Origin: Bacillota bacterium
GTDB lineage: Bacteria; Bacillota; Clostridia; Clostridiales; Clostridiaceae
Direction: 5' to 3'
NCBI GenBank assembly: GCA_021781655.1
Contig: JAJXWJ010000020.1
Location: forward strand, 1-49,507
Length of the DNA: 49,507 nt
Positions within the stretch are counted from its first letter, which is position 1. Every line of letters starts with the position of its first letter. This document shows positions 1 through 49,507 of this stretch, in pieces. The notes below the pieces were generated by a model that worked only from the letters and a program-made list of their open reading frames with translations, was not told the DNA's origin and made no database searches. Both the position numbers and the translations under genes were made by a program.

Positions 1-1256
1 TCTACAAGGGCATTTACTTTATCCTCTAAAGTTCCGTCCTTAAACATCACTTTCTTACGATACCCTGTAGCAGGTCCCTTATTAGTAACTTTACCTGCCT
101 TTTCAGACTTTGGCATCTTTCCGATTATATTTGCAGCTATTACCACACGCTGAATCTCATTAGTTCCTTCATATATTGTGCATATCTTTGCATCCCTATA
201 AGCACGCTCAACTTCCATACCTTTTAAGTACCCGCTTCCTCCAAATATTTGAAGTGCATCGTTTACAATTTCAAGACAAGCATCAGAAGCATATTGTTTA
301 GCCATAGCAGCTTCCATATTGTAATTTTCATGATTCTCTTTTAGTTCTGCAGCACTGTAAACAAGTAACCTGGCTGCTCTAAGCTTTGTCGCCATATCGG
401 CAAGCTTAAATGCTATTATCTGCTGCTGACAAATAGGTTTACCAAATTGTACCCTTTCCTTTGAATATTCCAAGGCATTTTCATAAGCTCCCTGTGCTAT
501 ACCCAGTGCCTGAGCCGCAATACCGATACGTCCACCGTCTAAGGTAGCCATAGCAATCTTAAAGCCTTCTCCTTCTTTACCTAGAAGATTTTCCTTTGGA
601 ACCTTTACGTTATTAAATATTAGCTCACAAGTAGCTGAAGAACGAATTCCCATTTTGTCATAATGCTCACCAAAGGTGAAGCCTTCCCAGCCTTTTTCTA
701 CTATAAATGCACTTATACCACGTGTACCTATTTCAGGTGTAGTAACAGCAAAAACAACATAAGTATCGGCTTCGCCACCATTAGTTATAAATATCTTTTC
801 ACCATTTAAAATATAATAGTCACCATCTAAAACCGCTGTAGTTTCAGTGCCACCAGCATCACTTCCAGCATTTTCTTCTGTAAGACCAAATGCACCAAGT
901 TTTTCTCCCTTTGCAAGGGGAATTAAGTATTTTTGTTTCTGCTCTTCTGTTCCAAAAGCAGCAATTGGATATGTTCCTAAAGATGTATGAGCAGAAAGAA
1001 TAACTCCAGTTCCACCATCTACTCTAGATAATTCCTCTACAGCAATAGCATAACTAATGACGTCTAAGCCAGCACCACCATATTTCTTCGCATATGGAAT
1101 ACCCATCATACCAAGTTCAGATAACTTTTTAACAGCTTCTGTAGGAAACTCACTTTCCTTATCTAACATCAATGCTATTGGCTTTACCTCTTCTTCAGCA
1201 AATTTTCGTACCTTTTCTCTTAAATTTTCATGTTCTTCAGTAGTTTTAAAAAACAT
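1..1256 (-). CDS. Acyl-CoA dehydrogenase, short-chain type (runs off the window)
   Basis: FAD-dependent acyl-CoA dehydrogenase, of the butyryl-CoA dehydrogenase kind that works with an electron-transfer flavoprotein in clostridial butyrate or fatty-acid metabolism. The minus-strand frame opens MFFKTTEEHENLREKVRKFA at an ATG (1254-1256) preceded by AAGGAGGGAG. Family marks are visible: FGLTEENAGSD near residue 130, FITNGGEADTYVVFA, and TIYEGTNEIQ with the catalytic-base Glu near residue 363, followed by RVVIAANIIGK where the usual fold ends. The reading frame continues at least 38 more residues (KSEKAGKVTNKGPATGYRKK and on) and leaves the window without a stop. This suggests a fusion to a further electron-transfer domain; some clostridial acyl-CoA dehydrogenases carry a C-terminal rubredoxin-like part, but the domain itself is not in view. 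The dehydrogenase call is firm; the nature of the extension is inference. Confidence 0.93.
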   Translation of the reverse strand, partial: MFFKTTEEHENLREKVRKFAEEEVKPIALMLDKESEFPTEAVKKLSELGMMGIPYAKKYGGAGLDVISYAIAVEELSRVDGGTGVILSAHTSLGTYPIAAFGTEEQKQKYLIPLAKGEKLGAFGLTEENAGSDAGGTETTAVLDGDYYILNGEKIFITNGGEADTYVVFAVTTPEIGTRGISAFIVEKGWEGFTFGEHYDKMGIRSSATCELIFNNVKVPKENLLGKEGEGFKIAMATLDGGRIGIAAQALGIAQGAYENALEYSKERVQFGKPICQQQIIAFKLADMATKLRAARLLVYSAAELKENHENYNMEAAMAKQYASDACLEIVNDALQIFGGSGYLKGMEVERAYRDAKICTIYEGTNEIQRVVIAANIIGKMPKSEKAGKVTNKGPATGYRKKVMFKDGTLEDKVNALV

Positions 1257-1285
1257 ATATCTCCCTCCTTATCATGTAAGTATTA

Positions 1286-1352
1286 TTATTGTTTAACAAT
1301 AACTTTATTATCTATTAATAATAATTCTACATCAATTCAAAAGTTCCTGCAA
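1286..1352 (-). promoter_or_regulatory. Promoter and palindrome upstream of the acyl-CoA dehydrogenase
   Basis: On the minus strand a -35 box TTGCAG (1347-1352) and a -10 box TAGAAT (1324-1329) are separated by 17 bp. Downstream, in the leader, lies a perfect 17-bp palindrome TTATTGTT-T-AACAATAA (1286-1302). A second copy of the half-site (TTGTTTA on the minus strand) lies near 1365. The palindrome is placed where a repressor would block transcription. It resembles but does not match the Rex consensus TTGTTAAnnnnTTAACAA, so the regulator is not identified. Confidence 0.5.
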
Positions 1353-1423
1353 GAAAATTTAGTAAACAATAATTTTTTTTTAATAATAATCGATGATGTG
1401 TTTATGACTAAGCCACAATGAAA

Positions 1424-1481
1424 AAAACTATACCCTGCTCAGTAGACAATATGCTTTGTATACTGAGCAGGGTATAGTTTT
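1424..1481. terminator. Strong bidirectional hairpin terminator
   Basis: Arms AAAACTATACCCTGCTCAGTA (1424-1444) and its exact complement (1461-1481) enclose a 16-nt loop; the stem can extend a few pairs further with one mismatch. A/T tracts flank both sides, so it could terminate in either direction. Confidence 0.85.
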
Positions 1482-1631
1482 CTAAGATTTTTTAATCAAA
1501 CAATCTTTCCTATAAAAAGCTATCCCATATTTAATTATATGTTCATACCCATCATCTATAATCCTTTGGAAATTATCTACTTCCACTGGTAGCGGTTTAA
1601 AACTCATTTTCTCACATTCTTTTGAAACCAT
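1482..1631 (-). CDS. Small ORF, 49 residues, possible gene fragment
   Basis: An ATG 3 bp past the stop of the MsrB-like gene opens 49 codons (MVSKECEKMSFKPLPVEVDN and on) ending within the terminator stem. The ribosome-binding site is weak. The start KPLPVEVDNFQRIIDDGY faintly resembles the N-terminus of the AAA-ATPase-like/DUF1703 proteins (KPLPIGIDNF...), which would make it the stub of a lost gene. I do not recognise it with certainty and it may not be expressed. Confidence 0.3.
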   Translation of the reverse strand: MVSKECEKMSFKPLPVEVDNFQRIIDDGYEHIIKYGIAFYRKDCLIKKS

Positions 1632-1634
1632 TTT

Positions 1635-2339
1635 TTAGAAATCAAGTTCTTCAAACCTATTAACAAGTTTACCGTTAACTTCAACCTTTTCTCTAAACAT
1701 TTCAAGCGGTCTAACCCATATGCCCATCTCCCCATATAGAGCCTTATAAACCACCAAATCTTCAAGAGTTTCCGAATGTTTTGCTAAATATAAAACCAAA
1801 TAATCCTTGCCTTTAAAATGCCTATATTTTTTACCTGTTATAATTTCTCTATTATTAGAATTATCATTTTCAAATAGTACAGCTTTCAAGTGCCCATAGC
1901 CTTGTTTTGTCATATCATTAAAAGGTATAAATTTAACCGATGCACTGTTAATACAAAATCTATTCCCACCTTTATCTTCAGGTCCATCATCAAAAACATG
2001 ACCTAAGTGTGTGTTTCCATTTTTACTTTTCACTTCGGTTCTAATCATGTTATAGCTATTATCCTCATTATATTTAACAACTTCTTCTAAAATTGGCTTC
2101 GTAAAACTTGGCCATCCGCATCCAGAATCAAATTTATCTAAGGATGAAAATAGTGGCTCCCCAGTTAATATGTCTACATATATACCTATAGCCTTGTTAT
2201 CCCAATATTCATTTGAAAAAGCTCTCTCCGTTCCACTTTCCACTGCAACTTTATACTGTTCATCTGTTAATTTTTCCTTTAACTCAGAATCACTTGGTCT
2301 CTTATAAATTTTTGAACTAATTATATTTTTAATATCCAT
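1635..2339 (-). CDS. msrB: Peptide-methionine (R)-S-oxide reductase fused to DUF1653
   Basis: Repairs oxidised methionine (the R-sulfoxide) in the cytoplasm. Residues ~10-145 are the MsrB domain: GCGWPSF (Cys74), [10 protein letters not shown] and NRFCINS with the catalytic Cys129. The two CxxC zinc pairs of many MsrBs are absent; the usual first CxxC position reads VDILTG. Residues ~165-230 ([20 protein letters not shown], then PLEMF near 211) form a DUF1653 domain, giving 234 residues against about 140 for plain MsrB. The ATG at 2339 has only a weak Shine-Dalgarno. A 6-bp hairpin (2354-2359 with 2378-2383) lies just upstream. Family assignment is sure; what DUF1653 adds is unknown to me. 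Confidence 0.9.
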
Positions 2340-2420
2340 ATATTATCTTTAGCGAGCGTAATCAAATTATGTGTGAAACGCTCATTCCTTTCATTTTTTT
2401 GTTAAACCATGTTATTTCTT

Positions 2421-3308
2421 TTATTTTATTTCATCTTTTAATCTATTTATAACATTAACCTCTAAGCCAGTTGCTTTAGCAACGGTTTCCACATCAATTC
2501 CTATTTGGAGTAAATTTTTCGCTATATTTACACTACTTTCTTTTATTCCTTCTTTTATTCCTTCTTTTATTCCTTCTTCTCTTGCAGTCTTTTCCCTTGT
2601 AAGCTGATCCATGATTTCTGCCTGCCTAGCTTCATATGCCATTCTAGCCACTTTATTTTTACTTACCTTTTGTAAAATTTCATATGCTGATTTTATACTA
2701 TCATTCTTTTTTGCAAGCAATTTCATCCCCTCCTTTGAATCTGCATTAATAAATTGTAACCACTCTAATATTGGATCATTCATTTCTTTTTCTTCTGTTA
2801 ACTTTCTTAGTTTTGGAAGCTCTAAGAAATGAATTTCTAATACATCCGTTAGTTTATAACTACTATCATCCTCAGTAATATGATATTTTGTATGCACCAT
2901 ATCTATAGGAATACATTCAAAATCTACTATATTTATAGTTATACATTTCTTTAATCTATCATATGTATCACCCTTGTCTATTTGAGCCGTATACATTTTT
3001 GCCCAATAAAATAAAGTTCTCTCTGTCATAAATTTTGTCTGCAATATTTGAATTTCTATATCTATCTTCTTTCCATCATTTGTTTCAACAAGAACATCTA
3101 ATATACCTTTTCTATCTTCTTTAAACTCTCTTAATAATTCTGTATTTTTTAGCTTAATATTTTGAAACTCTTCTTTAGGAACCTTCAATGCTGCACTTAA
3201 AAATGCTGCAAGTATATCTTTATTTTTCTCATCACCAAAAATCAGCTTAAAAGCAAAGTCAACTTTAGGTGACATTATAAAATCTTCTTCAATATTTTTA
3301 TTACTCAT
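2421..3308 (-). CDS. Rpn-family PD-(D/E)XK nuclease / recombination-promoting protein
   Basis: Member of the Rpn (YhgA-like) family, also annotated as PD-(D/E)XK nuclease family transposase; E. coli relatives are DNA endonucleases that raise recA-independent recombination. The N-terminus MSPKVDFAFKLIFGDEKNKD and the core GILDVLVETNDGKKIDIEIQ (Asp, Glu-x-Gln) are typical. The C-terminus carries three tandem GIKE units followed by a short helical tail. The open frame extends 13 codons upstream, but GGAGG stands 6 nt before the ATG at 3308, so the protein begins MSNKNIEEDF (295 residues). It lies alone between a weak leader hairpin and a strong terminator. Confidence 0.88.
   Translation of the reverse strand: MSNKNIEEDFIMSPKVDFAFKLIFGDEKNKDILAAFLSAALKVPKEEFQNIKLKNTELLREFKEDRKGILDVLVETNDGKKIDIEIQILQTKFMTERTLFYWAKMYTAQIDKGDTYDRLKKCITINIVDFECIPIDMVHTKYHITEDDSSYKLTDVLEIHFLELPKLRKLTEEKEMNDPILEWLQFINADSKEGMKLLAKKNDSIKSAYEILQKVSKNKVARMAYEARQAEIMDQLTREKTAREEGIKEGIKEGIKESSVNIAKNLLQIGIDVETVAKATGLEVNVINRLKDEIK
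2541..2580 (-). repeat. 12-bp tandem repeat coding for GIKE units
   Basis: Three in-frame copies of a 12-bp unit (plus strand TTCCTTCTTTTA) encode GIKEGIKEGIKE near the C-terminus of the Rpn-like protein. Such a run can expand or contract by slippage without breaking the frame. Confidence 0.8.
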
Positions 3309-3431
3309 ATTATACCTCCATTTTAACATTTGATTATATTTTTTCAAACTAATTTATCAGCTCATTGCCTTTATATTATACCCATAAATTTAATTTTCAA
3401 ACATATGTTCGCATATTGTTTATATAAAATA

Positions 3432-3485
3432 AAAATGTATCCTATAAAGTAAAAACTAAATTTTCTACTTTATAGGATACATTTT
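3432..3485 (-). terminator. Hairpin terminator after the ABC-importer operon
   Basis: Perfect 20-bp arms AAAATGTATCCTATAAAGTA (3432-3451) and 3466-3485 around a 14-nt loop, followed on the minus strand by TTTTTATTTTA. It would end transcripts coming from the ABC importer operon and the pseudogene behind it. Confidence 0.85.
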
Positions 3486-3556
3486 AAATATGAAATTGCT
3501 ATTTATTGTTATAAAACTTTGGTATATTATTTTTATATATATTTAATCACCTAACA

Positions 3557-3889
3557 TTATCTCGGTTTTTGATTCATCAGTTTAACTAGCCAACCTTTAT
3601 ATAGCCACTTACTTAGCTTACCAGGCATATTGTCTATAGCTTCATTTATAGCATCTTCTTCATCCGGTAGTTCAAGGCCTTCGAATCCATCGCTAGCTTG
3701 TTTATCATATGAAAAGCTCAAGGCTTAACTCCCATATCCCCAATCAATTTTGGCAGAATAATCATTTTAATTTCCGTCAATGCCATCCTTTGCAGCTGTT
3801 TTTAAAGCTGAATTTATATCACCATTTGAAACAGCATATCTCTTCTTATAAGTAATTCCCGTACTATTATCTCCATCAAATTTTTTCAT
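3557..3889 (-). pseudogene. Degraded 111-codon gene with two in-frame stops
   Basis: A frame starting ATG 3889 (GGAG 1 nt upstream) reads MKKFDGDNSTGITYKKRYAV and on, and ends KLMNQKPR with TAA at 3557. Two internal TAA codons interrupt it: after ...AAKDGIDGN, and after ...IDWGYGS. The parts between are plausible acidic protein (GFEGLELPDEEDAINEAIDN), and the frame never shifts, so it looks like a once-real gene of about 110 residues with two nonsense mutations. It begins 4 bp after the phosphatase stop, hence was the last gene of that operon. I do not recognise the family. Confidence 0.5.
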
Positions 3890-3893
3890 GCTC

Positions 3894-4616
3894 CTAGTCC
3901 TTTCTATATTTAATTCCTTTTTTAATAAAATATCCATAGTCTTCATAACTGGGAAAAGTTAATGCAAAAGCACTTTTTATAAGCTTATCTATTGGATAAA
4001 TAACACGTCGAATATTAAAGTAAACTTCATCATTTTTTATTTCCATAACTCCATAGGATGCACTGGGATTGCCGTCATAGGGACTGCCAACACTTCCTGG
4101 GTTAAACAATATTTTTTTCCCCACCTTTTTTAAAAATGGAATATGAGAATGACCACATAAAATTATATCTTCCTCTAAGTCTTCAAATACTTCCTCTAAA
4201 TTCATGGATGGGCTTAAAACTTCAACAATACTTCTTGGAGAACCGTGGACACATAGCATGTTTATTTTTCCAATGTTCACGGACTGTTTTTCAGGACAAT
4301 TTAATATAAAATCTATACTATTTGAAGTAATTCTTTCTAAACAAAAATTTCTATACAGCTCTATTTCCCCTAAATCTCTGCAGCTACTTTCATTTTCTGT
4401 TCTCGTATCGGATAACCATAAGTCTGTATTCCCCTTTAGCCAACATATTGGTTTAAGTTTTTTTAGGCTTTCATATACTTCCATAGGATTAGGTCCTTTC
4501 ATTACCAAATCTCCTAAAAAAACCACTCCATCTATATCGTTTTTTTCAATGTCTAACACTACTTTTTCTAGTGCTTCATTATTGCCATGTATATCCGATA
4601 GAATCGCTAGTCTCAT
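3894..4616 (-). CDS. Metallophosphoesterase, YfcE/MJ0936-like
   Basis: Calcineurin-like phosphoesterase of the small YfcE/MJ0936 group, which hydrolyses phosphomonoesters or diesters using two metal ions. Motifs in order: MRLAILSDIHGNNEAL (D-x-H), VVFLGDLVMKGPNP (GD), WLKGNTD (GN-x-D), VHGSP, ILCGHSHIP (GH-x-H) and FNPGSVGSP. All metal ligands are present and 240 residues is normal. Its start overlaps the permease gene by 38 bp, so it is translationally coupled to the importer. This suggests it acts on a phosphorylated compound brought in by the transporter, which is inference. Confidence 0.88.
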   Translation of the reverse strand: MRLAILSDIHGNNEALEKVVLDIEKNDIDGVVFLGDLVMKGPNPMEVYESLKKLKPICWLKGNTDLWLSDTRTENESSCRDLGEIELYRNFCLERITSNSIDFILNCPEKQSVNIGKINMLCVHGSPRSIVEVLSPSMNLEEVFEDLEEDIILCGHSHIPFLKKVGKKILFNPGSVGSPYDGNPSASYGVMEIKNDEVYFNIRRVIYPIDKLIKSAFALTFPSYEDYGYFIKKGIKYRKD

Positions 4617-6315
4617 CTTTTGTCTTCTCCTTTTGTCTATTTGTTAGGAATTGCAGCGCTACAAGCAAAGCAATTGTTATTATAGTTGTCGCAACAGCCA
4701 TGGCCATTCCAGATGCTTCACTACCTTGTTCAAATTGAGAGTAAATATAGGACGCAGAATTTTGAACAGAAGGTGGCAAAATCATTAGGGATGCAACAAG
4801 TTCTCTAATAGACACGATAAATGTCATTATAAAACCTGCTAACATTGCTTTTGAGTTTAGTGGCAATATTACCTTTCTTAGCAAATAGAAAAAGTTACTG
4901 CCAGAAACTATACCTGCTTCCTCAAGAGATTTATTTATTTGACCGTAAGAGCTTGATACATATTGCACGGTATAGGGTAAAAATAAAATAACGTAAGTAA
5001 TAATAACCATTCCATAAGTGTTATAAATTGATAAAGGCATATATGGACTATTATAAAAAAGTATTAATCCAATAACTATAACAATTCCAGGAACAGTGTT
5101 TGGTAGCAAACTAAATATATCCATCAGTTTATATAATATACCTTTCTTTTTTCGACCGATTAAAAGTCCATAAAAAGTCCCCAAAATGACAGTAATTATA
5201 CTTGCTAATATAGAAATAGCAAAGGTTGTCATAAGTGCACTAAAGGCATCGGAATCTGCTGAAAACAAAGCTTTATAATAATCTAATGTGAAATTATTTA
5301 AGGATATTCCTACACCCTCTATTTTTATTATGGAAGTAACCACCGCTGAAAAAAGCGGTATTCCTATAGAAAGGAGGAAAATAGTAGTTAAAAATAATAG
5401 GGTTATAATTTTTTGTGGTGTACTTAATTTATATACATTAATCTTTTTATCTTTTCCACCTACAAGGGAATATGAATAATTAGAATTAATTAGATTTTGA
5501 AAATACCAAAGTACAAGACAGCTCACAACAAGCATTAGTGATAAATTTGATGCCTTTCCAAAATCGATAGGCCAATTTGAAACGTATTTATAAATTTCAC
5601 TAGTTAACACATAGTAGCCTATTTTTCTTCCAAAGGTAATGGGAACTCCAAATTCTGCTGCTGTTCTTAAAAATACTAAAAGTGCACCTACTGCATAGCT
5701 TGAAAAAATCAATGGAAATATCACCTTCCTTATAGTATAAAAAAAGTTTCCACCATGAACAAAAGCTGCTTCTTCTAAACTTGAACTAATTTTCAAAAGA
5801 CAATTTTTTATGCTGAGATACATTATAGGAAAAACATGTAGACTCATGATAATTACCAGTCCACCAAAAGTAAAAAAATATGGTGTTATAAAAGAAAAGC
5901 AAGGAAGAAGGCTTTGAAGATAGCCATTCTTCTGCATAAACAAAGTCCATGCCATTGCTTCTATATATGGGGGTATCATAAAAGAGATTAAAATAAGCAT
6001 TTCAATAACACCTTTAAAGCTTATATTGGTTTTTGCCACTATAAATGCTAACGGAAGTGCTAGAAAACTTGAAACTATTACTACACAAAATCCAAGCTTT
6101 ATAGTATTAAAAAATACAGAAGCTGTCTCCCCGCTTAAAACAAAACTTAAATCAAATGAACCACTATTATATAAATTATATGTACATATCAATAATAAAG
6201 GTATAACAATTAGAAATAACAACAATACTAAAGCAATTACTGTAATTATATTTCTTTTATTTATACTACGAATAAAACCCAATTTTAACACCAACCTATT
6301 TAAACATGTTGTCAA
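4579..6315 (-). CDS. ABC transporter permease, fused double-domain FbpB/AfuB-type
   Basis: A 578-residue inner-membrane permease with two copies of the binding-protein-dependent transport module, each with about six membrane segments. The ATPase-contact loops are visible as EEAAFVHGGNFFYTIRKVIFPL in the first half and EEAGIVSGSNFFYLLRKVIL in the second (EAA loops). This duplicated arrangement is typical of iron(III), 2-aminoethylphosphonate and sugar-phosphate importers (FbpB, PhnU2, AfuB). The gene overlaps the binding-protein gene upstream by 20 bp and the phosphatase downstream by 38 bp. Family is firm, substrate unknown. Confidence 0.9.
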   Translation of the reverse strand: MTTCLNRLVLKLGFIRSINKRNIITVIALVLLLFLIVIPLLLICTYNLYNSGSFDLSFVLSGETASVFFNTIKLGFCVVIVSSFLALPLAFIVAKTNISFKGVIEMLILISFMIPPYIEAMAWTLFMQKNGYLQSLLPCFSFITPYFFTFGGLVIIMSLHVFPIMYLSIKNCLLKISSSLEEAAFVHGGNFFYTIRKVIFPLIFSSYAVGALLVFLRTAAEFGVPITFGRKIGYYVLTSEIYKYVSNWPIDFGKASNLSLMLVVSCLVLWYFQNLINSNYSYSLVGGKDKKINVYKLSTPQKIITLLFLTTIFLLSIGIPLFSAVVTSIIKIEGVGISLNNFTLDYYKALFSADSDAFSALMTTFAISILASIITVILGTFYGLLIGRKKKGILYKLMDIFSLLPNTVPGIVIVIGLILFYNSPYMPLSIYNTYGMVIITYVILFLPYTVQYVSSSYGQINKSLEEAGIVSGSNFFYLLRKVILPLNSKAMLAGFIMTFIVSIRELVASLMILPPSVQNSASYIYSQFEQGSEASGMAMAVATTIITIALLVALQFLTNRQKEKTKDETSDSIGYTWQ

Positions 6316-7315
6316 ATTTAGTACTTATATCTTTTCCATTAGTTGCCATCCAATTCCAATCTACCTTTAAAGCTTTAATATCATTACCATTAACCTTACC
6401 TTCTACCTTTATATCTTTTCTACCAGGAAGCAAATAAGCATCAGCAACCATTTTCTGTGCATCATCGGAAAGCAAGTAGTCAATAAACTTTTCTGCATTT
6501 TCTTCGTCTTTTGCACCTTTAAGTATCAATGCTGGTCTAGGACTAATTACAGTACCACTAGATGGATAAACCAAATCTACAGGCTCTCCTTTTGCCTTTG
6601 CAGCATAGGTTAAGTAGTCAACTCCAGCTAAAACAATGCTTTTCTCTCCAGTAATTACAGGATTTAAAGCCTCATTATTAGCTCCAACCATTTGAGCACC
6701 ATTAGCTTTTACATCTTTGAAATAATCCCATCCTTTTTCCCCATTAACATTTACATAGCCACTTACAAAATCTAGACATGATCCTGATTGACTTGGGTCA
6801 GATACGTTGATTTGATTTTTATATTGTGGTGCAGTTAAATCCGACCAATCCTTCGGTGGATTTTTAACAGACTTTGTATTGTATATTATGGCAAGAGCCG
6901 ATCCACTGTAGGAAAAATAATTGTTGTCTTTATCCTTCCAACCACTAAATAGCTTATCAGCATTTTGTGCATTAGCATAAGCTTCAGTCATACCATCCTT
7001 TTTAAGTCCAATTGCAGAGGAAAGTGATGCTAAAATAGCTACATCCGCTTGTGGTTTTGCTTTCTCCGCCTTAATTCTACTAAGTATTTTACCAGTAGTA
7101 CTGCTAAATACTTTTACCTTTATACCAGTTTTTTTCTCAAAGCCATTAGTTATGTTTTTAATTAAATTGTCTGGTCCAGCACTATAAACAACAAGTACCT
7201 TTGAATTGCTGCTATCTTTACTTGCAGCAGTTCCATTACTACACCCTGCTAAAATTCCTCCAACAATACAAACTGACATTAATGAACAAATAATTCTCTT
7301 GTTTAATTTAAGCAT
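6296..7315 (-). CDS. ABC transporter substrate-binding lipoprotein, AfuA/2-AEP type
   Basis: Extracytoplasmic solute receptor for the importer. A signal peptide ends in the lipobox ILAGC with Cys25, followed by a Ser/Asn-rich linker and LVVYSAGPDNLIKNI, the start of a class-C binding fold used by iron(III), 2-aminoethylphosphonate and hexose-phosphate receptors. Later family marks are AQMVGANNEAL, VVVAGVDY-like SIVLAGVDYLTYAAKAKGEP, TVISPRPALILKGAKDEENA and LLPGRKDI. Iron-binding tyrosine pairs are not obvious, and the neighbouring phosphatase makes an organophosphorus ligand attractive, but the sequence does not decide it. It overlaps the ATPase gene by 8 bp. Confidence 0.88.
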   Translation of the reverse strand: MLKLNKRIICSLMSVCIVGGILAGCSNGTAASKDSSNSKVLVVYSAGPDNLIKNITNGFEKKTGIKVKVFSSTTGKILSRIKAEKAKPQADVAILASLSSAIGLKKDGMTEAYANAQNADKLFSGWKDKDNNYFSYSGSALAIIYNTKSVKNPPKDWSDLTAPQYKNQINVSDPSQSGSCLDFVSGYVNVNGEKGWDYFKDVKANGAQMVGANNEALNPVITGEKSIVLAGVDYLTYAAKAKGEPVDLVYPSSGTVISPRPALILKGAKDEENAEKFIDYLLSDDAQKMVADAYLLPGRKDIKVEGKVNGNDIKALKVDWNWMATNGKDISTKFDNMFK

Positions 7316-8279
7316 TTAAGCTACCTCCTAAAATATGAATATCTGAATTTTTTATATATAATTTTATTTTTTCACCTATCACTTTTCTTTCATTTGCATA
7401 AACCTTCCAAAAACCTCTCTCAGAAACTTTAACAGTCAACTCATAAAAGCTTCCCATATAACAAACGTTTTCTATACTTCCTTCGTACTCAATACTATTA
7501 TCCTGTTTTGTGAAACTTATTTTTTCTGGTCTTATAATGCCACTATTAATTTCATTAGATTTTCCAACAAATTGCGCCACAAATTTGTTATTTGGTCCAT
7601 TATATACCTTCTCTGGAGAGTCATTTTGAAGAACTGTTCCATTATTTATTACTATCACCTTGTCTGACATGGACATTGCTTCTACTTGATCATGAGTTAC
7701 ATACACTACAGTTATTCCTATATTTTTCACAAGATTAACTAATTCATATCGCATCTCATCTCTTAAGTTAGCATCCAAAGCACTTAATGGTTCATCGAAC
7801 AAAATGATTTTCGGATTATTTATAATCGCTCTAGCAAATGCAACCCTTTGCTGTTGTCCACCTGAAAGCTGATTGGGAAACCTATTTGGGAAGCCATCAA
7901 GCTTTACAGTTTTTAATGCTGAATTTACCCTTTCATTTATATTGCCTTTTTTCCCAGTTGCTTTTAGTGGAAATGCAACATTTTCAAAAACAGTTAAATG
8001 AGGCCACAGAGCAAAATCTTGAAAAACCATTCCAAGCTCTCTCTTATTCGTTGGGATATTTAATTTCTTTTCCTTAGAGTATATAACCTTATCTCCAAAA
8101 TGTATTTCTCCATCATCTGGAGTTTCAAGACCAGCTATTATTCTAAGCAAAGTTGTTTTTCCACAACCCGAAGGTCCAAGTAAAGTTGTAAAGTCTTTAT
8201 CTTTAAAGGTTATGCTTATATGATCTAAAACTTTTAAATTTCCATAAAGCTTTTTTATGTCATTCATAACTACATCCAT
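7308..8279 (-). CDS. ABC transporter ATP-binding protein
   Basis: Energises the importer encoded downstream. Walker A GPSGCGKTT (~residues 35-43), Q-loop VFQDFALWPH, signature LSGGQQQR, Walker B ILFDEPLSALD and the switch His in VYVTHDQVEA are all intact, followed by a short TOBE-like regulatory domain (~245-315) ending at residue 323. This is the FbpC/PotA-like subgroup. The ATG has TGAGGTG upstream and is the first gene of a four- to five-gene operon (ATPase, binding protein, permease, phosphatase, pseudogene). Confidence 0.92.
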   Translation of the reverse strand: MDVVMNDIKKLYGNLKVLDHISITFKDKDFTTLLGPSGCGKTTLLRIIAGLETPDDGEIHFGDKVIYSKEKKLNIPTNKRELGMVFQDFALWPHLTVFENVAFPLKATGKKGNINERVNSALKTVKLDGFPNRFPNQLSGGQQQRVAFARAIINNPKIILFDEPLSALDANLRDEMRYELVNLVKNIGITVVYVTHDQVEAMSMSDKVIVINNGTVLQNDSPEKVYNGPNNKFVAQFVGKSNEINSGIIRPEKISFTKQDNSIEYEGSIENVCYMGSFYELTVKVSERGFWKVYANERKVIGEKIKLYIKNSDIHILGGSLNA

Positions 8280-8433
8280 TGTTTTATCACCTCATATTTT
8301 ACATTTTACATGTATCTGTTTACCTAAATGTTTAATTTATGTAAAGATAGCATTAAATAAAATCTTATAATCTATTAATTTATATAGATTTTCTCTATAA
8401 TGAGTTTATATAAATTTATACTGGAGGATCAAT
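8280..8433. promoter_or_regulatory. Divergent control region between importer operon and LysR gene
   Basis: The plus strand carries a -10 TATAAT (8396-8401) and a ribosome-binding site GGAGGA (8423-8428) for the regulator. An inverted repeat AATCTAT-n8-ATAGATT (8369-8390) overlaps its core promoter, the usual place for a LysR-type autoregulatory site. On the importer side a direct repeat ATTTTACATTTTACAT (~8293-8308) lies in the leader, and TTTACA...TAAACA with a 17-bp gap could be its promoter. Positions are seen; roles are inferred. Confidence 0.5.
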
Positions 8434-9306
8434 ATGAATCTTATTAAACTTGAAATCTTAGTTCTTATTTCAAAATTCAACAAAGTAACCGTTGTAGCTG
8501 AAAAACTTGGAATAAAGCAACCTACTGTCACTTTTCATATGAAAAGTCTTGAAAAATCTCTTGGCATATCTCTTTTTGAAATCCATGGTGGCTATACCGT
8601 TTTAACTGAACCTGGTGAGGTTCTACTCCATTACGCAAGTAAGATTTTGAAACTAAATGATGAGGCAGAAAGGGCCATTGGAGAGTTTAATTCCCTTCAA
8701 AGAGGAACCTTTAAAATTGGAGCAAGCTATGTGCCTTCTTCATATTTAATGCCAACTGTTTTGAAAACTATGAAAATAGAATGTCCAAAGCTTAACATAT
8801 CAGTAACTTCATGCCCTTCTAAAAGCATAATTCAAATGATTTTAAATCATGAATTAGATGCAGGCATAATTTGTACTACCGGTTCTCAAAATCCAAATAT
8901 TACATACAAAAAAATATATCAGGATGAACTTGTTTTGGTATTTTCAGAAAAAAATCCTTTAGCAAAATCCGAAAGCTTAAAAGTTGACGATTTGTTAAAT
9001 AAAACCTTTGTTCATCATAGTACGATATCATCCACTAGGCAATTAGTAGACAAGTGGTTAATAAATAACAGTTTAGCCTTTGATTCTATTGTTGAGCTTG
9101 ATTCCATTGATTCTATTAAGCATACTTTAGTATCCACAGATTGGCTTTCAATTTTATCAAAAAAAGCTGTTGATGAAGAAATTAAAAGAGGAGAACTAGT
9201 TTATAGAGAGCTTCCTGGCGATAAGCTAGAAAGGGATATATATTTAATTCGGAATAAAGATAGATGGCTTTCCCCCATTATGAGGAAGTTTTTTGATGCT
9301 TTTTAG
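8434..9306 (+). CDS. LysR-family transcriptional regulator
   Basis: 290-residue LysR-type regulator. Residues 1-60 form the winged helix (LEILVLISKFNKVTVVAEKL, then QPTVTFHMKSLEKSLGISLF) and the rest is the two-lobed effector-binding domain (FKIGASYVPSSYLMPTVL, HELDAGIICT, LVLVFSEKNPLA). The CysL/CbbR-like look of the effector domain suggests a small anionic ligand. Divergent placement next to the importer operon suggests that it controls that operon and itself; the imported compound or a derivative may be its co-inducer. A perfect terminator follows. Confidence 0.92.
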   Translation: MNLIKLEILVLISKFNKVTVVAEKLGIKQPTVTFHMKSLEKSLGISLFEIHGGYTVLTEPGEVLLHYASKILKLNDEAERAIGEFNSLQRGTFKIGASYVPSSYLMPTVLKTMKIECPKLNISVTSCPSKSIIQMILNHELDAGIICTTGSQNPNITYKKIYQDELVLVFSEKNPLAKSESLKVDDLLNKTFVHHSTISSTRQLVDKWLINNSLAFDSIVELDSIDSIKHTLVSTDWLSILSKKAVDEEIKRGELVYRELPGDKLERDIYLIRNKDRWLSPIMRKFFDAF

Positions 9307-9317
9307 AAGCAGCAATA

Positions 9318-9360
9318 AAAAACCTCCATAGCTTGAAACGTTTCTTCTATGGAGGTTTTT
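9318..9360. terminator. Rho-independent terminator, bidirectional
   Basis: Arms AAAAACCTCCATAG (9318-9331) and CTATGGAGGTTTTT (9347-9360), loop 15 nt, with T tracts on both strands. It serves the LysR gene and the converging NmrA-like gene. Confidence 0.88.
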
Positions 9361-9405
9361 CTATTGTCAAAATATAAACTGAGTAATTGTTCATTGTTAT
9401 CAAAC

Positions 9406-10020
9406 TTACTTACTTAGTCCAACGCTTTTTCCGATATATTTATCATCTTGTATTGCCTTTAGTAAAAAGCTAGCTACATCCGCACGGGAAATACTCATAC
9501 CTCTATCAGGAACACCCTCTTCAGCTTCTCTATATTCACCTTTAAACTCTCCATCTGTTAAGGACATCGGTCTAGCTATTGTAAAATCCACTCCACTTTT
9601 TTGTAAGTACTCAAAAGCACCCTTATGGTCTTTTAATGTATTTTTTAGCACGTAACTTATAATTTTTCCAATTACTCCTTTCAATTCACCATGTATCCCT
9701 GCAGACGCAATTTGAGATATTCGGTTCACTCCTGTTTCCTTCATAGCATCCACAATATTTTTTGTTATATCTGTAATAATTGTCGATACTTTTGTTCCTG
9801 GTCCTCCTATACAACTAATTACAGCATCTTGACCATTCATAGCTTTTTTTACATCTTCATATTGGGTTGCTTGTCCAACTACTATATGCAATTTCTCAGA
9901 CTTTATTTTTATAGCTTCAGCATTCCTCACAAAAGCTGTCACTTCTATTCCATTACTAAGTGCCTGTTCAATTACTTTTTGACCTGTCTTCCCATTAGCT
10001 CCAAAAACTATAATCTTCAT
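9406..10020 (-). CDS. NAD(P)-binding NmrA/atypical SDR protein
   Basis: 204-residue Rossmann-fold protein of the NAD(P)H-binding (PF13460, biliverdin-reductase-B-like) group. The N-terminus MKIIVFGANGKTGQKVIEQA contains the GxxGxxG dinucleotide motif; AVISCIGGPG and SGVDFTIARPMSLTDGEFKG follow in the expected places. Members are redox sensors or reductases of poorly defined substrate. The ATG lies 1 bp past the stop of the MerR-family regulator gene, so the two are co-transcribed and probably respond to the same stress signal. Confidence 0.88.
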   Translation of the reverse strand: MKIIVFGANGKTGQKVIEQALSNGIEVTAFVRNAEAIKIKSEKLHIVVGQATQYEDVKKAMNGQDAVISCIGGPGTKVSTIITDITKNIVDAMKETGVNRISQIASAGIHGELKGVIGKIISYVLKNTLKDHKGAFEYLQKSGVDFTIARPMSLTDGEFKGEYREAEEGVPDRGMSISRADVASFLLKAIQDDKYIGKSVGLSK

Positions 10021-10021
10021 T

Positions 10022-10798
10022 TTAATCTCTCCTCGTCATATTGATTTTATTTTTTTCTGCATAGTACAAAAATGTCTTTTCCATAAATGGCTGAGCTTTC
10101 TTTTGAATTTGCTTAAATTGTTCTGGCCACTTATCTGCACTATAATAAAATTCAATCATCTTATTTAACAGCTCCAAGTTACCACCACTAATTTTATCCA
10201 TTTGTTTCCACCATGTTTCTGCAAGCTTCTGTGCTTCTGTACTCTCTGGTTGTACTCCATTTTCTTCAAGAAAAATAGCTTCATCAAATATTTCCTTCCA
10301 CCAGCCTGGCGAAATGGTTTTTGCTACATCTTTTTGCTCAAGCATATGGTCTATCAATTTATTATCTAAATATTTTACTATCCAGTAATATTCATTGTTT
10401 TGCTGAATTAGATTAATCATATTTGAATATTTAAACCAATCAACTTCTTTTTTATTCTCAATTTCAGCTTTTAACACCTCTATCGATTCTGATACCTTCT
10501 GTAATTTATCAATTTCCTTTATTACTATTTCAGATTGCTTATTTAATAAATTTACTACATCATTTATATCATTAACTGGGATAATATTATTTTTTATATC
10601 TTCTAAGGAGAAGCCTAAGCCTTTTAAAGATATTATCTGATGAAGCGTTGTTATATCTTTAGTTCTATAAATTCTTCTACCACTTTCGGTAATTTCAGAA
10701 GGCTTCATTAACCCAATTTGATCATAATATTGTAGCGTTCGTACAGAAATATTAAAAAGTTTAGCTAATTCACCAATTGTTAATTTTTCTTTATCCAT
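10022..10798 (-). CDS. MerR-family regulator, TipA-like
   Basis: N-terminal MerR winged helix (LTIGELAKLFNISVRTLQYY, then DQIGLMKPSEI), a coiled-coil dimerisation helix (~70-125) and a C-terminal region with the TipAS-like pattern of sensor domains (SAEAQKLAETWW-like STEAQKLAETWWKQM, then FYYSADKWPEQF). I start it at the ATG at 10798, which has AGAGGGTG 9 nt upstream; a GTG 12 bp earlier overlaps that site. It is the first gene of a two-gene operon with the NmrA-like protein, and a MerR-type operator lies directly upstream, so autoregulation is expected. Its inducer is unknown. Confidence 0.9.
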   Translation of the reverse strand: MDKEKLTIGELAKLFNISVRTLQYYDQIGLMKPSEITESGRRIYRTKDITTLHQIISLKGLGFSLEDIKNNIIPVNDINDVVNLLNKQSEIVIKEIDKLQKVSESIEVLKAEIENKKEVDWFKYSNMINLIQQNNEYYWIVKYLDNKLIDHMLEQKDVAKTISPGWWKEIFDEAIFLEENGVQPESTEAQKLAETWWKQMDKISGGNLELLNKMIEFYYSADKWPEQFKQIQKKAQPFMEKTFLYYAEKNKINMTRRD

Positions 10799-10823
10799 AG
10801 CCTTATTCACCCTCTTTTTAATA

Positions 10824-10854
10824 ATTATAAAACATAACGTAACGTCATAATCAA
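10824..10854 (-). promoter_or_regulatory. MerR-type promoter with 19-bp spacer and operator
   Basis: On the minus strand TTGATT (10849-10854) and TATAAT (10824-10829) are separated by 19 bp, the over-long spacing characteristic of MerR-activated promoters. The spacer holds a near-perfect inverted repeat ATGACGT-T-ACGTTAT (10834-10848, one mismatch). This is just what a MerR protein needs to untwist the promoter on effector binding. Confidence 0.8.
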
Positions 10855-11005
10855 TACTTTTTTACTTTATTCAGAAATTTTCAACTCTTATAATGGTCCT
10901 CTTTGAAATGTTAATATACCCACAAAATAAAACTCCTAAAAATTATTTATATAAATTAAAAAAGCTTCTTATCAAATGACAAGAAGACATCACTGTGAAA
11001 TATAC

Positions 11006-11295
11006 TTATTTCCTTAGTACTCCATTTAAAAAAATCCACGAATCATAGTTCTGCTTTATACCTGGCATAAGTAAAATATCATACAGAGGAATTCTTTCTA
11101 TTAATTCATCAAACCATTCTGCAAATGATTTTCTGGCTTCTTTACACATAAAATTATTAGTAACTAGTCTAAATTCATCTGGAATTCAATCTCGTGCTTT
11201 ATTTGAAATAATAAATTGATTTATTAGTTCTCTGTTTTGGGTTTATATTTCCTTTATTTCTATAATATTATCACTATCTATCACTTTAAATCTAT
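11006..11295 (-). pseudogene. Decayed ORF with two in-frame stops, family not recognised
   Basis: Directly behind the GNAT gene one minus-strand frame reads NRFKVIDSDNIIEIKEI, TAA, TQNRELINQFIISNKARD, TGA, IPDEFRLVTNNFMCKEARKS and on to NGVLRK, TAA at 11006. The segments are protein-like (EWFDELIERIPLYDILLMPG) and stay in one frame, so nonsense mutations rather than frameshifts broke it. No start codon is apparent; the 5' end may be lost at the junction with the GNAT gene. I cannot name the family. Confidence 0.4.
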
Positions 11296-11796
11296 TCAAA
11301 TTGTAAAGTACAAAATGTCAGCCGTAATTATTTTCCCATTAAATTCATCTTTTCTAGAAGATACAATTTCCCCACCCATGTGTTTGTAAAATTGTAATGC
11401 TGGATTTCCTTGCAGGCAATTTATAATAACAGACGTATATCCCCGCTGACTCAGCTTCATGGTTGCTGCATCAAATAGTTTTTTTCCTAACCCCATGTGC
11501 TGAAATCCCTTCAATATGTATAAAGCATTAATTTCTCCTGAAGCTAAAAATGCTTCATCTCTCGATTTTCCGTAATTACAAAAGCCGATAATTGTATTAT
11601 CAAAGGTGGCTACAATGAAATTATCCTCTTTTTCTATTTCAGCACTTTTATCCTTTGCTCGATCTAATAATTCATCTATCCTTTTATCGATTACCTCATC
11701 TGGTAATACACCAGTATAGGTAGTTTTCCACGTATACACATTTACAATGCTAATTCCTAAGGCATCTTCTGGGGTAGCCTTTCGAATGTTGAACAT
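11296..11796 (-). CDS. GNAT-family N-acetyltransferase
   Basis: Acetyl-CoA-dependent acetyltransferase of the GNAT fold. The protein MFNIRKATPEDALGISIVNV is followed by a central strand IIGFCNYGKSRDE, the β4 EINALYILKGFQHMGLGKKL with the acetyl-CoA-binding Q/RxxGxG/A loop (QHMGLGKKL), and a C-terminal NPALQFYKHMGGE typical of the family. I start it at the ATG at 11796 because AGAGGTG precedes it by 6 nt; 8 further codons upstream are open but lack a site. The substrate cannot be read from sequence. No obvious operon partner. Confidence 0.88.
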   Translation of the reverse strand: MFNIRKATPEDALGISIVNVYTWKTTYTGVLPDEVIDKRIDELLDRAKDKSAEIEKEDNFIVATFDNTIIGFCNYGKSRDEAFLASGEINALYILKGFQHMGLGKKLFDAATMKLSQRGYTSVIINCLQGNPALQFYKHMGGEIVSSRKDEFNGKIITADILYFTI

Positions 11797-12029
11797 TAAA
11801 ACACCTCTTTCTACAAACATTTAACTATAGCATTAGTTATAAAATCATTATTTCTTAAAATTAGCTCATTGAATTATTTTTTACTTTCAGCCATTATGTT
11901 TCTTACATGACTCCCTTACCCACAGAATTTTTAATTATTGCTCACTATTTAACAGAAGAAATCTATTTTTTCTTGTTGTGAACTTATTCTTAGTTATTAT
12001 GGATAAACCGTTATCCTTCTTAACAAACT

Positions 12030-12828
12030 TTAATTTCCTTCATCACTTAACTGCTGTATTTCTGCTATTTCGGTTAATTCATGAAGCTTTTTCTTTAAAA
12101 GATTTTTATCAATTAGTTTTAAAGTATATTCAGAAACCAAAGTAGGTGACAAACTCCTAGATAGTGCAAATTCAACCACTTCATCTTCTTTATTTGCACA
12201 AAGTATAACACCCACACTTGGGTTTTCATTTTGTTTTTTATGTTCTCTTTCAAGAGCTTCCAAGTAAAAATTCATTTTACCTAAATGTTCAGGTTTAACG
12301 ATATTCTTCACCAATAAAAGTAAAATCTTTACCTATTTCTAAAATAAATTTTTTCAAATTGCTAATGATAGCTTTTTTAAAATCATATTCAAAAAATCTT
12401 TCAGGTAAATTTAAAAATTCTAAAACATAGGTGTCTAAAAAAGTATCCTTTATTACTTTAGGTACAGCCATAGGTTCTAATTTTTCCGTTGATAACATGT
12501 ATCTTTCAAAATAACTACTATTAGTTGCTGATAAAATTGCAAGATGATTTGACCAACTAATTTGTGTCAACAGTGTTGACACAAATTCATTGCCTTTATA
12601 AGTTTCATAAAACTGCTTCATTCTATAAAGTCCACGTCTATTAAACCCTTTAATTTCTGGACAATTCATTGATATAAACTTTGCTAGTTCATCAATATAT
12701 AAACTTCCCCACTTTTGTTTCTCCATTTGTTCTGATATATATTTACCAACATTCCAGTAAAGTAAAATTAATTCCTCATTAACCTTACGAAGTGCATTTT
12801 CTCCTGAAATATATAACTGAATATACAC
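12030..12828 (-). pseudogene. YhcG/DUF1016 nuclease with its catalytic core deleted
   Basis: The upstream piece (12295-12828) matches the DUF1016 N-terminal domain and the start of its PD-(D/E)XK domain (ALRKVNEELILLYWNVGKYI, then KAIISNLKKFILEIGKDFTF, IGEEYR). The downstream piece (12030-12314), in another frame, resumes at KPEHLGKMNFYLEALEREHK and continues to the family's C-terminus. Normal members have about 32 residues between EEYR and KPEH that include the GDQDFYIDLLFY...VVIELK nuclease residues. Here these are gone and the frame is broken, so the nuclease cannot be made. The upstream part has no convincing start codon (GTG 12828, with a stop a few codons earlier). YhcG proteins occur with type I restriction systems and transposons. 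Confidence 0.75.
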
Positions 12829-12958
12829 TAAAGCTGCTGTGCTTTTATCTAGCTGTCAATATAAAAGTGCTTCTTTTTTATGATTATAGATTCTATATTA
12901 TCTATATTAAGAATTGCTTTTGCCATTCCTTACAAAATACCAAGATTTATATAAATTT

Positions 12959-13129
12959 TTAAAAATCAAAAAGACAATTCTTTATCAGTTTCTTTAAACT
13001 CTTTACCGCACAATTTTCTGCAGGAGAATATTTCATAAGTTTAGCATTGAGCTTTGCTATTTCTGCTCTTAATACATCATTTTCATTTTGTAATAGTTTA
13101 TATTTTTCTAAAAGCTCACTGTAATCCAT
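12959..13129 (-). CDS. Small coiled-coil protein, 56 residues
   Basis: An ATG at 13129 with a strong AGGAGG 10 nt upstream opens MDYSELLEKYKLLQNENDVL, then RAEIAKLNAKLMKYS, ending ...LIKNCLFDF. Residues ~5-33 form a heptad-like coiled coil. The good start site argues that it is or was a genuine gene. The N-terminus resembles the leading coiled coils of larger helicase or primase-helicase proteins, so it may be a stub. Function unknown. Confidence 0.45.
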   Translation of the reverse strand: MDYSELLEKYKLLQNENDVLRAEIAKLNAKLMKYSPAENCAVKSLKKLIKNCLFDF

Positions 13130-13186
13130 CTGTTTTATCCTCCTGCTTGTAGATCATATTTATAATACAAAATATATAGCTAAGAT

Positions 13187-13485
13187 TCATCTTGTTAATT
13201 TCCACTTAAGTATGCTAGCTAATTCCTTTAATTCTAATGATTTTAAGCTGCATAGATACAAAATAACCTTATTCATTAATTTTACATTAGCTCTTTTTTT
13301 ACTCGCTATTTCCTTTATATTTTCTTGAATTTCTAAGGTTAAAGTTGATAAATCGATACTTGCTATCTCTTACTTGTTTATGGAGTTACTCAAATCACTC
13401 TTTGATTTTATAAAAACATCTGAAATAAAATATCTGGTGCCTCTTCCCTGTCCTTCTGCAATAATCAACTTTTTTTCTTATAGGC
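13187..13485 (-). pseudogene. C-terminal fragment of an AlbA_2/HATPase_c_4-type regulator
   Basis: One frame reads IIAEGQGRGTRYFISDVFIK, then SKSDLSNSINK, TAA, EIASIDLSTLTLEIQENIKE and on to ILKWKLTR with TGA at 13187. The GQGRGTRYFIS piece is the winged-helix end of Schlafen/AlbA_2-type regulators (GRGTxYxL). The 5' side (13486-13560) has no matching frame. An internal TAA confirms that it is broken. It lies directly downstream of a second, longer C-terminal fragment of the same general family. Confidence 0.45.
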
Positions 13486-13566
13486 AAGTGAATTTAATGC
13501 AACTACCTTAATAATTTAATCTACTTCCAATTCATATCCATATTTGTACCTAAAGGATCTTATTCA

Positions 13567-14110
13567 TTAAATCTTATCAAATACATCAATATCAACAACA
13601 TCCCAATAACCTTTTCTATTAGAACCTATTCTTTTTATTATTCCTTTTTCTTTTAATCTCTTTATGTTATATTTCACCCCATCAATTGTAATATCACCTG
13701 CAATTTCAACTATATCTTTTACGGTTATCTTTGGGTTATCTTTAATCAATCTAATAATTAACTCTTCTTTTTCTGTAGTGTTTGGTGTAGTGTTTGGTGT
13801 AGTCACACCATTAACATAATTTTTATTCTTTAATATAACTGTAAAAAACTGCTGCTCCGAATAAAACTCTGGTAACTCTTTTTTTTCATATTCCTTTAAA
13901 ATTTTCTTTAATCCACTGCCTCTACGCTCCATAAACTTCAATCTGTGAAACACATCTGAAATTATAGGATTCCTCCTTAAAGATGGTACATGCAGAATAT
14001 CAATTTCCTGAATCCTTTTTCCATTAAACATACCACCTGGAGAAGTAATTTCAAGCCTGTCATCGTACATATCTATATGAACTGATTTATTAGAAAATAA
14101 ATATATTAAA
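13567..14110 (-). pseudogene. AlbA_2/HATPase_c_4 regulator, 5'-truncated
   Basis: Only the C-terminal half survives. From about 14110 the frame matches the family: NKSVHIDMYDDRLEITSPGG, MFNGKRIQEI, PSLRRNPIISDVFHRLKFME, RRGSGLKKILKEYE, then a TPNT repeat and a winged helix (IRLIKDNPKITVKDIVEIAG, KGYWDV). The N-terminal Schlafen/AlbA_2 DNA-binding domain and the start of the HATPase_c_4 module are absent; the frame stays open to 14343 but that part does not look like the family and overlaps another remnant on the opposite strand. Intact relatives of ~450-550 residues are transcriptional regulators. Confidence 0.65.
13776..13803 (-). repeat. 12-bp tandem repeat coding for TPNT units
   Basis: Just over two copies of the 12-bp unit GTGTTTGGTGTA (plus strand) encode TTPNTTPNTT between the ATPase-like part and the winged helix of the truncated regulator, at the same architectural position as the NGGI repeat at the right end of the window. 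Confidence 0.7.
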
Positions 14111-14212
14111 GTACTTGAAACTTGTACAGTGCAATTATTTTCTGGTTTTCTTGAGACTTCTCCTTTACCATTTTGTAAAATCATCACCAACAATGATGCC
14201 TCATGGGCTGGC

Positions 14213-14485
14213 ATGGCAGAATGTATAACTCTTACAAAGCCAAGATATAATTCTGAAGGTTTCAAAATAAGAAGTGAACTTCGATCTATCTGCCTAAAAC
14301 TTAATCTATTTAAAAATGATAGTTTTGATGATGCCCTAAGCACATATTTACATGAATTAGCTCATATTTTCGGAAGTGATAATTCAGTTAATTTCAGCAA
14401 AGCATTAACTACAATATTAAGTAAAATAATCTATAATGCTGAAAATATATCTAAATATAAAGAACAATGGAAGGATATAATATAA
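14213..14485 (+). pseudogene. C-terminal tail of an HSP90-like ATPase protein
   Basis: The plus-strand frame KPRYNSEGFKIRSELRSICL, then FDDALSTYLHELAHIFGSDN and FSKALTTILSKIIYN matches the C-terminal region of bacterial HSP90/GHKL-type ATPase proteins that end in HELxHxFGGDxSxNFSxALT. The whole ATPase domain is missing; to its left is the broken end of the AlbA_2 gene on the other strand. The junction between two oppositely oriented fragments lies around 14110-14213. Confidence 0.5.
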
Positions 14486-14648
14486 ATTTCCCAATCAAAA
14501 ACATTCATTTATTAAAACTGGAATGGCCATTACTTAAAGGTGCATACTCTCATAAATAAGTTCATGAAAAGTTAAAAGCATTATTATCAAAATACTGAGT
14601 ATAATGGTTTTAAGCGAATATTGATATGTTTATGAGGAGTTGACTAAT

Positions 14649-15518
14649 ATGAAAATAAGGAAAGTAATTGGGATTAATATTCTTTTAATTTTGCTAATTG
14701 GGTTATCTGGCTGCGGCAATAAAACCTCTCAAAATAATGATAATAAACAGCCAATTAGCAATCAAACACAAAATAACAGCACAGTACAAATTGACAACGG
14801 GGTGCAAAATAATACTGCTATGTCAAATGTTTCAAAAGGTTCACATCCTTCTCAAAGCAACCCTCCAAAGACACAGAAAGATGTCATTAATAAGCTCAGT
14901 TCAGTATTAAATACAAACGTTCCTAAAATGCTGCCAACAGATGTGCCAGTAGATAATGGGGATTATTTGACAGCTACAACTGTTTCAGAGAAGTGGAATT
15001 ACAAGGTGAATTTCTATCAAAATATTCAGCCGGAAGATATTGACTCTGCGACTGCAGCAAAAGGTAAGTTAGTCGCAACCGTTGAAGGAACTGAATATAA
15101 GAATGCAGCTAGTGCAAAAGAAGCTATAAATGGCTATAGCCAAGTAGACACTTCAAAATATCCTGACATGGATGTAGATTTAGGTCATAATATTAAGGCT
15201 CTTGCAGATGCAGGAATGGGTCATGGATATTTAACCTGGAATGAAGGTAGATGGTGCATTAGGTTAGATAGCCCAAATGACTCGGCATATAAAAATGAAG
15301 AATATCCAGACAGCAAAAAACTAGCAGAAAAAATCGTTGAGTATTTGAATAATTACATGCTTCCTGCACCAGAAAAAATTGGAGTAATAAGTGTTAATAA
15401 TTGGAACAACTTAAATGGAACCACCATAAAGTGGCAATATAATCAAATGGTGTATACGGTTTGGAGTCAGGATCCAATGACAGCTTTAAAGACCGCCGTT
15501 GCAATGAATTTGCTATAA
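14649..15518 (+). CDS. Secreted lipoprotein of unknown function
   Basis: 289 residues. A signal peptide with lipobox IGLSGC (Cys22) is followed by a low-complexity Asn/Gln/Ser-rich spacer (~23-85), then a folded domain (~90-289: ISKLSSVLNTNVP-like NKLSSVLNTNVPKMLPTDVP, WNYKVNFYQNIQPEDIDSAT, GYLTWNEGRWCIRLDSP). I start at ATG 14649 because GAGGAG (14635-14640) lies 8 nt upstream; a GTG at 14640 overlaps that site. The domain looks like those of clostridial exported lipoproteins that follow intracellular-pH or adhesion themes, but I cannot assign one. Its last bases overlap the end of a converging small gene. Confidence 0.75.
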   Translation: MKIRKVIGINILLILLIGLSGCGNKTSQNNDNKQPISNQTQNNSTVQIDNGVQNNTAMSNVSKGSHPSQSNPPKTQKDVINKLSSVLNTNVPKMLPTDVPVDNGDYLTATTVSEKWNYKVNFYQNIQPEDIDSATAAKGKLVATVEGTEYKNAASAKEAINGYSQVDTSKYPDMDVDLGHNIKALADAGMGHGYLTWNEGRWCIRLDSPNDSAYKNEEYPDSKKLAEKIVEYLNNYMLPAPEKIGVISVNNWNNLNGTTIKWQYNQMVYTVWSQDPMTALKTAVAMNLL

Positions 15519-15695
15519 ATCAATCTTTAAATTTTTCAAATCAATTAACTCTTTTGTTGCCTCCTTGTTGTCATTAATAACTTTAATAACCGCCATGTCA
15601 TCTATATATTTCTTATTTCCTTTAATATGTGTTTCTAATATCTGAAGTTTTACAAACTTATTTGGATATGTTAATTTTACTTCTTCCCAATTCAT
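15513..15695 (-). CDS. Small conserved-type protein, 60 residues
   Basis: MNWEEVKLTYPNKFVKLQIL followed by ETHIKGNKKYIDDMAVIKVI resembles a widespread family of small bacterial proteins beginning MNWxEVKxxYPxxWVxxEA; those usually run to about 80-100 residues, so this copy (ending LKNLKIDL) may be shortened at its C-terminus. Start chosen at ATG 15695; a GTG at 15704 sits closer to AAGGA. A -35-like TTGACG about 145 bp upstream, within an inverted repeat, may drive it separately from the operon upstream. Function unknown. Confidence 0.5.
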   Translation of the reverse strand: MNWEEVKLTYPNKFVKLQILETHIKGNKKYIDDMAVIKVINDNKEATKELIDLKNLKIDL

Positions 15696-15822
15696 TGAAA
15701 ACACTATCCTTATATGAACTTCTTATTATATTTTATAATATATTCAATTATATTAATCTCATTTAAATACAAAATAATTCTTACCAGTTAAGAGAGATAC
15801 CTTAGTAGTATTTTTTATATTA

Positions 15823-15852
15823 TTGACAGAAAAGTTTGCGTCAAAACATATA
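15823..15852. promoter_or_regulatory. Inverted repeat and possible promoter
   Basis: TTGAC-n12-GTCAA (15823-15844) is an inverted repeat whose arms both read as -35 boxes: TTGACA on the plus strand with CATATA 18 bp on, and TTGACG on the minus strand with TATAAA 19 bp on. The minus-strand reading could serve the 60-residue gene. Confidence 0.3.
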
Positions 15853-15883
15853 AAAAGTTAATTAATATTATTTTTCAAAACTA

Positions 15884-16300
15884 TTAAATTCCTATAAACC
15901 ATGCCAAAAAGATTGAAATCACAGCATTACGTATAAATAAAGGAATACTTTGGTTTATACTATTTATTGCCGACGTATGATTAATTGAAGCTTTGTTTTT
16001 CAATACGTTTAATGCAATCATTATTATTCCGCAGCTTATAAACAGCAGTGCCCATCCTAGAGCATTAATGTATAAAATGCTTTTAGTCAGATTTACAGTT
16101 TTGTTTACTGTAATCAGCCAGGTGAATACAGCAATCCCAATAGAGAAATTAAAGAACTTTTTTATTAGCTTTATGTATTCATTAGTTAATGTATTTTCAA
16201 ATATTACCGCCCTGTATAAAACTACTGAACTTAATACAATACCAATAACGGATAAAATGTTTCCTATTATGCATAATATACTTATTAGTGTCTGTCCCAT
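15884..16300 (-). CDS. Four-helix integral membrane protein
   Basis: 138 residues with four hydrophobic segments (about 8-30, 48-66, 74-96 and 118-137), the first starting MGQTLISILCIIGNILSVIG. GGAGGATAAGTT precedes the ATG. No catalytic motif is visible. It overlaps the zinc-finger membrane protein gene by 16 bp and is the last gene of the kinase-helicase operon, so it probably forms a membrane partner, by analogy with the membrane-anchored effectors or anchors of other defence operons (inference). Confidence 0.7.
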   Translation of the reverse strand: MGQTLISILCIIGNILSVIGIVLSSVVLYRAVIFENTLTNEYIKLIKKFFNFSIGIAVFTWLITVNKTVNLTKSILYINALGWALLFISCGIIMIALNVLKNKASINHTSAINSINQSIPLFIRNAVISIFLAWFIGI

Positions 16301-16770
16301 AACTTATCCTCCACTTCTTTTATCTTATTTAAAACATGACTTGTTTTTTCTTGAATATTTTTTTTAGTAATTACTAAACCTGCCTGTGCCACTATTTTTT
16401 TCTTTGCAGTATTAATTTCATTTCCTTTATTTAGTTTTTTAAATTGGATATTTGAAATTCTTGCTCCTACATCTAATTTTGTTACAACACTAGCTATATT
16501 GCTCTGAGATTTATACATATCTCTGCCTAAATACAAAGTGCAGGCCATAATTAAAATAATCGAAAAGAATAAAACATTATTTATCACTTTACTTTTTATT
16601 ACAACTGTATCCAAATTATTTAAAATAAACTTTTTATACTTTTCTTTTTGAAACATAATTTCTTCACTAACAATTTCATCAATTTTATCTTTACTTAATG
16701 GTGTATTGCAGATTAAACAAACATTGCTTACAAATGAATTTTTATTAGCACATTTTTCACATTCCCACAT
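16285..16770 (-). CDS. RanBP2-type zinc finger membrane protein
   Basis: 161 residues. The N-terminus matches the RanBP2 zinc finger exactly (W2-x-C4-x2-C7-x3-N11-x6-C18-x2-C21), a fold that in other proteins binds RNA or ubiquitin. It is followed by a charged helix, one membrane segment at about 64-82 (NNVLFFSIILIMACTLYLGR) and an outward or cytoplasmic tail rich in Lys (residues 95-161). AAAGGA precedes the ATG. It overlaps the 4-TM gene, suggesting a two-protein membrane unit. A zinc finger at the very N-terminus of a bacterial single-pass protein suggests recognition of a nucleic acid or partner protein at the membrane (inference). Confidence 0.72.
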   Translation of the reverse strand: MWECEKCANKNSFVSNVCLICNTPLSKDKIDEIVSEEIMFQKEKYKKFILNNLDTVVIKSKVINNVLFFSIILIMACTLYLGRDMYKSQSNIASVVTKLDVGARISNIQFKKLNKGNEINTAKKKIVAQAGLVITKKNIQEKTSHVLNKIKEVEDKLWDRH

Positions 16771-16783
16771 AATATCAATTCCT

Positions 16784-17743
16784 TTAATTTAATTCATCAC
16801 TTAAACTTATTGCATACTTATTAATATCATCTCGTAGTTCAATTTCTTCTGTATATTCATCTTCATCATTAACTTCACTGTTTGTTTCATAATCCAGATT
16901 AAACCTACTAATTTCATCTTTCAAATACTCAAAATGTATATCATCTCTTACAATGTAGGAAGATGTATCGCAATTTATCGACTTTAAATAATTATAATTA
17001 CTTAACGAAATTGATACTGGTTTCCATACAATAACAGGTATTTTGCTTTCTCTATTAAAAATACGCCCTTTTAATATAATCATAGGATCTTTAAGTTTTT
17101 CAAATTCAACTGCATATGCCCTTGTAAAGCGGAGCGTAGATGTCTTAACATCTACTATTTCTTTTATATTTTTATCTAAAATACCAATATCCGGCTGCTT
17201 GTACTGATCCAGTCTTTCTGTAATATCATTTTTAACTTTTTCATCAACCTCTATTGTTCTCTGAGGAACTGCTGAATCTGCTTTAAAGACAGTTCCTTTA
17301 AAAAGCTTGTCCTCCCTCTGCTCAAGTTCTCTCCTTAATATTGAACCAGTTACAGCATCAAATTGAATTTCCTTTACGACTTCATAAATAACATGATTAA
17401 TTTTTTCGTTTAAAGATATTCGTCCAAGTTCTGTAACCTTTCCTTCTTTAATATGTTTATAAGCATTTTCTTCAAGAGCAATCATTTTTGCTATAAGTTT
17501 TTTATCTAGTGACGTAACCTGATTTATTGCTTCTGTTGTATGAAGTCCTGCATCATAAAGCTTCAAAATTAGTAACTCTAGTGACTCAAACTCTGCCCTT
17601 GTATACTCTAATGCTTCAACATTTGCTACGGAGATGGGGCAATAAAACAAGCTCATATATTTCAATTTTCCTGCCTTGAAAAGTTCTGGACAGCATTTCT
17701 GAAAATTGCTTAAATCTTCTTTTTTATAATCTGCTTCAGCCAT
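16784..17743 (-). CDS. Uncharacterised protein with a PD-(D/E)XK-like signature
   Basis: 319 residues counted from ATG 17743, chosen because AGAGGTG lies 9 nt upstream (a GTG 12 bp earlier overlaps it). The N-terminal half is helical and includes LFYCPISVANVEALEYTRAE. Around residues 184-200 stands QPDIGILDKNIKEIVDVKTS, i.e. PD-x12-D-V-K, which fits the catalytic pattern of PD-(D/E)XK nucleases. The C-terminus is very acidic (SEVNDEDEYTEEIELRDD). I do not recognise the family; nuclease activity is inferred only from the motif and from its place between a helicase and membrane proteins. Confidence 0.6.
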   Translation of the reverse strand: MAEADYKKEDLSNFQKCCPELFKAGKLKYMSLFYCPISVANVEALEYTRAEFESLELLILKLYDAGLHTTEAINQVTSLDKKLIAKMIALEENAYKHIKEGKVTELGRISLNEKINHVIYEVVKEIQFDAVTGSILRRELEQREDKLFKGTVFKADSAVPQRTIEVDEKVKNDITERLDQYKQPDIGILDKNIKEIVDVKTSTLRFTRAYAVEFEKLKDPMIILKGRIFNRESKIPVIVWKPVSISLSNYNYLKSINCDTSSYIVRDDIHFEYLKDEISRFNLDYETNSEVNDEDEYTEEIELRDDINKYAISLSDELN

Positions 17744-17759
17744 ATTTACTAACACCTCT

Positions 17760-20700
17760 CTAGCTTAAAATTTCCTTTGACAACATAAACTGACCTTTGC
17801 CATTTTTAACTTCAGTAACAAAATAGTCCATAAACTGTGCATACTCTTTTTCACTCTGATTAGGAACCATTTTGCCGTTTTCATCTAAAACTTCATACTC
17901 ACAGGTAGTCAGAAAATCCATGTCTCCTATAACTATCATTTGATTTTTACATCTTGTAAATGCAACATTTAATCTTCTGAGCTCTTTCATAAACCCAATT
18001 CTAGGCTGCTTGCTACTTTTTTTGTAATCGCTTCTTGTTGAACTGTAAATTATTAATTTTCTTTCCTGGCCCTGATAACTATCTAAAGTTGCAACCATAC
18101 TCACGGCCTCCTCCTCCGTTAGCGAGTAAACCTGTTTTTTCAATATTTTTCTTATATTAGCTACCTGCTTGCTGTAGGGAGCAATTATGCCAATTTCCGA
18201 AGATTTTAATTCACCTGAAGCTATTACTTTTGAAATAATATTTCCGATTATCTCACTTTCATAATCATTTATATAGCCTCCACCTGCTGCCGGCTTTTCT
18301 CTTCTTTTTTCGTTATCACTAGTACTTATTACAACTAAAGGCTTGCTGAATATGTCAGAGACAGACTTCATATTTTCCTTGCTTTTTACCGATTCATACT
18401 TGTCCTCATAAAACTGATGTGAAATAATACTTGCTATTTCAGCAGGCATTCTGAATTGAGTCCTTAAAATAGTTTTATTTTTCTCAGGAAATTCTTTTTT
18501 CTTATACAAAAATTCAAAGAAGCTTTCCTTTAATAAATCGTCAGCAACTCCATCCATTTTGCACAGCTTTGCTACTTCCTCATTAACAATCGGAGGAATC
18601 TGAAGATAATCTCCTAGAAGAAGATTTTTTCGTGCTCTTGTCATTGGAACTATAATGTTATGAATCTGAATCTGTCCTGCCTCATCTATTATTGAAACGT
18701 CAAATTCTACCTCTGAGAATTTTCTATTACTATTTATTCCTATACAAGTAGCACCTACAACATCAGCACCTTCAATTAAAATGTTAGTCATTATCTCATT
18801 TCTTTTTTCATCCAATGCCTTATCCCATTCACTAATTGCATTTTTAAGCTTGCATATATTTTCTATAGCTTCAATACACTGATTTTTAAAATTATTTACA
18901 TCCTCAAAACATTTTTTAAGGTTTTCAAACTGAATAATACAACTAAAACTATCATAAGGAAGAGAATATTCCATATTAAAATTCCCATTATTTTGCAGTT
19001 TCATTTTAATTTCACTTAATTCTTTTTTACGTTCAAGGAATTCCTTATCCTTTAGATGCTGCTGAAATTCAGCTGACATTTTATTGTAGGCTTCAACAGA
19101 ATAGTCATACCTTTTCTTTTCTTCATTTATTTTTGAATTTGTCTTTAAAATATCATATTTAACACCTAGTGAAATTGGTAATCTAAATATTCTTATAAGC
19201 GGATTTTTCTTTTTTGTTTCACAAACATATATATTTTTTCTGTTCTTCTCGTCAATAAGTATTTCCAATGCATTCTTAGAAGAACTGCTGCTTTCAAAAA
19301 GATGATTTAAATTTATTAAATAATCCTTTAACATTTTATACTGATAAGATACTTTATTTATAACACTCTGATAACTTTCAAGTAATTTATAAGACTCCTC
19401 TGAAAGCTTTATAAGTTCCTTCAGCCTTTTAGTATCAGTATCATATTTATCTTCATTTTCAATAAAAGTCTTCTTATAACTTGAATACAGCTTTTCACCC
19501 TGCTTCTCTGGCATGAATTCTTTTACATTATCCTGAATCATTTTTTCATTGCCAATACGGATTATTCCTATATCCTTGTTCTCAGCTACCCTTTCCAGAA
19601 CATTATCTACAGCCTTATTATTCTGTGAAGATACAAGAACTCTTTTCCCGATTTTTGTATAATAATCTATCCATGCAACAATAACTGTTGTTTTTCCTGT
19701 TCCAGGAGGTCCTAAAACTAACTGGATATCTTTAGTTTTAATGCCCTTCTCAATTGCCTCCATCTGAGAGATATTTGGAGCAAATTCCCCCTCTTTAGGA
19801 TTTTCAAGCTGTTTTTTAAATTCAGTCCAATACACAGCATTTTCTTCATAGCCTTCTGCTGAAAATTTTTCAAAGGTTTTATACATGTATTTTGATTTTA
19901 TTTTAAATTTTTCTATAGCTGCTAAAACATTTTCCCTAACTCTGCGCTGAACTGTATTATGCTGCAAAAATATTCGTCCGGTATCTGGTATTTCCGAATC
20001 ATTAAATTCAGAAGAAAAACTTATTTCAACCAATGTACTGTCTTCTTCAGAAATAATATTTACAATTACACCGTTTAGTAATTTTCTTTCACCATCGTCT
20101 TTAAATTGAGAAGTTTCGACACTGATCCTTACATCATTTTTAAATATTTTTTCATCATAAACAACGCAGTTAAAAATATATGTAGTATTGTTCATTTCGC
20201 TTCCCTTTGTAGTAGACCTTTTGCTTATGTAAACTAAAGAAGCTCCTGAGATTACCTCTATTTTTTCTGCTTCATCCTCATAATGAGTGTAATCTCTGAT
20301 TGGTTCTAAAATACGTTTTCTAAAGGTTCTCCCAATACTATAAGAATTGTCAATTACCGCATTATTATTTTCAAAATACTCTTTAATTTTTCTGTCCATA
20401 TATTCAAGATAATCTTCTGGCATTACCCATTCTTCATCGCTCATTGAAGCTGGATATTTTAAATACTTTTTTTCTCCGTCGTATATCGTCTGAAGAATTA
20501 CCATAACATTATTTCTAGGCACTAAATTCATTATTGGTTTGTTATAAAAATACTCTTTAGTATGATTCTTTTTAATATTGTATTCGTCCATTATTGCAAC
20601 TACTTGGAAAGAATTCTGTTCACTTCTTATGCATACTAAAAGGTATTTATTAATTAACAATGCAAATTTATAGCTATCATCTGCTTTCTCAAACAATCCC

Positions 20701-20849
20701 ATTACGAGGATTTCAGAATTTACTAATTCTTCAATCACCTGATCAATACAATTTATGTTTTTTACCCTTACTTTATCTCCAATAAATATTTTTAAAGTTT
20801 CCTCTACATCAAACCACTCATTAGAATATAAATTAATTGTATTCTGCAT
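17760..20849 (-). CDS. UPF1/DNA2-like superfamily 1 helicase
   Basis: 1029 residues from ATG 20849 (GTGAGGA 5 nt upstream). An N-terminal ~360-residue region of unknown fold is followed by the SF1 helicase core: Walker A GPPGTGKTT (~380-388), SSQNNKAVDNVLERV (motif Ia), a ~220-residue coiled-coil-rich insertion (~466-686), Walker B IIDEAGQ (~720), LLLGDYLQIPP (motif III), LRTQFRMP (motif IV), ATLDSYQGQERKL (motif V) and RRLNVAFTRCKNQMIVIGD (motif VI). This is the COG1112 group, whose members act on RNA or DNA and occur in defence systems such as Mokosh and in BREX-associated loci. It is the central enzyme of the operon, starting inside the 44-residue gene (17-bp overlap). Confidence 0.88.
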   Translation of the reverse strand: MQNTINLYSNEWFDVEETLKIFIGDKVRVKNINCIDQVIEELVNSEILVMGLFEKADDSYKFALLINKYLLVCIRSEQNSFQVVAIMDEYNIKKNHTKEYFYNKPIMNLVPRNNVMVILQTIYDGEKKYLKYPASMSDEEWVMPEDYLEYMDRKIKEYFENNNAVIDNSYSIGRTFRKRILEPIRDYTHYEDEAEKIEVISGASLVYISKRSTTKGSEMNNTTYIFNCVVYDEKIFKNDVRISVETSQFKDDGERKLLNGVIVNIISEEDSTLVEISFSSEFNDSEIPDTGRIFLQHNTVQRRVRENVLAAIEKFKIKSKYMYKTFEKFSAEGYEENAVYWTEFKKQLENPKEGEFAPNISQMEAIEKGIKTKDIQLVLGPPGTGKTTVIVAWIDYYTKIGKRVLVSSQNNKAVDNVLERVAENKDIGIIRIGNEKMIQDNVKEFMPEKQGEKLYSSYKKTFIENEDKYDTDTKRLKELIKLSEESYKLLESYQSVINKVSYQYKMLKDYLINLNHLFESSSSSKNALEILIDEKNRKNIYVCETKKKNPLIRIFRLPISLGVKYDILKTNSKINEEKKRYDYSVEAYNKMSAEFQQHLKDKEFLERKKELSEIKMKLQNNGNFNMEYSLPYDSFSCIIQFENLKKCFEDVNNFKNQCIEAIENICKLKNAISEWDKALDEKRNEIMTNILIEGADVVGATCIGINSNRKFSEVEFDVSIIDEAGQIQIHNIIVPMTRARKNLLLGDYLQIPPIVNEEVAKLCKMDGVADDLLKESFFEFLYKKKEFPEKNKTILRTQFRMPAEIASIISHQFYEDKYESVKSKENMKSVSDIFSKPLVVISTSDNEKRREKPAAGGGYINDYESEIIGNIISKVIASGELKSSEIGIIAPYSKQVANIRKILKKQVYSLTEEEAVSMVATLDSYQGQERKLIIYSSTRSDYKKSSKQPRIGFMKELRRLNVAFTRCKNQMIVIGDMDFLTTCEYEVLDENGKMVPNQSEKEYAQFMDYFVTEVKNGKGQFMLSKEILS

Positions 20850-20967
20850 CTTTTTCCTCACTTTTTTCGAGTTTTAATGGAAGCTTATAACATTTATCTT
20901 TCTGAACTTCTAAAAGTTCATTTAAGTTTTCTTTATCAGTTTCATCAAGAATATCTTCAATTTTCAT
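20833..20967 (-). CDS. 44-residue acidic peptide between kinase and helicase
   Basis: ATG 20967 follows the kinase stop without a gap, with AGGAGA 6 nt upstream; the frame reads MKIEDILDETDKENLNELLE, then VQKDKCYKLPLKLEKSEEKD, AEYN, stop. It overlaps the helicase start by 17 bp, so all three genes are coupled. The strong start site, tight packing and charged composition support a real gene; it could be a kinase substrate, inhibitor or helicase adaptor. No family recognised. Confidence 0.6.
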   Translation of the reverse strand: MKIEDILDETDKENLNELLEVQKDKCYKLPLKLEKSEEKDAEYN

Positions 20968-21828
20968 TTATTTCTCCTTTTTTGTTCTTGAGCTATAATA
21001 AAATGCCCTTTCAAGTTCCTCTCCATTTTTATATCTGCTATCAGGCTGACGTCTTAAGCATTTTTTCAATACCTTGCTTACTTCCTCACTGATGTTTTTA
21101 TTGTAATCTCTTACATCTGCCACACTCTTCCACTCAACATCCTTTGATGTACATGTTAAATCAATTCCAACCTTTAGATTTCTGCCTGTTAACATTTCAA
21201 AAGCAATAAGTCCCATAGCAAAAATATCTATTCTGCCATAGTTTGTACCTATACCTCCATTTATCTGCTCTGGAGCCTGATAAAGATGTGTCCCGGTATC
21301 TTTTAAGGTTGGCTGTGCTGAAATTCCAAAATCAATAATATATATACTTTGATTATTATTACCATAATTTTTTACAATAATATTTTTAGGCTTCAGGTCT
21401 TTATGCTGAAGATAGGGCACTTTATGTATTTGCCCTAATGTCCTGCTTATCTGCAAGAGCAGTCTGATATTGCTTTTGATTACACTGTAATCTTCATATC
21501 TGCCTTCATTATCCTTTATGATTTTATCTAACGTTATACCATCAATATACTGCATAACAATAACAAACTTCTTTTCTTTAAAATCATCATAATAATCATA
21601 CAGCGACGGAATATTATCAGCTGCTGCTTCTGCTTTAATTAGTGCCTTACATTCATTTATAAGTGTCCTTTTATCTCCACCCTCATAACCAATAATTTTT
21701 ATTCCAACTATCCTGTCTAAATTAATATCAAGTGCTTTATAAAATACTGTATCATTTTTTGCTTCTTCATAAATCGTTTCTATAACTGCATATTGCTTGT
21801 TGTTACGAAATGTAAGCACCTTAGACAA
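20968..21828 (-). CDS. Eukaryote-like Ser/Thr protein kinase
   Basis: 286-residue cytoplasmic protein kinase, catalytically complete: Lys44 (VGIKII), αC Glu59, HKDLKPKN (Asp144, Asn149), DFG (166-168), GTHLYQAPEQ (APE at 185-187) and the Asp of DIFAMGLIAFE. The glycine-rich loop is degenerate (IYEEAKNDTVFYKAL). No transmembrane or PASTA region, so it differs from housekeeping PrkC-type kinases. The start is a TTG with GGAG 5 nt upstream, overlapping the pseudokinase gene by 8 bp. It probably phosphorylates a component of its own operon or a host target on infection, as kinases of other defence systems do (inference). Confidence 0.9.
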   Translation of the reverse strand: MSKVLTFRNNKQYAVIETIYEEAKNDTVFYKALDINLDRIVGIKIIGYEGGDKRTLINECKALIKAEAAADNIPSLYDYYDDFKEKKFVIVMQYIDGITLDKIIKDNEGRYEDYSVIKSNIRLLLQISRTLGQIHKVPYLQHKDLKPKNIIVKNYGNNNQSIYIIDFGISAQPTLKDTGTHLYQAPEQINGGIGTNYGRIDIFAMGLIAFEMLTGRNLKVGIDLTCTSKDVEWKSVADVRDYNKNISEEVSKVLKKCLRRQPDSRYKNGEELERAFYYSSRTKKEK

Positions 21829-23119
21829 AATTCTCCATCTCCTTCTTGGAAACTTCTAAAAACTCCTCTAATGAAGGCTTTTCCATCAAGCTGTTATCAT
21901 ATACTTCATCTAAAAAATCTAAATAGTCATCACTATATTTATCTATTAAAATATCATTATCTAAATTAACAGTACTAAAATTGCCCATATTCATCCAGAT
22001 TAAAAGTACACCAACAGAATAAACATCAACCTTTTCCCAATCTACTCCATCTAAATCCTCTATTGAGTTATTCCTTATTTCAACTGGTGCAAAAGGATTA
22101 AATTCTGCCATATCAAATAATTCTTTCCTTACTGTTGGTACACTTTCATCTTCCTTTATAATTTTCGACGTTTCAAAACATCCTAGTTTAACATCATATG
22201 AAACTCTGTTTTTCAAAACAAAAACATATTCAGGTCTTATTCTTCTATGATGGATTTTCGTATCATATACAACATTTTGAATAGAAATTAATCCTTCAAG
22301 AAGTTTAACAACTATATATAATGCATCTTTGCTGCTAATATTTAATTTTTCCCTTTCTCTCAGTGACACAGCTTTTTCATCAATGCAGTATTTAATATAA
22401 TATAAATCACATTCCCTGGAGGTGTTCTCAATTTCACCTCTTAAAATTCCCTGAGGACTGTCATGCATACCATGCCACAACTCATCCATGATAACGTTAT
22501 CTCTCTCCTTAAAAACATCAGGAGATTTTTTAAAACATCTTATGTAATACCAATTGTATTTATTGTTTATTTTCTCTTTACATATATAATTGAAATCTCC
22601 ATATGAAGCCTCAAAATTCTTTCTTTCAATTTTCCTTACTACTTCACATCTTTTCATTGGAAGTTCATCAATTTCTAATTTCTGAGGTCTATTATTTTTC
22701 AAAAAAATATTTGCAACAGCCTGATAAAGCCTTTTTACAAGTTTAGTTGACTGGTCTACAGTAGCATCTTTAACAATTACGTATTTATCAGACCCTTTTG
22801 TGTTAACATGTACAATTGAATTTACAGTCATTCTGATTTGATGTAATAAATCCTTAGCCTTGCTGTCAATATAATGCTTATCAAAACAATACTCTATTTT
22901 CTTTTCTAAATTATCCAATTTCAAAAGTTTTTCAGTGATATTATCAATTTTTATTTTGTTATCAGCTAATATTGAAACTACTAAAATCTCTATTGCTTTT
23001 CTACAATTAATTGCACTTTCATTTGGGCTTACTCTTGAAGCTGTCTCTGCATCAATACAATAATTGTATAAGTCGTCTTTTGCATAAGTTTCTACATCCT
23101 TTAATATGTCAAAATACAT
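21821..23119 (-). CDS. DUF4145/HEPN-like domain fused to a pseudokinase
   Basis: 432 residues from ATG 23119 (AAGGAG 7 nt upstream; 7 earlier codons are open). Residues ~25-110 match the DUF4145 helical module (AINCRKAIEILVVSILADNK, then LLHQIRMTVNSIVHVN) found at the N-terminus of type I restriction HsdR and other defence proteins. Residues ~180-425 follow a protein-kinase plan, but the catalytic loop reads HHRRIRPEYVFV where HRDxxxxN is expected and the DFG position reads GCF (~313-315), so catalysis is most unlikely. The later VDVYSVGVLLIWMNMG is a normal kinase helix F. It precedes and overlaps the active kinase gene: a pseudokinase-kinase pair in which it may sense and switch on its partner. 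Confidence 0.75.
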   Translation of the reverse strand: MYFDILKDVETYAKDDLYNYCIDAETASRVSPNESAINCRKAIEILVVSILADNKIKIDNITEKLLKLDNLEKKIEYCFDKHYIDSKAKDLLHQIRMTVNSIVHVNTKGSDKYVIVKDATVDQSTKLVKRLYQAVANIFLKNNRPQKLEIDELPMKRCEVVRKIERKNFEASYGDFNYICKEKINNKYNWYYIRCFKKSPDVFKERDNVIMDELWHGMHDSPQGILRGEIENTSRECDLYYIKYCIDEKAVSLREREKLNISSKDALYIVVKLLEGLISIQNVVYDTKIHHRRIRPEYVFVLKNRVSYDVKLGCFETSKIIKEDESVPTVRKELFDMAEFNPFAPVEIRNNSIEDLDGVDWEKVDVYSVGVLLIWMNMGNFSTVNLDNDILIDKYSDDYLDFLDEVYDNSLMEKPSLEEFLEVSKKEMENFV

Positions 23120-23477
23120 AACGTCACTCCTTCCATTCATTAATCATTGGTATATGGTGTGCCACTAACTATATATTCTCTGTATTTCGACAAAACTCCT
23201 TCTGACTTTACGATTAAAATGAAGATTATTTGATATAAAAATTTATATAAAAAAAACAAACCTCCTTTCAGAATCAGGTTTTCACGATAAGAAGAAGCTG
23301 CATATTTCATATGTTTGGGTATATGTTTTCCAGCATCCTGTATACTATGTTATAATAAAATATAAATTATGTAATTATAGAAATCATATACCAAAAAAAA
23401 TTTTATGAGCAATTTAACTTATAAAATTTCTTTTGTGATAAGTTTTCTAAAGATAAACTAATTTAGAGGTGTACGCT
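23120..23477. promoter_or_regulatory. Divergent intergenic control region
   Basis: No gene fits here. For the plus-strand MutT gene there is a -10 TATAAT (23351-23356) with TTCCAG 17 bp upstream, a 7-bp leader hairpin AACTTAT/ATAAGTT (23416-23422 with 23438-23444) and GAGGTG before the ATG. The kinase operon start on the minus strand has only weak boxes (TTGTCG near 23190). The region separates two putative defence units. Confidence 0.4.
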
Positions 23478-23876
23478 ATGAAAAAACAAATAAAGGTTGC
23501 AGCTGCAATCATCGAAAATGCTGACAATGAAATACTCTGTGCTCTTCGCTCGCCAGATATGGCAATGCCTAATCACTGGGAATTTCCAGGTGGTAAACTT
23601 GAAGCTAATGAAGATTGCATGAAAGCTGTAGAAAGAGAAATCCAGGAGGAATTAGGCTGCATAATTCAATTTCAACATATTTTTAATGAAAATACATATG
23701 AGTATGAGGAGTTTATTGTTGAACTCATCACCGCAAAATGTACTCTAATTTCTGGAATTCCAACTGCCAATGAGCATTCGAAATTAATATGGCTAAAACG
23801 GGAAAACCTAAAATCGTTAATTTGGGCACCAGCTGATCTAGCTGCTGTAGAACAATTAATTAACGAAAAAATTTAG
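23478..23876 (+). CDS. MutT-like Nudix pyrophosphohydrolase
   Basis: 132 residues from ATG 23478 (GAGGTG 6 nt upstream). Complete Nudix box GGKLEANEDC...REIQEELGC, starting in the MutT/CTP-diphosphatase style MKKQIKVAAAIIENADNEIL. These enzymes cleave (d)NTPs, often oxidised or modified ones, to monophosphates. The stop lies 12 bp before the start of the PLD-helicase gene, so the two form an operon. This pairing of a MutT protein with a DUF3427 helicase recurs in bacteria and suggests removal of a phage-modified or signalling nucleotide rather than ordinary housekeeping (inference). Confidence 0.9.
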   Translation: MKKQIKVAAAIIENADNEILCALRSPDMAMPNHWEFPGGKLEANEDCMKAVEREIQEELGCIIQFQHIFNENTYEYEEFIVELITAKCTLISGIPTANEHSKLIWLKRENLKSLIWAPADLAAVEQLINEKI

Positions 23877-23888
23877 AAGGTGTTACAA

Positions 23889-26800
23889 ATGTTAAAACAA
23901 GGTATTTACGAACAAATCGTTAACGACAAAATAAAGAAGGAATTAGCTGAAATTGATACTCAAAAATTTGATATTACTTTAGAAGGTTTAGATGTTGAAG
24001 ATGCACGAAAAATATTAACTATTTACATATCATTTATAATCAAGCGAGGATTAAAATTTATACGCGATGGCTTTAAAAGTGATGAAAATAAGGAAGCCCT
24101 TGCTGCCCAAATTAAGCTATGCAACGACATTATTAATCAAATTGTCAGTAACAGCGGTGAAGAAGATTTTAAGGGATTTAATATTTTAGAAAAGGGTGAA
24201 CTTTTAACCTCTATTTATTCAAAGCTTAATTCTGTAAGAGCAATTGAGAGCAAAAAAGTTGTAAGGCCATCAACTTCTATTATAGAAAGTACTTTATTTA
24301 CCGGCTCAACTCAGGAACCGAATATGATGAGTGAAATAAAAAAGGAAATTTCATCAAGTGATTCAATCGACCTATTGGTTTCTTTTGTAAAGTGGAGTGC
24401 TATTAGAAGAATTATAGAAGAACTTCGTGAATTTACTAATCGTGAAGGTACAAGGCTTAGAATAATTGCTACTACATATATGCAAGCAACTGATTATAAG
24501 GCTATTGAAGAGCTCTCAAAGCTGAAAAATACGGAAATAAAAATCAATTATGAAACAAACCATATGAGAATGCATGCAAAATCTTATCTTTTCAAACGTG
24601 ATACTGGCTTTACTGTAGCCTATATTGGATCTTCTAATCTATCCAATCCTGCTCTTACAGAAGGTTTAGAATGGAATTTAAAAATTACAGAGAAAGAATC
24701 CTTTGATATTATAAGAAAGTTTGAAGTAACTTTTGAAAGCTACTGGAATGATTCAAATTTCGAAACTTTTGACATAAATAATGAAAATACTCGAAAGAAA
24801 TTAAGCTCTGAATTATGCAAAGTGATTAATTATAAACAGGAGAAATTCAAACTGCAATGTATAATTAAACCCTACCCATATCAGCAGGAAATTCTGGATA
24901 AGCTTCAAGCTGAAAGAGAAATCTTCCACCAGAATAAAAACCTGATTGTAGCATCAACTGGTGTTGGAAAGACAATCATTGCAGCTTTGGATTTTAGAAA
25001 TTACTTTGAAAAACACAAAAATGCTCATTTATTATTTATTGCTCACAGAAAAGAAATATTAGAACAGAGCATTCAAAAATTCAGAGAAGTATTAAATGAT
25101 TTTAATTTTGGCGATTTATTTGTTGATGGTAATAAACCCTCTCAAATTGAGCACCTATTTATGAGTATTCAATCCTTTAATTCGTCTAACTTCATAAACA
25201 ATACTTCAAAAGATTTTTATGACTTTATTATAATTGATGAATTTCACCACGCAGCCGCAAAATCATATCAAAAGCTGTTAGATTACTATACTCCAGAAAT
25301 TCTCCTTGGATTAACCGCTACACCTGAACGAATGGATGAAAAAAATATATTAGAGCATTTTAATGGAAAAATTGCATCTGAAATGCGTCTTGCAGAAGCA
25401 ATAGATCGTAAGCTATTATGCCCTTTTCAATATTTCGGTGTTTCCGACACAGTAGACTACTCAAAGCTTATATGGCGTGGAAAATATGATATTACAGAAC
25501 TTGAAGGCATATATACTGCAAATACAAAACGTGCGTCTATGATTTTGAAAAGTGTTCTAAAGTATGTCACTGATATAAATGATGTGAAAGGACTCGCCTT
25601 CTGTGTAAGTGTTAAACATGCTAATTCTATGGCAAAATACTTTAATGAGCATGATGTACCCTCAATAGCACTTAGCTCAAAAAGTGAAGATGATATCAGA
25701 AGTGACGCAAAAGAGGATTTAATTTCAGGCAAAATAAAATTTATTTTTGTAGTTGATTTATATAATGAAGGCGTTGATATTCCACAAGTAAATACAATTC
25801 TTTTCTTACGTCCAACAGAAAGTGCCACAGTCTTTTTGCAGCAATTAGGAAGAGGACTTCGTTTGTATGATAACAAAGAATGTTTAACAGTACTTGATTT
25901 CATCGGCCAAGCTAATAAAAGGTACAATTTTGAAACAAAATTCCGTGCAATGCTTGGAAACTCCAGCAAATCCATTCAAAACTATGTTGAAAATGGATTT
26001 TCTTATTTGCCTAAAGGCAGTTACATAGAACTGGAAAAGCAAGCTCAGGATTATATTCTTAAGAATTTAAAGCAATCAATTATTAATAAAAATACATTAA
26101 CTGAAAAAGTAAAATACTTTGAAGCAGATACTGGTCGTCCACTAAATTTAGATTGTTTTTTAAATCATTATGGCTTGACTTTATATGATTTCTATCACAG
26201 CAGTGGTTCTAGATCATTATACAGAATGAAAAAATGGGCAGGAATACTTCAAACCACAGAGGATACTGATGATTCTGTATATAGGGCTATGGTTGGGCTA
26301 TTCCATATTAATTCAAAAAAGCTTATAGATTATTGGATAAATTACATAACAACAGCAGAACTACCTAAAAATGAAGAACAACGGTTAATGAGAAATATGC
26401 TGTATTACACCTTCTATCAAGCAGATCCAGCAAAATTAAACTTTGAATCAATTGATGCCGGCATAAATAAAATTATTTCAAAAGATTTTGTAAAAAATGA
26501 AATTTTAGAAATATTAAATTTTAACCGTAATAACTTGAATTTTGTTTCAAAACAAAATAATTTTAGCTATATATGCCCTCTGGATGTATATTGCAATTAT
26601 TCTACAAGACAAATTTTAGCTGCCTTTGATTATTATAATGAAAAGCAGGCACCAACCTTTCGTGAAGGAGTAAAATACTTTGATGAAAAGAAAACAGATA
26701 TATTTTTAATTAACTTAAACAAATCGGAAAAAGACTTTTCACCATCTACAATGTACGAAGACTACGCTATTAACGAACAGCTTTTTCATTGGCAAAGTCA

Positions 26801-27047
26801 GAGTCAGGTTTCTGAAACTAGCTCAACTGCTAAGCGTTATATAAATCATAAAAAACTGAATTCCAATATTTCACTTTTTGTAAGGGAATTTAAAAGAAAC
26901 GGTGCATATACTTCCTCATTCACTTTTTTAGGATTAGCTGACTATATCAGTCATTATGGTAGCAAACCTGTAAGTATTACTTGGAAGCTGCATGAACATA
27001 TTCCGGCTTCGCTGCTTCCTAAAGCTAATAAGAGTATTGTTTTATAA
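23889..27047 (+). CDS. SF2 helicase with PLD nuclease domain and DUF3427
   Basis: 1052 residues from ATG 23889 (AAGGTG 6 nt upstream). Order: N-terminal helical part (~1-130); PLD-type nuclease domain with MHAKSYLFKRDTGFTVAYIG and SSNLS (His229, Lys231; one HKD motif, so it would act as a dimer); SF2 helicase with VASTGVGKTIIAA, LFIAHRKEI, IIDEFHHAAA, LLGLTATPERMD and LQQLGRGLRLYD; and a C-terminal ~350 residues of the DUF3427 type. Such proteins are predicted antiphage nuclease-helicases acting on invading DNA. It forms an operon with the MutT gene. A second PLD-SF2 helicase lies at 44969-47449, only distantly alike and without a clear DUF3427. Confidence 0.88.
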   Translation: MLKQGIYEQIVNDKIKKELAEIDTQKFDITLEGLDVEDARKILTIYISFIIKRGLKFIRDGFKSDENKEALAAQIKLCNDIINQIVSNSGEEDFKGFNILEKGELLTSIYSKLNSVRAIESKKVVRPSTSIIESTLFTGSTQEPNMMSEIKKEISSSDSIDLLVSFVKWSAIRRIIEELREFTNREGTRLRIIATTYMQATDYKAIEELSKLKNTEIKINYETNHMRMHAKSYLFKRDTGFTVAYIGSSNLSNPALTEGLEWNLKITEKESFDIIRKFEVTFESYWNDSNFETFDINNENTRKKLSSELCKVINYKQEKFKLQCIIKPYPYQQEILDKLQAEREIFHQNKNLIVASTGVGKTIIAALDFRNYFEKHKNAHLLFIAHRKEILEQSIQKFREVLNDFNFGDLFVDGNKPSQIEHLFMSIQSFNSSNFINNTSKDFYDFIIIDEFHHAAAKSYQKLLDYYTPEILLGLTATPERMDEKNILEHFNGKIASEMRLAEAIDRKLLCPFQYFGVSDTVDYSKLIWRGKYDITELEGIYTANTKRASMILKSVLKYVTDINDVKGLAFCVSVKHANSMAKYFNEHDVPSIALSSKSEDDIRSDAKEDLISGKIKFIFVVDLYNEGVDIPQVNTILFLRPTESATVFLQQLGRGLRLYDNKECLTVLDFIGQANKRYNFETKFRAMLGNSSKSIQNYVENGFSYLPKGSYIELEKQAQDYILKNLKQSIINKNTLTEKVKYFEADTGRPLNLDCFLNHYGLTLYDFYHSSGSRSLYRMKKWAGILQTTEDTDDSVYRAMVGLFHINSKKLIDYWINYITTAELPKNEEQRLMRNMLYYTFYQADPAKLNFESIDAGINKIISKDFVKNEILEILNFNRNNLNFVSKQNNFSYICPLDVYCNYSTRQILAAFDYYNEKQAPTFREGVKYFDEKKTDIFLINLNKSEKDFSPSTMYEDYAINEQLFHWQSQSQVSETSSTAKRYINHKKLNSNISLFVREFKRNGAYTSSFTFLGLADYISHYGSKPVSITWKLHEHIPASLLPKANKSIVL

Positions 27048-27065
27048 AATAAAGGGCCAGAGTAA

Positions 27066-27110
27066 AATAGAAGTAACGCAATTGTTATTACCTATTGCGT
27101 TGTTTCTATT
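27066..27110. terminator. Hairpin between converging genes
   Basis: AATAGAAGTAACGCAAT (27066-27082) pairs with ATTGCGTTGTTTCTATT (27094-27110), 15 of 17 pairs Watson-Crick, loop 11 nt. It sits between the converging PLD-helicase and RloB genes. T tracts are weak on both sides. Confidence 0.55.
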
Positions 27111-27225
27111 CTAGTTGTTTCTAATTATCAAGTTGCCTCATCAGTTCTTTTACGTATTACCAATTCTATATTAATAATTAAAATTTATTCTTCATTAACT
27201 AATTATTTTTTCTGTCCACCCCTCT

Positions 27226-27717
27226 CTATGAAATTTCAGCCATAAGCTGTTCTATCAAAATATGCATATTGGTATATGGATTCATTTCTCCAATATTGCT
27301 TGTTATATCTTTTTCTTCAATCTTATATTTAGCTTCCAACTCTTCTGCATTACTTATAGCAGCTTCAACATTGCCATTCTGAATTATCTCACGTATAATT
27401 CCCTGACTTGCTTTTTTATAAGCTCTTGTCAAATGATGAGTTAACCTATTATATATTGCACGCTTGGTCATTTTAGTTTCTACATTTTCAAAATGCATTA
27501 ATAACCATACTTCAAATAAATAATTCGAAACCAACAACTCAAATTTACTTTCTGAACCAAGCATTTGTAAAATAACCTTTTGAACATTAGGTGGATCATC
27601 GCAATCAAAAACCAAATACTGTTTTTCCGTCATTCCTTCACAAAATACTAAGATACGTCCCAAATTAAGATTGATAGTGTCTTTTTGACGCTTAGTTGAT
27701 AATACAGTCCTACTCAA
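27226..27717 (-). CDS. RloB/AbiLii-like protein with shortened Toprim region
   Basis: Partner of the RloA-like ATPase in AbiL-type abortive infection. Family marks: RILVFCEGMTEKQY (first acidic Toprim motif), FDCDDPP (D-x-D), SNYLFEVWLLMHFE and NPYTNMHILIEQLM. In usual RloB proteins (about 210-230 residues) some 50 or more residues separate EGxTExxY from FDxD. Here they abut as EKQYLVFDCDD, giving 163 residues, so most of the Toprim strand-helix core is missing while the frame is kept. I start at TTG 27717 (GGAAGTG upstream); GTG 27726 is also possible. It overlaps the ATPase gene by 8 bp. Activity is doubtful. Confidence 0.75.
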   Translation of the reverse strand: MSRTVLSTKRQKDTINLNLGRILVFCEGMTEKQYLVFDCDDPPNVQKVILQMLGSESKFELLVSNYLFEVWLLMHFENVETKMTKRAIYNRLTHHLTRAYKKASQGIIREIIQNGNVEAAISNAEELEAKYKIEEKDITSNIGEMNPYTNMHILIEQLMAEIS

Positions 27718-28984
27718 TACTATCACTTCCTAATATTTCATCATAATTAAATATAGGAATAGCTCCATATTTCCCTTGCAAATAATCTTTATTAAAAGTT
27801 GCATCATCACGAACCTTCAAGTCTGATAATGAATATACACTTGATTCACCGCGGATATTTTTATCTACAAAAACAACCTCATCACGCCTAAACTGTTCTT
27901 TATTTAGTAGCGAAATATCATGTGTAGTAAAAATAAGTTGTGCCTTTTTGTTGCTACTGGATTGAAATATATCCACAATTAATTTTGTTAATAATGGATG
28001 TAACCTGGCAGAAATCTCATCTACAATAAATACCCCACCTCGTTCTGTCATACCTATTACTTCTTGAATATATGATAAAAACCTTAACGTGCCTGTAGAC
28101 TCTTGGTGGAGTTCAAAAAACTTTTGGTTCGCCACATTTCCAAAATCATCATAAACATCATGAACTGTCTTTACTATTTTCTTTTCTTTTTCTTTTCCAG
28201 TCTTTTCATCAACAATTGTTTTCACTTGAATATCTAAACCTTTAATACCTACATCAATTTGGTTTAAATACTGCTCAACTTTTTTTCTAAAATCAGTATC
28301 ACCTACTAATCTTTCATTTAATCTAACTAACCCTGCAATACTCTTAACTGTTGACTCAAAGAACACTTCAAGAAAAACATCATATTCTTTAAAGAAAAAA
28401 TTCATGAAATCATTCATAACAATTTCCTTTACATCTTCTTCAAGAAAATATTCCAATACAGACAAATACAATCTTTCCTTAGGAACCTTTGTATATGACT
28501 TTAGATATTTACCATAAAATTTGCTATATGATATTTCTTCCTTATTACGCTCAAATACCTTTTTATCATCAATGTAGTACCACTCATTTAATACTTCTTT
28601 TGCGGTACATTCAAATCCATATTGAATTTTCTTATTATTATAACTAAATATAATATCAAATTCTGATGCATCATTTACATTCTCTGACAACTGAAAAGGT
28701 TCTAATTCTGTTTCCAAGTCCCTTCCAGAAAAATCATATTCCTCATTATCCTTCTTTGTAATAAACTGCTCAAAGATGTAGCTTTCAAAGAAAAACATTG
28801 CAGATATAAAATTAGATTTACCTGAAGCATTAGCACCATATATAGCTGTTGTTTTTAACAATTTTGTTCCATCTGAAGAATCCAATAAATGAGACATATG
28901 TTGTTTATAGCTTGCTGCTCTTAAATCTAATATCGCTTCATCTTTAAAAGATGTATAATTTTTAGCCTTAAACATTATTAACAT
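27710..28984 (-). CDS. RloA/AbiLi-like AAA ATPase (OLD-type)
   Basis: 424 residues from ATG 28984 with AGGAGG 7 nt upstream (18 further open codons upstream lack a site). ABC-class AAA_15/21 ATPase: MFKAKNYTSFKDEAILDLRA at the N-terminus, Walker A IYGANASGKSN, signature-like ESTGTLRFLSY, Walker B GGVFIVDEISARLHP and H-loop LIFTTHDISLLNK. Such proteins (RloA, AbiLi) act with an RloB-type Toprim/nuclease partner, presumably sensing infection and licensing cleavage. It has no nuclease domain of its own. All ATPase motifs are intact although the partner is shortened. Confidence 0.87.
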   Translation of the reverse strand: MLIMFKAKNYTSFKDEAILDLRAASYKQHMSHLLDSSDGTKLLKTTAIYGANASGKSNFISAMFFFESYIFEQFITKKDNEEYDFSGRDLETELEPFQLSENVNDASEFDIIFSYNNKKIQYGFECTAKEVLNEWYYIDDKKVFERNKEEISYSKFYGKYLKSYTKVPKERLYLSVLEYFLEEDVKEIVMNDFMNFFFKEYDVFLEVFFESTVKSIAGLVRLNERLVGDTDFRKKVEQYLNQIDVGIKGLDIQVKTIVDEKTGKEKEKKIVKTVHDVYDDFGNVANQKFFELHQESTGTLRFLSYIQEVIGMTERGGVFIVDEISARLHPLLTKLIVDIFQSSSNKKAQLIFTTHDISLLNKEQFRRDEVVFVDKNIRGESSVYSLSDLKVRDDATFNKDYLQGKYGAIPIFNYDEILGSDSIE

Positions 28985-29243
28985 ATTACTGCCTCCTAAC
29001 CTTTTCTTCATTATATGATGTTTGTTTTCATAAATCAATAGTTTTTACGAAATTTTCGTATTTTTTATTAATTTTGCTTGATTATTTGCAAATAGTGTTG
29101 TATTATTACGTTTCTATCGTTTTTAATATTTTATACGTAAATACTAAATCGTTTACGAAATAATAATTAAATAATTTATTTAAATTTTAACGATTAAGAA
29201 ATAACTTCTAGTTTTTTCTGTAGCAAGAATGTTTATAACAGAA
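28985..29243. promoter_or_regulatory. Upstream region of the AbiL-like operon with TACGAAA palindromes
   Basis: No gene. A perfect 15-bp palindrome TACGAAA-T-TTTCGTA (29046-29060) and a second half-site TTTACGAAA (29152-29160), plus TATACGTAAATA near 29132-29143, give a cluster of TACG-centred sites in otherwise AT-only sequence. They probably bind a repressor controlling the AbiL-like operon. Confidence 0.4.
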
Positions 29244-30029
29244 TTATAAATCAAGTAATTTCATTGCATTGTAATCTTGCTTTCTATCATTTTTCAATGG
29301 GAAACCTTCTCTTACACGCATTACTTCGTTTTTATCAATTGAAAAAATTATAAGTTTTTCTTCATCTATAGCTTGCTCTAAAATATTTCCATTAGGATCT
29401 ATAATACACGAATCGCCTGAATAGGAAATTCCAGCTTTTTCTCCAACACAATTAACTGCTGCTATGTAAACTTGGTTTTCTATAGCTCTTGCTTTTAGCA
29501 AGGTATTCCAATGCTCTCTTCTGGACATTGGCCAATTCGCAGCTACGATAATAAGTTCCACTTCATCTGATATGATTTGAAATATCTCTGGAAACCTTAA
29601 ATCGTAGCAAATAAATGAGCTCATATTTATTTCATTTAATGAAGTTTTACAAATACTATTACCAGAAATAAAAAATTCATTTTCTCCAGAAAAAGAAAAA
29701 GGATGTATTTTTATATAGTCACTAATTATATTTCCTGTTTTATCAATTATAGTATAATGATTTTCAGCTTTTTTATTAACCTTATTAACCCAACCAAAGC
29801 CTATAGCTATAGATTGCCCTATACATAAATCTCTAAACATATGAACTGTATCGTTATCACTTTCAGCTGTAATTTCAATATTCATAGAGAAGCCTGTAAG
29901 CGTCATTTCGGGGAAAATTATCAAATCAACATCTTCAGCTTTAGCATCTAATATAAACCTAATTACTTGCTGTTTATTTATTATTTTGTTTTCAAATTTA
30001 ATGTCTAATTGACATAATGCAATTTTCAC
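29244..30029 (-). CDS. Carbon-nitrogen hydrolase (nitrilase superfamily, ω-amidase-like)
   Basis: 261 residues starting at GTG 30029 with GAGGAGG 8 nt upstream; the 13 preceding open codons cover the TATAAT-like box and leader. The catalytic triad is present: Glu in IIFPEMTLTGF, Lys in YIKIHPFSFSGE, Cys in SFICYDLRFPE. Relatives of this size cleave amides such as α-ketoglutaramate or C-terminal amide damage products (metabolite repair). It sits alone between AbiL-like and McrBC-like operons. A repair role is the default; some nitrilase-fold proteins accompany defence genes, but nothing here proves it. Confidence 0.88.
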   Translation of the reverse strand: MKIALCQLDIKFENKIINKQQVIRFILDAKAEDVDLIIFPEMTLTGFSMNIEITAESDNDTVHMFRDLCIGQSIAIGFGWVNKVNKKAENHYTIIDKTGNIISDYIKIHPFSFSGENEFFISGNSICKTSLNEINMSSFICYDLRFPEIFQIISDEVELIIVAANWPMSRREHWNTLLKARAIENQVYIAAVNCVGEKAGISYSGDSCIIDPNGNILEQAIDEEKLIIFSIDKNEVMRVREGFPLKNDRKQDYNAMKLLDL

Positions 30030-30174
30030 TATATTTTCCTCCTCGAAATTATACAAGCATACGTTCATAATATTTAATTGTATATTTTAAAATTCATTTC
30101 TTTTTAGAAGTTACTAGCACTTTTTGATGATTGCCATCCAATAGTGTCTGTAAACCAAACAAAAGTAAAACCTT

Positions 30175-30423
30175 TTAATCATATTTAATGCTAAATTCCT
30201 CATATGTATTTTTATAATCCTTATGAAGTTTATAGCAAAATATTTTATCAAATGTTGTTTTCGTTAAATATTCTCTACTATTTATTAAATTACAAAATGC
30301 CTCTTTAGCATTTTCACCATTTGAAATACCTATAACTTGTAAATTTTCTGTATCTGGAATATTAGATTCTGAATTAGGCTGATAAGTGGAACCTTCTGAT
30401 GTTAAAAATATAAAGTTATCCAT
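30175..30423 (-). CDS. Small conserved protein next to McrBC
   Basis: 82 residues, MDNFIFLTSEGSTYQPNSES, then NLQVIGISNGENAKEAFCNL, with AAAGGAGAA before the ATG. It looks like a family of short bacterial proteins that I have seen annotated only as hypothetical (start MxNFIFLTxEGxTYQP). It follows the McrC-like gene by 62 bp in the same direction and so is probably co-transcribed. A regulatory or immunity-like role is conceivable; no motif supports a function. Confidence 0.65.
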   Translation of the reverse strand: MDNFIFLTSEGSTYQPNSESNIPDTENLQVIGISNGENAKEAFCNLINSREYLTKTTFDKIFCYKLHKDYKNTYEEFSIKYD

Positions 30424-30485
30424 TGGTGTTCTCCTTTGCTAACAATAATTGATCCGATACTAACATAATGAATATCAAATTTCAA

Positions 30486-32918
30486 TTACTTACACAGCTG
30501 CCTTTTTAGCAGTTTTTTAATACTCTTTATAGGCTTTTTAAAAAAGTCTTCCTTAGAAATATTAATTATCTGCTCACCAATAATACTTTTTATACTTACA
30601 TCATCAATAACTATATCAACATCATTTATCCTAAATGCATTAATTTTATTTTCTTCAACATTATTTTTATCTACTTTAATAATTATTTCATTATATTGAC
30701 GTTTAAGTTCAACAAAAAGTCTAAACTCTTCTTTATTTTTTATACAAAGTTCCGTTACTGTAGATGCATTTTTAAGAAGATAAATGGTTGTATATATAAA
30801 CTTTCTCACTTGAAAATTTAATATTTCTATTTTAGATTCAAGTTTACACCACTTTTCAACCTCAAATTTATAATATAAATCAACTGAAGCTTTTGGTGAT
30901 TCTTTTATTTCATTCCTTTTAACTAGATACACATTTTTTACTTTGCCATACCATAATATACCACTATCGTTTTTAAATAATGTTTTTGACTGAGCTAATG
31001 CAATATATTTAACATTATTTTTAGCCAGATTAATATTTTTTTCTGGAATATGATAAAAATTATACTTTAAATTTATTTCTAACTGTTCTTTACTTTTTAG
31101 AGATCCAACTAATACTTCTCTTTGAGTAAAATAATCATCTTGTAGATAGCTTTCTTTTCCTATAGGTTCAATTGCTCTTTCAAAGCTAGAATATGAAGAT
31201 TCATTTACAATATCGTCTAAGAAGTGTTCCATTAACTTTGTTGTACTCGGTAAAAATGGAATTGCTCCTATATTTACTTCTTCTATACTTTTATAGAAAG
31301 CATTATTTTTGAATTCTTCTTCATTATTATATGGAAATAATACAAATGCTCCAAAAATGCAATTATTTATTTCAATAGAATTATTTTTCATTTCTTCTTT
31401 GTTGTCCAATAACTTATCTTTCTTATAATCATATATTATTGCATCCCTGTATCTATGCATTGTATTAATATCCTCTTCTTTTGGGCCAATGCTGCCATAC
31501 TTTACTATATACTCTGGAGATATATCTATCTTATATTTGGCATCAAATACAAATTCATAGGATTTAATATTACTGTCTTTATGCATTGAAAGGATATTAT
31601 CTGGTTTTTGTGCTACTGTCTTAGAACCTCTGGTGGAATTATAGTAGACAATAAATTTTTCGCCTGTTTCTAAATTCAAATATGTAAGTGATGATTCTAC
31701 ACCTTTTTTAAGAGAAACTGTAATTCCTTCTTTGTTAATCTTCAAAATATCGGAACTTACTAATTTATATTTCTTTTGAAGTAAAGAATTTATTTTTATG
31801 AAACACCAATATTCATATAATAACGAAAGCTCTTTTATAGAAAGCTGAAATATGTTAGAATTTATGCTTAATCCCTTTTGAAGCATAAGATAATATTTAT
31901 ATACTTCCTTATATCCGTTTCCCATAGAAAATACCAGTGAAAGATTTGCTTCATTATATTCACATGGAATATTTTTTAAAATTGAATTGTTAATTCTTTT
32001 ATTTATTTCTCTTTTAAATGAACTTAATTTATTTAATATATCCACATCAATATTATTAAGCTTTTTATATTTCAAAATGAATTTATCTATTTTACTATCT
32101 ATTTTTAGCAGCATAAACTTTAAAAATCTATTTTCTTTTGTATTTGTTGTTACAATTTTATTTGTTATCAGTGCTTCTTTGGGTAAATATGCATCATCTA
32201 TCTTCTCCATTAAATATGGTCTTTTTTCTAAATATTTTATGGTTTCATTTGAAGCTTTTTTTATTTTATGATATTTTACTACCTTTGCTTGCTTTTGAAG
32301 TTCATGATATGGATTCTGTAATATTATATCTATTGATTTTTTTAGCTTTTCAAATACATAATTTAGGATACTGTAAAACTCACTATCATTATTATTAGTT
32401 TTATTATTTATCTCAGATGATAAATAAGTCCTTGCTAAAAATCCATAAGCTAAATTGTAAATTTCCTCGTTTACATCACTTAATATAGCTTTATAATCCT
32501 CTTTATAGCTTATTTTTGTTGGATATACTTCTATAGTAATCTTTATTTCTAATTTATTATTAACCTTAACTAGAATATCTGTAAATCCAATATCACCTTT
32601 GAAATTTATTACACCACTCAAATTTTTTGATTTTGATGTTATTGGTGTTACTTTATTTCTTATGTTTATATTCTCATGATAAAATTCTACATCACAATTA
32701 TTCTTGCTTTGAATTATAATCTCATAATTAGAATATTCTTTAAGATATAGCCCTTTTTTATAATCAATATCTAGATTATAATTTTCTATTTCAAATGTAT
32801 TTATTTCAAAAACAGCCTCATTACTAATTCCATATTTTTCACCTTTGAGAACAAATATTACATTTGGTGTTTCTATAAATACAAGTTCATTATTATTGCC
32901 AGAAGGTTGTGAATCCAT
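30486..32918 (-). CDS. DUF2357 nuclease, McrC-like
   Basis: 810 residues. The N-terminal ~130 residues are a β-rich module. The middle is helical and includes KKASNETIKYLEKRPYLMEK and KENRFLKFMLLKI, typical of DUF2357. The nuclease signature is KPDNILS (PD at 439-440) followed by YEFVFDAKYKID (Asp459, Lys461), as in McrC-type PD-(D/E)XK enzymes. A further ~300 residues form an unassigned C-terminal region. It overlaps the McrB-like gene by 26 bp and has AGGAGG upstream of ATG 32918. Together they form a modification-dependent or type IV-like restriction unit: AAA+ translocase plus nuclease. Confidence 0.85.
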   Translation of the reverse strand: MDSQPSGNNNELVFIETPNVIFVLKGEKYGISNEAVFEINTFEIENYNLDIDYKKGLYLKEYSNYEIIIQSKNNCDVEFYHENINIRNKVTPITSKSKNLSGVINFKGDIGFTDILVKVNNKLEIKITIEVYPTKISYKEDYKAILSDVNEEIYNLAYGFLARTYLSSEINNKTNNNDSEFYSILNYVFEKLKKSIDIILQNPYHELQKQAKVVKYHKIKKASNETIKYLEKRPYLMEKIDDAYLPKEALITNKIVTTNTKENRFLKFMLLKIDSKIDKFILKYKKLNNIDVDILNKLSSFKREINKRINNSILKNIPCEYNEANLSLVFSMGNGYKEVYKYYLMLQKGLSINSNIFQLSIKELSLLYEYWCFIKINSLLQKKYKLVSSDILKINKEGITVSLKKGVESSLTYLNLETGEKFIVYYNSTRGSKTVAQKPDNILSMHKDSNIKSYEFVFDAKYKIDISPEYIVKYGSIGPKEEDINTMHRYRDAIIYDYKKDKLLDNKEEMKNNSIEINNCIFGAFVLFPYNNEEEFKNNAFYKSIEEVNIGAIPFLPSTTKLMEHFLDDIVNESSYSSFERAIEPIGKESYLQDDYFTQREVLVGSLKSKEQLEINLKYNFYHIPEKNINLAKNNVKYIALAQSKTLFKNDSGILWYGKVKNVYLVKRNEIKESPKASVDLYYKFEVEKWCKLESKIEILNFQVRKFIYTTIYLLKNASTVTELCIKNKEEFRLFVELKRQYNEIIIKVDKNNVEENKINAFRINDVDIVIDDVSIKSIIGEQIINISKEDFFKKPIKSIKKLLKRQLCK

Positions 32919-34626
32919 CCCTTGTAAACCTCCTTATCATATAGATAAGTTTTTCATTTGTTAATTTGTAATTATAGTTTATGGTAACATCGCCTTTATT
33001 GGAGTCAATTATTTTATCTTTAAGTAATTTCAACTCTTTTTCTTCTAAATATTCTCTATTAGAAAATCTATAAGGATTAAACAATTCAAATATATCAAAC
33101 AGCATATCCAAGACTTCACTGCTGCTTCCGCTTATTTTAGGCAGTATTTTTTGAACTACACATATATCAAAAGCTTCACTAAAACTCATTAAATTGTCTT
33201 TAACAGCATAAATTATGTAAAATATTATTTCATCTCTCACTCTATAACCAAAATGATAATTATATTTTTCAAGAATATTATTAATATTAATTAATTCACT
33301 AATAACCTTTTGAGCTATATCCTGAAACTCTCCACAATCCTTAATTTTTAAGAATTCTGATTTTAAGAAATCATTATGATAAACTTTAATTTCTTTGTCA
33401 TTATTAAAAGTGCTGTTACTTGAATCACTATCCTTAAAAGAATAATTTAAATCTACTTTATTAAATTCAATAGTATTTGCTCTATCCAAAACCTTTTTAC
33501 TAAAAGGAAAAGTAGTTTCATCCATATTTACTGTTCCAATAATATATAAATTTTGAGGAATATAAACATCACCATAAGTGCTGATAGATATTGAATCTCT
33601 GCCTATCTGCTCTTCGCTAAGTAATGTATTAGTTATTATTTCGTAATCTTCATTTAATCTTCTTGTTTCAATAAGTGAGAGAATGTCACTAAAATAGTAT
33701 TCAACTCTAGCCAAGTTCATTTCATCCAAACAAATGAAATATGGAATTTGTGGATTCATCATTGCTTCATAACACACTTTAGTTATTATTCCAGGAGTGA
33801 ATTGTCCTCCTATATTTCTAAAACCTAAAAGATCCGTACTGTCGGACCAATCCGGCTTTACTGGAATTAAATTAAATCTTTTATTTTCTGCAGTAGCTCC
33901 TAATGATTTAGCAAATAATTCTACTATTTTACTCTTACCTGTACCTGAAATCCCGGATAAAATTACAAATGGTTTTGTTTTTAATGAAATATATAGATTC
34001 TTAATTAATGATTTTTCATATGTATATCCTTGATTTGTTATAAAATCATAAATGTAATCTATCATTGGTTCAACTTTAATATCAGTGATTATTTCTGTTT
34101 CATTTATTTCTTCATCAATTTCTTCTACATCTTGATTATCTGCTTCAGCATCTTCAATATAAATAGATTCTTCATTATTGTTTTTAATTAATTTTACAAT
34201 AAATGTATCTTTTTCTTCACCTTTGTAAAAATCCATGTATTCTTTGTAGTCATCAGGTACTTTTACCTGTGCTTTGCTATTTTGATCTTTGTGTTTCATA
34301 ATATAGTCGTAACTAATAGCCAGTTCCTTCGATAAGTATTCCATTAATTTTTTCTTATATAAAATTTGTATAACTATGCTCTCTCTTTCTTTAAAATTAG
34401 GCTGCCTGATAGAAGCCTCAAATTTTATATTATTAATTATTATTATAATTTTTATTTGTATTCCTTTGGATATTTCTTTTGAAAGATTGTTAAGAAAATC
34501 TTTATAATATCTAGTTGGTATGGTTGTCCCTTTCGTAAATGTGCTGAAATCTACTGTTTTTCTTGCTATTATATTTTTGTTTTCAGTTTCTATTTTACTC
34601 CATGAATCTGATCTTTCTTTTTCCAT
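32893..34626 (-). CDS. McrB-like AAA+ NTPase
   Basis: 577 residues. Walker A LSGISGTGKSK (~223-233), FICLDEMNLARVEYYFSDIL (Walker B, ~295-315), the McrB-type sensor IIGTVNMDETTFPFSKKVLD and arginine region follow the McrB family, whose GTP-driven ring moves DNA to its McrC nuclease. Before it lie ~150 residues starting WSKIETENKNIIARKTVDFS with IPTRYYKDFLNNL, an uncharacterised target-recognition module, and an acidic linker (EDAEADNQDVEEIDEEINET). The substrate modification recognised is unknown. It is the first gene of the McrB-McrC-82 aa unit. Confidence 0.87.
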   Translation of the reverse strand: MEKERSDSWSKIETENKNIIARKTVDFSTFTKGTTIPTRYYKDFLNNLSKEISKGIQIKIIIIINNIKFEASIRQPNFKERESIVIQILYKKKLMEYLSKELAISYDYIMKHKDQNSKAQVKVPDDYKEYMDFYKGEEKDTFIVKLIKNNNEESIYIEDAEADNQDVEEIDEEINETEIITDIKVEPMIDYIYDFITNQGYTYEKSLIKNLYISLKTKPFVILSGISGTGKSKIVELFAKSLGATAENKRFNLIPVKPDWSDSTDLLGFRNIGGQFTPGIITKVCYEAMMNPQIPYFICLDEMNLARVEYYFSDILSLIETRRLNEDYEIITNTLLSEEQIGRDSISISTYGDVYIPQNLYIIGTVNMDETTFPFSKKVLDRANTIEFNKVDLNYSFKDSDSSNSTFNNDKEIKVYHNDFLKSEFLKIKDCGEFQDIAQKVISELININNILEKYNYHFGYRVRDEIIFYIIYAVKDNLMSFSEAFDICVVQKILPKISGSSSEVLDMLFDIFELFNPYRFSNREYLEEKELKLLKDKIIDSNKGDVTINYNYKLTNEKLIYMIRRFTRDGFTTFWQ

Positions 34627-35283
34627 ATTGGCTGTTTCCCCTTAAAATCAAATAATTATTTTTTTATAAGTTATTTAATATAGCTTCCAATAATTCAGTT
34701 TATATTTACAGTATTAAAATTTAAAAATATAATTTCAAAATCTTCCTGTTTTACAATATGATGAAATTGACAAATATATAGATTTCTCAAATTAGGAATT
34801 TGAATTTATCCATCCTTCATTTTTCATGTCAAAACATGAAATTTTAAATTTACAAACCATATATTTGATATTAAATTCAATTTACCTAATAAGCTAAAAA
34901 ATAAATTTTGAATAATAATATTCATCAAATAAATTTAGCAAATCAAATTATTAATAATTTGTTCATAACACCCGAGGGTTTTGCTAGATAAATGAGTTTG
35001 CTAAGCACTATGTAAATATTTTGTAATTTCTAATAACTTATTATCACTATTTTCGCCAAGCTTTCTTAATATTCTATTAAACTTTTTAAAACCATATATT
35101 TGAAATTACTATTGATATATTTGTAATAACATCCTCATTAAATAGCTCCAAAACAGCAATTAGATGAAGGACACATATATTAAATGAAAATAGGTTACTT
35201 TGAAATCATTTTAAAAATATCTTGTTGGGAAAAAAATAATAACAATACAGATTTTAAAAAATAAGAATATGTTATTTTTTTAG
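34627..35283. other. Long AT-rich spacer without a gene
   Basis: No frame here looks coding over more than ~30 codons. A short minus-strand stretch near 35015-35095 reads KKFNRILRKLGENSDNKLLE, then ITKYLHSA, stop, and may be a relic. A local GC-richer patch (34971-34980, ACCCGAGGGT) lies between TAGCAAA-type repeats on the minus strand (near 34915, 34985 and 35000). No riboswitch or tRNA pattern fits. Confidence 0.4.
35256..35280 (-). terminator. AT-only hairpin behind rdrB
   Basis: AAAAAATAA (35256-35264) pairs with TTATTTTTT (35272-35280) around a 7-nt loop, directly after the rdrB stop on the minus strand; the T-rich arm can act as the terminator tract. Confidence 0.5.
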
Positions 35284-37680
35284 TTATAAAAAAGTAACAT
35301 ACTGTGATAATTCTCTTAAATAATCGATGTATTTCATAACATCTTCTTCATTTTCACCTGACTTAATAAGATCTAATGCTATAATTGAATATTCATTACT
35401 TAAATTTGTTTGAAAAATCGCGCTGTCATCTGTATTAATACATACCATTAAATCTTCATTATTGTTTTCTTTTTTAGTTAAACCGTTCCTATTAAATTTC
35501 CATAATGGTAAATCTTCATTTTTAGTTATCGAACTAATTTTTCTATTTGATGTTGGATTTACTTCTATTATAATTCCTCTTTTATATATTTTATTGTGCA
35601 ATTTGTCTTGTGCCATCTTAATTGCAGTAACATATATCTCATTTACATCTTCAACTACTTTCTTGATTCCATTGATTCTTAACTGAATATTAAAATGATA
35701 ACAATGATATAGGTTCCTTGCCTTTTCAGATCTAATTGCTAAACTATGATTCTTATTTTGATAGTTAAAATCAACACTTTGTCGTAAATATTTCTCTTTT
35801 TCTTGAAAGTATTGATATTGGTCAGGATTGTCACCACGCAAACAATAACTAAGCCAATAATCTGTAATATCCGGCACATCAATTCCAGTTCCCTCAAATA
35901 ACTGGATTGCGTATTCTCTATATTTTTTTTCTAATCTATACTGAATATCCATTGATTCATGCATTTGATTCTCATTCATTCTGTGTAACCACACAATATC
36001 ATCTACCATACCTTGCAATGTATTTATCAAATTCATTCTTTTTATAGAAAAATATTTATTAATATCAATTCCAAGTGCTATTGCATGTCCTAATCTATCT
36101 CCTCTTGTAAAATTCATAAATTCCAGTACATCATCAATTGCGCGTAATCCACTAGTAATATTTATGTATTCTTCTCCAACATGATATGTGAAACCAACTT
36201 TATGTATCCCATCAACCTTTTCTCTATGTAAACGAAAAGCTAGGGCAAAAACTTCTGGCGGACAATAAATTTCAGCGTTAGCCGCATCTACCCCTATTAC
36301 TGGTACTATATCCCTCATATAATATGGTATCTTTGTTTCAAAATATTTGTTTAGGGCTACCGATTTTGATTTAATGTCTTTTCGCAACTTTATATGACGA
36401 CATCCATGATGTTCATTAGATTTGCTTTTTATATAGTGCACAACAATCCCTAATTTGATTTTTTGTATTTCAGAATCTTTTTCTTTATATTTGTTATATA
36501 TTTCTTCATTTATTTTGCTAATTTGCCTCATTTTCAAAATCAAATCTTTCTTGATTTTAGGGGCAATTCGTAATTCAATTCCTTTAACATTTTTTTCTGC
36601 GTAATACTTCTCAAGTACAGATTCAATTAATAACCTATCATCCTTTTTACTAAGGAACATATCCTTAATACGTTCGCATTCATCAAATTTTGAAAATCCC
36701 ATTCCATTATTGTCTTGAACGAAGCAGAACTTAATATCACTGATAGCTGCAATATAGATATTGAATAATGCTCTTTCAAATTTGGATAGTTTGTTTTCCA
36801 TAACTTGTTTAAAAATATTTTTTAAGAATTCTCTTTCAATTATAAATATATCGCTTATTGATGTTGTCTTAAAGTAAAAATTTTCTTTGAATATCAAATA
36901 ATTTATTTGAACTTTTTCCTTTTCAGAAAAAAGATCAACCATAACTTTAGCATTTAGTATCTTTAAAATATCAAATTTGTGTTCAGATTTTTTTCCTTCT
37001 ATTATCCATGATAAGTACATTCTAATTGCTTGAATTTTAAATATTCTCATATTTTCGAAATCTGCATAAGCATATATCCTATCTGAATTTCTTGCTTTTT
37101 TTTGGCATTTAATTGATTTAAAAGGATCTCCGCATATTAATTTATACCAATTTATCTCCCATGAATATCCAGAACCATTTAAATGCATATGATTCTCATA
37201 CATTCCTTTTGATAAAATATTATATATCCTTTTGTTATCATGCTTTACAACATAACCACATTTAATATTATCTGGATTAGATATCGCTAAAAAAGCTGCC
37301 TGAAATATTAATCCATCCACCTTGGAGATAAATCCATCCCATTGATACAAATCATCAAAACTTATTGTAAGAACATTATTTTTAAGTTTAAGAATCCTAT
37401 TCGAATAATATATATAGAGAAAAAGAGGATCTATTTCATAATTTTCAGAGATTTTATATGTCATTTCAAGATTTTGTATCTCACGTTCTAACAGCAACCC
37501 TACTTCATCAGCAGAATAATTAAATGGGTATTCTTGTATATATCTCACAATAATTTCTTTTTGAAAATTATTATCCCTTAAATTCCATGACAAATTTGAA
37601 GAATATTTAAATCCATTATCAATGATTTTATTTAAAATTCCTCTATAAATAATCTTGAAAAATCTATCTGCATTATTCAC
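35284..37680 (-). CDS. rdrB: RADAR adenosine deaminase RdrB
   Basis: 798-residue divergent adenosine deaminase. Metal and catalytic motifs lie in family order: HMHLNGS (His164, His166), YHVGEEY (HxGE, ~500), DRLGHAIALG (~540) and INTDDSAIFQ (Asp-Asp ~751-752). The large insertions and length are those of RdrB, not of housekeeping deaminases (~330-350). In RADAR, RdrB shells associate with RdrA and convert adenosine, in RNA by early reports and in ATP/dATP by later structural work, to inosine, poisoning the infected cell. It overlaps rdrA by 8 bp. No extra SLATT/Csx27-type membrane gene is next to it. Confidence 0.85.
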   Translation of the reverse strand: MNNADRFFKIIYRGILNKIIDNGFKYSSNLSWNLRDNNFQKEIIVRYIQEYPFNYSADEVGLLLEREIQNLEMTYKISENYEIDPLFLYIYYSNRILKLKNNVLTISFDDLYQWDGFISKVDGLIFQAAFLAISNPDNIKCGYVVKHDNKRIYNILSKGMYENHMHLNGSGYSWEINWYKLICGDPFKSIKCQKKARNSDRIYAYADFENMRIFKIQAIRMYLSWIIEGKKSEHKFDILKILNAKVMVDLFSEKEKVQINYLIFKENFYFKTTSISDIFIIEREFLKNIFKQVMENKLSKFERALFNIYIAAISDIKFCFVQDNNGMGFSKFDECERIKDMFLSKKDDRLLIESVLEKYYAEKNVKGIELRIAPKIKKDLILKMRQISKINEEIYNKYKEKDSEIQKIKLGIVVHYIKSKSNEHHGCRHIKLRKDIKSKSVALNKYFETKIPYYMRDIVPVIGVDAANAEIYCPPEVFALAFRLHREKVDGIHKVGFTYHVGEEYINITSGLRAIDDVLEFMNFTRGDRLGHAIALGIDINKYFSIKRMNLINTLQGMVDDIVWLHRMNENQMHESMDIQYRLEKKYREYAIQLFEGTGIDVPDITDYWLSYCLRGDNPDQYQYFQEKEKYLRQSVDFNYQNKNHSLAIRSEKARNLYHCYHFNIQLRINGIKKVVEDVNEIYVTAIKMAQDKLHNKIYKRGIIIEVNPTSNRKISSITKNEDLPLWKFNRNGLTKKENNNEDLMVCINTDDSAIFQTNLSNEYSIIALDLIKSGENEEDVMKYIDYLRELSQYVTFL

Positions 37681-40198
37681 CTGAATACTCCTTTATCATA
37701 TCCATAACATATTGCTTATCTTCTTTAGAAAATTTTCCTTTTGCTTTTATTGAAATAAGTCTATTTTTTATATCATTAGATATATCGTTATTATTCAACA
37801 TTCTTTCTATCGCTTTCAAAACATCCTGTCTCGGTATATATTCATCTTCTCCACGTTCTTTTAATTTATGAAGCTTTTCAACTTCAGAACCATCTTCAAA
37901 TAAATCAAATTCTTTAAAATCTACTTTCTGGATAATTTCTCCTGTATTTTCATCTTTTCTTACGTCACTAAATTCTTTAGAATAAACTGTTCTAAACTTA
38001 ACTTCTGTTTCATTACAATTATGTATTAATTTTGTTTTAAATGAAAATCTTTTATCCTCCTTCTCATTTGCTAATAGATCATTTATACTCCTAATTGCGT
38101 AATTAATTAAATTTTTTTCGCTTCTTCTAATATAGTTTGCTATTAGAAATCTATCTATATCAAACATAGATCTTAAAACGAAAAATTCATCTTCTACATC
38201 ATTAAATAAATAATCTATAGAGTTTTTTATATACTCTTCTCTCCCCATAAATCCAAACAAATCATAATCATATTTTCTACCTTTTGTTAGTTCTAGTTTC
38301 CCATACTTAAAGACATTTCTATATTTATACATTCTTTGAGAATCTTTTGATAGATTATTTCCTATCATTTTTCGTGCTACTTGAGTTATGCTAGATTCAC
38401 TTGAAACATTCATATAACACATATTGTCAATAATTTCCTTATAATTTTTATCTTTATCGTATTTAGCATCGTCATATTCAAATTTCCACGAATAATTTTG
38501 GTTTTTATATTGATTACTAATATCATCTAATATATATTTAGGAATACAATACGCATTTAATAATTTTAAATATTCTTCAATTCTTATTTCATATTCATTT
38601 TTGATTTTACTATCATCTAAACTCTTAGATTTTTCAATAACAGCTCTTAGATATAATTTTTCTAATTCCAATGAATATAAAACTTTCATTGCATAAATAA
38701 ATATTTCTATATTCTCTATTTTTAATACTTTTAGTTCCTCAAATAATATATATACATCAGCAATTGCGATATTTTCTTGCTGTACCATATAAATATCCAA
38801 AAGTTTATTTTGGGAATTTTTATCTTTTTCATTTTCTAAAAATGTTTTCCAAAGGTTATAATATACATTATAATTTTTCTTCTCAACTGTAGAATATTCC
38901 CATTCGTTAATTATTTCGTTCATTTTATCAGAAAGCACAATTTTACATCGATCTAGAAATTGCAATTTATACGTTTCAATATTATCTTTTATCATTTCAG
39001 ATTTATCTTTTATCCTTACTGATTTATCCTTTATATATTCATCTTTTTCTTGAACAATTCTCATTTTAAGGCAAATGTTTTTAACTAAATCAAGTGCACC
39101 TCTTAAATTATTAGGAAATTGTAAATTGCTCTCTTCCTTTGAATCTATAGGACTCAAATCAAGACGTATTGATTCACGCCATACAAGATAGAACCAGTTT
39201 CTAAGCTCTATTTTTAAATCAGATCTACTGCAATAAGATTCAAGATGATATTTTTTAATAAATTCATTATAGAATAACTCTTCTTTATCGTTTTTATTTA
39301 AGTTTTGATTCAAAATATTGTCAACAATTTTTATTAAAGTACTATGATATATTTCTTCTCCAGAAGGTAAAAAAATACAATTAGAAGCTGGTACTGTTTT
39401 TTCTATATATTTAGCCATTTGATATTTTATTTCTTTTTTAGATATCATTTTTTTATTTAACAAATTCTTATTTTTTTCAACCATTTCTTGAGTAACTACA
39501 TTTTGAAGCTGTATTCCACGATATGCCAATATAACTAATGCATATGGTTTAAGATATTTTCTTATATCCTCAAGCATTTTATAAACTTCATTAGATTGAG
39601 CCATATCCAAATCATCAATTATAATTGCTAGTTTTTTTATTGATTTTCCGTTTTTAGATGATATTGCATTCTCAAATTTCAAATATAATTCAATAACTTC
39701 GCCAACTAATTCATCAAATCTTATTCTATTAGAATAATTCTCCAATATTTCTTCCGTTAAATTTGATTCTACAAAATCATTTTTTTCTATTCTGATATTA
39801 TTCAATGTAGATGAAGCATCTTTAACCTTAGATATTAGTTCTAAACGACACGACTCATCATATTTTTCAATATGATTATTTTCTTCTACAATCCTATGAT
39901 ATATTTTACTAAACATTACCTCCAATAAATTTAGTGAACCATCAAATGAACTTGGATCTATCAAACCTATAACACAATATTCTTCAGAAATAACGTTCTT
40001 TATTGTTCCTAAAAATGAACTTTTCCCAGTACCTCTATCACCAATTACACTAACTACCATTCCAGAAATATCATTGTTATTTGACTCAATAATTTTATTA
40101 AAATCATCCATTTGTTTAATAAATAAATAATTTTCATTTTTAGCTTCACTCTTATCCGCATAATATGGTTTGTTGATTTTTCCCCAGTTAATTTCCAT
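37673..40198 (-). CDS. rdrA: RADAR ATPase RdrA
   Basis: 841-residue P-loop ATPase. Walker A GDRGTGKSS (53-61) and Walker B AIIIDDLDMA (191-200) stand in an N-terminal AAA/STAND-like domain, followed by a long helical C-terminal region. The start MEINWGKINKPYYADKSEAK and the ATP-binding VSVIGDRGTGKSSFL suit RdrA, the ring-forming sensor of RADAR that is needed for RdrB action upon infection. Assignment leans on the adjacent, overlapping rdrB. AAGGAGAG precedes the ATG. Upstream (40199-40320) no convincing promoter boxes were found. Confidence 0.82.
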   Translation of the reverse strand: MEINWGKINKPYYADKSEAKNENYLFIKQMDDFNKIIESNNNDISGMVVSVIGDRGTGKSSFLGTIKNVISEEYCVIGLIDPSSFDGSLNLLEVMFSKIYHRIVEENNHIEKYDESCRLELISKVKDASSTLNNIRIEKNDFVESNLTEEILENYSNRIRFDELVGEVIELYLKFENAISSKNGKSIKKLAIIIDDLDMAQSNEVYKMLEDIRKYLKPYALVILAYRGIQLQNVVTQEMVEKNKNLLNKKMISKKEIKYQMAKYIEKTVPASNCIFLPSGEEIYHSTLIKIVDNILNQNLNKNDKEELFYNEFIKKYHLESYCSRSDLKIELRNWFYLVWRESIRLDLSPIDSKEESNLQFPNNLRGALDLVKNICLKMRIVQEKDEYIKDKSVRIKDKSEMIKDNIETYKLQFLDRCKIVLSDKMNEIINEWEYSTVEKKNYNVYYNLWKTFLENEKDKNSQNKLLDIYMVQQENIAIADVYILFEELKVLKIENIEIFIYAMKVLYSLELEKLYLRAVIEKSKSLDDSKIKNEYEIRIEEYLKLLNAYCIPKYILDDISNQYKNQNYSWKFEYDDAKYDKDKNYKEIIDNMCYMNVSSESSITQVARKMIGNNLSKDSQRMYKYRNVFKYGKLELTKGRKYDYDLFGFMGREEYIKNSIDYLFNDVEDEFFVLRSMFDIDRFLIANYIRRSEKNLINYAIRSINDLLANEKEDKRFSFKTKLIHNCNETEVKFRTVYSKEFSDVRKDENTGEIIQKVDFKEFDLFEDGSEVEKLHKLKERGEDEYIPRQDVLKAIERMLNNNDISNDIKNRLISIKAKGKFSKEDKQYVMDMIKEYSGE

Positions 40199-40383
40199 TT
40201 TTTCTCTCCTTGTATCTTGTATTTTAATATTTCATTATTTTGAGATTGCTTTCGTATACCTTCACTGAAATTTGCGTATTAAATTACAAATAGTAAAAAA
40301 GTAACCAGTCATAGCTATTTTGCTTTCATTCATAATTTTCATTTCATTTACAATACAATCAGTTTTTTTATGTTTAATATATT

Positions 40384-40521
40384 TTATTTCTTTATATTCC
40401 GTTCATACTTTATATATCCACACTTATTCATCAGTTCCTGCTGCGGGACCTAACCCATATCAGAAGTTAGTAACTCAACGTACAACTTCCTCTTGCTATT
40501 AATACTAAATCTTTTTAGCAC
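40384..40521 (-). pseudogene. Tiny interrupted ORF behind the TIR gene
   Basis: A GTG at 40521 with AAAGGAG 6 nt upstream opens MLKRFSINSKRKLYVELLTS, DMG, then TAG, and the same frame continues VPQQELMNKCGYIKYERNIK, K to a TAA. The strong site argues for a once-expressed small protein of 45 residues now cut to 23. It follows the AlbA_2-TIR gene by 22 bp and could have been its third component. Family unknown. Confidence 0.35.
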
Positions 40522-40543
40522 ATTTTCTCCTTTGAAATTTATA

Positions 40544-41383
40544 TTATAATAATTTACTTGGATCAATATTATATCCACTTTCTTTCATTTCTTTGAATAA
40601 ATCCATTTTCCATCCTGATTGAGAATCCATTTTTATGTAAACAACACCAGAAATATCATTCGGTGTTTCAACTTCCCCTTTTACTAAAGCACAAACATTT
40701 TTCCTTCCAATTTTTCCAATAAGATATCCATGTTCAAATATTACATTCTGTCTTGCTCGATCTTTTAATTCAGATTGATTTTTTCCTCTTCCTTCATCAC
40801 ATGGAGTATACAAAACAACTGCAAATCCAACATTTGAATTTTCTTCTATTTTTTCAATAATTGTTTGTCCTTTACTCGCCAGCTCATGTAAAATAATTGC
40901 TTCCAATCCTAGCTTTTCAATAAATCGTGCTGTTTCTTGTTTTGCTTCGTTATCATGACCATGTACTATAAAAACCTTTGTTTTATCCATAATTCTTCCT
41001 CCTTCAATTTTTACAACTTCATTATTTTCTATCACGTATAATTTATTATCACACAAAATTTCTTTAGAAAATTTATATACTTTAATAACAAAAACATTCT
41101 TTCCTTCAATATTCAATAGTTTATATTCTATTTCTGGTTGAATAGAGAGTTGTTTTATCGCTACTTCTATAATGCCATTGAAATTAAAAGTTCTGCTTAT
41201 ATTTGTCAATTTATAACTTTTTTCCTCTTTAATAGCACCAATAACTATATATCCTTCCATTGTATTTGCCATTGAAGCTATATACATTGCAATATTTTTA
41301 GGCTTTAATTCAAATTCTCTACATAATATATTAGAAGAATCAATATCAACTAAAATTTTTTTTACTTCTTTAATATTAATCAT
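40544..41383 (-). CDS. AlbA_2 domain fused to a TIR-like nucleotide-binding domain
   Basis: 279 residues. The N-terminal ~125 look like a Schlafen/AlbA_2 module (ILCREFELKPKNIAMYIASM, ANTMEGYIVIGAI). The rest is a PF10137-type TIR-like domain: KVFIVHGHDNEAKQETARFI, EKLGLEAIILHE, GQTIIEKIEENSNVGFAVVL, YTPCDEGR and RARQNVIFEHGYLIGKIGR, including the conserved Glu of the NVIFEHG motif that in TIR enzymes attacks NAD+. Related domains are effectors in CBASS (Cap12) and Pycsar. It starts 8 bp after the HSP90-like gene and is evidently its partner, so a sensor ATPase plus NADase-type effector system is likely (inference). Confidence 0.8.
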   Translation of the reverse strand: MINIKEVKKILVDIDSSNILCREFELKPKNIAMYIASMANTMEGYIVIGAIKEEKSYKLTNISRTFNFNGIIEVAIKQLSIQPEIEYKLLNIEGKNVFVIKVYKFSKEILCDNKLYVIENNEVVKIEGGRIMDKTKVFIVHGHDNEAKQETARFIEKLGLEAIILHELASKGQTIIEKIEENSNVGFAVVLYTPCDEGRGKNQSELKDRARQNVIFEHGYLIGKIGRKNVCALVKGEVETPNDISGVVYIKMDSQSGWKMDLFKEMKESGYNIDPSKLL

Positions 41384-41391
41384 AAAAATAC

Positions 41392-43410
41392 TTACCTAAC
41401 TTTACTTAATGGTATTTTATTAATCCCAGTAAGCTTAAGCATTTTCCCAAATGTTATTTTTTGTGGGCAGTTAATCCCATCTTCAACCCATAACTCCCAA
41501 TCTCTTTCATAATCTAAAACATCCTTTTCCGAATCATAGTATAATATTACTTGTCCATAATCTGAAGGACGAATAATAATATAAATTTCTTCACCATTCT
41601 TTTTTATCATATAAATAGTCTTATCAATTTTTAATATAGAACTTAAATCATATTCCTTTTTCTTTTTATTTGCTAAATAATCTATGACATTATTCTTTGA
41701 TCTTTCTAGTATTTCATTTACTTTCTCAAATTTCATACTATTACTTTCTGATAAATGTACAAAATTATCAGCAAAAAATGAATTATCCATTGCTATTTGT
41801 AATGCTTCGTTGGAATCTATACCAGATTGAATCAGTACATCTTCAGTTATACTTTCTTTTAATATATCATCTAAATTTCCAGCCTGTTTAAATTGTATTG
41901 TTTTTTCAAATGATTGCGTATTTTGTACATTATATTTTTCTAACAAGTTATCATATTTTTCCCGCAAATTATCATACTCTTCAGCTTTTTTCATATTTAA
42001 CGATATTTCTTCATCATTATATAACCAGTATTTATGTTCACATATTTCTGGTAAAATTTTCTTAGCACTCTCCATATTCTCATTAATCCAAAAAAGAATT
42101 TTTTTAAAAATTGATTTTATTTCTTCAGTTTGATTTATACCCTTACTGCTATTTGCTTTAACAAATTTCACAATTATATCAGCTAAATCCTTAGCATGGC
42201 GTTCTCTATTTTTAGGCAAATTTAAGAAAATCATCTTATCTAGGATTTCATTTCTTATATCGTAGCCGACTTCTTTAGCTATATCTTTTAAATCGTCATC
42301 TATATCTCCATCATCTAAAAGCAAATCATCTTTTTTCATAAAAAAACCATTCTGATTTGGCAATATTGGTCTAGTTGATTTATTTAACAAAATTTCAAAA
42401 TCATTATTAACTAAATAATCGATAAAACTACTAAGCCATTTCAATGCTTCATTATTATTTTCAAACTCAAAATTATTAGTAAAATCGCTTATATTTTGTT
42501 CTTTACTTATTGTGTCAGCTATATGAGTAGCAATATATTTAATTGAATTTTCTAATAGCTCTATAGATATGCTTTTTACACATTGCTCATCATGTAATAA
42601 CCCTTTAAATATTTTATCTGCAAATTCTATAATTTTATTTTGCTTTTTATAGTCTTTATGTTCTTCATCATATAAAACTAAAATATGTGAATATACATTT
42701 ATCTTAGATTCATCACCTTCATATTTTAATTTTTTTTCTATTTTAGCTATAAGATCCTCATTATTGACTTTTTCAAATTTAATAAAATTTGATATTTTAA
42801 TATTCTTATCTAATAAATATTCACTGCAATCTTCTCCAAGTAAATTCAATATTTCCTTATATTCTTTATCTATATCCGTGTCCACGAAAAGTTCTGTGCT
42901 TTTTTTAAACAATCCTTTTTGATTTGGTAATACAGTATAATGACCAAAAGATATACCTTCAGCTATTTCTTTATCATTCTTAATTAATTCATAATATTCA
43001 CTCAACCATTCTTCTGAAGTAATTCCTATTTGTAACTCTACGTCCAAAACTGCCTTATTACCTAATTCTTCTATTTTCTTTGTCAATCTTTTTAAATCTA
43101 AGTTTTTGCACTCATTCCATAGTGAATTATACCAATAATAAATATCCTCTTTTTGGGGCAATTCATCTGGTATCCACTTACTACATAATTCCCATATATT
43201 ATTTCTAATTTCTTCATCAAAATAATTTGGAATTTTAACTTGCATTTTCCCATCATTATTAAACAAAGCAATTCTATTTCCTAAAACATTATCTATTATT
43301 GGGCAATATTTTATATATTCTTTAATCTTATTAATTACATTTTCTTTCAACCAATCAGTTGATAGCCATTCCTTGTCTTGAATTCTGTTTATTCTAGTAA
43401 TATTATACAT
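41392..43410 (-). CDS. C-terminal part of split HSP90-like (sacsin-type) ATPase protein
   Basis: 672 residues in the same frame as, and directly following, the N-terminal ORF; only one TGA (43411-43413) separates them. MYNITRINRIQDKEWLSTDW continues what in related proteins is one chain. The region is helical with repeat-like units (DVELQIGITSEEWLSEYYEL; VLPNQKGLFKKSTELFVDTD; ILPNQNGFFMKKDDLLLDDG) such as follow the ATPase domain in sacsin-like proteins, and ends near PSDYGQVILYYDSEKDVLDY, ERDWELWVEDG. It could be made by reinitiation at the ATG that abuts the stop. No enzyme motif is visible. Confidence 0.75.
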   Translation of the reverse strand: MYNITRINRIQDKEWLSTDWLKENVINKIKEYIKYCPIIDNVLGNRIALFNNDGKMQVKIPNYFDEEIRNNIWELCSKWIPDELPQKEDIYYWYNSLWNECKNLDLKRLTKKIEELGNKAVLDVELQIGITSEEWLSEYYELIKNDKEIAEGISFGHYTVLPNQKGLFKKSTELFVDTDIDKEYKEILNLLGEDCSEYLLDKNIKISNFIKFEKVNNEDLIAKIEKKLKYEGDESKINVYSHILVLYDEEHKDYKKQNKIIEFADKIFKGLLHDEQCVKSISIELLENSIKYIATHIADTISKEQNISDFTNNFEFENNNEALKWLSSFIDYLVNNDFEILLNKSTRPILPNQNGFFMKKDDLLLDDGDIDDDLKDIAKEVGYDIRNEILDKMIFLNLPKNRERHAKDLADIIVKFVKANSSKGINQTEEIKSIFKKILFWINENMESAKKILPEICEHKYWLYNDEEISLNMKKAEEYDNLREKYDNLLEKYNVQNTQSFEKTIQFKQAGNLDDILKESITEDVLIQSGIDSNEALQIAMDNSFFADNFVHLSESNSMKFEKVNEILERSKNNVIDYLANKKKKEYDLSSILKIDKTIYMIKKNGEEIYIIIRPSDYGQVILYYDSEKDVLDYERDWELWVEDGINCPQKITFGKMLKLTGINKIPLSKVR

Positions 43411-44502
43411 TCATTTCCAGTTATTCCTAGATACATAATCCAATAATGATTTATATAAATTACAAGCAGTTAAAATAAGTTCTTTATTTTCTTCAATCTT
43501 TTCATTTTCAGTATCAGTTAAGAAAATACCATCCCTTGGTTCTGTAGGATTAAATAATTTACTGTTTATTATTACAGGAAATGAAAAATCATTTGTTCCA
43601 ACTAGAGGAAAATCACAAAATATCTTTGGCTGGATTTGATTAAATGGTTTAATCCATTCGGCACCATTTTTTTCTTCAATATTTATAGCTATTGAAACTA
43701 ATTTATCATCAACTACTAATACATAACTATTGCTTGTATTAGAATCTTTAATTTTATGTATATTATATACATAAAAATTCGACAATTTACATTTAACTTC
43801 TTCATTCAAAACATATCTAATATTTTCATCTTCAATGTATATTTCCTCTAATTTAGGAGTGAAAGCTAATACATATGGAACTGATATTTTTAAATCTTGT
43901 ATACCGATTTTTGCGACTTCTAATCCCTTTTCATTTAAAACATATCTAAAAGTAGTATTATATTCATCAATATCATATTTATTATTATCATTTATTTCAT
44001 CACTTCTATTTAATTCTTCAAATGATTTATGAATGGCTTCAATTATTTCATCTCTATTTTTTCCAGATCTATCAATAGTAATTTTAAATTTTTTTATTAA
44101 ATCATCATCTCTCAAATAACCATTAACTAAAACTACTTCTGATAACAAATGTGTTGTTAAAAATCCCGTTCCAAACTTACCAGTTATCTTATCTTTATCA
44201 ACATCATCTCTTTCTTTTGTTGATACCTGTTCAATTAAAAAAACAATATTTTTTGTTGAAAACGGCTTGCCATTATGACTAAATTCAAGTACTTTATTTT
44301 CTTCATCTAAATTAATTTTAACCTTTACTTTTCCACTGGAATTAGAAACATCTTTAGCATTTTGCAAAAGTTCCCAAATCCATCTTCTAGGACTATTAGT
44401 ATTTGCAGTTAATCTAAGTTTATCCATCGCATCAATTATTTTATTTGCTACATGAGCATTGTGTGCCTCCTCACGTTCTTCCTTTATTCTGTCTGAATAC
44501 AT
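43411..44502 (-). CDS. N-terminal ATPase part of split HSP90-like protein
   Basis: 363 residues with a GHKL/HSP90 ATP-binding fold: WIWELLQNAKDV (the Mg-binding Asn), VLEFSHNGKPFSTKNI (the Asp-Gly-x-Gly counterpart is HNGKPF), KITGKFGTGFLTTHLLSEVV (lid glycine box) and NPTEPRDGIFLTD. AGAGGTGATCAA precedes the ATG. The frame ends LLDYVSRNNWK, TGA, and resumes in frame with the 672-residue ORF, so the full product would be about 1036 residues. Whether the TGA is a recent nonsense mutation, a sequencing error or is read through is open. Confidence 0.8.
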   Translation of the reverse strand: MYSDRIKEEREEAHNAHVANKIIDAMDKLRLTANTNSPRRWIWELLQNAKDVSNSSGKVKVKINLDEENKVLEFSHNGKPFSTKNIVFLIEQVSTKERDDVDKDKITGKFGTGFLTTHLLSEVVLVNGYLRDDDLIKKFKITIDRSGKNRDEIIEAIHKSFEELNRSDEINDNNKYDIDEYNTTFRYVLNEKGLEVAKIGIQDLKISVPYVLAFTPKLEEIYIEDENIRYVLNEEVKCKLSNFYVYNIHKIKDSNTSNSYVLVVDDKLVSIAINIEEKNGAEWIKPFNQIQPKIFCDFPLVGTNDFSFPVIINSKLFNPTEPRDGIFLTDTENEKIEENKELILTACNLYKSLLDYVSRNNWK

Positions 44503-44673
44503 TTGATCACCTCTGCTTTATATTTCTTAATATAAATATACTTTATAAGAATTTATTGTGAATGGCACAATAGTTATTTATTATATAAAATCACACTGCA
44601 AACACATGCATATTATTACATATTATGTAATTCATATTTTTTTAAATTATACCTCCACAATTCAATTCCATAT

Positions 44674-44982
44674 TCATAACACTCTTTCCAGCACAACCCC
44701 TTCCTCAAATCCACCTCTCTCCTCTTTCTTCTCCTCCCTTTTCCTCATAAGTTCTTCCTCGCTATACCCCAAATTCTTAGCCAATCCAAAAACAACTTCC
44801 ATTACATCTGCAAGTTCTTCTAAATTCTTAGCATCAATAAATTCATTAACTTCCTCATGAAGTTTTTTTACCAAAAGTTCATAATGCTCATCTTTTGAGG
44901 CAATTCTAACTTCACACTTTTTCCCGTCTGCTTCAATTATTTGTGGTATTTTATCTCTAACTAGTTTATTATAAATTTTCAT
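44674..44982 (-). CDS. MazG/phosphoribosyl-ATP pyrophosphatase-like protein
   Basis: 102 residues from ATG 44982 (AAGGA 5 nt upstream). All-α NTP pyrophosphohydrolase: MKIYNKLVRDKIPQIIEADG, then KLHEEVNEFIDAKNLEELAD (ExxE...ExxD metal motif) and EEKKEERGGFEEGVVLERV. Hydrolyses a nucleoside triphosphate to monophosphate and PPi. It overlaps the PLD-helicase gene by 14 bp and is therefore translated with it, mirroring the MutT gene beside the first PLD-helicase. MazG proteins also restrain ppGpp build-up and dNTP damage; the actual substrate is unknown. Confidence 0.85.
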   Translation of the reverse strand: MKIYNKLVRDKIPQIIEADGKKCEVRIASKDEHYELLVKKLHEEVNEFIDAKNLEELADVMEVVFGLAKNLGYSEEELMRKREEKKEERGGFEEGVVLERVL

Positions 44983-47449
44983 ATTTTCCTTCAAGCCTTT
45001 CTTTATAGAATTTTCTTGTTCTAAAATCTATTACATCTTTAAAGTGTTTTAAAAACACTTCATTATCCTTAAAATCTTCCAAATCATTTGTTAAACAATA
45101 GTTATTTTCATCCTTATAAAAACAGTCTTTTGCTGAACTTAAAAATGCACCCTGTGGATTTTTAGCAATTTTTAAATAGTCTTTCTTACTCCACTCTTTA
45201 AAGTTTTTCCCTGATTTATCTCTTAATAAATCAACTGAATTAGAAGCTTTAGAATAAAAAGTTTTAAAACTATCATATATATCATCTTCATTTAATTTCA
45301 TTTTTAAACTTCCGCCATTATAGAAAGCTAATAATAAGGGCATTTTATAGCTTTTGGTCATTTGAGTTTTTTCAATAACATTTATAAACCCAAAAGCCTT
45401 GGTATTTATAAGCATAGTTTCTTCCTCATTCAGTTCATTTAATGACTTTAAAAAAGAAATATAATCGTTAAATATATTTAATTTTGAATTTTTCTTTATG
45501 CTATTGTATATATCATCATCCAAATATGTAAACATTTCAAGTCTAGATGGTCTATGGTTTAAATCTTCTTTTATTCTATAAAATTCTTCTGTTACTAAAT
45601 CTATGATTTTCTTTTGCGCTTCTGCCTGCTTTTTAAATATATCAATAATCTCAAACTGAAAATCTATTAAGCAGTCCTCTGGATATTCTTCTTCACCTGG
45701 TAATCCTCCAGTTTTAGCTCTTTCCACAGCATTTTTGGGATCTCCAGTTAAGAAAAATGGAATTAGATTTGCTTTTCTATAATTACCTATAAAGTCAAGA
45801 ACATTTAAATACTTTTTATCTTTATACTTTCTAAGACCTCTTCCAAGCTGCTGCAAAAATACTGTTGGAGATTCAGTAGGTCTTAAAAACATTACTAAAT
45901 CAACAGAAGAAATATCTAACCCCTCATTAAACATATCAACTGAAAAGATTACTTTTAGTTCTCCTTTTGTAAATTTTTCAAGAGCTTCTTTTCTTTCTAA
46001 AGAATATTCTCCAGTATCTCCGCTATATACTGCACAAGCTTTTATGCCAGCATCATTAAAGTATTTTGCCATATACTCTGCATGTTTTCTTGAAGTGCAA
46101 AAACCTAGTGCTTTTTCTGACTTATATTTACTGTAATGACTAAAAATCAGATTTGCTCTCTTTCCAATCATCAAAGCTTCTTCAAGCTTCTTCTCGTTGT
46201 ATTTCCCATTTTTGTATTCTATATTATCGTATTCTATATCATCATAAATCCCATAATATCTAAATGGAACTAACCATCCTTTATTTACCGCATCTTTTAG
46301 CCTTGCTTCATAAACTATATTATAATCACATAATGCAAATACATCCTTGTTATCTAATCTTTCAGGTGTTGCTGTTAAACCTAATAGAAACTTTGGAGTG
46401 AAGTAATTTATTATATTTTGATAATTTCCTGCTGCTGCATGATGAAATTCATCTATTACTATATAATCAAAATAATCTCTAGCAAAATAATTTTCCTTCA
46501 AATACTGTTCCTGTCCTAAAGTTTGAACCGTAGCAAATAAGATTTCTACCTCTTCATCTTTTCGTGTGCCGCTGAAAAATCCTGTTTTTATGTTTCCTCT
46601 TACTTTCTTAAAAGAAACTTCAGCTTGATTTAATATTTCTTCCCTATGTGCAACAAATAAAACTTTATTATATTTCTCCGAATCAAAGGCTGCAAGATAT
46701 GTTTTACCTATCCCTGTAGCTGCAACAACTAATGCCTTATCTGCTCCTTCTATTCTTGAATTATTAAGTTCATATAATGCTTCTATTTGTGCCCCTTTAG
46801 GCTCAACAAAAGGAATTACATTGTTTTCTTGTTTCTCTTCTTGTTTTTCTACTTCCACTAGAACCTTTGGTCTTTTCCAGTTTCTTGAGTATTCTCTCAT
46901 TTTATCTTCATCTATAATATCTGAGTGATTTAAAAATAACTCTTCAAACACTCTTTTATAATGCTGGAAATCTTCTTCGTTACCTTCTTTTGAAATTCTG
47001 TAATTCCACTCAATACCACTAGTTAAAGCAGACCTTGAAATATTGGAAGATCCAATAAATATATCTCCTCCTGCTTCATATTCAAAAATATACGCTTTTG
47101 GGTGGAAGGATTTATTTTTCACATTATAAAATCTTAAATCCACTTTATCTCCTAGTTTTCCTTTTAATAAATACAAAGCTTGGGGCTGTGTTATATTTAG
47201 ATAATTACCTGTAAGAATTCTAATAGGAATATTTTTATCCGCTAAATACATTAAATCCTCTTCAATTAGTTTAACTCCAGATTCCATTAAGAAAGCTACA
47301 ATAATATCAACTCTCTTTGCTTTTTCTAATGCAATCTTCAATTTATCTATTAGGTGATCATAGTCGCCAGTTATGCAGTTAGTATTGTTATCTAATTCTT
47401 TACTTTGTATATCTATTACTACTTCTCTATTTTCAATCTCATTTCCCAC
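44969..47449 (-). CDS. SF2 helicase with N-terminal PLD nuclease domain
   Basis: About 826 residues from GTG 47449 (AGGTG 5 nt upstream; a TTG 21 bp earlier is possible). PLD domain (~40-190) with FHPKAYIFEYEAGGDIFIGS, SNISRSAL (HxK...GSSN). Helicase: VVAATGIGKTYLAA, VLFVAHREEIL, IVIDEFHHAAAGN, LLGLTATPERLD, LGFCTSRKHA, FLQQLGRGLRKYKD. A C-terminal ~240-residue region contains LNHRPSRLEMFTYL. It shares the plan of the 23889-27047 protein but is shorter. A predicted DNA-targeting nuclease-helicase, coupled to the MazG-like gene; HIT and HD genes are upstream behind a terminator. Confidence 0.87.
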   Translation of the reverse strand: MGNEIENREVVIDIQSKELDNNTNCITGDYDHLIDKLKIALEKAKRVDIIVAFLMESGVKLIEEDLMYLADKNIPIRILTGNYLNITQPQALYLLKGKLGDKVDLRFYNVKNKSFHPKAYIFEYEAGGDIFIGSSNISRSALTSGIEWNYRISKEGNEEDFQHYKRVFEELFLNHSDIIDEDKMREYSRNWKRPKVLVEVEKQEEKQENNVIPFVEPKGAQIEALYELNNSRIEGADKALVVAATGIGKTYLAAFDSEKYNKVLFVAHREEILNQAEVSFKKVRGNIKTGFFSGTRKDEEVEILFATVQTLGQEQYLKENYFARDYFDYIVIDEFHHAAAGNYQNIINYFTPKFLLGLTATPERLDNKDVFALCDYNIVYEARLKDAVNKGWLVPFRYYGIYDDIEYDNIEYKNGKYNEKKLEEALMIGKRANLIFSHYSKYKSEKALGFCTSRKHAEYMAKYFNDAGIKACAVYSGDTGEYSLERKEALEKFTKGELKVIFSVDMFNEGLDISSVDLVMFLRPTESPTVFLQQLGRGLRKYKDKKYLNVLDFIGNYRKANLIPFFLTGDPKNAVERAKTGGLPGEEEYPEDCLIDFQFEIIDIFKKQAEAQKKIIDLVTEEFYRIKEDLNHRPSRLEMFTYLDDDIYNSIKKNSKLNIFNDYISFLKSLNELNEEETMLINTKAFGFINVIEKTQMTKSYKMPLLLAFYNGGSLKMKLNEDDIYDSFKTFYSKASNSVDLLRDKSGKNFKEWSKKDYLKIAKNPQGAFLSSAKDCFYKDENNYCLTNDLEDFKDNEVFLKHFKDVIDFRTRKFYKERLEGKYENL

Positions 47450-47527
47450 AGTATCACCTAATTCCCTCAAATATATATTGATACTATATTCTCTATATTT
47501 TTACAAAATCCTTCTTATTTTTTATAT

Positions 47528-47564
47528 AAAAAAGATGCATACACAAATTATACCTGTATACATC
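47528..47564 (-). terminator. Rho-independent terminator behind the HIT gene
   Basis: GATGTATACA and TGTATGCATC (plus-strand 47555-47564 and 47534-47543, one G-U pair) form a 10-bp stem followed on the minus strand by TTTTTT (47528-47533). It separates the HD-HIT operon from the PLD-helicase operon. Confidence 0.75.
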
Positions 47565-47574
47565 TCTGAAACTA

Positions 47575-47943
47575 CTAATATTCTACCAAGGGAACCTTTA
47601 TATTTCTAATTCCACCCCTAGGATTATCTATATCTCCTTTATACCTTGGGATAATATGCATATGTAAATGCATTACAGTTTGCCCAGCTGTTAATCCTAC
47701 ATTTATACCTATGTTATAACCATCAGGATTAAATTCTTTATCTAAAATTTTTTTTACTTCATGAGATAAAGAGTACATTGCTTTTATTTCTTCCTCTGTT
47801 GCTTCAAAAAAACTTTGAAAATGCCTTTTGGATATTATCAGCACATGTCCTTTATTTACTGGAAATTTATCATATATTGCATAGGATAATTCGTTTTCTA
47901 GTATATAGTCTTTTTTATTATATTCACAAAATATGCAGCTCAT
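47575..47943 (-). CDS. HIT-family nucleotide hydrolase/transferase
   Basis: 122-residue histidine-triad protein. Starts MSCIFCEYNKKDYILENELS, includes GHVLIISKRHFQSFFEA and ends with the triad MHLHMHIIPRY (HxHxH). HIT enzymes remove AMP-like leaving groups from nucleotides (e.g. Ap4A, aminoacyl-AMP). GAGTGGTG precedes its ATG 14 bp after the truncated HD gene. It may be ordinary metabolism or part of the nucleotide-handling flavour of this end of the island. Confidence 0.9.
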   Translation of the reverse strand: MSCIFCEYNKKDYILENELSYAIYDKFPVNKGHVLIISKRHFQSFFEATEEEIKAMYSLSHEVKKILDKEFNPDGYNIGINVGLTAGQTVMHLHMHIIPRYKGDIDNPRGGIRNIKVPLVEY

Positions 47944-47957
47944 GTTTCACCACTCTT

Positions 47958-48290
47958 TCAATTTGATATATATGTCCCTATATTTAATTTTACCCGTGCT
48001 GCTATTTTATTTTTAATAACTCTTTGAATAAAATCATCATAACTTTCACCATTTCTTTTTGTTAATGCATCTATTGCAGCAATTACTTCTTCTGAAAAGC
48101 CTTCGTTTCTTAAGTCAACTAATGTTATATCCGTATCTTCAATTACGTCATGGAGCACTGCACATATTCTTTCAATTTCTGTTTTTCTTGAAAACATCAC
48201 TCTTAAAGGATGTAGTATATATGGATTCCCACCTTTATCAGCTTGTCCTTGATGAGCCTTTGCAGCTATATTTATTGCTTTATCAAGCAT
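47958..48290 (-). CDS. HD hydrolase, MESH1/RelA-SpoT-like, C-terminally truncated
   Basis: 110 residues: MLDKAINIAAKAHQGQADKG, NPYILHPLRVMF, ICAVLHDVIEDTD (HD) and IDALTKRNGESYDDFIQRVI as in small MESH1-like (p)ppGpp or nucleotide hydrolases of about 140-155 residues. Normal proteins continue ...VKLADLxDN, providing the last metal-binding Asp. Here the frame turns after ARVKL into NIGTYISN and stops. About 35-40 residues are gone, so the protein is probably inactive; the HIT gene begins right behind the break. Confidence 0.7.
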   Translation of the reverse strand: MLDKAINIAAKAHQGQADKGGNPYILHPLRVMFSRKTEIERICAVLHDVIEDTDITLVDLRNEGFSEEVIAAIDALTKRNGESYDDFIQRVIKNKIAARVKLNIGTYISN

Positions 48291-48416
48291 ATTTGTACCT
48301 CCAAATTTTTTTATAGTCTATATTAATTTTATATAATACCCTATACCTAAAATAGGACACAAACAAAAAATATTTGTTGGAATTTCTAATTCTGTATATT
48401 ATTTTTTCATTAACAA

Positions 48417-48450
48417 AGAACAGCAGTTTCATATTTTGAGCTGCTATTCT
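48417..48450. terminator. Hairpin between debris and the HD gene
   Basis: AGAACAGCAG (48417-48426) pairs with CTGCTATTCT (48441-48450), one G-U pair, 14-nt loop. Lies just downstream of the Rpn-like remnant; T tract weak. Confidence 0.45.
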
Positions 48451-48464
48451 TCCATATCTTGATT

Positions 48465-48845
48465 TTATATACTTTTAGCTTTATCAAGTAAAATCTTAAA
48501 TTCTTCAATGTTGTTTATCTTTATTATTTTCTTGTGAAGCTCATCTAATATAATAATGTCATCTAAATTAAATACATCATCTCTAATAGCTTTAGGAACA
48601 AAATCAAATTTTTCTGTTAGCAAATCCAAAATATACTTTTTTGTGATTTCTTTTGTGCTTTCTCCGCCACTTCTTTTCTTTCCTCTTCCATCCATTCATT
48701 AAATACTGTAGAATGCATAAGCATTTCCCTCCTTATATATTTTTTTACGAGATCACTTGTTATTGCATATTCTCCTAAAATTGATGTTACAGCAAGTAAA
48801 TCTTCTCTTAGAGCTTCTTCACCTACAGAATTTATAACTTACAAC
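48465..48845 (-). pseudogene. C-terminal remnant of an Rpn-like nuclease, frameshifted
   Basis: One frame reads VINSVGEEALREDLLAVTSI, LGEYAITSDLVKKYI, RREMLMHSTVFNEWMEEERK, E and so on, the typical C-terminal third of Rpn/YhgA-like proteins. Near 48650-48690 it must shift to the frame of TKEITKKYILDLLTEKFDFV, PKAIRDDVFNLDDIIILDEL, which is the family's last segment. The N-terminal nuclease domain is absent, being joined to a WYL fragment at about 48840. Confidence 0.6.
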
Positions 48846-49155
48846 GTAATTTCCCGTATCAAATTTATTTTTATAATCACATACCTCAGTAAAATTTCTT
48901 CTCTTTTCATCTAGTATTTCTATATTTCTCATACGATCAACTCTGTAATGCTCTAGTCTGTCATACTTATCATGTCCACATATCATGTAATATTTATCAT
49001 CCTGCCAAGCAGCTGTAGGGATTTTTAATATATTTTCATAAAATAGTCTTTTAAAAGTTTTATATCTCTGTTTATGGATTTTCTCTCAGCTTTCACACAT
49101 TTTTTCTCTAACTTTTCTATAATTTCTTTAATTATATAATTAGCAGCTAGATGGA
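48845..49155 (-). pseudogene. WYL-domain regulator with internal deletion
   Basis: The upstream piece AANYIIKEIIEKLEKKCVKA, ERKSINRDIKLLKDYF is the N-terminal winged helix of a WYL-type regulator. In a different frame the downstream piece ILKIPTAAWQDDKYYMICGH, DKYDRLEHYRVDRMRNIEIL is its WYL ligand-binding domain. The stretch normally between them is missing and the frame is broken, and the C-terminus runs into the Rpn remnant (NYVVSYKFCR, stop). WYL regulators commonly control defence loci, so this may be the decayed regulator of a lost system. Confidence 0.6.
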
Positions 49156-49225
49156 CTTATTGTTTTTTTAAAGATGCTTATTCTTTAACGAACAATTTCA
49201 ACATACCCATCTACAACATCCTTTT

Positions 49226-49507
49226 TTATTTACCATAGTATCCACCAGTTTTCTTACTGCCTCTTCTTTCAATTAAGCCTTTACTAATTAATTCTTTTAT
49301 TTGCTTTTCAATTGTATTAATAGATCTATTATTCAATAATACTGAAGCCTCTTTTCCGTTAATCCCCGGATTTTTTAAAATAATATTTAACAATGAATTT
49401 AATCCGCCATTTATTCCGCCATTTATTCCGCCATTTATTCCGCCATTTATTCCGCCATTTATTCCGCCATTTATTCCGCCATTTATTCCGCCATTTATTC
49501 TGCCATT
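49226..49507 (-). CDS. Winged-helix C-terminus of an AlbA_2-type protein (runs off the window)
   Basis: The last 93 residues of a protein whose rest lies beyond the window: an (NGGI)n linker, then LNSLLNIILKNPGINGKEAS, VLLNNRSINTIEKQIKELIS, KGLIERRGSKKTGGYYGK, stop at 49226. The winged helix and repeated linker are those of Schlafen/AlbA_2-HATPase_c_4 regulators, as in the truncated gene at 13.6-14.1 kb. Whether the upstream part is intact cannot be seen. Confidence 0.65.
   Translation of the reverse strand, partial: NGRINGGINGGINGGINGGINGGINGGINGGINGGLNSLLNIILKNPGINGKEASVLLNNRSINTIEKQIKELISKGLIERRGSKKTGGYYGK
49401..49507 (-). repeat. 12-bp tandem repeat, nine copies to the window edge
   Basis: Units of CCGCCATTTATT (plus strand) repeat nine times; the last has CTGCC (encoding NGRI instead of NGGI). 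In frame they code NGGI units. There are no spacers, so it is not a CRISPR; copy number probably varies by slippage. Confidence 0.9.

Follow-up and report, generated by a model that had tools for sequence, protein, structure and literature searches.

The window (the whole stretch of DNA analysed, 49,507 nucleotides) carries on its minus strand an operon that begins with two kinase-like genes. The gene order is pseudokinase, kinase, small gene, helicase, MkoB-like gene, zinc-finger/transmembrane (TM) gene and TM gene. The genes and the features within them are as follows.

21821-23119, minus strand: HEPN(DUF4145)-pseudokinase, 432 aa, ORF extendable to 23140 (DUF4145 match, kinase fold, profile match to the partner kinase, dN/dS 0.14).
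22691-23116, minus strand: N-terminal HEPN-fold domain (DUF4145), residues 9-150 of the 439-codon ORF (AF2 model and structural matches).
22808-22834, minus strand: R103-x3-N107-x3-H111 motif; Asn and His are invariant in full-length relatives and the canonical RNxxxH Arg is absent.
21824-22666, minus strand: pseudokinase domain, residues 159-439 (AF2, Foldseek, VIA-align, PDB profile match).
22538-22540, minus strand: Arg201 at the VAIK-Lys position (alignment with nine relatives and ten kinase domains).
22241-22249, minus strand: HRR in place of HRD, H298-R299-R300, aligned with HKD of the partner (sequence and alignments).
22172-22180, minus strand: CFE in place of DFG, C321-F322-E323 (sequence and alignments).
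20968-21828, minus strand: partner Ser/Thr kinase, 286 aa, catalytic residues intact (Pfam Pkinase 2.3e-28).
20833-20967, minus strand: small conserved gene, 44 aa, previously unannotated, between kinase and helicase, present in all eight loci (dN/dS 0.18).
17760-20861, minus strand: SF1 (AAA_11/AAA_12) helicase of the type of the MkoA helicase half, probable start ATG 20849 (PADLOC MkoA 1.1e-105, profile positions 348-1096; Pfam).
16784-17755, minus strand: MkoB-like N-terminal part without PLD nuclease, 323 aa (PADLOC MkoB 7.5e-8, profile positions 9-199 of 610).
16285-16770, minus strand: RanBP2-like zinc finger and one TM helix, 161 aa (Pfam Zn_ribbon_RanBP 1.4e-4, below the cut-off; hydropathy).
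15884-16300, minus strand: membrane protein with about three TM helices, 138 aa (hydropathy; position conserved in the loci).

The pseudokinase ORF occupies 21821-23140 of the minus strand and has 439 codons. The ATG at 23119 has a good ribosome-binding site (GGAAGGAGTGACGTTATG), better than that of the longer ORF, and agrees with the start in most relatives (MLFDIL...), so the extent given in a preliminary description, 21821-23119, is the better gene model. That description had also assigned the N-terminal part to DUF4145. The assignment stands: residues 32-113 match the Pfam family with 28.8 bits against a cut-off of 23.1, and DUF4145 here has a HEPN fold. Modelled alone with AF2 (pLDDT 89), the N-domain is helical and in structure most resembles HEPN proteins (2hsb, with Z 12.4 over 118 residues; the sacsin HEPN domain, 10.6). 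HEPN proteins form the majority of the top rows of this search, at Z values that a helical bundle may reach by chance, and Foldseek alone gives an E value of 0.1. MLKL, whose N-terminal four-helix bundle targets membranes, is not among the structural matches listed, although a search of this kind is no proof of a family's absence. The structural matches agree with the published assignment of DUF4145 to HEPN (PMC3710099).

The catalytic HEPN motif Rx4-6H was not found in the full-length relatives, in which the residue preceding N-x3-H is V, A or G; an R/K lies eight residues before the His. Other DUF4145 copies of the family likewise have G-N-x3-H, and another has R-N-x3-H. RNase activity of the domain is doubtful because the canonical Arg before the Asn is missing, and we do not favour it; a putative role in dimerisation or ligand binding is likelier. 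At one locus (L048) a stand-alone DUF4145-like gene (9013-9435, plus strand) lies directly before the pseudokinase gene. Its product is an apparent duplicate of the pseudokinase N-domain in which the His of N-x3-H is replaced by Asn.

An AF2 model of the whole protein, built with six natural sequences (pLDDT 76.7), shows a protein kinase fold for residues ~159-439. Compared with solved structures, this domain has a best Foldseek E value of 1.4e-8, and VIA-align superimposes 263 residues on a solved kinase with Z 20.9 and an rmsd of 3.6. Pfam finds nothing significant in the C-terminal half. The kinase region of the PADLOC MkoA profile matches residues 274-384 (E 3.3e-9), the NCBIfam MAD6 kinase matches residues 224-387 (E 1.6e-8), and a profile of seven pseudokinases matches the partner-kinase profile with 97.4% probability. 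The C-terminal part is thus kinase-like, as first described, and a non-kinase fold is ruled out by the structural alignment. The same seven-member profile matches solved kinases in the PDB, among them the MLKL pseudokinase (E 1.8e-5), GCN2 (2.8e-5) and PERK (4.7e-5).

The protein combines this fold with the loss of the VAIK Lys, the HRD Asp and the DFG Asp, and is classed as a pseudokinase. Replacement of HRD by HRR, reported earlier from the sequence, is borne out by the alignment of residues 298-300 with the HKD of the partner. The reported loss of DFG is also correct, but the triplet then named, GCF (320-322), is one residue early; C321-F322-E323 aligns with DFG. Tyr305 aligns with the catalytic-loop Asn, and the nine relatives and ten kinase domains aligned reveal no conserved acidic residue at the expected alpha-C position of the pseudokinase. 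The best explanation of these sequence features is that the protein is not a phosphotransferase.

Its partner retains K44, the alpha-C Glu, H142-K143-D144, N149 and D166-F167-G168 in the alignments, and the two ORFs overlap by 8 nt. Both the intact residues and the overlap had been recognised before. In the loci aligned, the partner kinases keep K44, HKD or HRD, the Asn and the DFG Asp.

Related operons were identified at eight loci in two bacterial classes: the window, L004, L046, L047, L048 (also L042), L049 (also L041), L050 (also L071) and L083, the last from the same phylum but outside the sampled class. A search with the family of the window gave one copy that is 74% identical (L004) and a distant one (L005). 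When 84,980 species genomes were scanned with a profile, five loci came up, in Lachnospiraceae, Oscillospiraceae and other Clostridia; two of these had already been seen. The HRD Asp is lost in all eight loci; in the order window, L004, L046 to L050 and L083, the triplets are HRR, HRR, HRG, HRG, HRN, HRQ, HRN and HRA. DFG is replaced by xFE in all eight (CFE, CFE, CFE, CFE, NFE, FFE, NFE and NFE, in the same order). Chance loss of the motifs is excluded because the pattern is common to all the loci.

Comparison of the window with L004 gives these dN/dS values: pseudokinase 0.138, kinase 0.185, helicase 0.107, MkoB-like gene 0.092, zinc-finger/TM gene 0.33, TM gene 0.16 and small gene 0.18. The pseudokinase is under strong purifying selection. 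A decaying kinase copy is ruled out by this ratio, which is near that of the partner, together with the pattern common to the eight loci. Pseudokinase and helicase distances across the loci have a correlation of 0.98, which follows from joint inheritance of the operon and does not show contact. The operon is sporadic, with strong matches in 4 of 391 genomes of the class and 2 of 225 genomes of the order. Searches of INPHARED, PLSDB and IMG/VR found no relatives of the pseudokinase, and carriage as phage or plasmid cargo was rejected on these grounds.

The full gene order is common to the window, L004, L046, L048, L049 and L050, and extends in L083 up to the MkoB-like gene; in L047 the contig ends within the helicase. 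An accessory gene shared by L047 (upstream) and L049 (downstream) was considered and rejected, the two being dissimilar (E 0.58). The product of the small gene has 44-61 aa across the loci, is mostly acidic and carries the motif [IVM]-[LF]-D-[ED]-x-D. In several loci the gene runs into the start of the helicase gene, and the comparable ORF of L083 has a TTG start. A PLD domain was sought with Pfam and PADLOC in the six larger operon genes, and none matched. The zinc-finger protein has the pattern W-x-C-x(1,2)-C-x3-N-x6-C-x2-C, with invariant Cys, Trp and Asn, which we take to be the pattern of RanBP2 fingers. In L083 (8007-10208, minus strand) the MkoB-like protein carries a C-terminal fusion in which five TM helices are predicted and which replaces the last separate genes. 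This fusion suggests that the MkoB part and the membrane part plausibly act together.

The rest of the window holds further genes related to defence systems.

23469-27047: NUDIX and type IV restriction.
27226-29038: AbiLi/AbiLii.
35284-37680, minus strand: RdrB-like protein (E 4e-25).
40544-41383: TIR-like PDC-S35 protein.
41392-44502: TmtA halves in two adjacent ORFs.
44969-47470: second mREase_IV-like protein.

Judged by these matches, positions 23469-47470 are a dense predicted defence island. The gene of the RdrB-like protein overlaps that of an 841-aa protein for which PADLOC gives no match (35284-40198, minus strand); the two may be a RADAR-like pair whose second member is unrecognised. 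The earlier placing of the pseudokinase-kinase pair in a defence setting is supported by the operon at eight loci, the MkoA match at 1e-105 and the AbiL, type IV restriction, RdrB-like and Tmt-like neighbours.

Whether the pairing of a dead with a live kinase is general cannot be answered by a search based on the pseudokinase, and the MkoB-like profile was therefore used as an independent bait. A first survey with the MkoB profile gave mainly PLD proteins and small helix-turn-helix-like matches, and only N-terminal matches were followed. Four of 381 genomes of the class, and one more among 329 genomes of the phylum, yielded five loci, in every one of which a pseudokinase lies directly upstream of the kinase.

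Degenerate kinases were also seen in other arrangements. At L044 (2646-7857, plus strand) the genes encode a NERD-domain protein with a degenerate kinase, a live kinase, a helicase, an MkoB-like protein and then a DUF3800-like protein. The degenerate kinase keeps HRD and has NFD for DFG, its partner kinase is a separate gene, and the locus is a predicted second type of dead/live kinase pair. L005 (10132-16611, minus strand) has a classical fused MkoA of 1192 aa, an MkoB with a PLD-like part and, as third gene, a degenerate kinase of 466 aa with HRN and RFD. Taken together, L044 and L005 indicate that degenerate kinases recur beside Mokosh-type kinase-helicase genes. None was seen in two other fused loci, L037 and L039. 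In this small sample every locus with a separate kinase gene also had a degenerate kinase.

DUF4145-like proteins with a very degenerate kinase and no partner kinase occur at three further loci: L068 (7264-8532, plus strand), L069 (6723-7982, plus strand) and L070 (3177-4454, minus strand). All three belong to a housekeeping cluster that is conserved in one family of the class, with leuS, dCMP deaminase, DNA polymerase III delta prime and PSP1. The DUF4145-degenerate-kinase architecture alone does not, therefore, imply pairing.

We think it reasonably probable, from the sequence comparisons, that the pseudokinase is a dedicated non-catalytic regulator, scaffold or substrate of the adjacent kinase in a Mokosh-like defence operon. 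The preliminary description had proposed an allosteric sensor or scaffold, and this putative role fits. The pseudokinase would bind the adjacent kinase and set its activity, or would be its phospho-switched substrate, and the HEPN domain may dimerise or contact RNA or a partner. The helicase/MkoB-like module would recognise phage RNA or replication, and through the phospho-switch the signal would reach the zinc-finger/TM protein and the TM protein. These two stand at the place of the PLD nuclease of classical Mokosh, and their action would probably be on the membrane of the infected cell, through damage or blockage. We infer this membrane output from gene position and from the fusion in L083.

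The pseudokinase could instead be the executor, phosphorylated by the kinase so that its HEPN domain is freed to act, either as an RNase or together with the membrane proteins, in the manner of RIPK3-MLKL. The outline of that pair, an N-terminal helical domain, a pseudokinase and a separate kinase, is matched here, and its mechanism is a precedent (PMC12881547). The MLKL pseudokinase, which likewise has HRN and GFE, is the best PDB sequence match of the seven-member profile, and HEPN domains are often RNase toxins (PMC3710099). However, GCN2 and PERK score nearly as well, so that the MLKL match is a resemblance and not a special kinship. The N-domain matches HEPN proteins, the canonical Arg before its N-x3-H is missing, and the separate membrane proteins already offer an effector. 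We regard this role as unlikely. A bacterial immune switch of RIPK3-MLKL type in its full form, in which a kinase triggered by the helicase and MkoB would phosphorylate the HEPN-pseudokinase and so start a death response through the membrane or RNA cleavage, is a speculative analogy and a shade less likely still.

An inhibitory role has about the same small likelihood as that of executor. The pseudokinase would be a cognate inhibitor that keeps the kinase inactive and is itself disrupted upon phage infection, as in a toxin-antitoxin system. Pseudokinase domains can inhibit kinases, as JH2 does in JAK, and antidote genes typically overlap the effector gene from its upstream side and are tightly co-inherited with it, as seen here, but an activator or scaffold would be served by the same order. 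It is improbable that the pseudokinase itself modifies host or phage targets by AMPylation, glutamylation or metal-independent phosphotransfer: SelO, SidJ and the positively charged pocket of DLHK are precedents (PMC12599244), and the Arg that stands for the VAIK Lys might still bind phosphates, but the HRD and DFG Asp are kept in none of the eight loci and their replacements vary (R/G/N/Q/A and C/N/F), unlike a reused active site. Since some pseudokinases, such as SelO and SidJ, transfer AMP or glutamate (PMC12599244), a non-catalytic nature of the protein in the window is putative.

Under the favoured reading, a dead kinase that regulates its live neighbour, the control of live kinases by dead ones would be a feature of immunity in bacteria as it is in animals. 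Experimental work on bacterial pseudokinases is scarce (PMC12599244), and a conserved operon that in every case has a dead and a live kinase beside an RNA-helicase module makes the role of the dead kinase in bacterial immunity directly testable. The operon also indicates that the Mokosh kinase-helicase core can be split over separate genes and that it probably works with an output other than a PLD nuclease. A switch like RIPK3-MLKL, if true, would mean that the principle either predates animal necroptosis or converged with it.

The definition of Mokosh type I calls for a COG1112 helicase together with an STK domain, and for a separate PLD nuclease (PMC11672841). The window operon shares with it a COG1112-type SF1 helicase, a Ser/Thr kinase and the MkoB N-terminal domain. 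It differs in that the STK is a separate gene (20968-21828) with no kinase match in the helicase protein, in that the MkoB-like protein lacks the PLD nuclease, and in the addition of the HEPN-pseudokinase, the small gene and two membrane proteins. Classical Mokosh type I is ruled out, as both the STK-MkoA fusion and the PLD nuclease are absent, and the locus is a split, PLD-less, Mokosh-like operon with a predicted defence function.

The literature searched on pseudokinases and anti-phage or defence systems gave no kinase-pseudokinase pair in phage defence. The KKP prophage defence resembles the operon in that two kinase-fold proteins are encoded together; it differs in consisting of Ser/Thr kinases and a phosphatase, with no helicase or MkoB-like gene named in the available text (PMC11341870). 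The N-domain is like the DUF4145 HEPN domains of PMC3710099 in its Pfam match and HEPN fold. The accessible part of that account describes DUF4145 fused to restriction and helicase modules and includes no pseudokinase fusion, and the window copy is without the catalytic Arg.

Like RIPK3-MLKL, the system has a live kinase, a pseudokinase that has xFE for DFG and a helical domain at its N-terminus, and a predicted immune setting; unlike it, the system is a bacterial operon with a helicase, shows no specific sequence kinship and has an N-domain that matches HEPN. Links between bacterial pseudokinases and helicases are already known from the DLHK proteins, which are often joined to DNA2 helicases, occur mainly in proteobacteria and keep the HRD Asp and loop Asn (PMC12599244). 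The window pseudokinase resembles them in its link to a helicase and its degraded ATP and DFG motifs (PMC12599244). It differs from DLHK in the loss of the HRD Asp (HRR) and loop Asn (Tyr305), in its HEPN N-domain and in adjoining a live kinase.

Follow-up and report, generated by a model that had tools for sequence, protein, structure and literature searches.

A probable standalone RADAR operon of the S. suis type, divergent in sequence, in a clostridial defence island

A pair of overlapping genes in a Clostridiaceae-like genome (GenBank assembly GCA_021781655.1) very probably forms a standalone S. suis-type RADAR anti-phage operon, situated in a defence island and acting through ATP/dATP deamination and abortive infection. 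The pair lies on the minus strand of contig JAJXWJ010000020.1, of which we analysed positions 1 to 49,507 (49,507 nucleotides; hereafter the window). The first gene, rdrA (37673..40198, ATG start), encodes an 841-residue AAA+ ATPase of the S. suis RdrA type, and the second, rdrB (35284..37680, GTG start), a 798-residue protein of the adenosine deaminase superfamily. The initial annotation had described an overlapping P-loop ATPase and a 798-residue deaminase with HMH, HVGE, LGHA and NTDD motifs; the open reading frames (ORFs) occupy exactly these coordinates and all of the motifs are present. The system is an ordinary, though divergent, RADAR.

The two genes follow each other in tandem on the same strand, with the rdrA stop and the rdrB GTG contained in an 8-bp overlap (37673..37680, minus strand). 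An AAGGAG, read from the sequence, lies 7 nt before this GTG, within the 3′ end of rdrA, an arrangement that probably couples translation of the two genes. A further AAGGAG precedes the rdrA ATG in the 345-bp gap upstream of the gene (40199..40543, minus strand), which presumably also holds the rdrA promoter. Promoter-like matches in the region upstream of rdrA did not exceed the level found in shuffled sequence, a terminator scan was likewise at chance level and an Rfam scan returned 0 matches. The gap has no ORF of at least 60 amino acids on the rdrA strand and one 60-amino acid ORF on the opposite strand, while the 657-bp gap downstream of rdrB (34627..35283) has no ORF of at least 45 amino acids. 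RADAR is described as occurring in standalone rdrAB, Csx27-associated and SLATT-associated subtypes (PMC7699616). Neither a csx27 nor a SLATT gene was found beside rdrAB in the two gaps; the operon is a standalone rdrAB with no adjoining accessory gene, in agreement with the earlier remark that no accessory membrane gene is evident. We also considered whether the 657-bp gap holds the remains of an accessory gene, and rejected this: the gap has no ORF, and elsewhere in the genome there are only weak DNA matches of 31-73 bp, the best being 82% identical over about 48 bp.

The motifs of RdrB are found at residues 164-166 (HMH), 500-503 (HVGE), 530-533 (LGHA) and 749-752 (NTDD). H164, H166, H500, E503 and H532 are conserved in 85/85 aligned RdrB-like rows, D751 in 84 (one gap) and D752 in 83 (one gap, one N); conservation on this scale means that the motifs are not a chance occurrence. 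E. coli RdrB binds zinc through H152, H154, H498 and H530 and uses E501 as the catalytic residue (PMC9994260), and the equivalents in the window, H164, H166, H500, H532 and E503, are all present. By sequence, RdrB matched the NCBIfam RdrB model at E 8e-37, scoring only 127 bits where the equivalog cut-off is 800, the PADLOC RdrB model at 4.4e-25 and the E. coli RdrB structures 8fnv/8fnw at 1.2e-24 (phmmer).

An AlphaFold2 model of the RdrB monomer was built from an alignment of 61 of the 72 eligible distinct RdrBs in the loci described below (pLDDT 85.9, pTM 0.90). In a Foldseek search with this model the first eight matches were all RdrB chains (E 1e-27 to 5e-25, TM 0.74-0.78), followed by Plasmodium adenosine deaminases at 5e-5. 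VIA-align superimposed the model on 8hr7 with Z 34.4 over 724 residues and on 8fnv with Z 34.0 over 716, and the alignment runs from end to end (model residues 3-798 against residues 1-796 of the E. coli chain). The insertions that characterise RdrB are N-terminal, within the core and after the last zinc histidine (PMC9994260); the full-length fold match indicates that all three are present here. The spacing of the motifs is 163 residues N-terminal to the HxH, 334 between the HxH and H500, and 219 between H532 and D751. The acidic triplet E595-E597 of E. coli RdrB, located at the 3-fold interface of the shell, aligns with I600, D601 and V602 and is thus not conserved, so that a dodecamer of the window RdrB is not assured.

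Characterised RADAR systems combine an RdrA ring with an RdrB shell, convert ATP/dATP to ITP/dITP and abort infection (PMC9994260). By analogy with the E. coli, C. rodentium and S. suis systems, to which we look for assembly, activity, trigger and phage protection, the AAA+ ATPase RdrA should form a seven-subunit ring, register phage replication and dock on the RdrB shell via a helical crown. RdrB, as a zinc adenosine deaminase with the three RADAR-specific insertions, would turn ATP and dATP into ITP and dITP; the nucleotide pool would thereby be poisoned and the infection aborted. The effector activity of the same complex might instead be RNA editing (A-to-I), with the RNA loaded by way of RdrA. 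This was the original RADAR proposal, as told in PMC9994260, and the PDB titles of entries 8hra and 8hrb refer to RdrA rings in an RNA-loading state; the active site of RdrB, however, is of the mononucleotide-deaminase kind, and we regard RNA editing as an improbable effector mechanism.

Mononucleotide deamination by a RADAR pair remains the preferred reading, and the distribution of the two genes supports their partnership. When genome contigs were scanned with six aligned RdrBs, 142 stretches were confirmed, and the best 80, which were kept, are mostly from clostridia. An iterated RdrA profile was used to find RdrA beside RdrBs of at least 700 amino acids, and placed it directly beside RdrB in 64 of 81 cases. 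The 17 RdrBs without an adjacent RdrA call are mostly truncated by a contig or locus end, have an overlap exceeding the 200-bp limit, or are accompanied by an RdrA frame that is split, fragmentary or too divergent. In L012/L081, L086 and L043, RdrA is present as two frames upstream of RdrB, an ATPase part and a C-terminal part of ~500-690 amino acids, which may reflect either natural fission or a frameshift. RdrB-like deaminases with no detectable RdrA were seen in L031 (8716-11376), where a 342-amino acid protein with no PADLOC match is encoded upstream, and in the near-identical L055/L056/L060, of which L056 ends at a contig end. The two genes coevolve: across the 59 loci with whole adjacent pairs, RdrA and RdrB pair distances correlate with r 0.90 (0/5000 permutations), and after thinning to 34 loci with r 0.78 (again 0/5000).

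These observations bear on a rival reading, in which RdrB is either a common adenosine/AMP deaminase or a CRISPR deaminase of the Cad1 type and stands by chance beside an unrelated ATPase. Pfam A_deaminase and TIGR01430 match the C-terminal core of RdrB, and there is a weak PADLOC CARF_ADA match (1e-8). Cad1, a CARF-fused adenosine deaminase of type III CRISPR systems, has ATP-to-ITP chemistry (PMC11645235) and has its deaminase core in common with the window RdrB, but aligns over 310-332 residues only and has a CARF domain and cyclic-oligoadenylate control in place of RdrA. The full-length fold match is to RdrB alone, with other deaminases and Cad1 aligned over 301-372 residues; Pfam, NCBIfam and PADLOC scans reported no CARF domain beyond the CARF_ADA match, which falls on the deaminase part of that model; and RdrA adjoins RdrB across the relatives and coevolves with it. 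A chance neighbour of either kind is therefore very unlikely.

The RADAR pair sits in a region of lowered GC content, which drops from about 0.30 to 0.24-0.28 across roughly 28-46 kb of the window. Around it are McrBC-like, AbiLi-like, TIR, TmtA-like and PLD-helicase genes, a context that favours the RADAR identification. Downstream lies an McrB-like AAA_5 gene paired with a DUF2357/PD-(D/E)XK gene (30486..34626, minus strand; PADLOC PDC-M26). Upstream are a gene for an AlbA_2 and TIR protein (40544..41383, minus strand; PADLOC PDC-S35) and a TmtA-like gene with a sacsin-type N-terminal ATPase (41392-44502, minus strand). Other genes in the vicinity are AbiLi/RloB-like, nitrilase, MazG-like and two PLD helicases, and the defence island, at 12-48 kb of the window, also holds a short YhcG-type nuclease and an AAA_11/12 helicase with a protein kinase and a DUF4145 protein. 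Each of the two PLD helicases stands beside a NUDIX or MazG-like gene. The NUDIX and MazG-like genes were considered as handlers of ITP and rejected, since the immediate neighbour of each is a PLD-helicase gene, not RADAR. None of the island neighbours is credible as a part of RADAR.

The TIR gene is the next gene upstream, on the same strand and 345 bp from rdrA, and the operon could in principle work only together with the TIR and TmtA-like genes as a larger multi-effector system. We give this little credence, since among the 64 RdrA loci checked upstream this TIR protein adjoins RdrA in the window only, and an in-frame TGA breaks the TmtA-like gene into frames of 363 and 672 amino acids, so that a required partner may be lost. 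Neither gene was counted in RADAR. Of 147 genomes searched, none of the 146 besides that of the window had a relative of the TIR protein at 1e-15. The split TmtA-like gene is either a broken gene or has a TGA-ATG restart; a homologue on a Calothrix plasmid is a single 1068-amino acid frame. The stop codon suggests that the island may be undergoing decay in places.

In RdrA, the sequence GDRGTGKSS occupies residues 53-61 and IIIDDLD residues 192-198, and Walker A and Walker B are both intact. R55, G56, G58, K59, D195, D196, D198 and R366 are invariant in 42/42 aligned RdrA rows. The protein matched the S. suis RdrA 8fnu at E 9.9e-48 (phmmer, 166.6 bits); a profile of 42 RdrAs reached the E. coli RdrA at E 5e-29, and the profile of the relatives aligns with 8fnu as far as 8fnu residue 899. 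The AlphaFold2 monomer model, built from an alignment of 42 of the 46 eligible RdrAs from the loci, has a pLDDT of 70.2 and a pTM of 0.67. Its C-terminal half is poorly modelled: many residues between 552 and 787 have pLDDT <50, and the prediction after residue 552 is helical, mostly at low confidence. Foldseek placed 8fnu first (E 2.4e-22), and VIA-align gave Z 25.9 over 568 residues at 24% identity, compared with Z 20.4-23.3 for the other RdrA entries, of the E. coli type. Three helices (91-107, 115-138 and 149-183) lie between core strands 74-80 and 189-194 in a position that, judged by its general placement, would suit the helical insertion expected to form the crown.

Profile libraries were less informative for RdrA. 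An NCBIfam scan gave nothing at E 0.01, none of the PADLOC RdrA models reached E 0.01, and the only PADLOC match was to mad8, at 1.6e-4. As the PADLOC RdrA models do match other clostridial and Bacteroidota RdrAs, the window RdrA falls into a gap in the coverage of that library. An origin of the ATPase in another defence family, such as the mad8-like ATPases of MADS, with RADAR a misnaming, is extremely unlikely and is refuted by sequence and fold, as the mad8 match covers the N-terminal ATPase region and recurs in the Erysipelothrix RdrA, while S. suis RdrA matches at E 1e-47 and is the best fold by far. The initial annotation had called for alignment with characterised RdrA and RdrB, which led to S. 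suis 8fnu and E. coli RdrB respectively, and had named a better non-RADAR match of the ATPase or missing RdrB insertions as evidence against its assignment; the best non-RdrA structure scored Z 11.7 against 25.9, and the insertions are there. Membership in RADAR is thus supported by the sequence matches, the folds and the adjacency in 64 of 81 relatives, and the assignment is upheld.

Relationships among the deaminases were examined in a tree of 85 rows, comprising RdrBs of at least 700 amino acids and four plasmid rows, with duplicates L010-L013 and rows with long runs of X left out. There the window RdrB and its Erysipelothrix urinaevulpis counterpart (L014, NZ_WTTB01000006.1) are sisters, with SH-aLRT 100, and fall outside a group of 55 rows from Bacillota and Bacteroidota. 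This nearest RdrB is 32% identical overall and 37% over 615 core columns. The E. urinaevulpis RdrA matches 8fnu at 2.6e-47 (164.8 bits), and there too no accessory gene directly flanks the pair; unlike the window, the locus adjoins a type I restriction gene, and its RdrA is only 24% identical. The RdrAs of a Lachnospiraceae locus (L015) and of Clostridium hydrogenum (L025) gave no match to S. suis RdrA at E 1, whereas those of the window and E. urinaevulpis do match it, which places the window in the S. suis type.

RADAR of S. suis SS993 protects E. coli against the T-even phages T2, T4 and T6, and its RdrA has been solved by cryo-EM (PMC9994260). It is likewise an rdrA and rdrB pair from a low-GC Gram-positive bacterium, and is the best match of the window RdrA by sequence and fold, a likeness measured on RdrA and amounting to the 24% identity given above. 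The E. coli and C. rodentium systems (8fnt, 8fnv, 8fnw; 8hr7-8hrb) share with the window the full-length RdrB fold, the three insertions and the zinc and catalytic set, but differ in the acidic triplet at the shell interface and in an RdrA only 11-12% identical to that of the window in fold alignments.

Among 147 genomes related to that of the window, its own included, RdrB-like genes occur in four and an RdrA like that of the window only in its own genome. No match to RdrA was found in phages or plasmids, and a search for RdrB among phages led nowhere. For viral contigs, a scan with the single protein gave no relative and a profile scan gave 6 RdrB-like loci. RdrB-like genes on plasmids, in L095 (1083-6161, Salmonella enterica plasmid pIndS104-CTX), L097 and L098, are annotated only as hypothetical proteins; of the seven matches to RdrB on plasmids, that from Aliivibrio alone carries a name.

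In other RADAR loci, three kinds of additional gene, absent from the window, were found at the upstream end of the operon. The U2 family, proteins of ~400-540 amino acids with TPR repeats, is encoded by the gene immediately before rdrA, on the same strand, in nine rows (L027, L033, L037, L039, L048, L053, L059, L061 and L068) of one ten-row RdrB clade, the tenth row, L043, showing none. Eight of the nine grouped together; L048, added on grounds of similarity (16% to the first row), is the least sure. In a Lachnospiraceae-centred set, the U2 profile found members in 7/397 genomes, each time on a contig that also has an RdrB match, and none elsewhere at 1e-10. The seven regions (L152-L158), two of which correspond to L053 and L068 already used and five of which are new, have the order U2-rdrA-rdrB in 7/7. 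RdrB matches occurred in 31 of these genomes; in 15, centre genome included, they were strong (E <1e-40), and in the other 16 they were confined to a short stretch at the C-terminal end of the profile, as expected of an ordinary deaminase. U2 is a candidate third component of RADAR.

The genes of the U1 family (~600 amino acids) likewise directly precede rdrA and share its strand, in nine rows (L028:4026-5873, L030, L032, L035, L042, L044, L045, L078 and L064) of a different ten-row RdrB clade; eight rows grouped together and the L064 gene was added as a further match, and in the tenth row, L047, rdrA is cut by the contig end. Two U1 members scanned against Pfam matched no family above the cut-off, and the only similarity in the PDB was a weak one to SAVED domains (E 0.018). 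Further genomes yielded U1 only in the centre genome itself, in a set of 397 and again in one of 349, so that an exclusive link between U1 and RADAR is tentative. U3 is a Pycsar-cyclase-like gene that overlaps or abuts rdrA in two Bacteroidota loci (L066:2630-3310 and L054:4706-5464), with PADLOC PycC matches of 2.4e-26 and 4.4e-28. Inspected by eye, both U3 proteins appear to be missing one or more of the usual metal-binding aspartates, and U3 may therefore be a non-catalytic nucleotide binder. Our literature search, with most subscription papers outside its scope, found no paper on a third RADAR gene of the U1, U2 or U3 kind. On balance we favour a modular view of RADAR, in which rdrAB is bare in the window and Erysipelothrix and is joined, in gut-clostridial and Bacteroidales sisters, by a third gene, dedicated to the system and placed upstream, whose product could be a phage sensor or a regulator.

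The initial annotation had valued the locus as a useful divergent example from a low-GC Gram-positive background, RADAR having mostly been studied in Gram-negative bacteria. As a rare case of this kind it does not stand: phage protection by the S. suis SS993 system and the structure of its RdrA are already on record (PMC9994260), and clostridia have many RADAR loci, so RADAR in such bacteria is not new. What the window adds is a divergent two-gene system of the S. suis type which, as its RdrA is missed by the PADLOC RdrA models, would probably be under-annotated. According to PMC9994260, it is not known what activates RADAR. If RADAR is modular, the role of sensor or regulator in the two-gene form would fall to the C-terminal half of RdrA, and comparison of two-gene lineages with those carrying the upstream TPR gene offers a direct route to asking whether RdrA or a third protein does the sensing.
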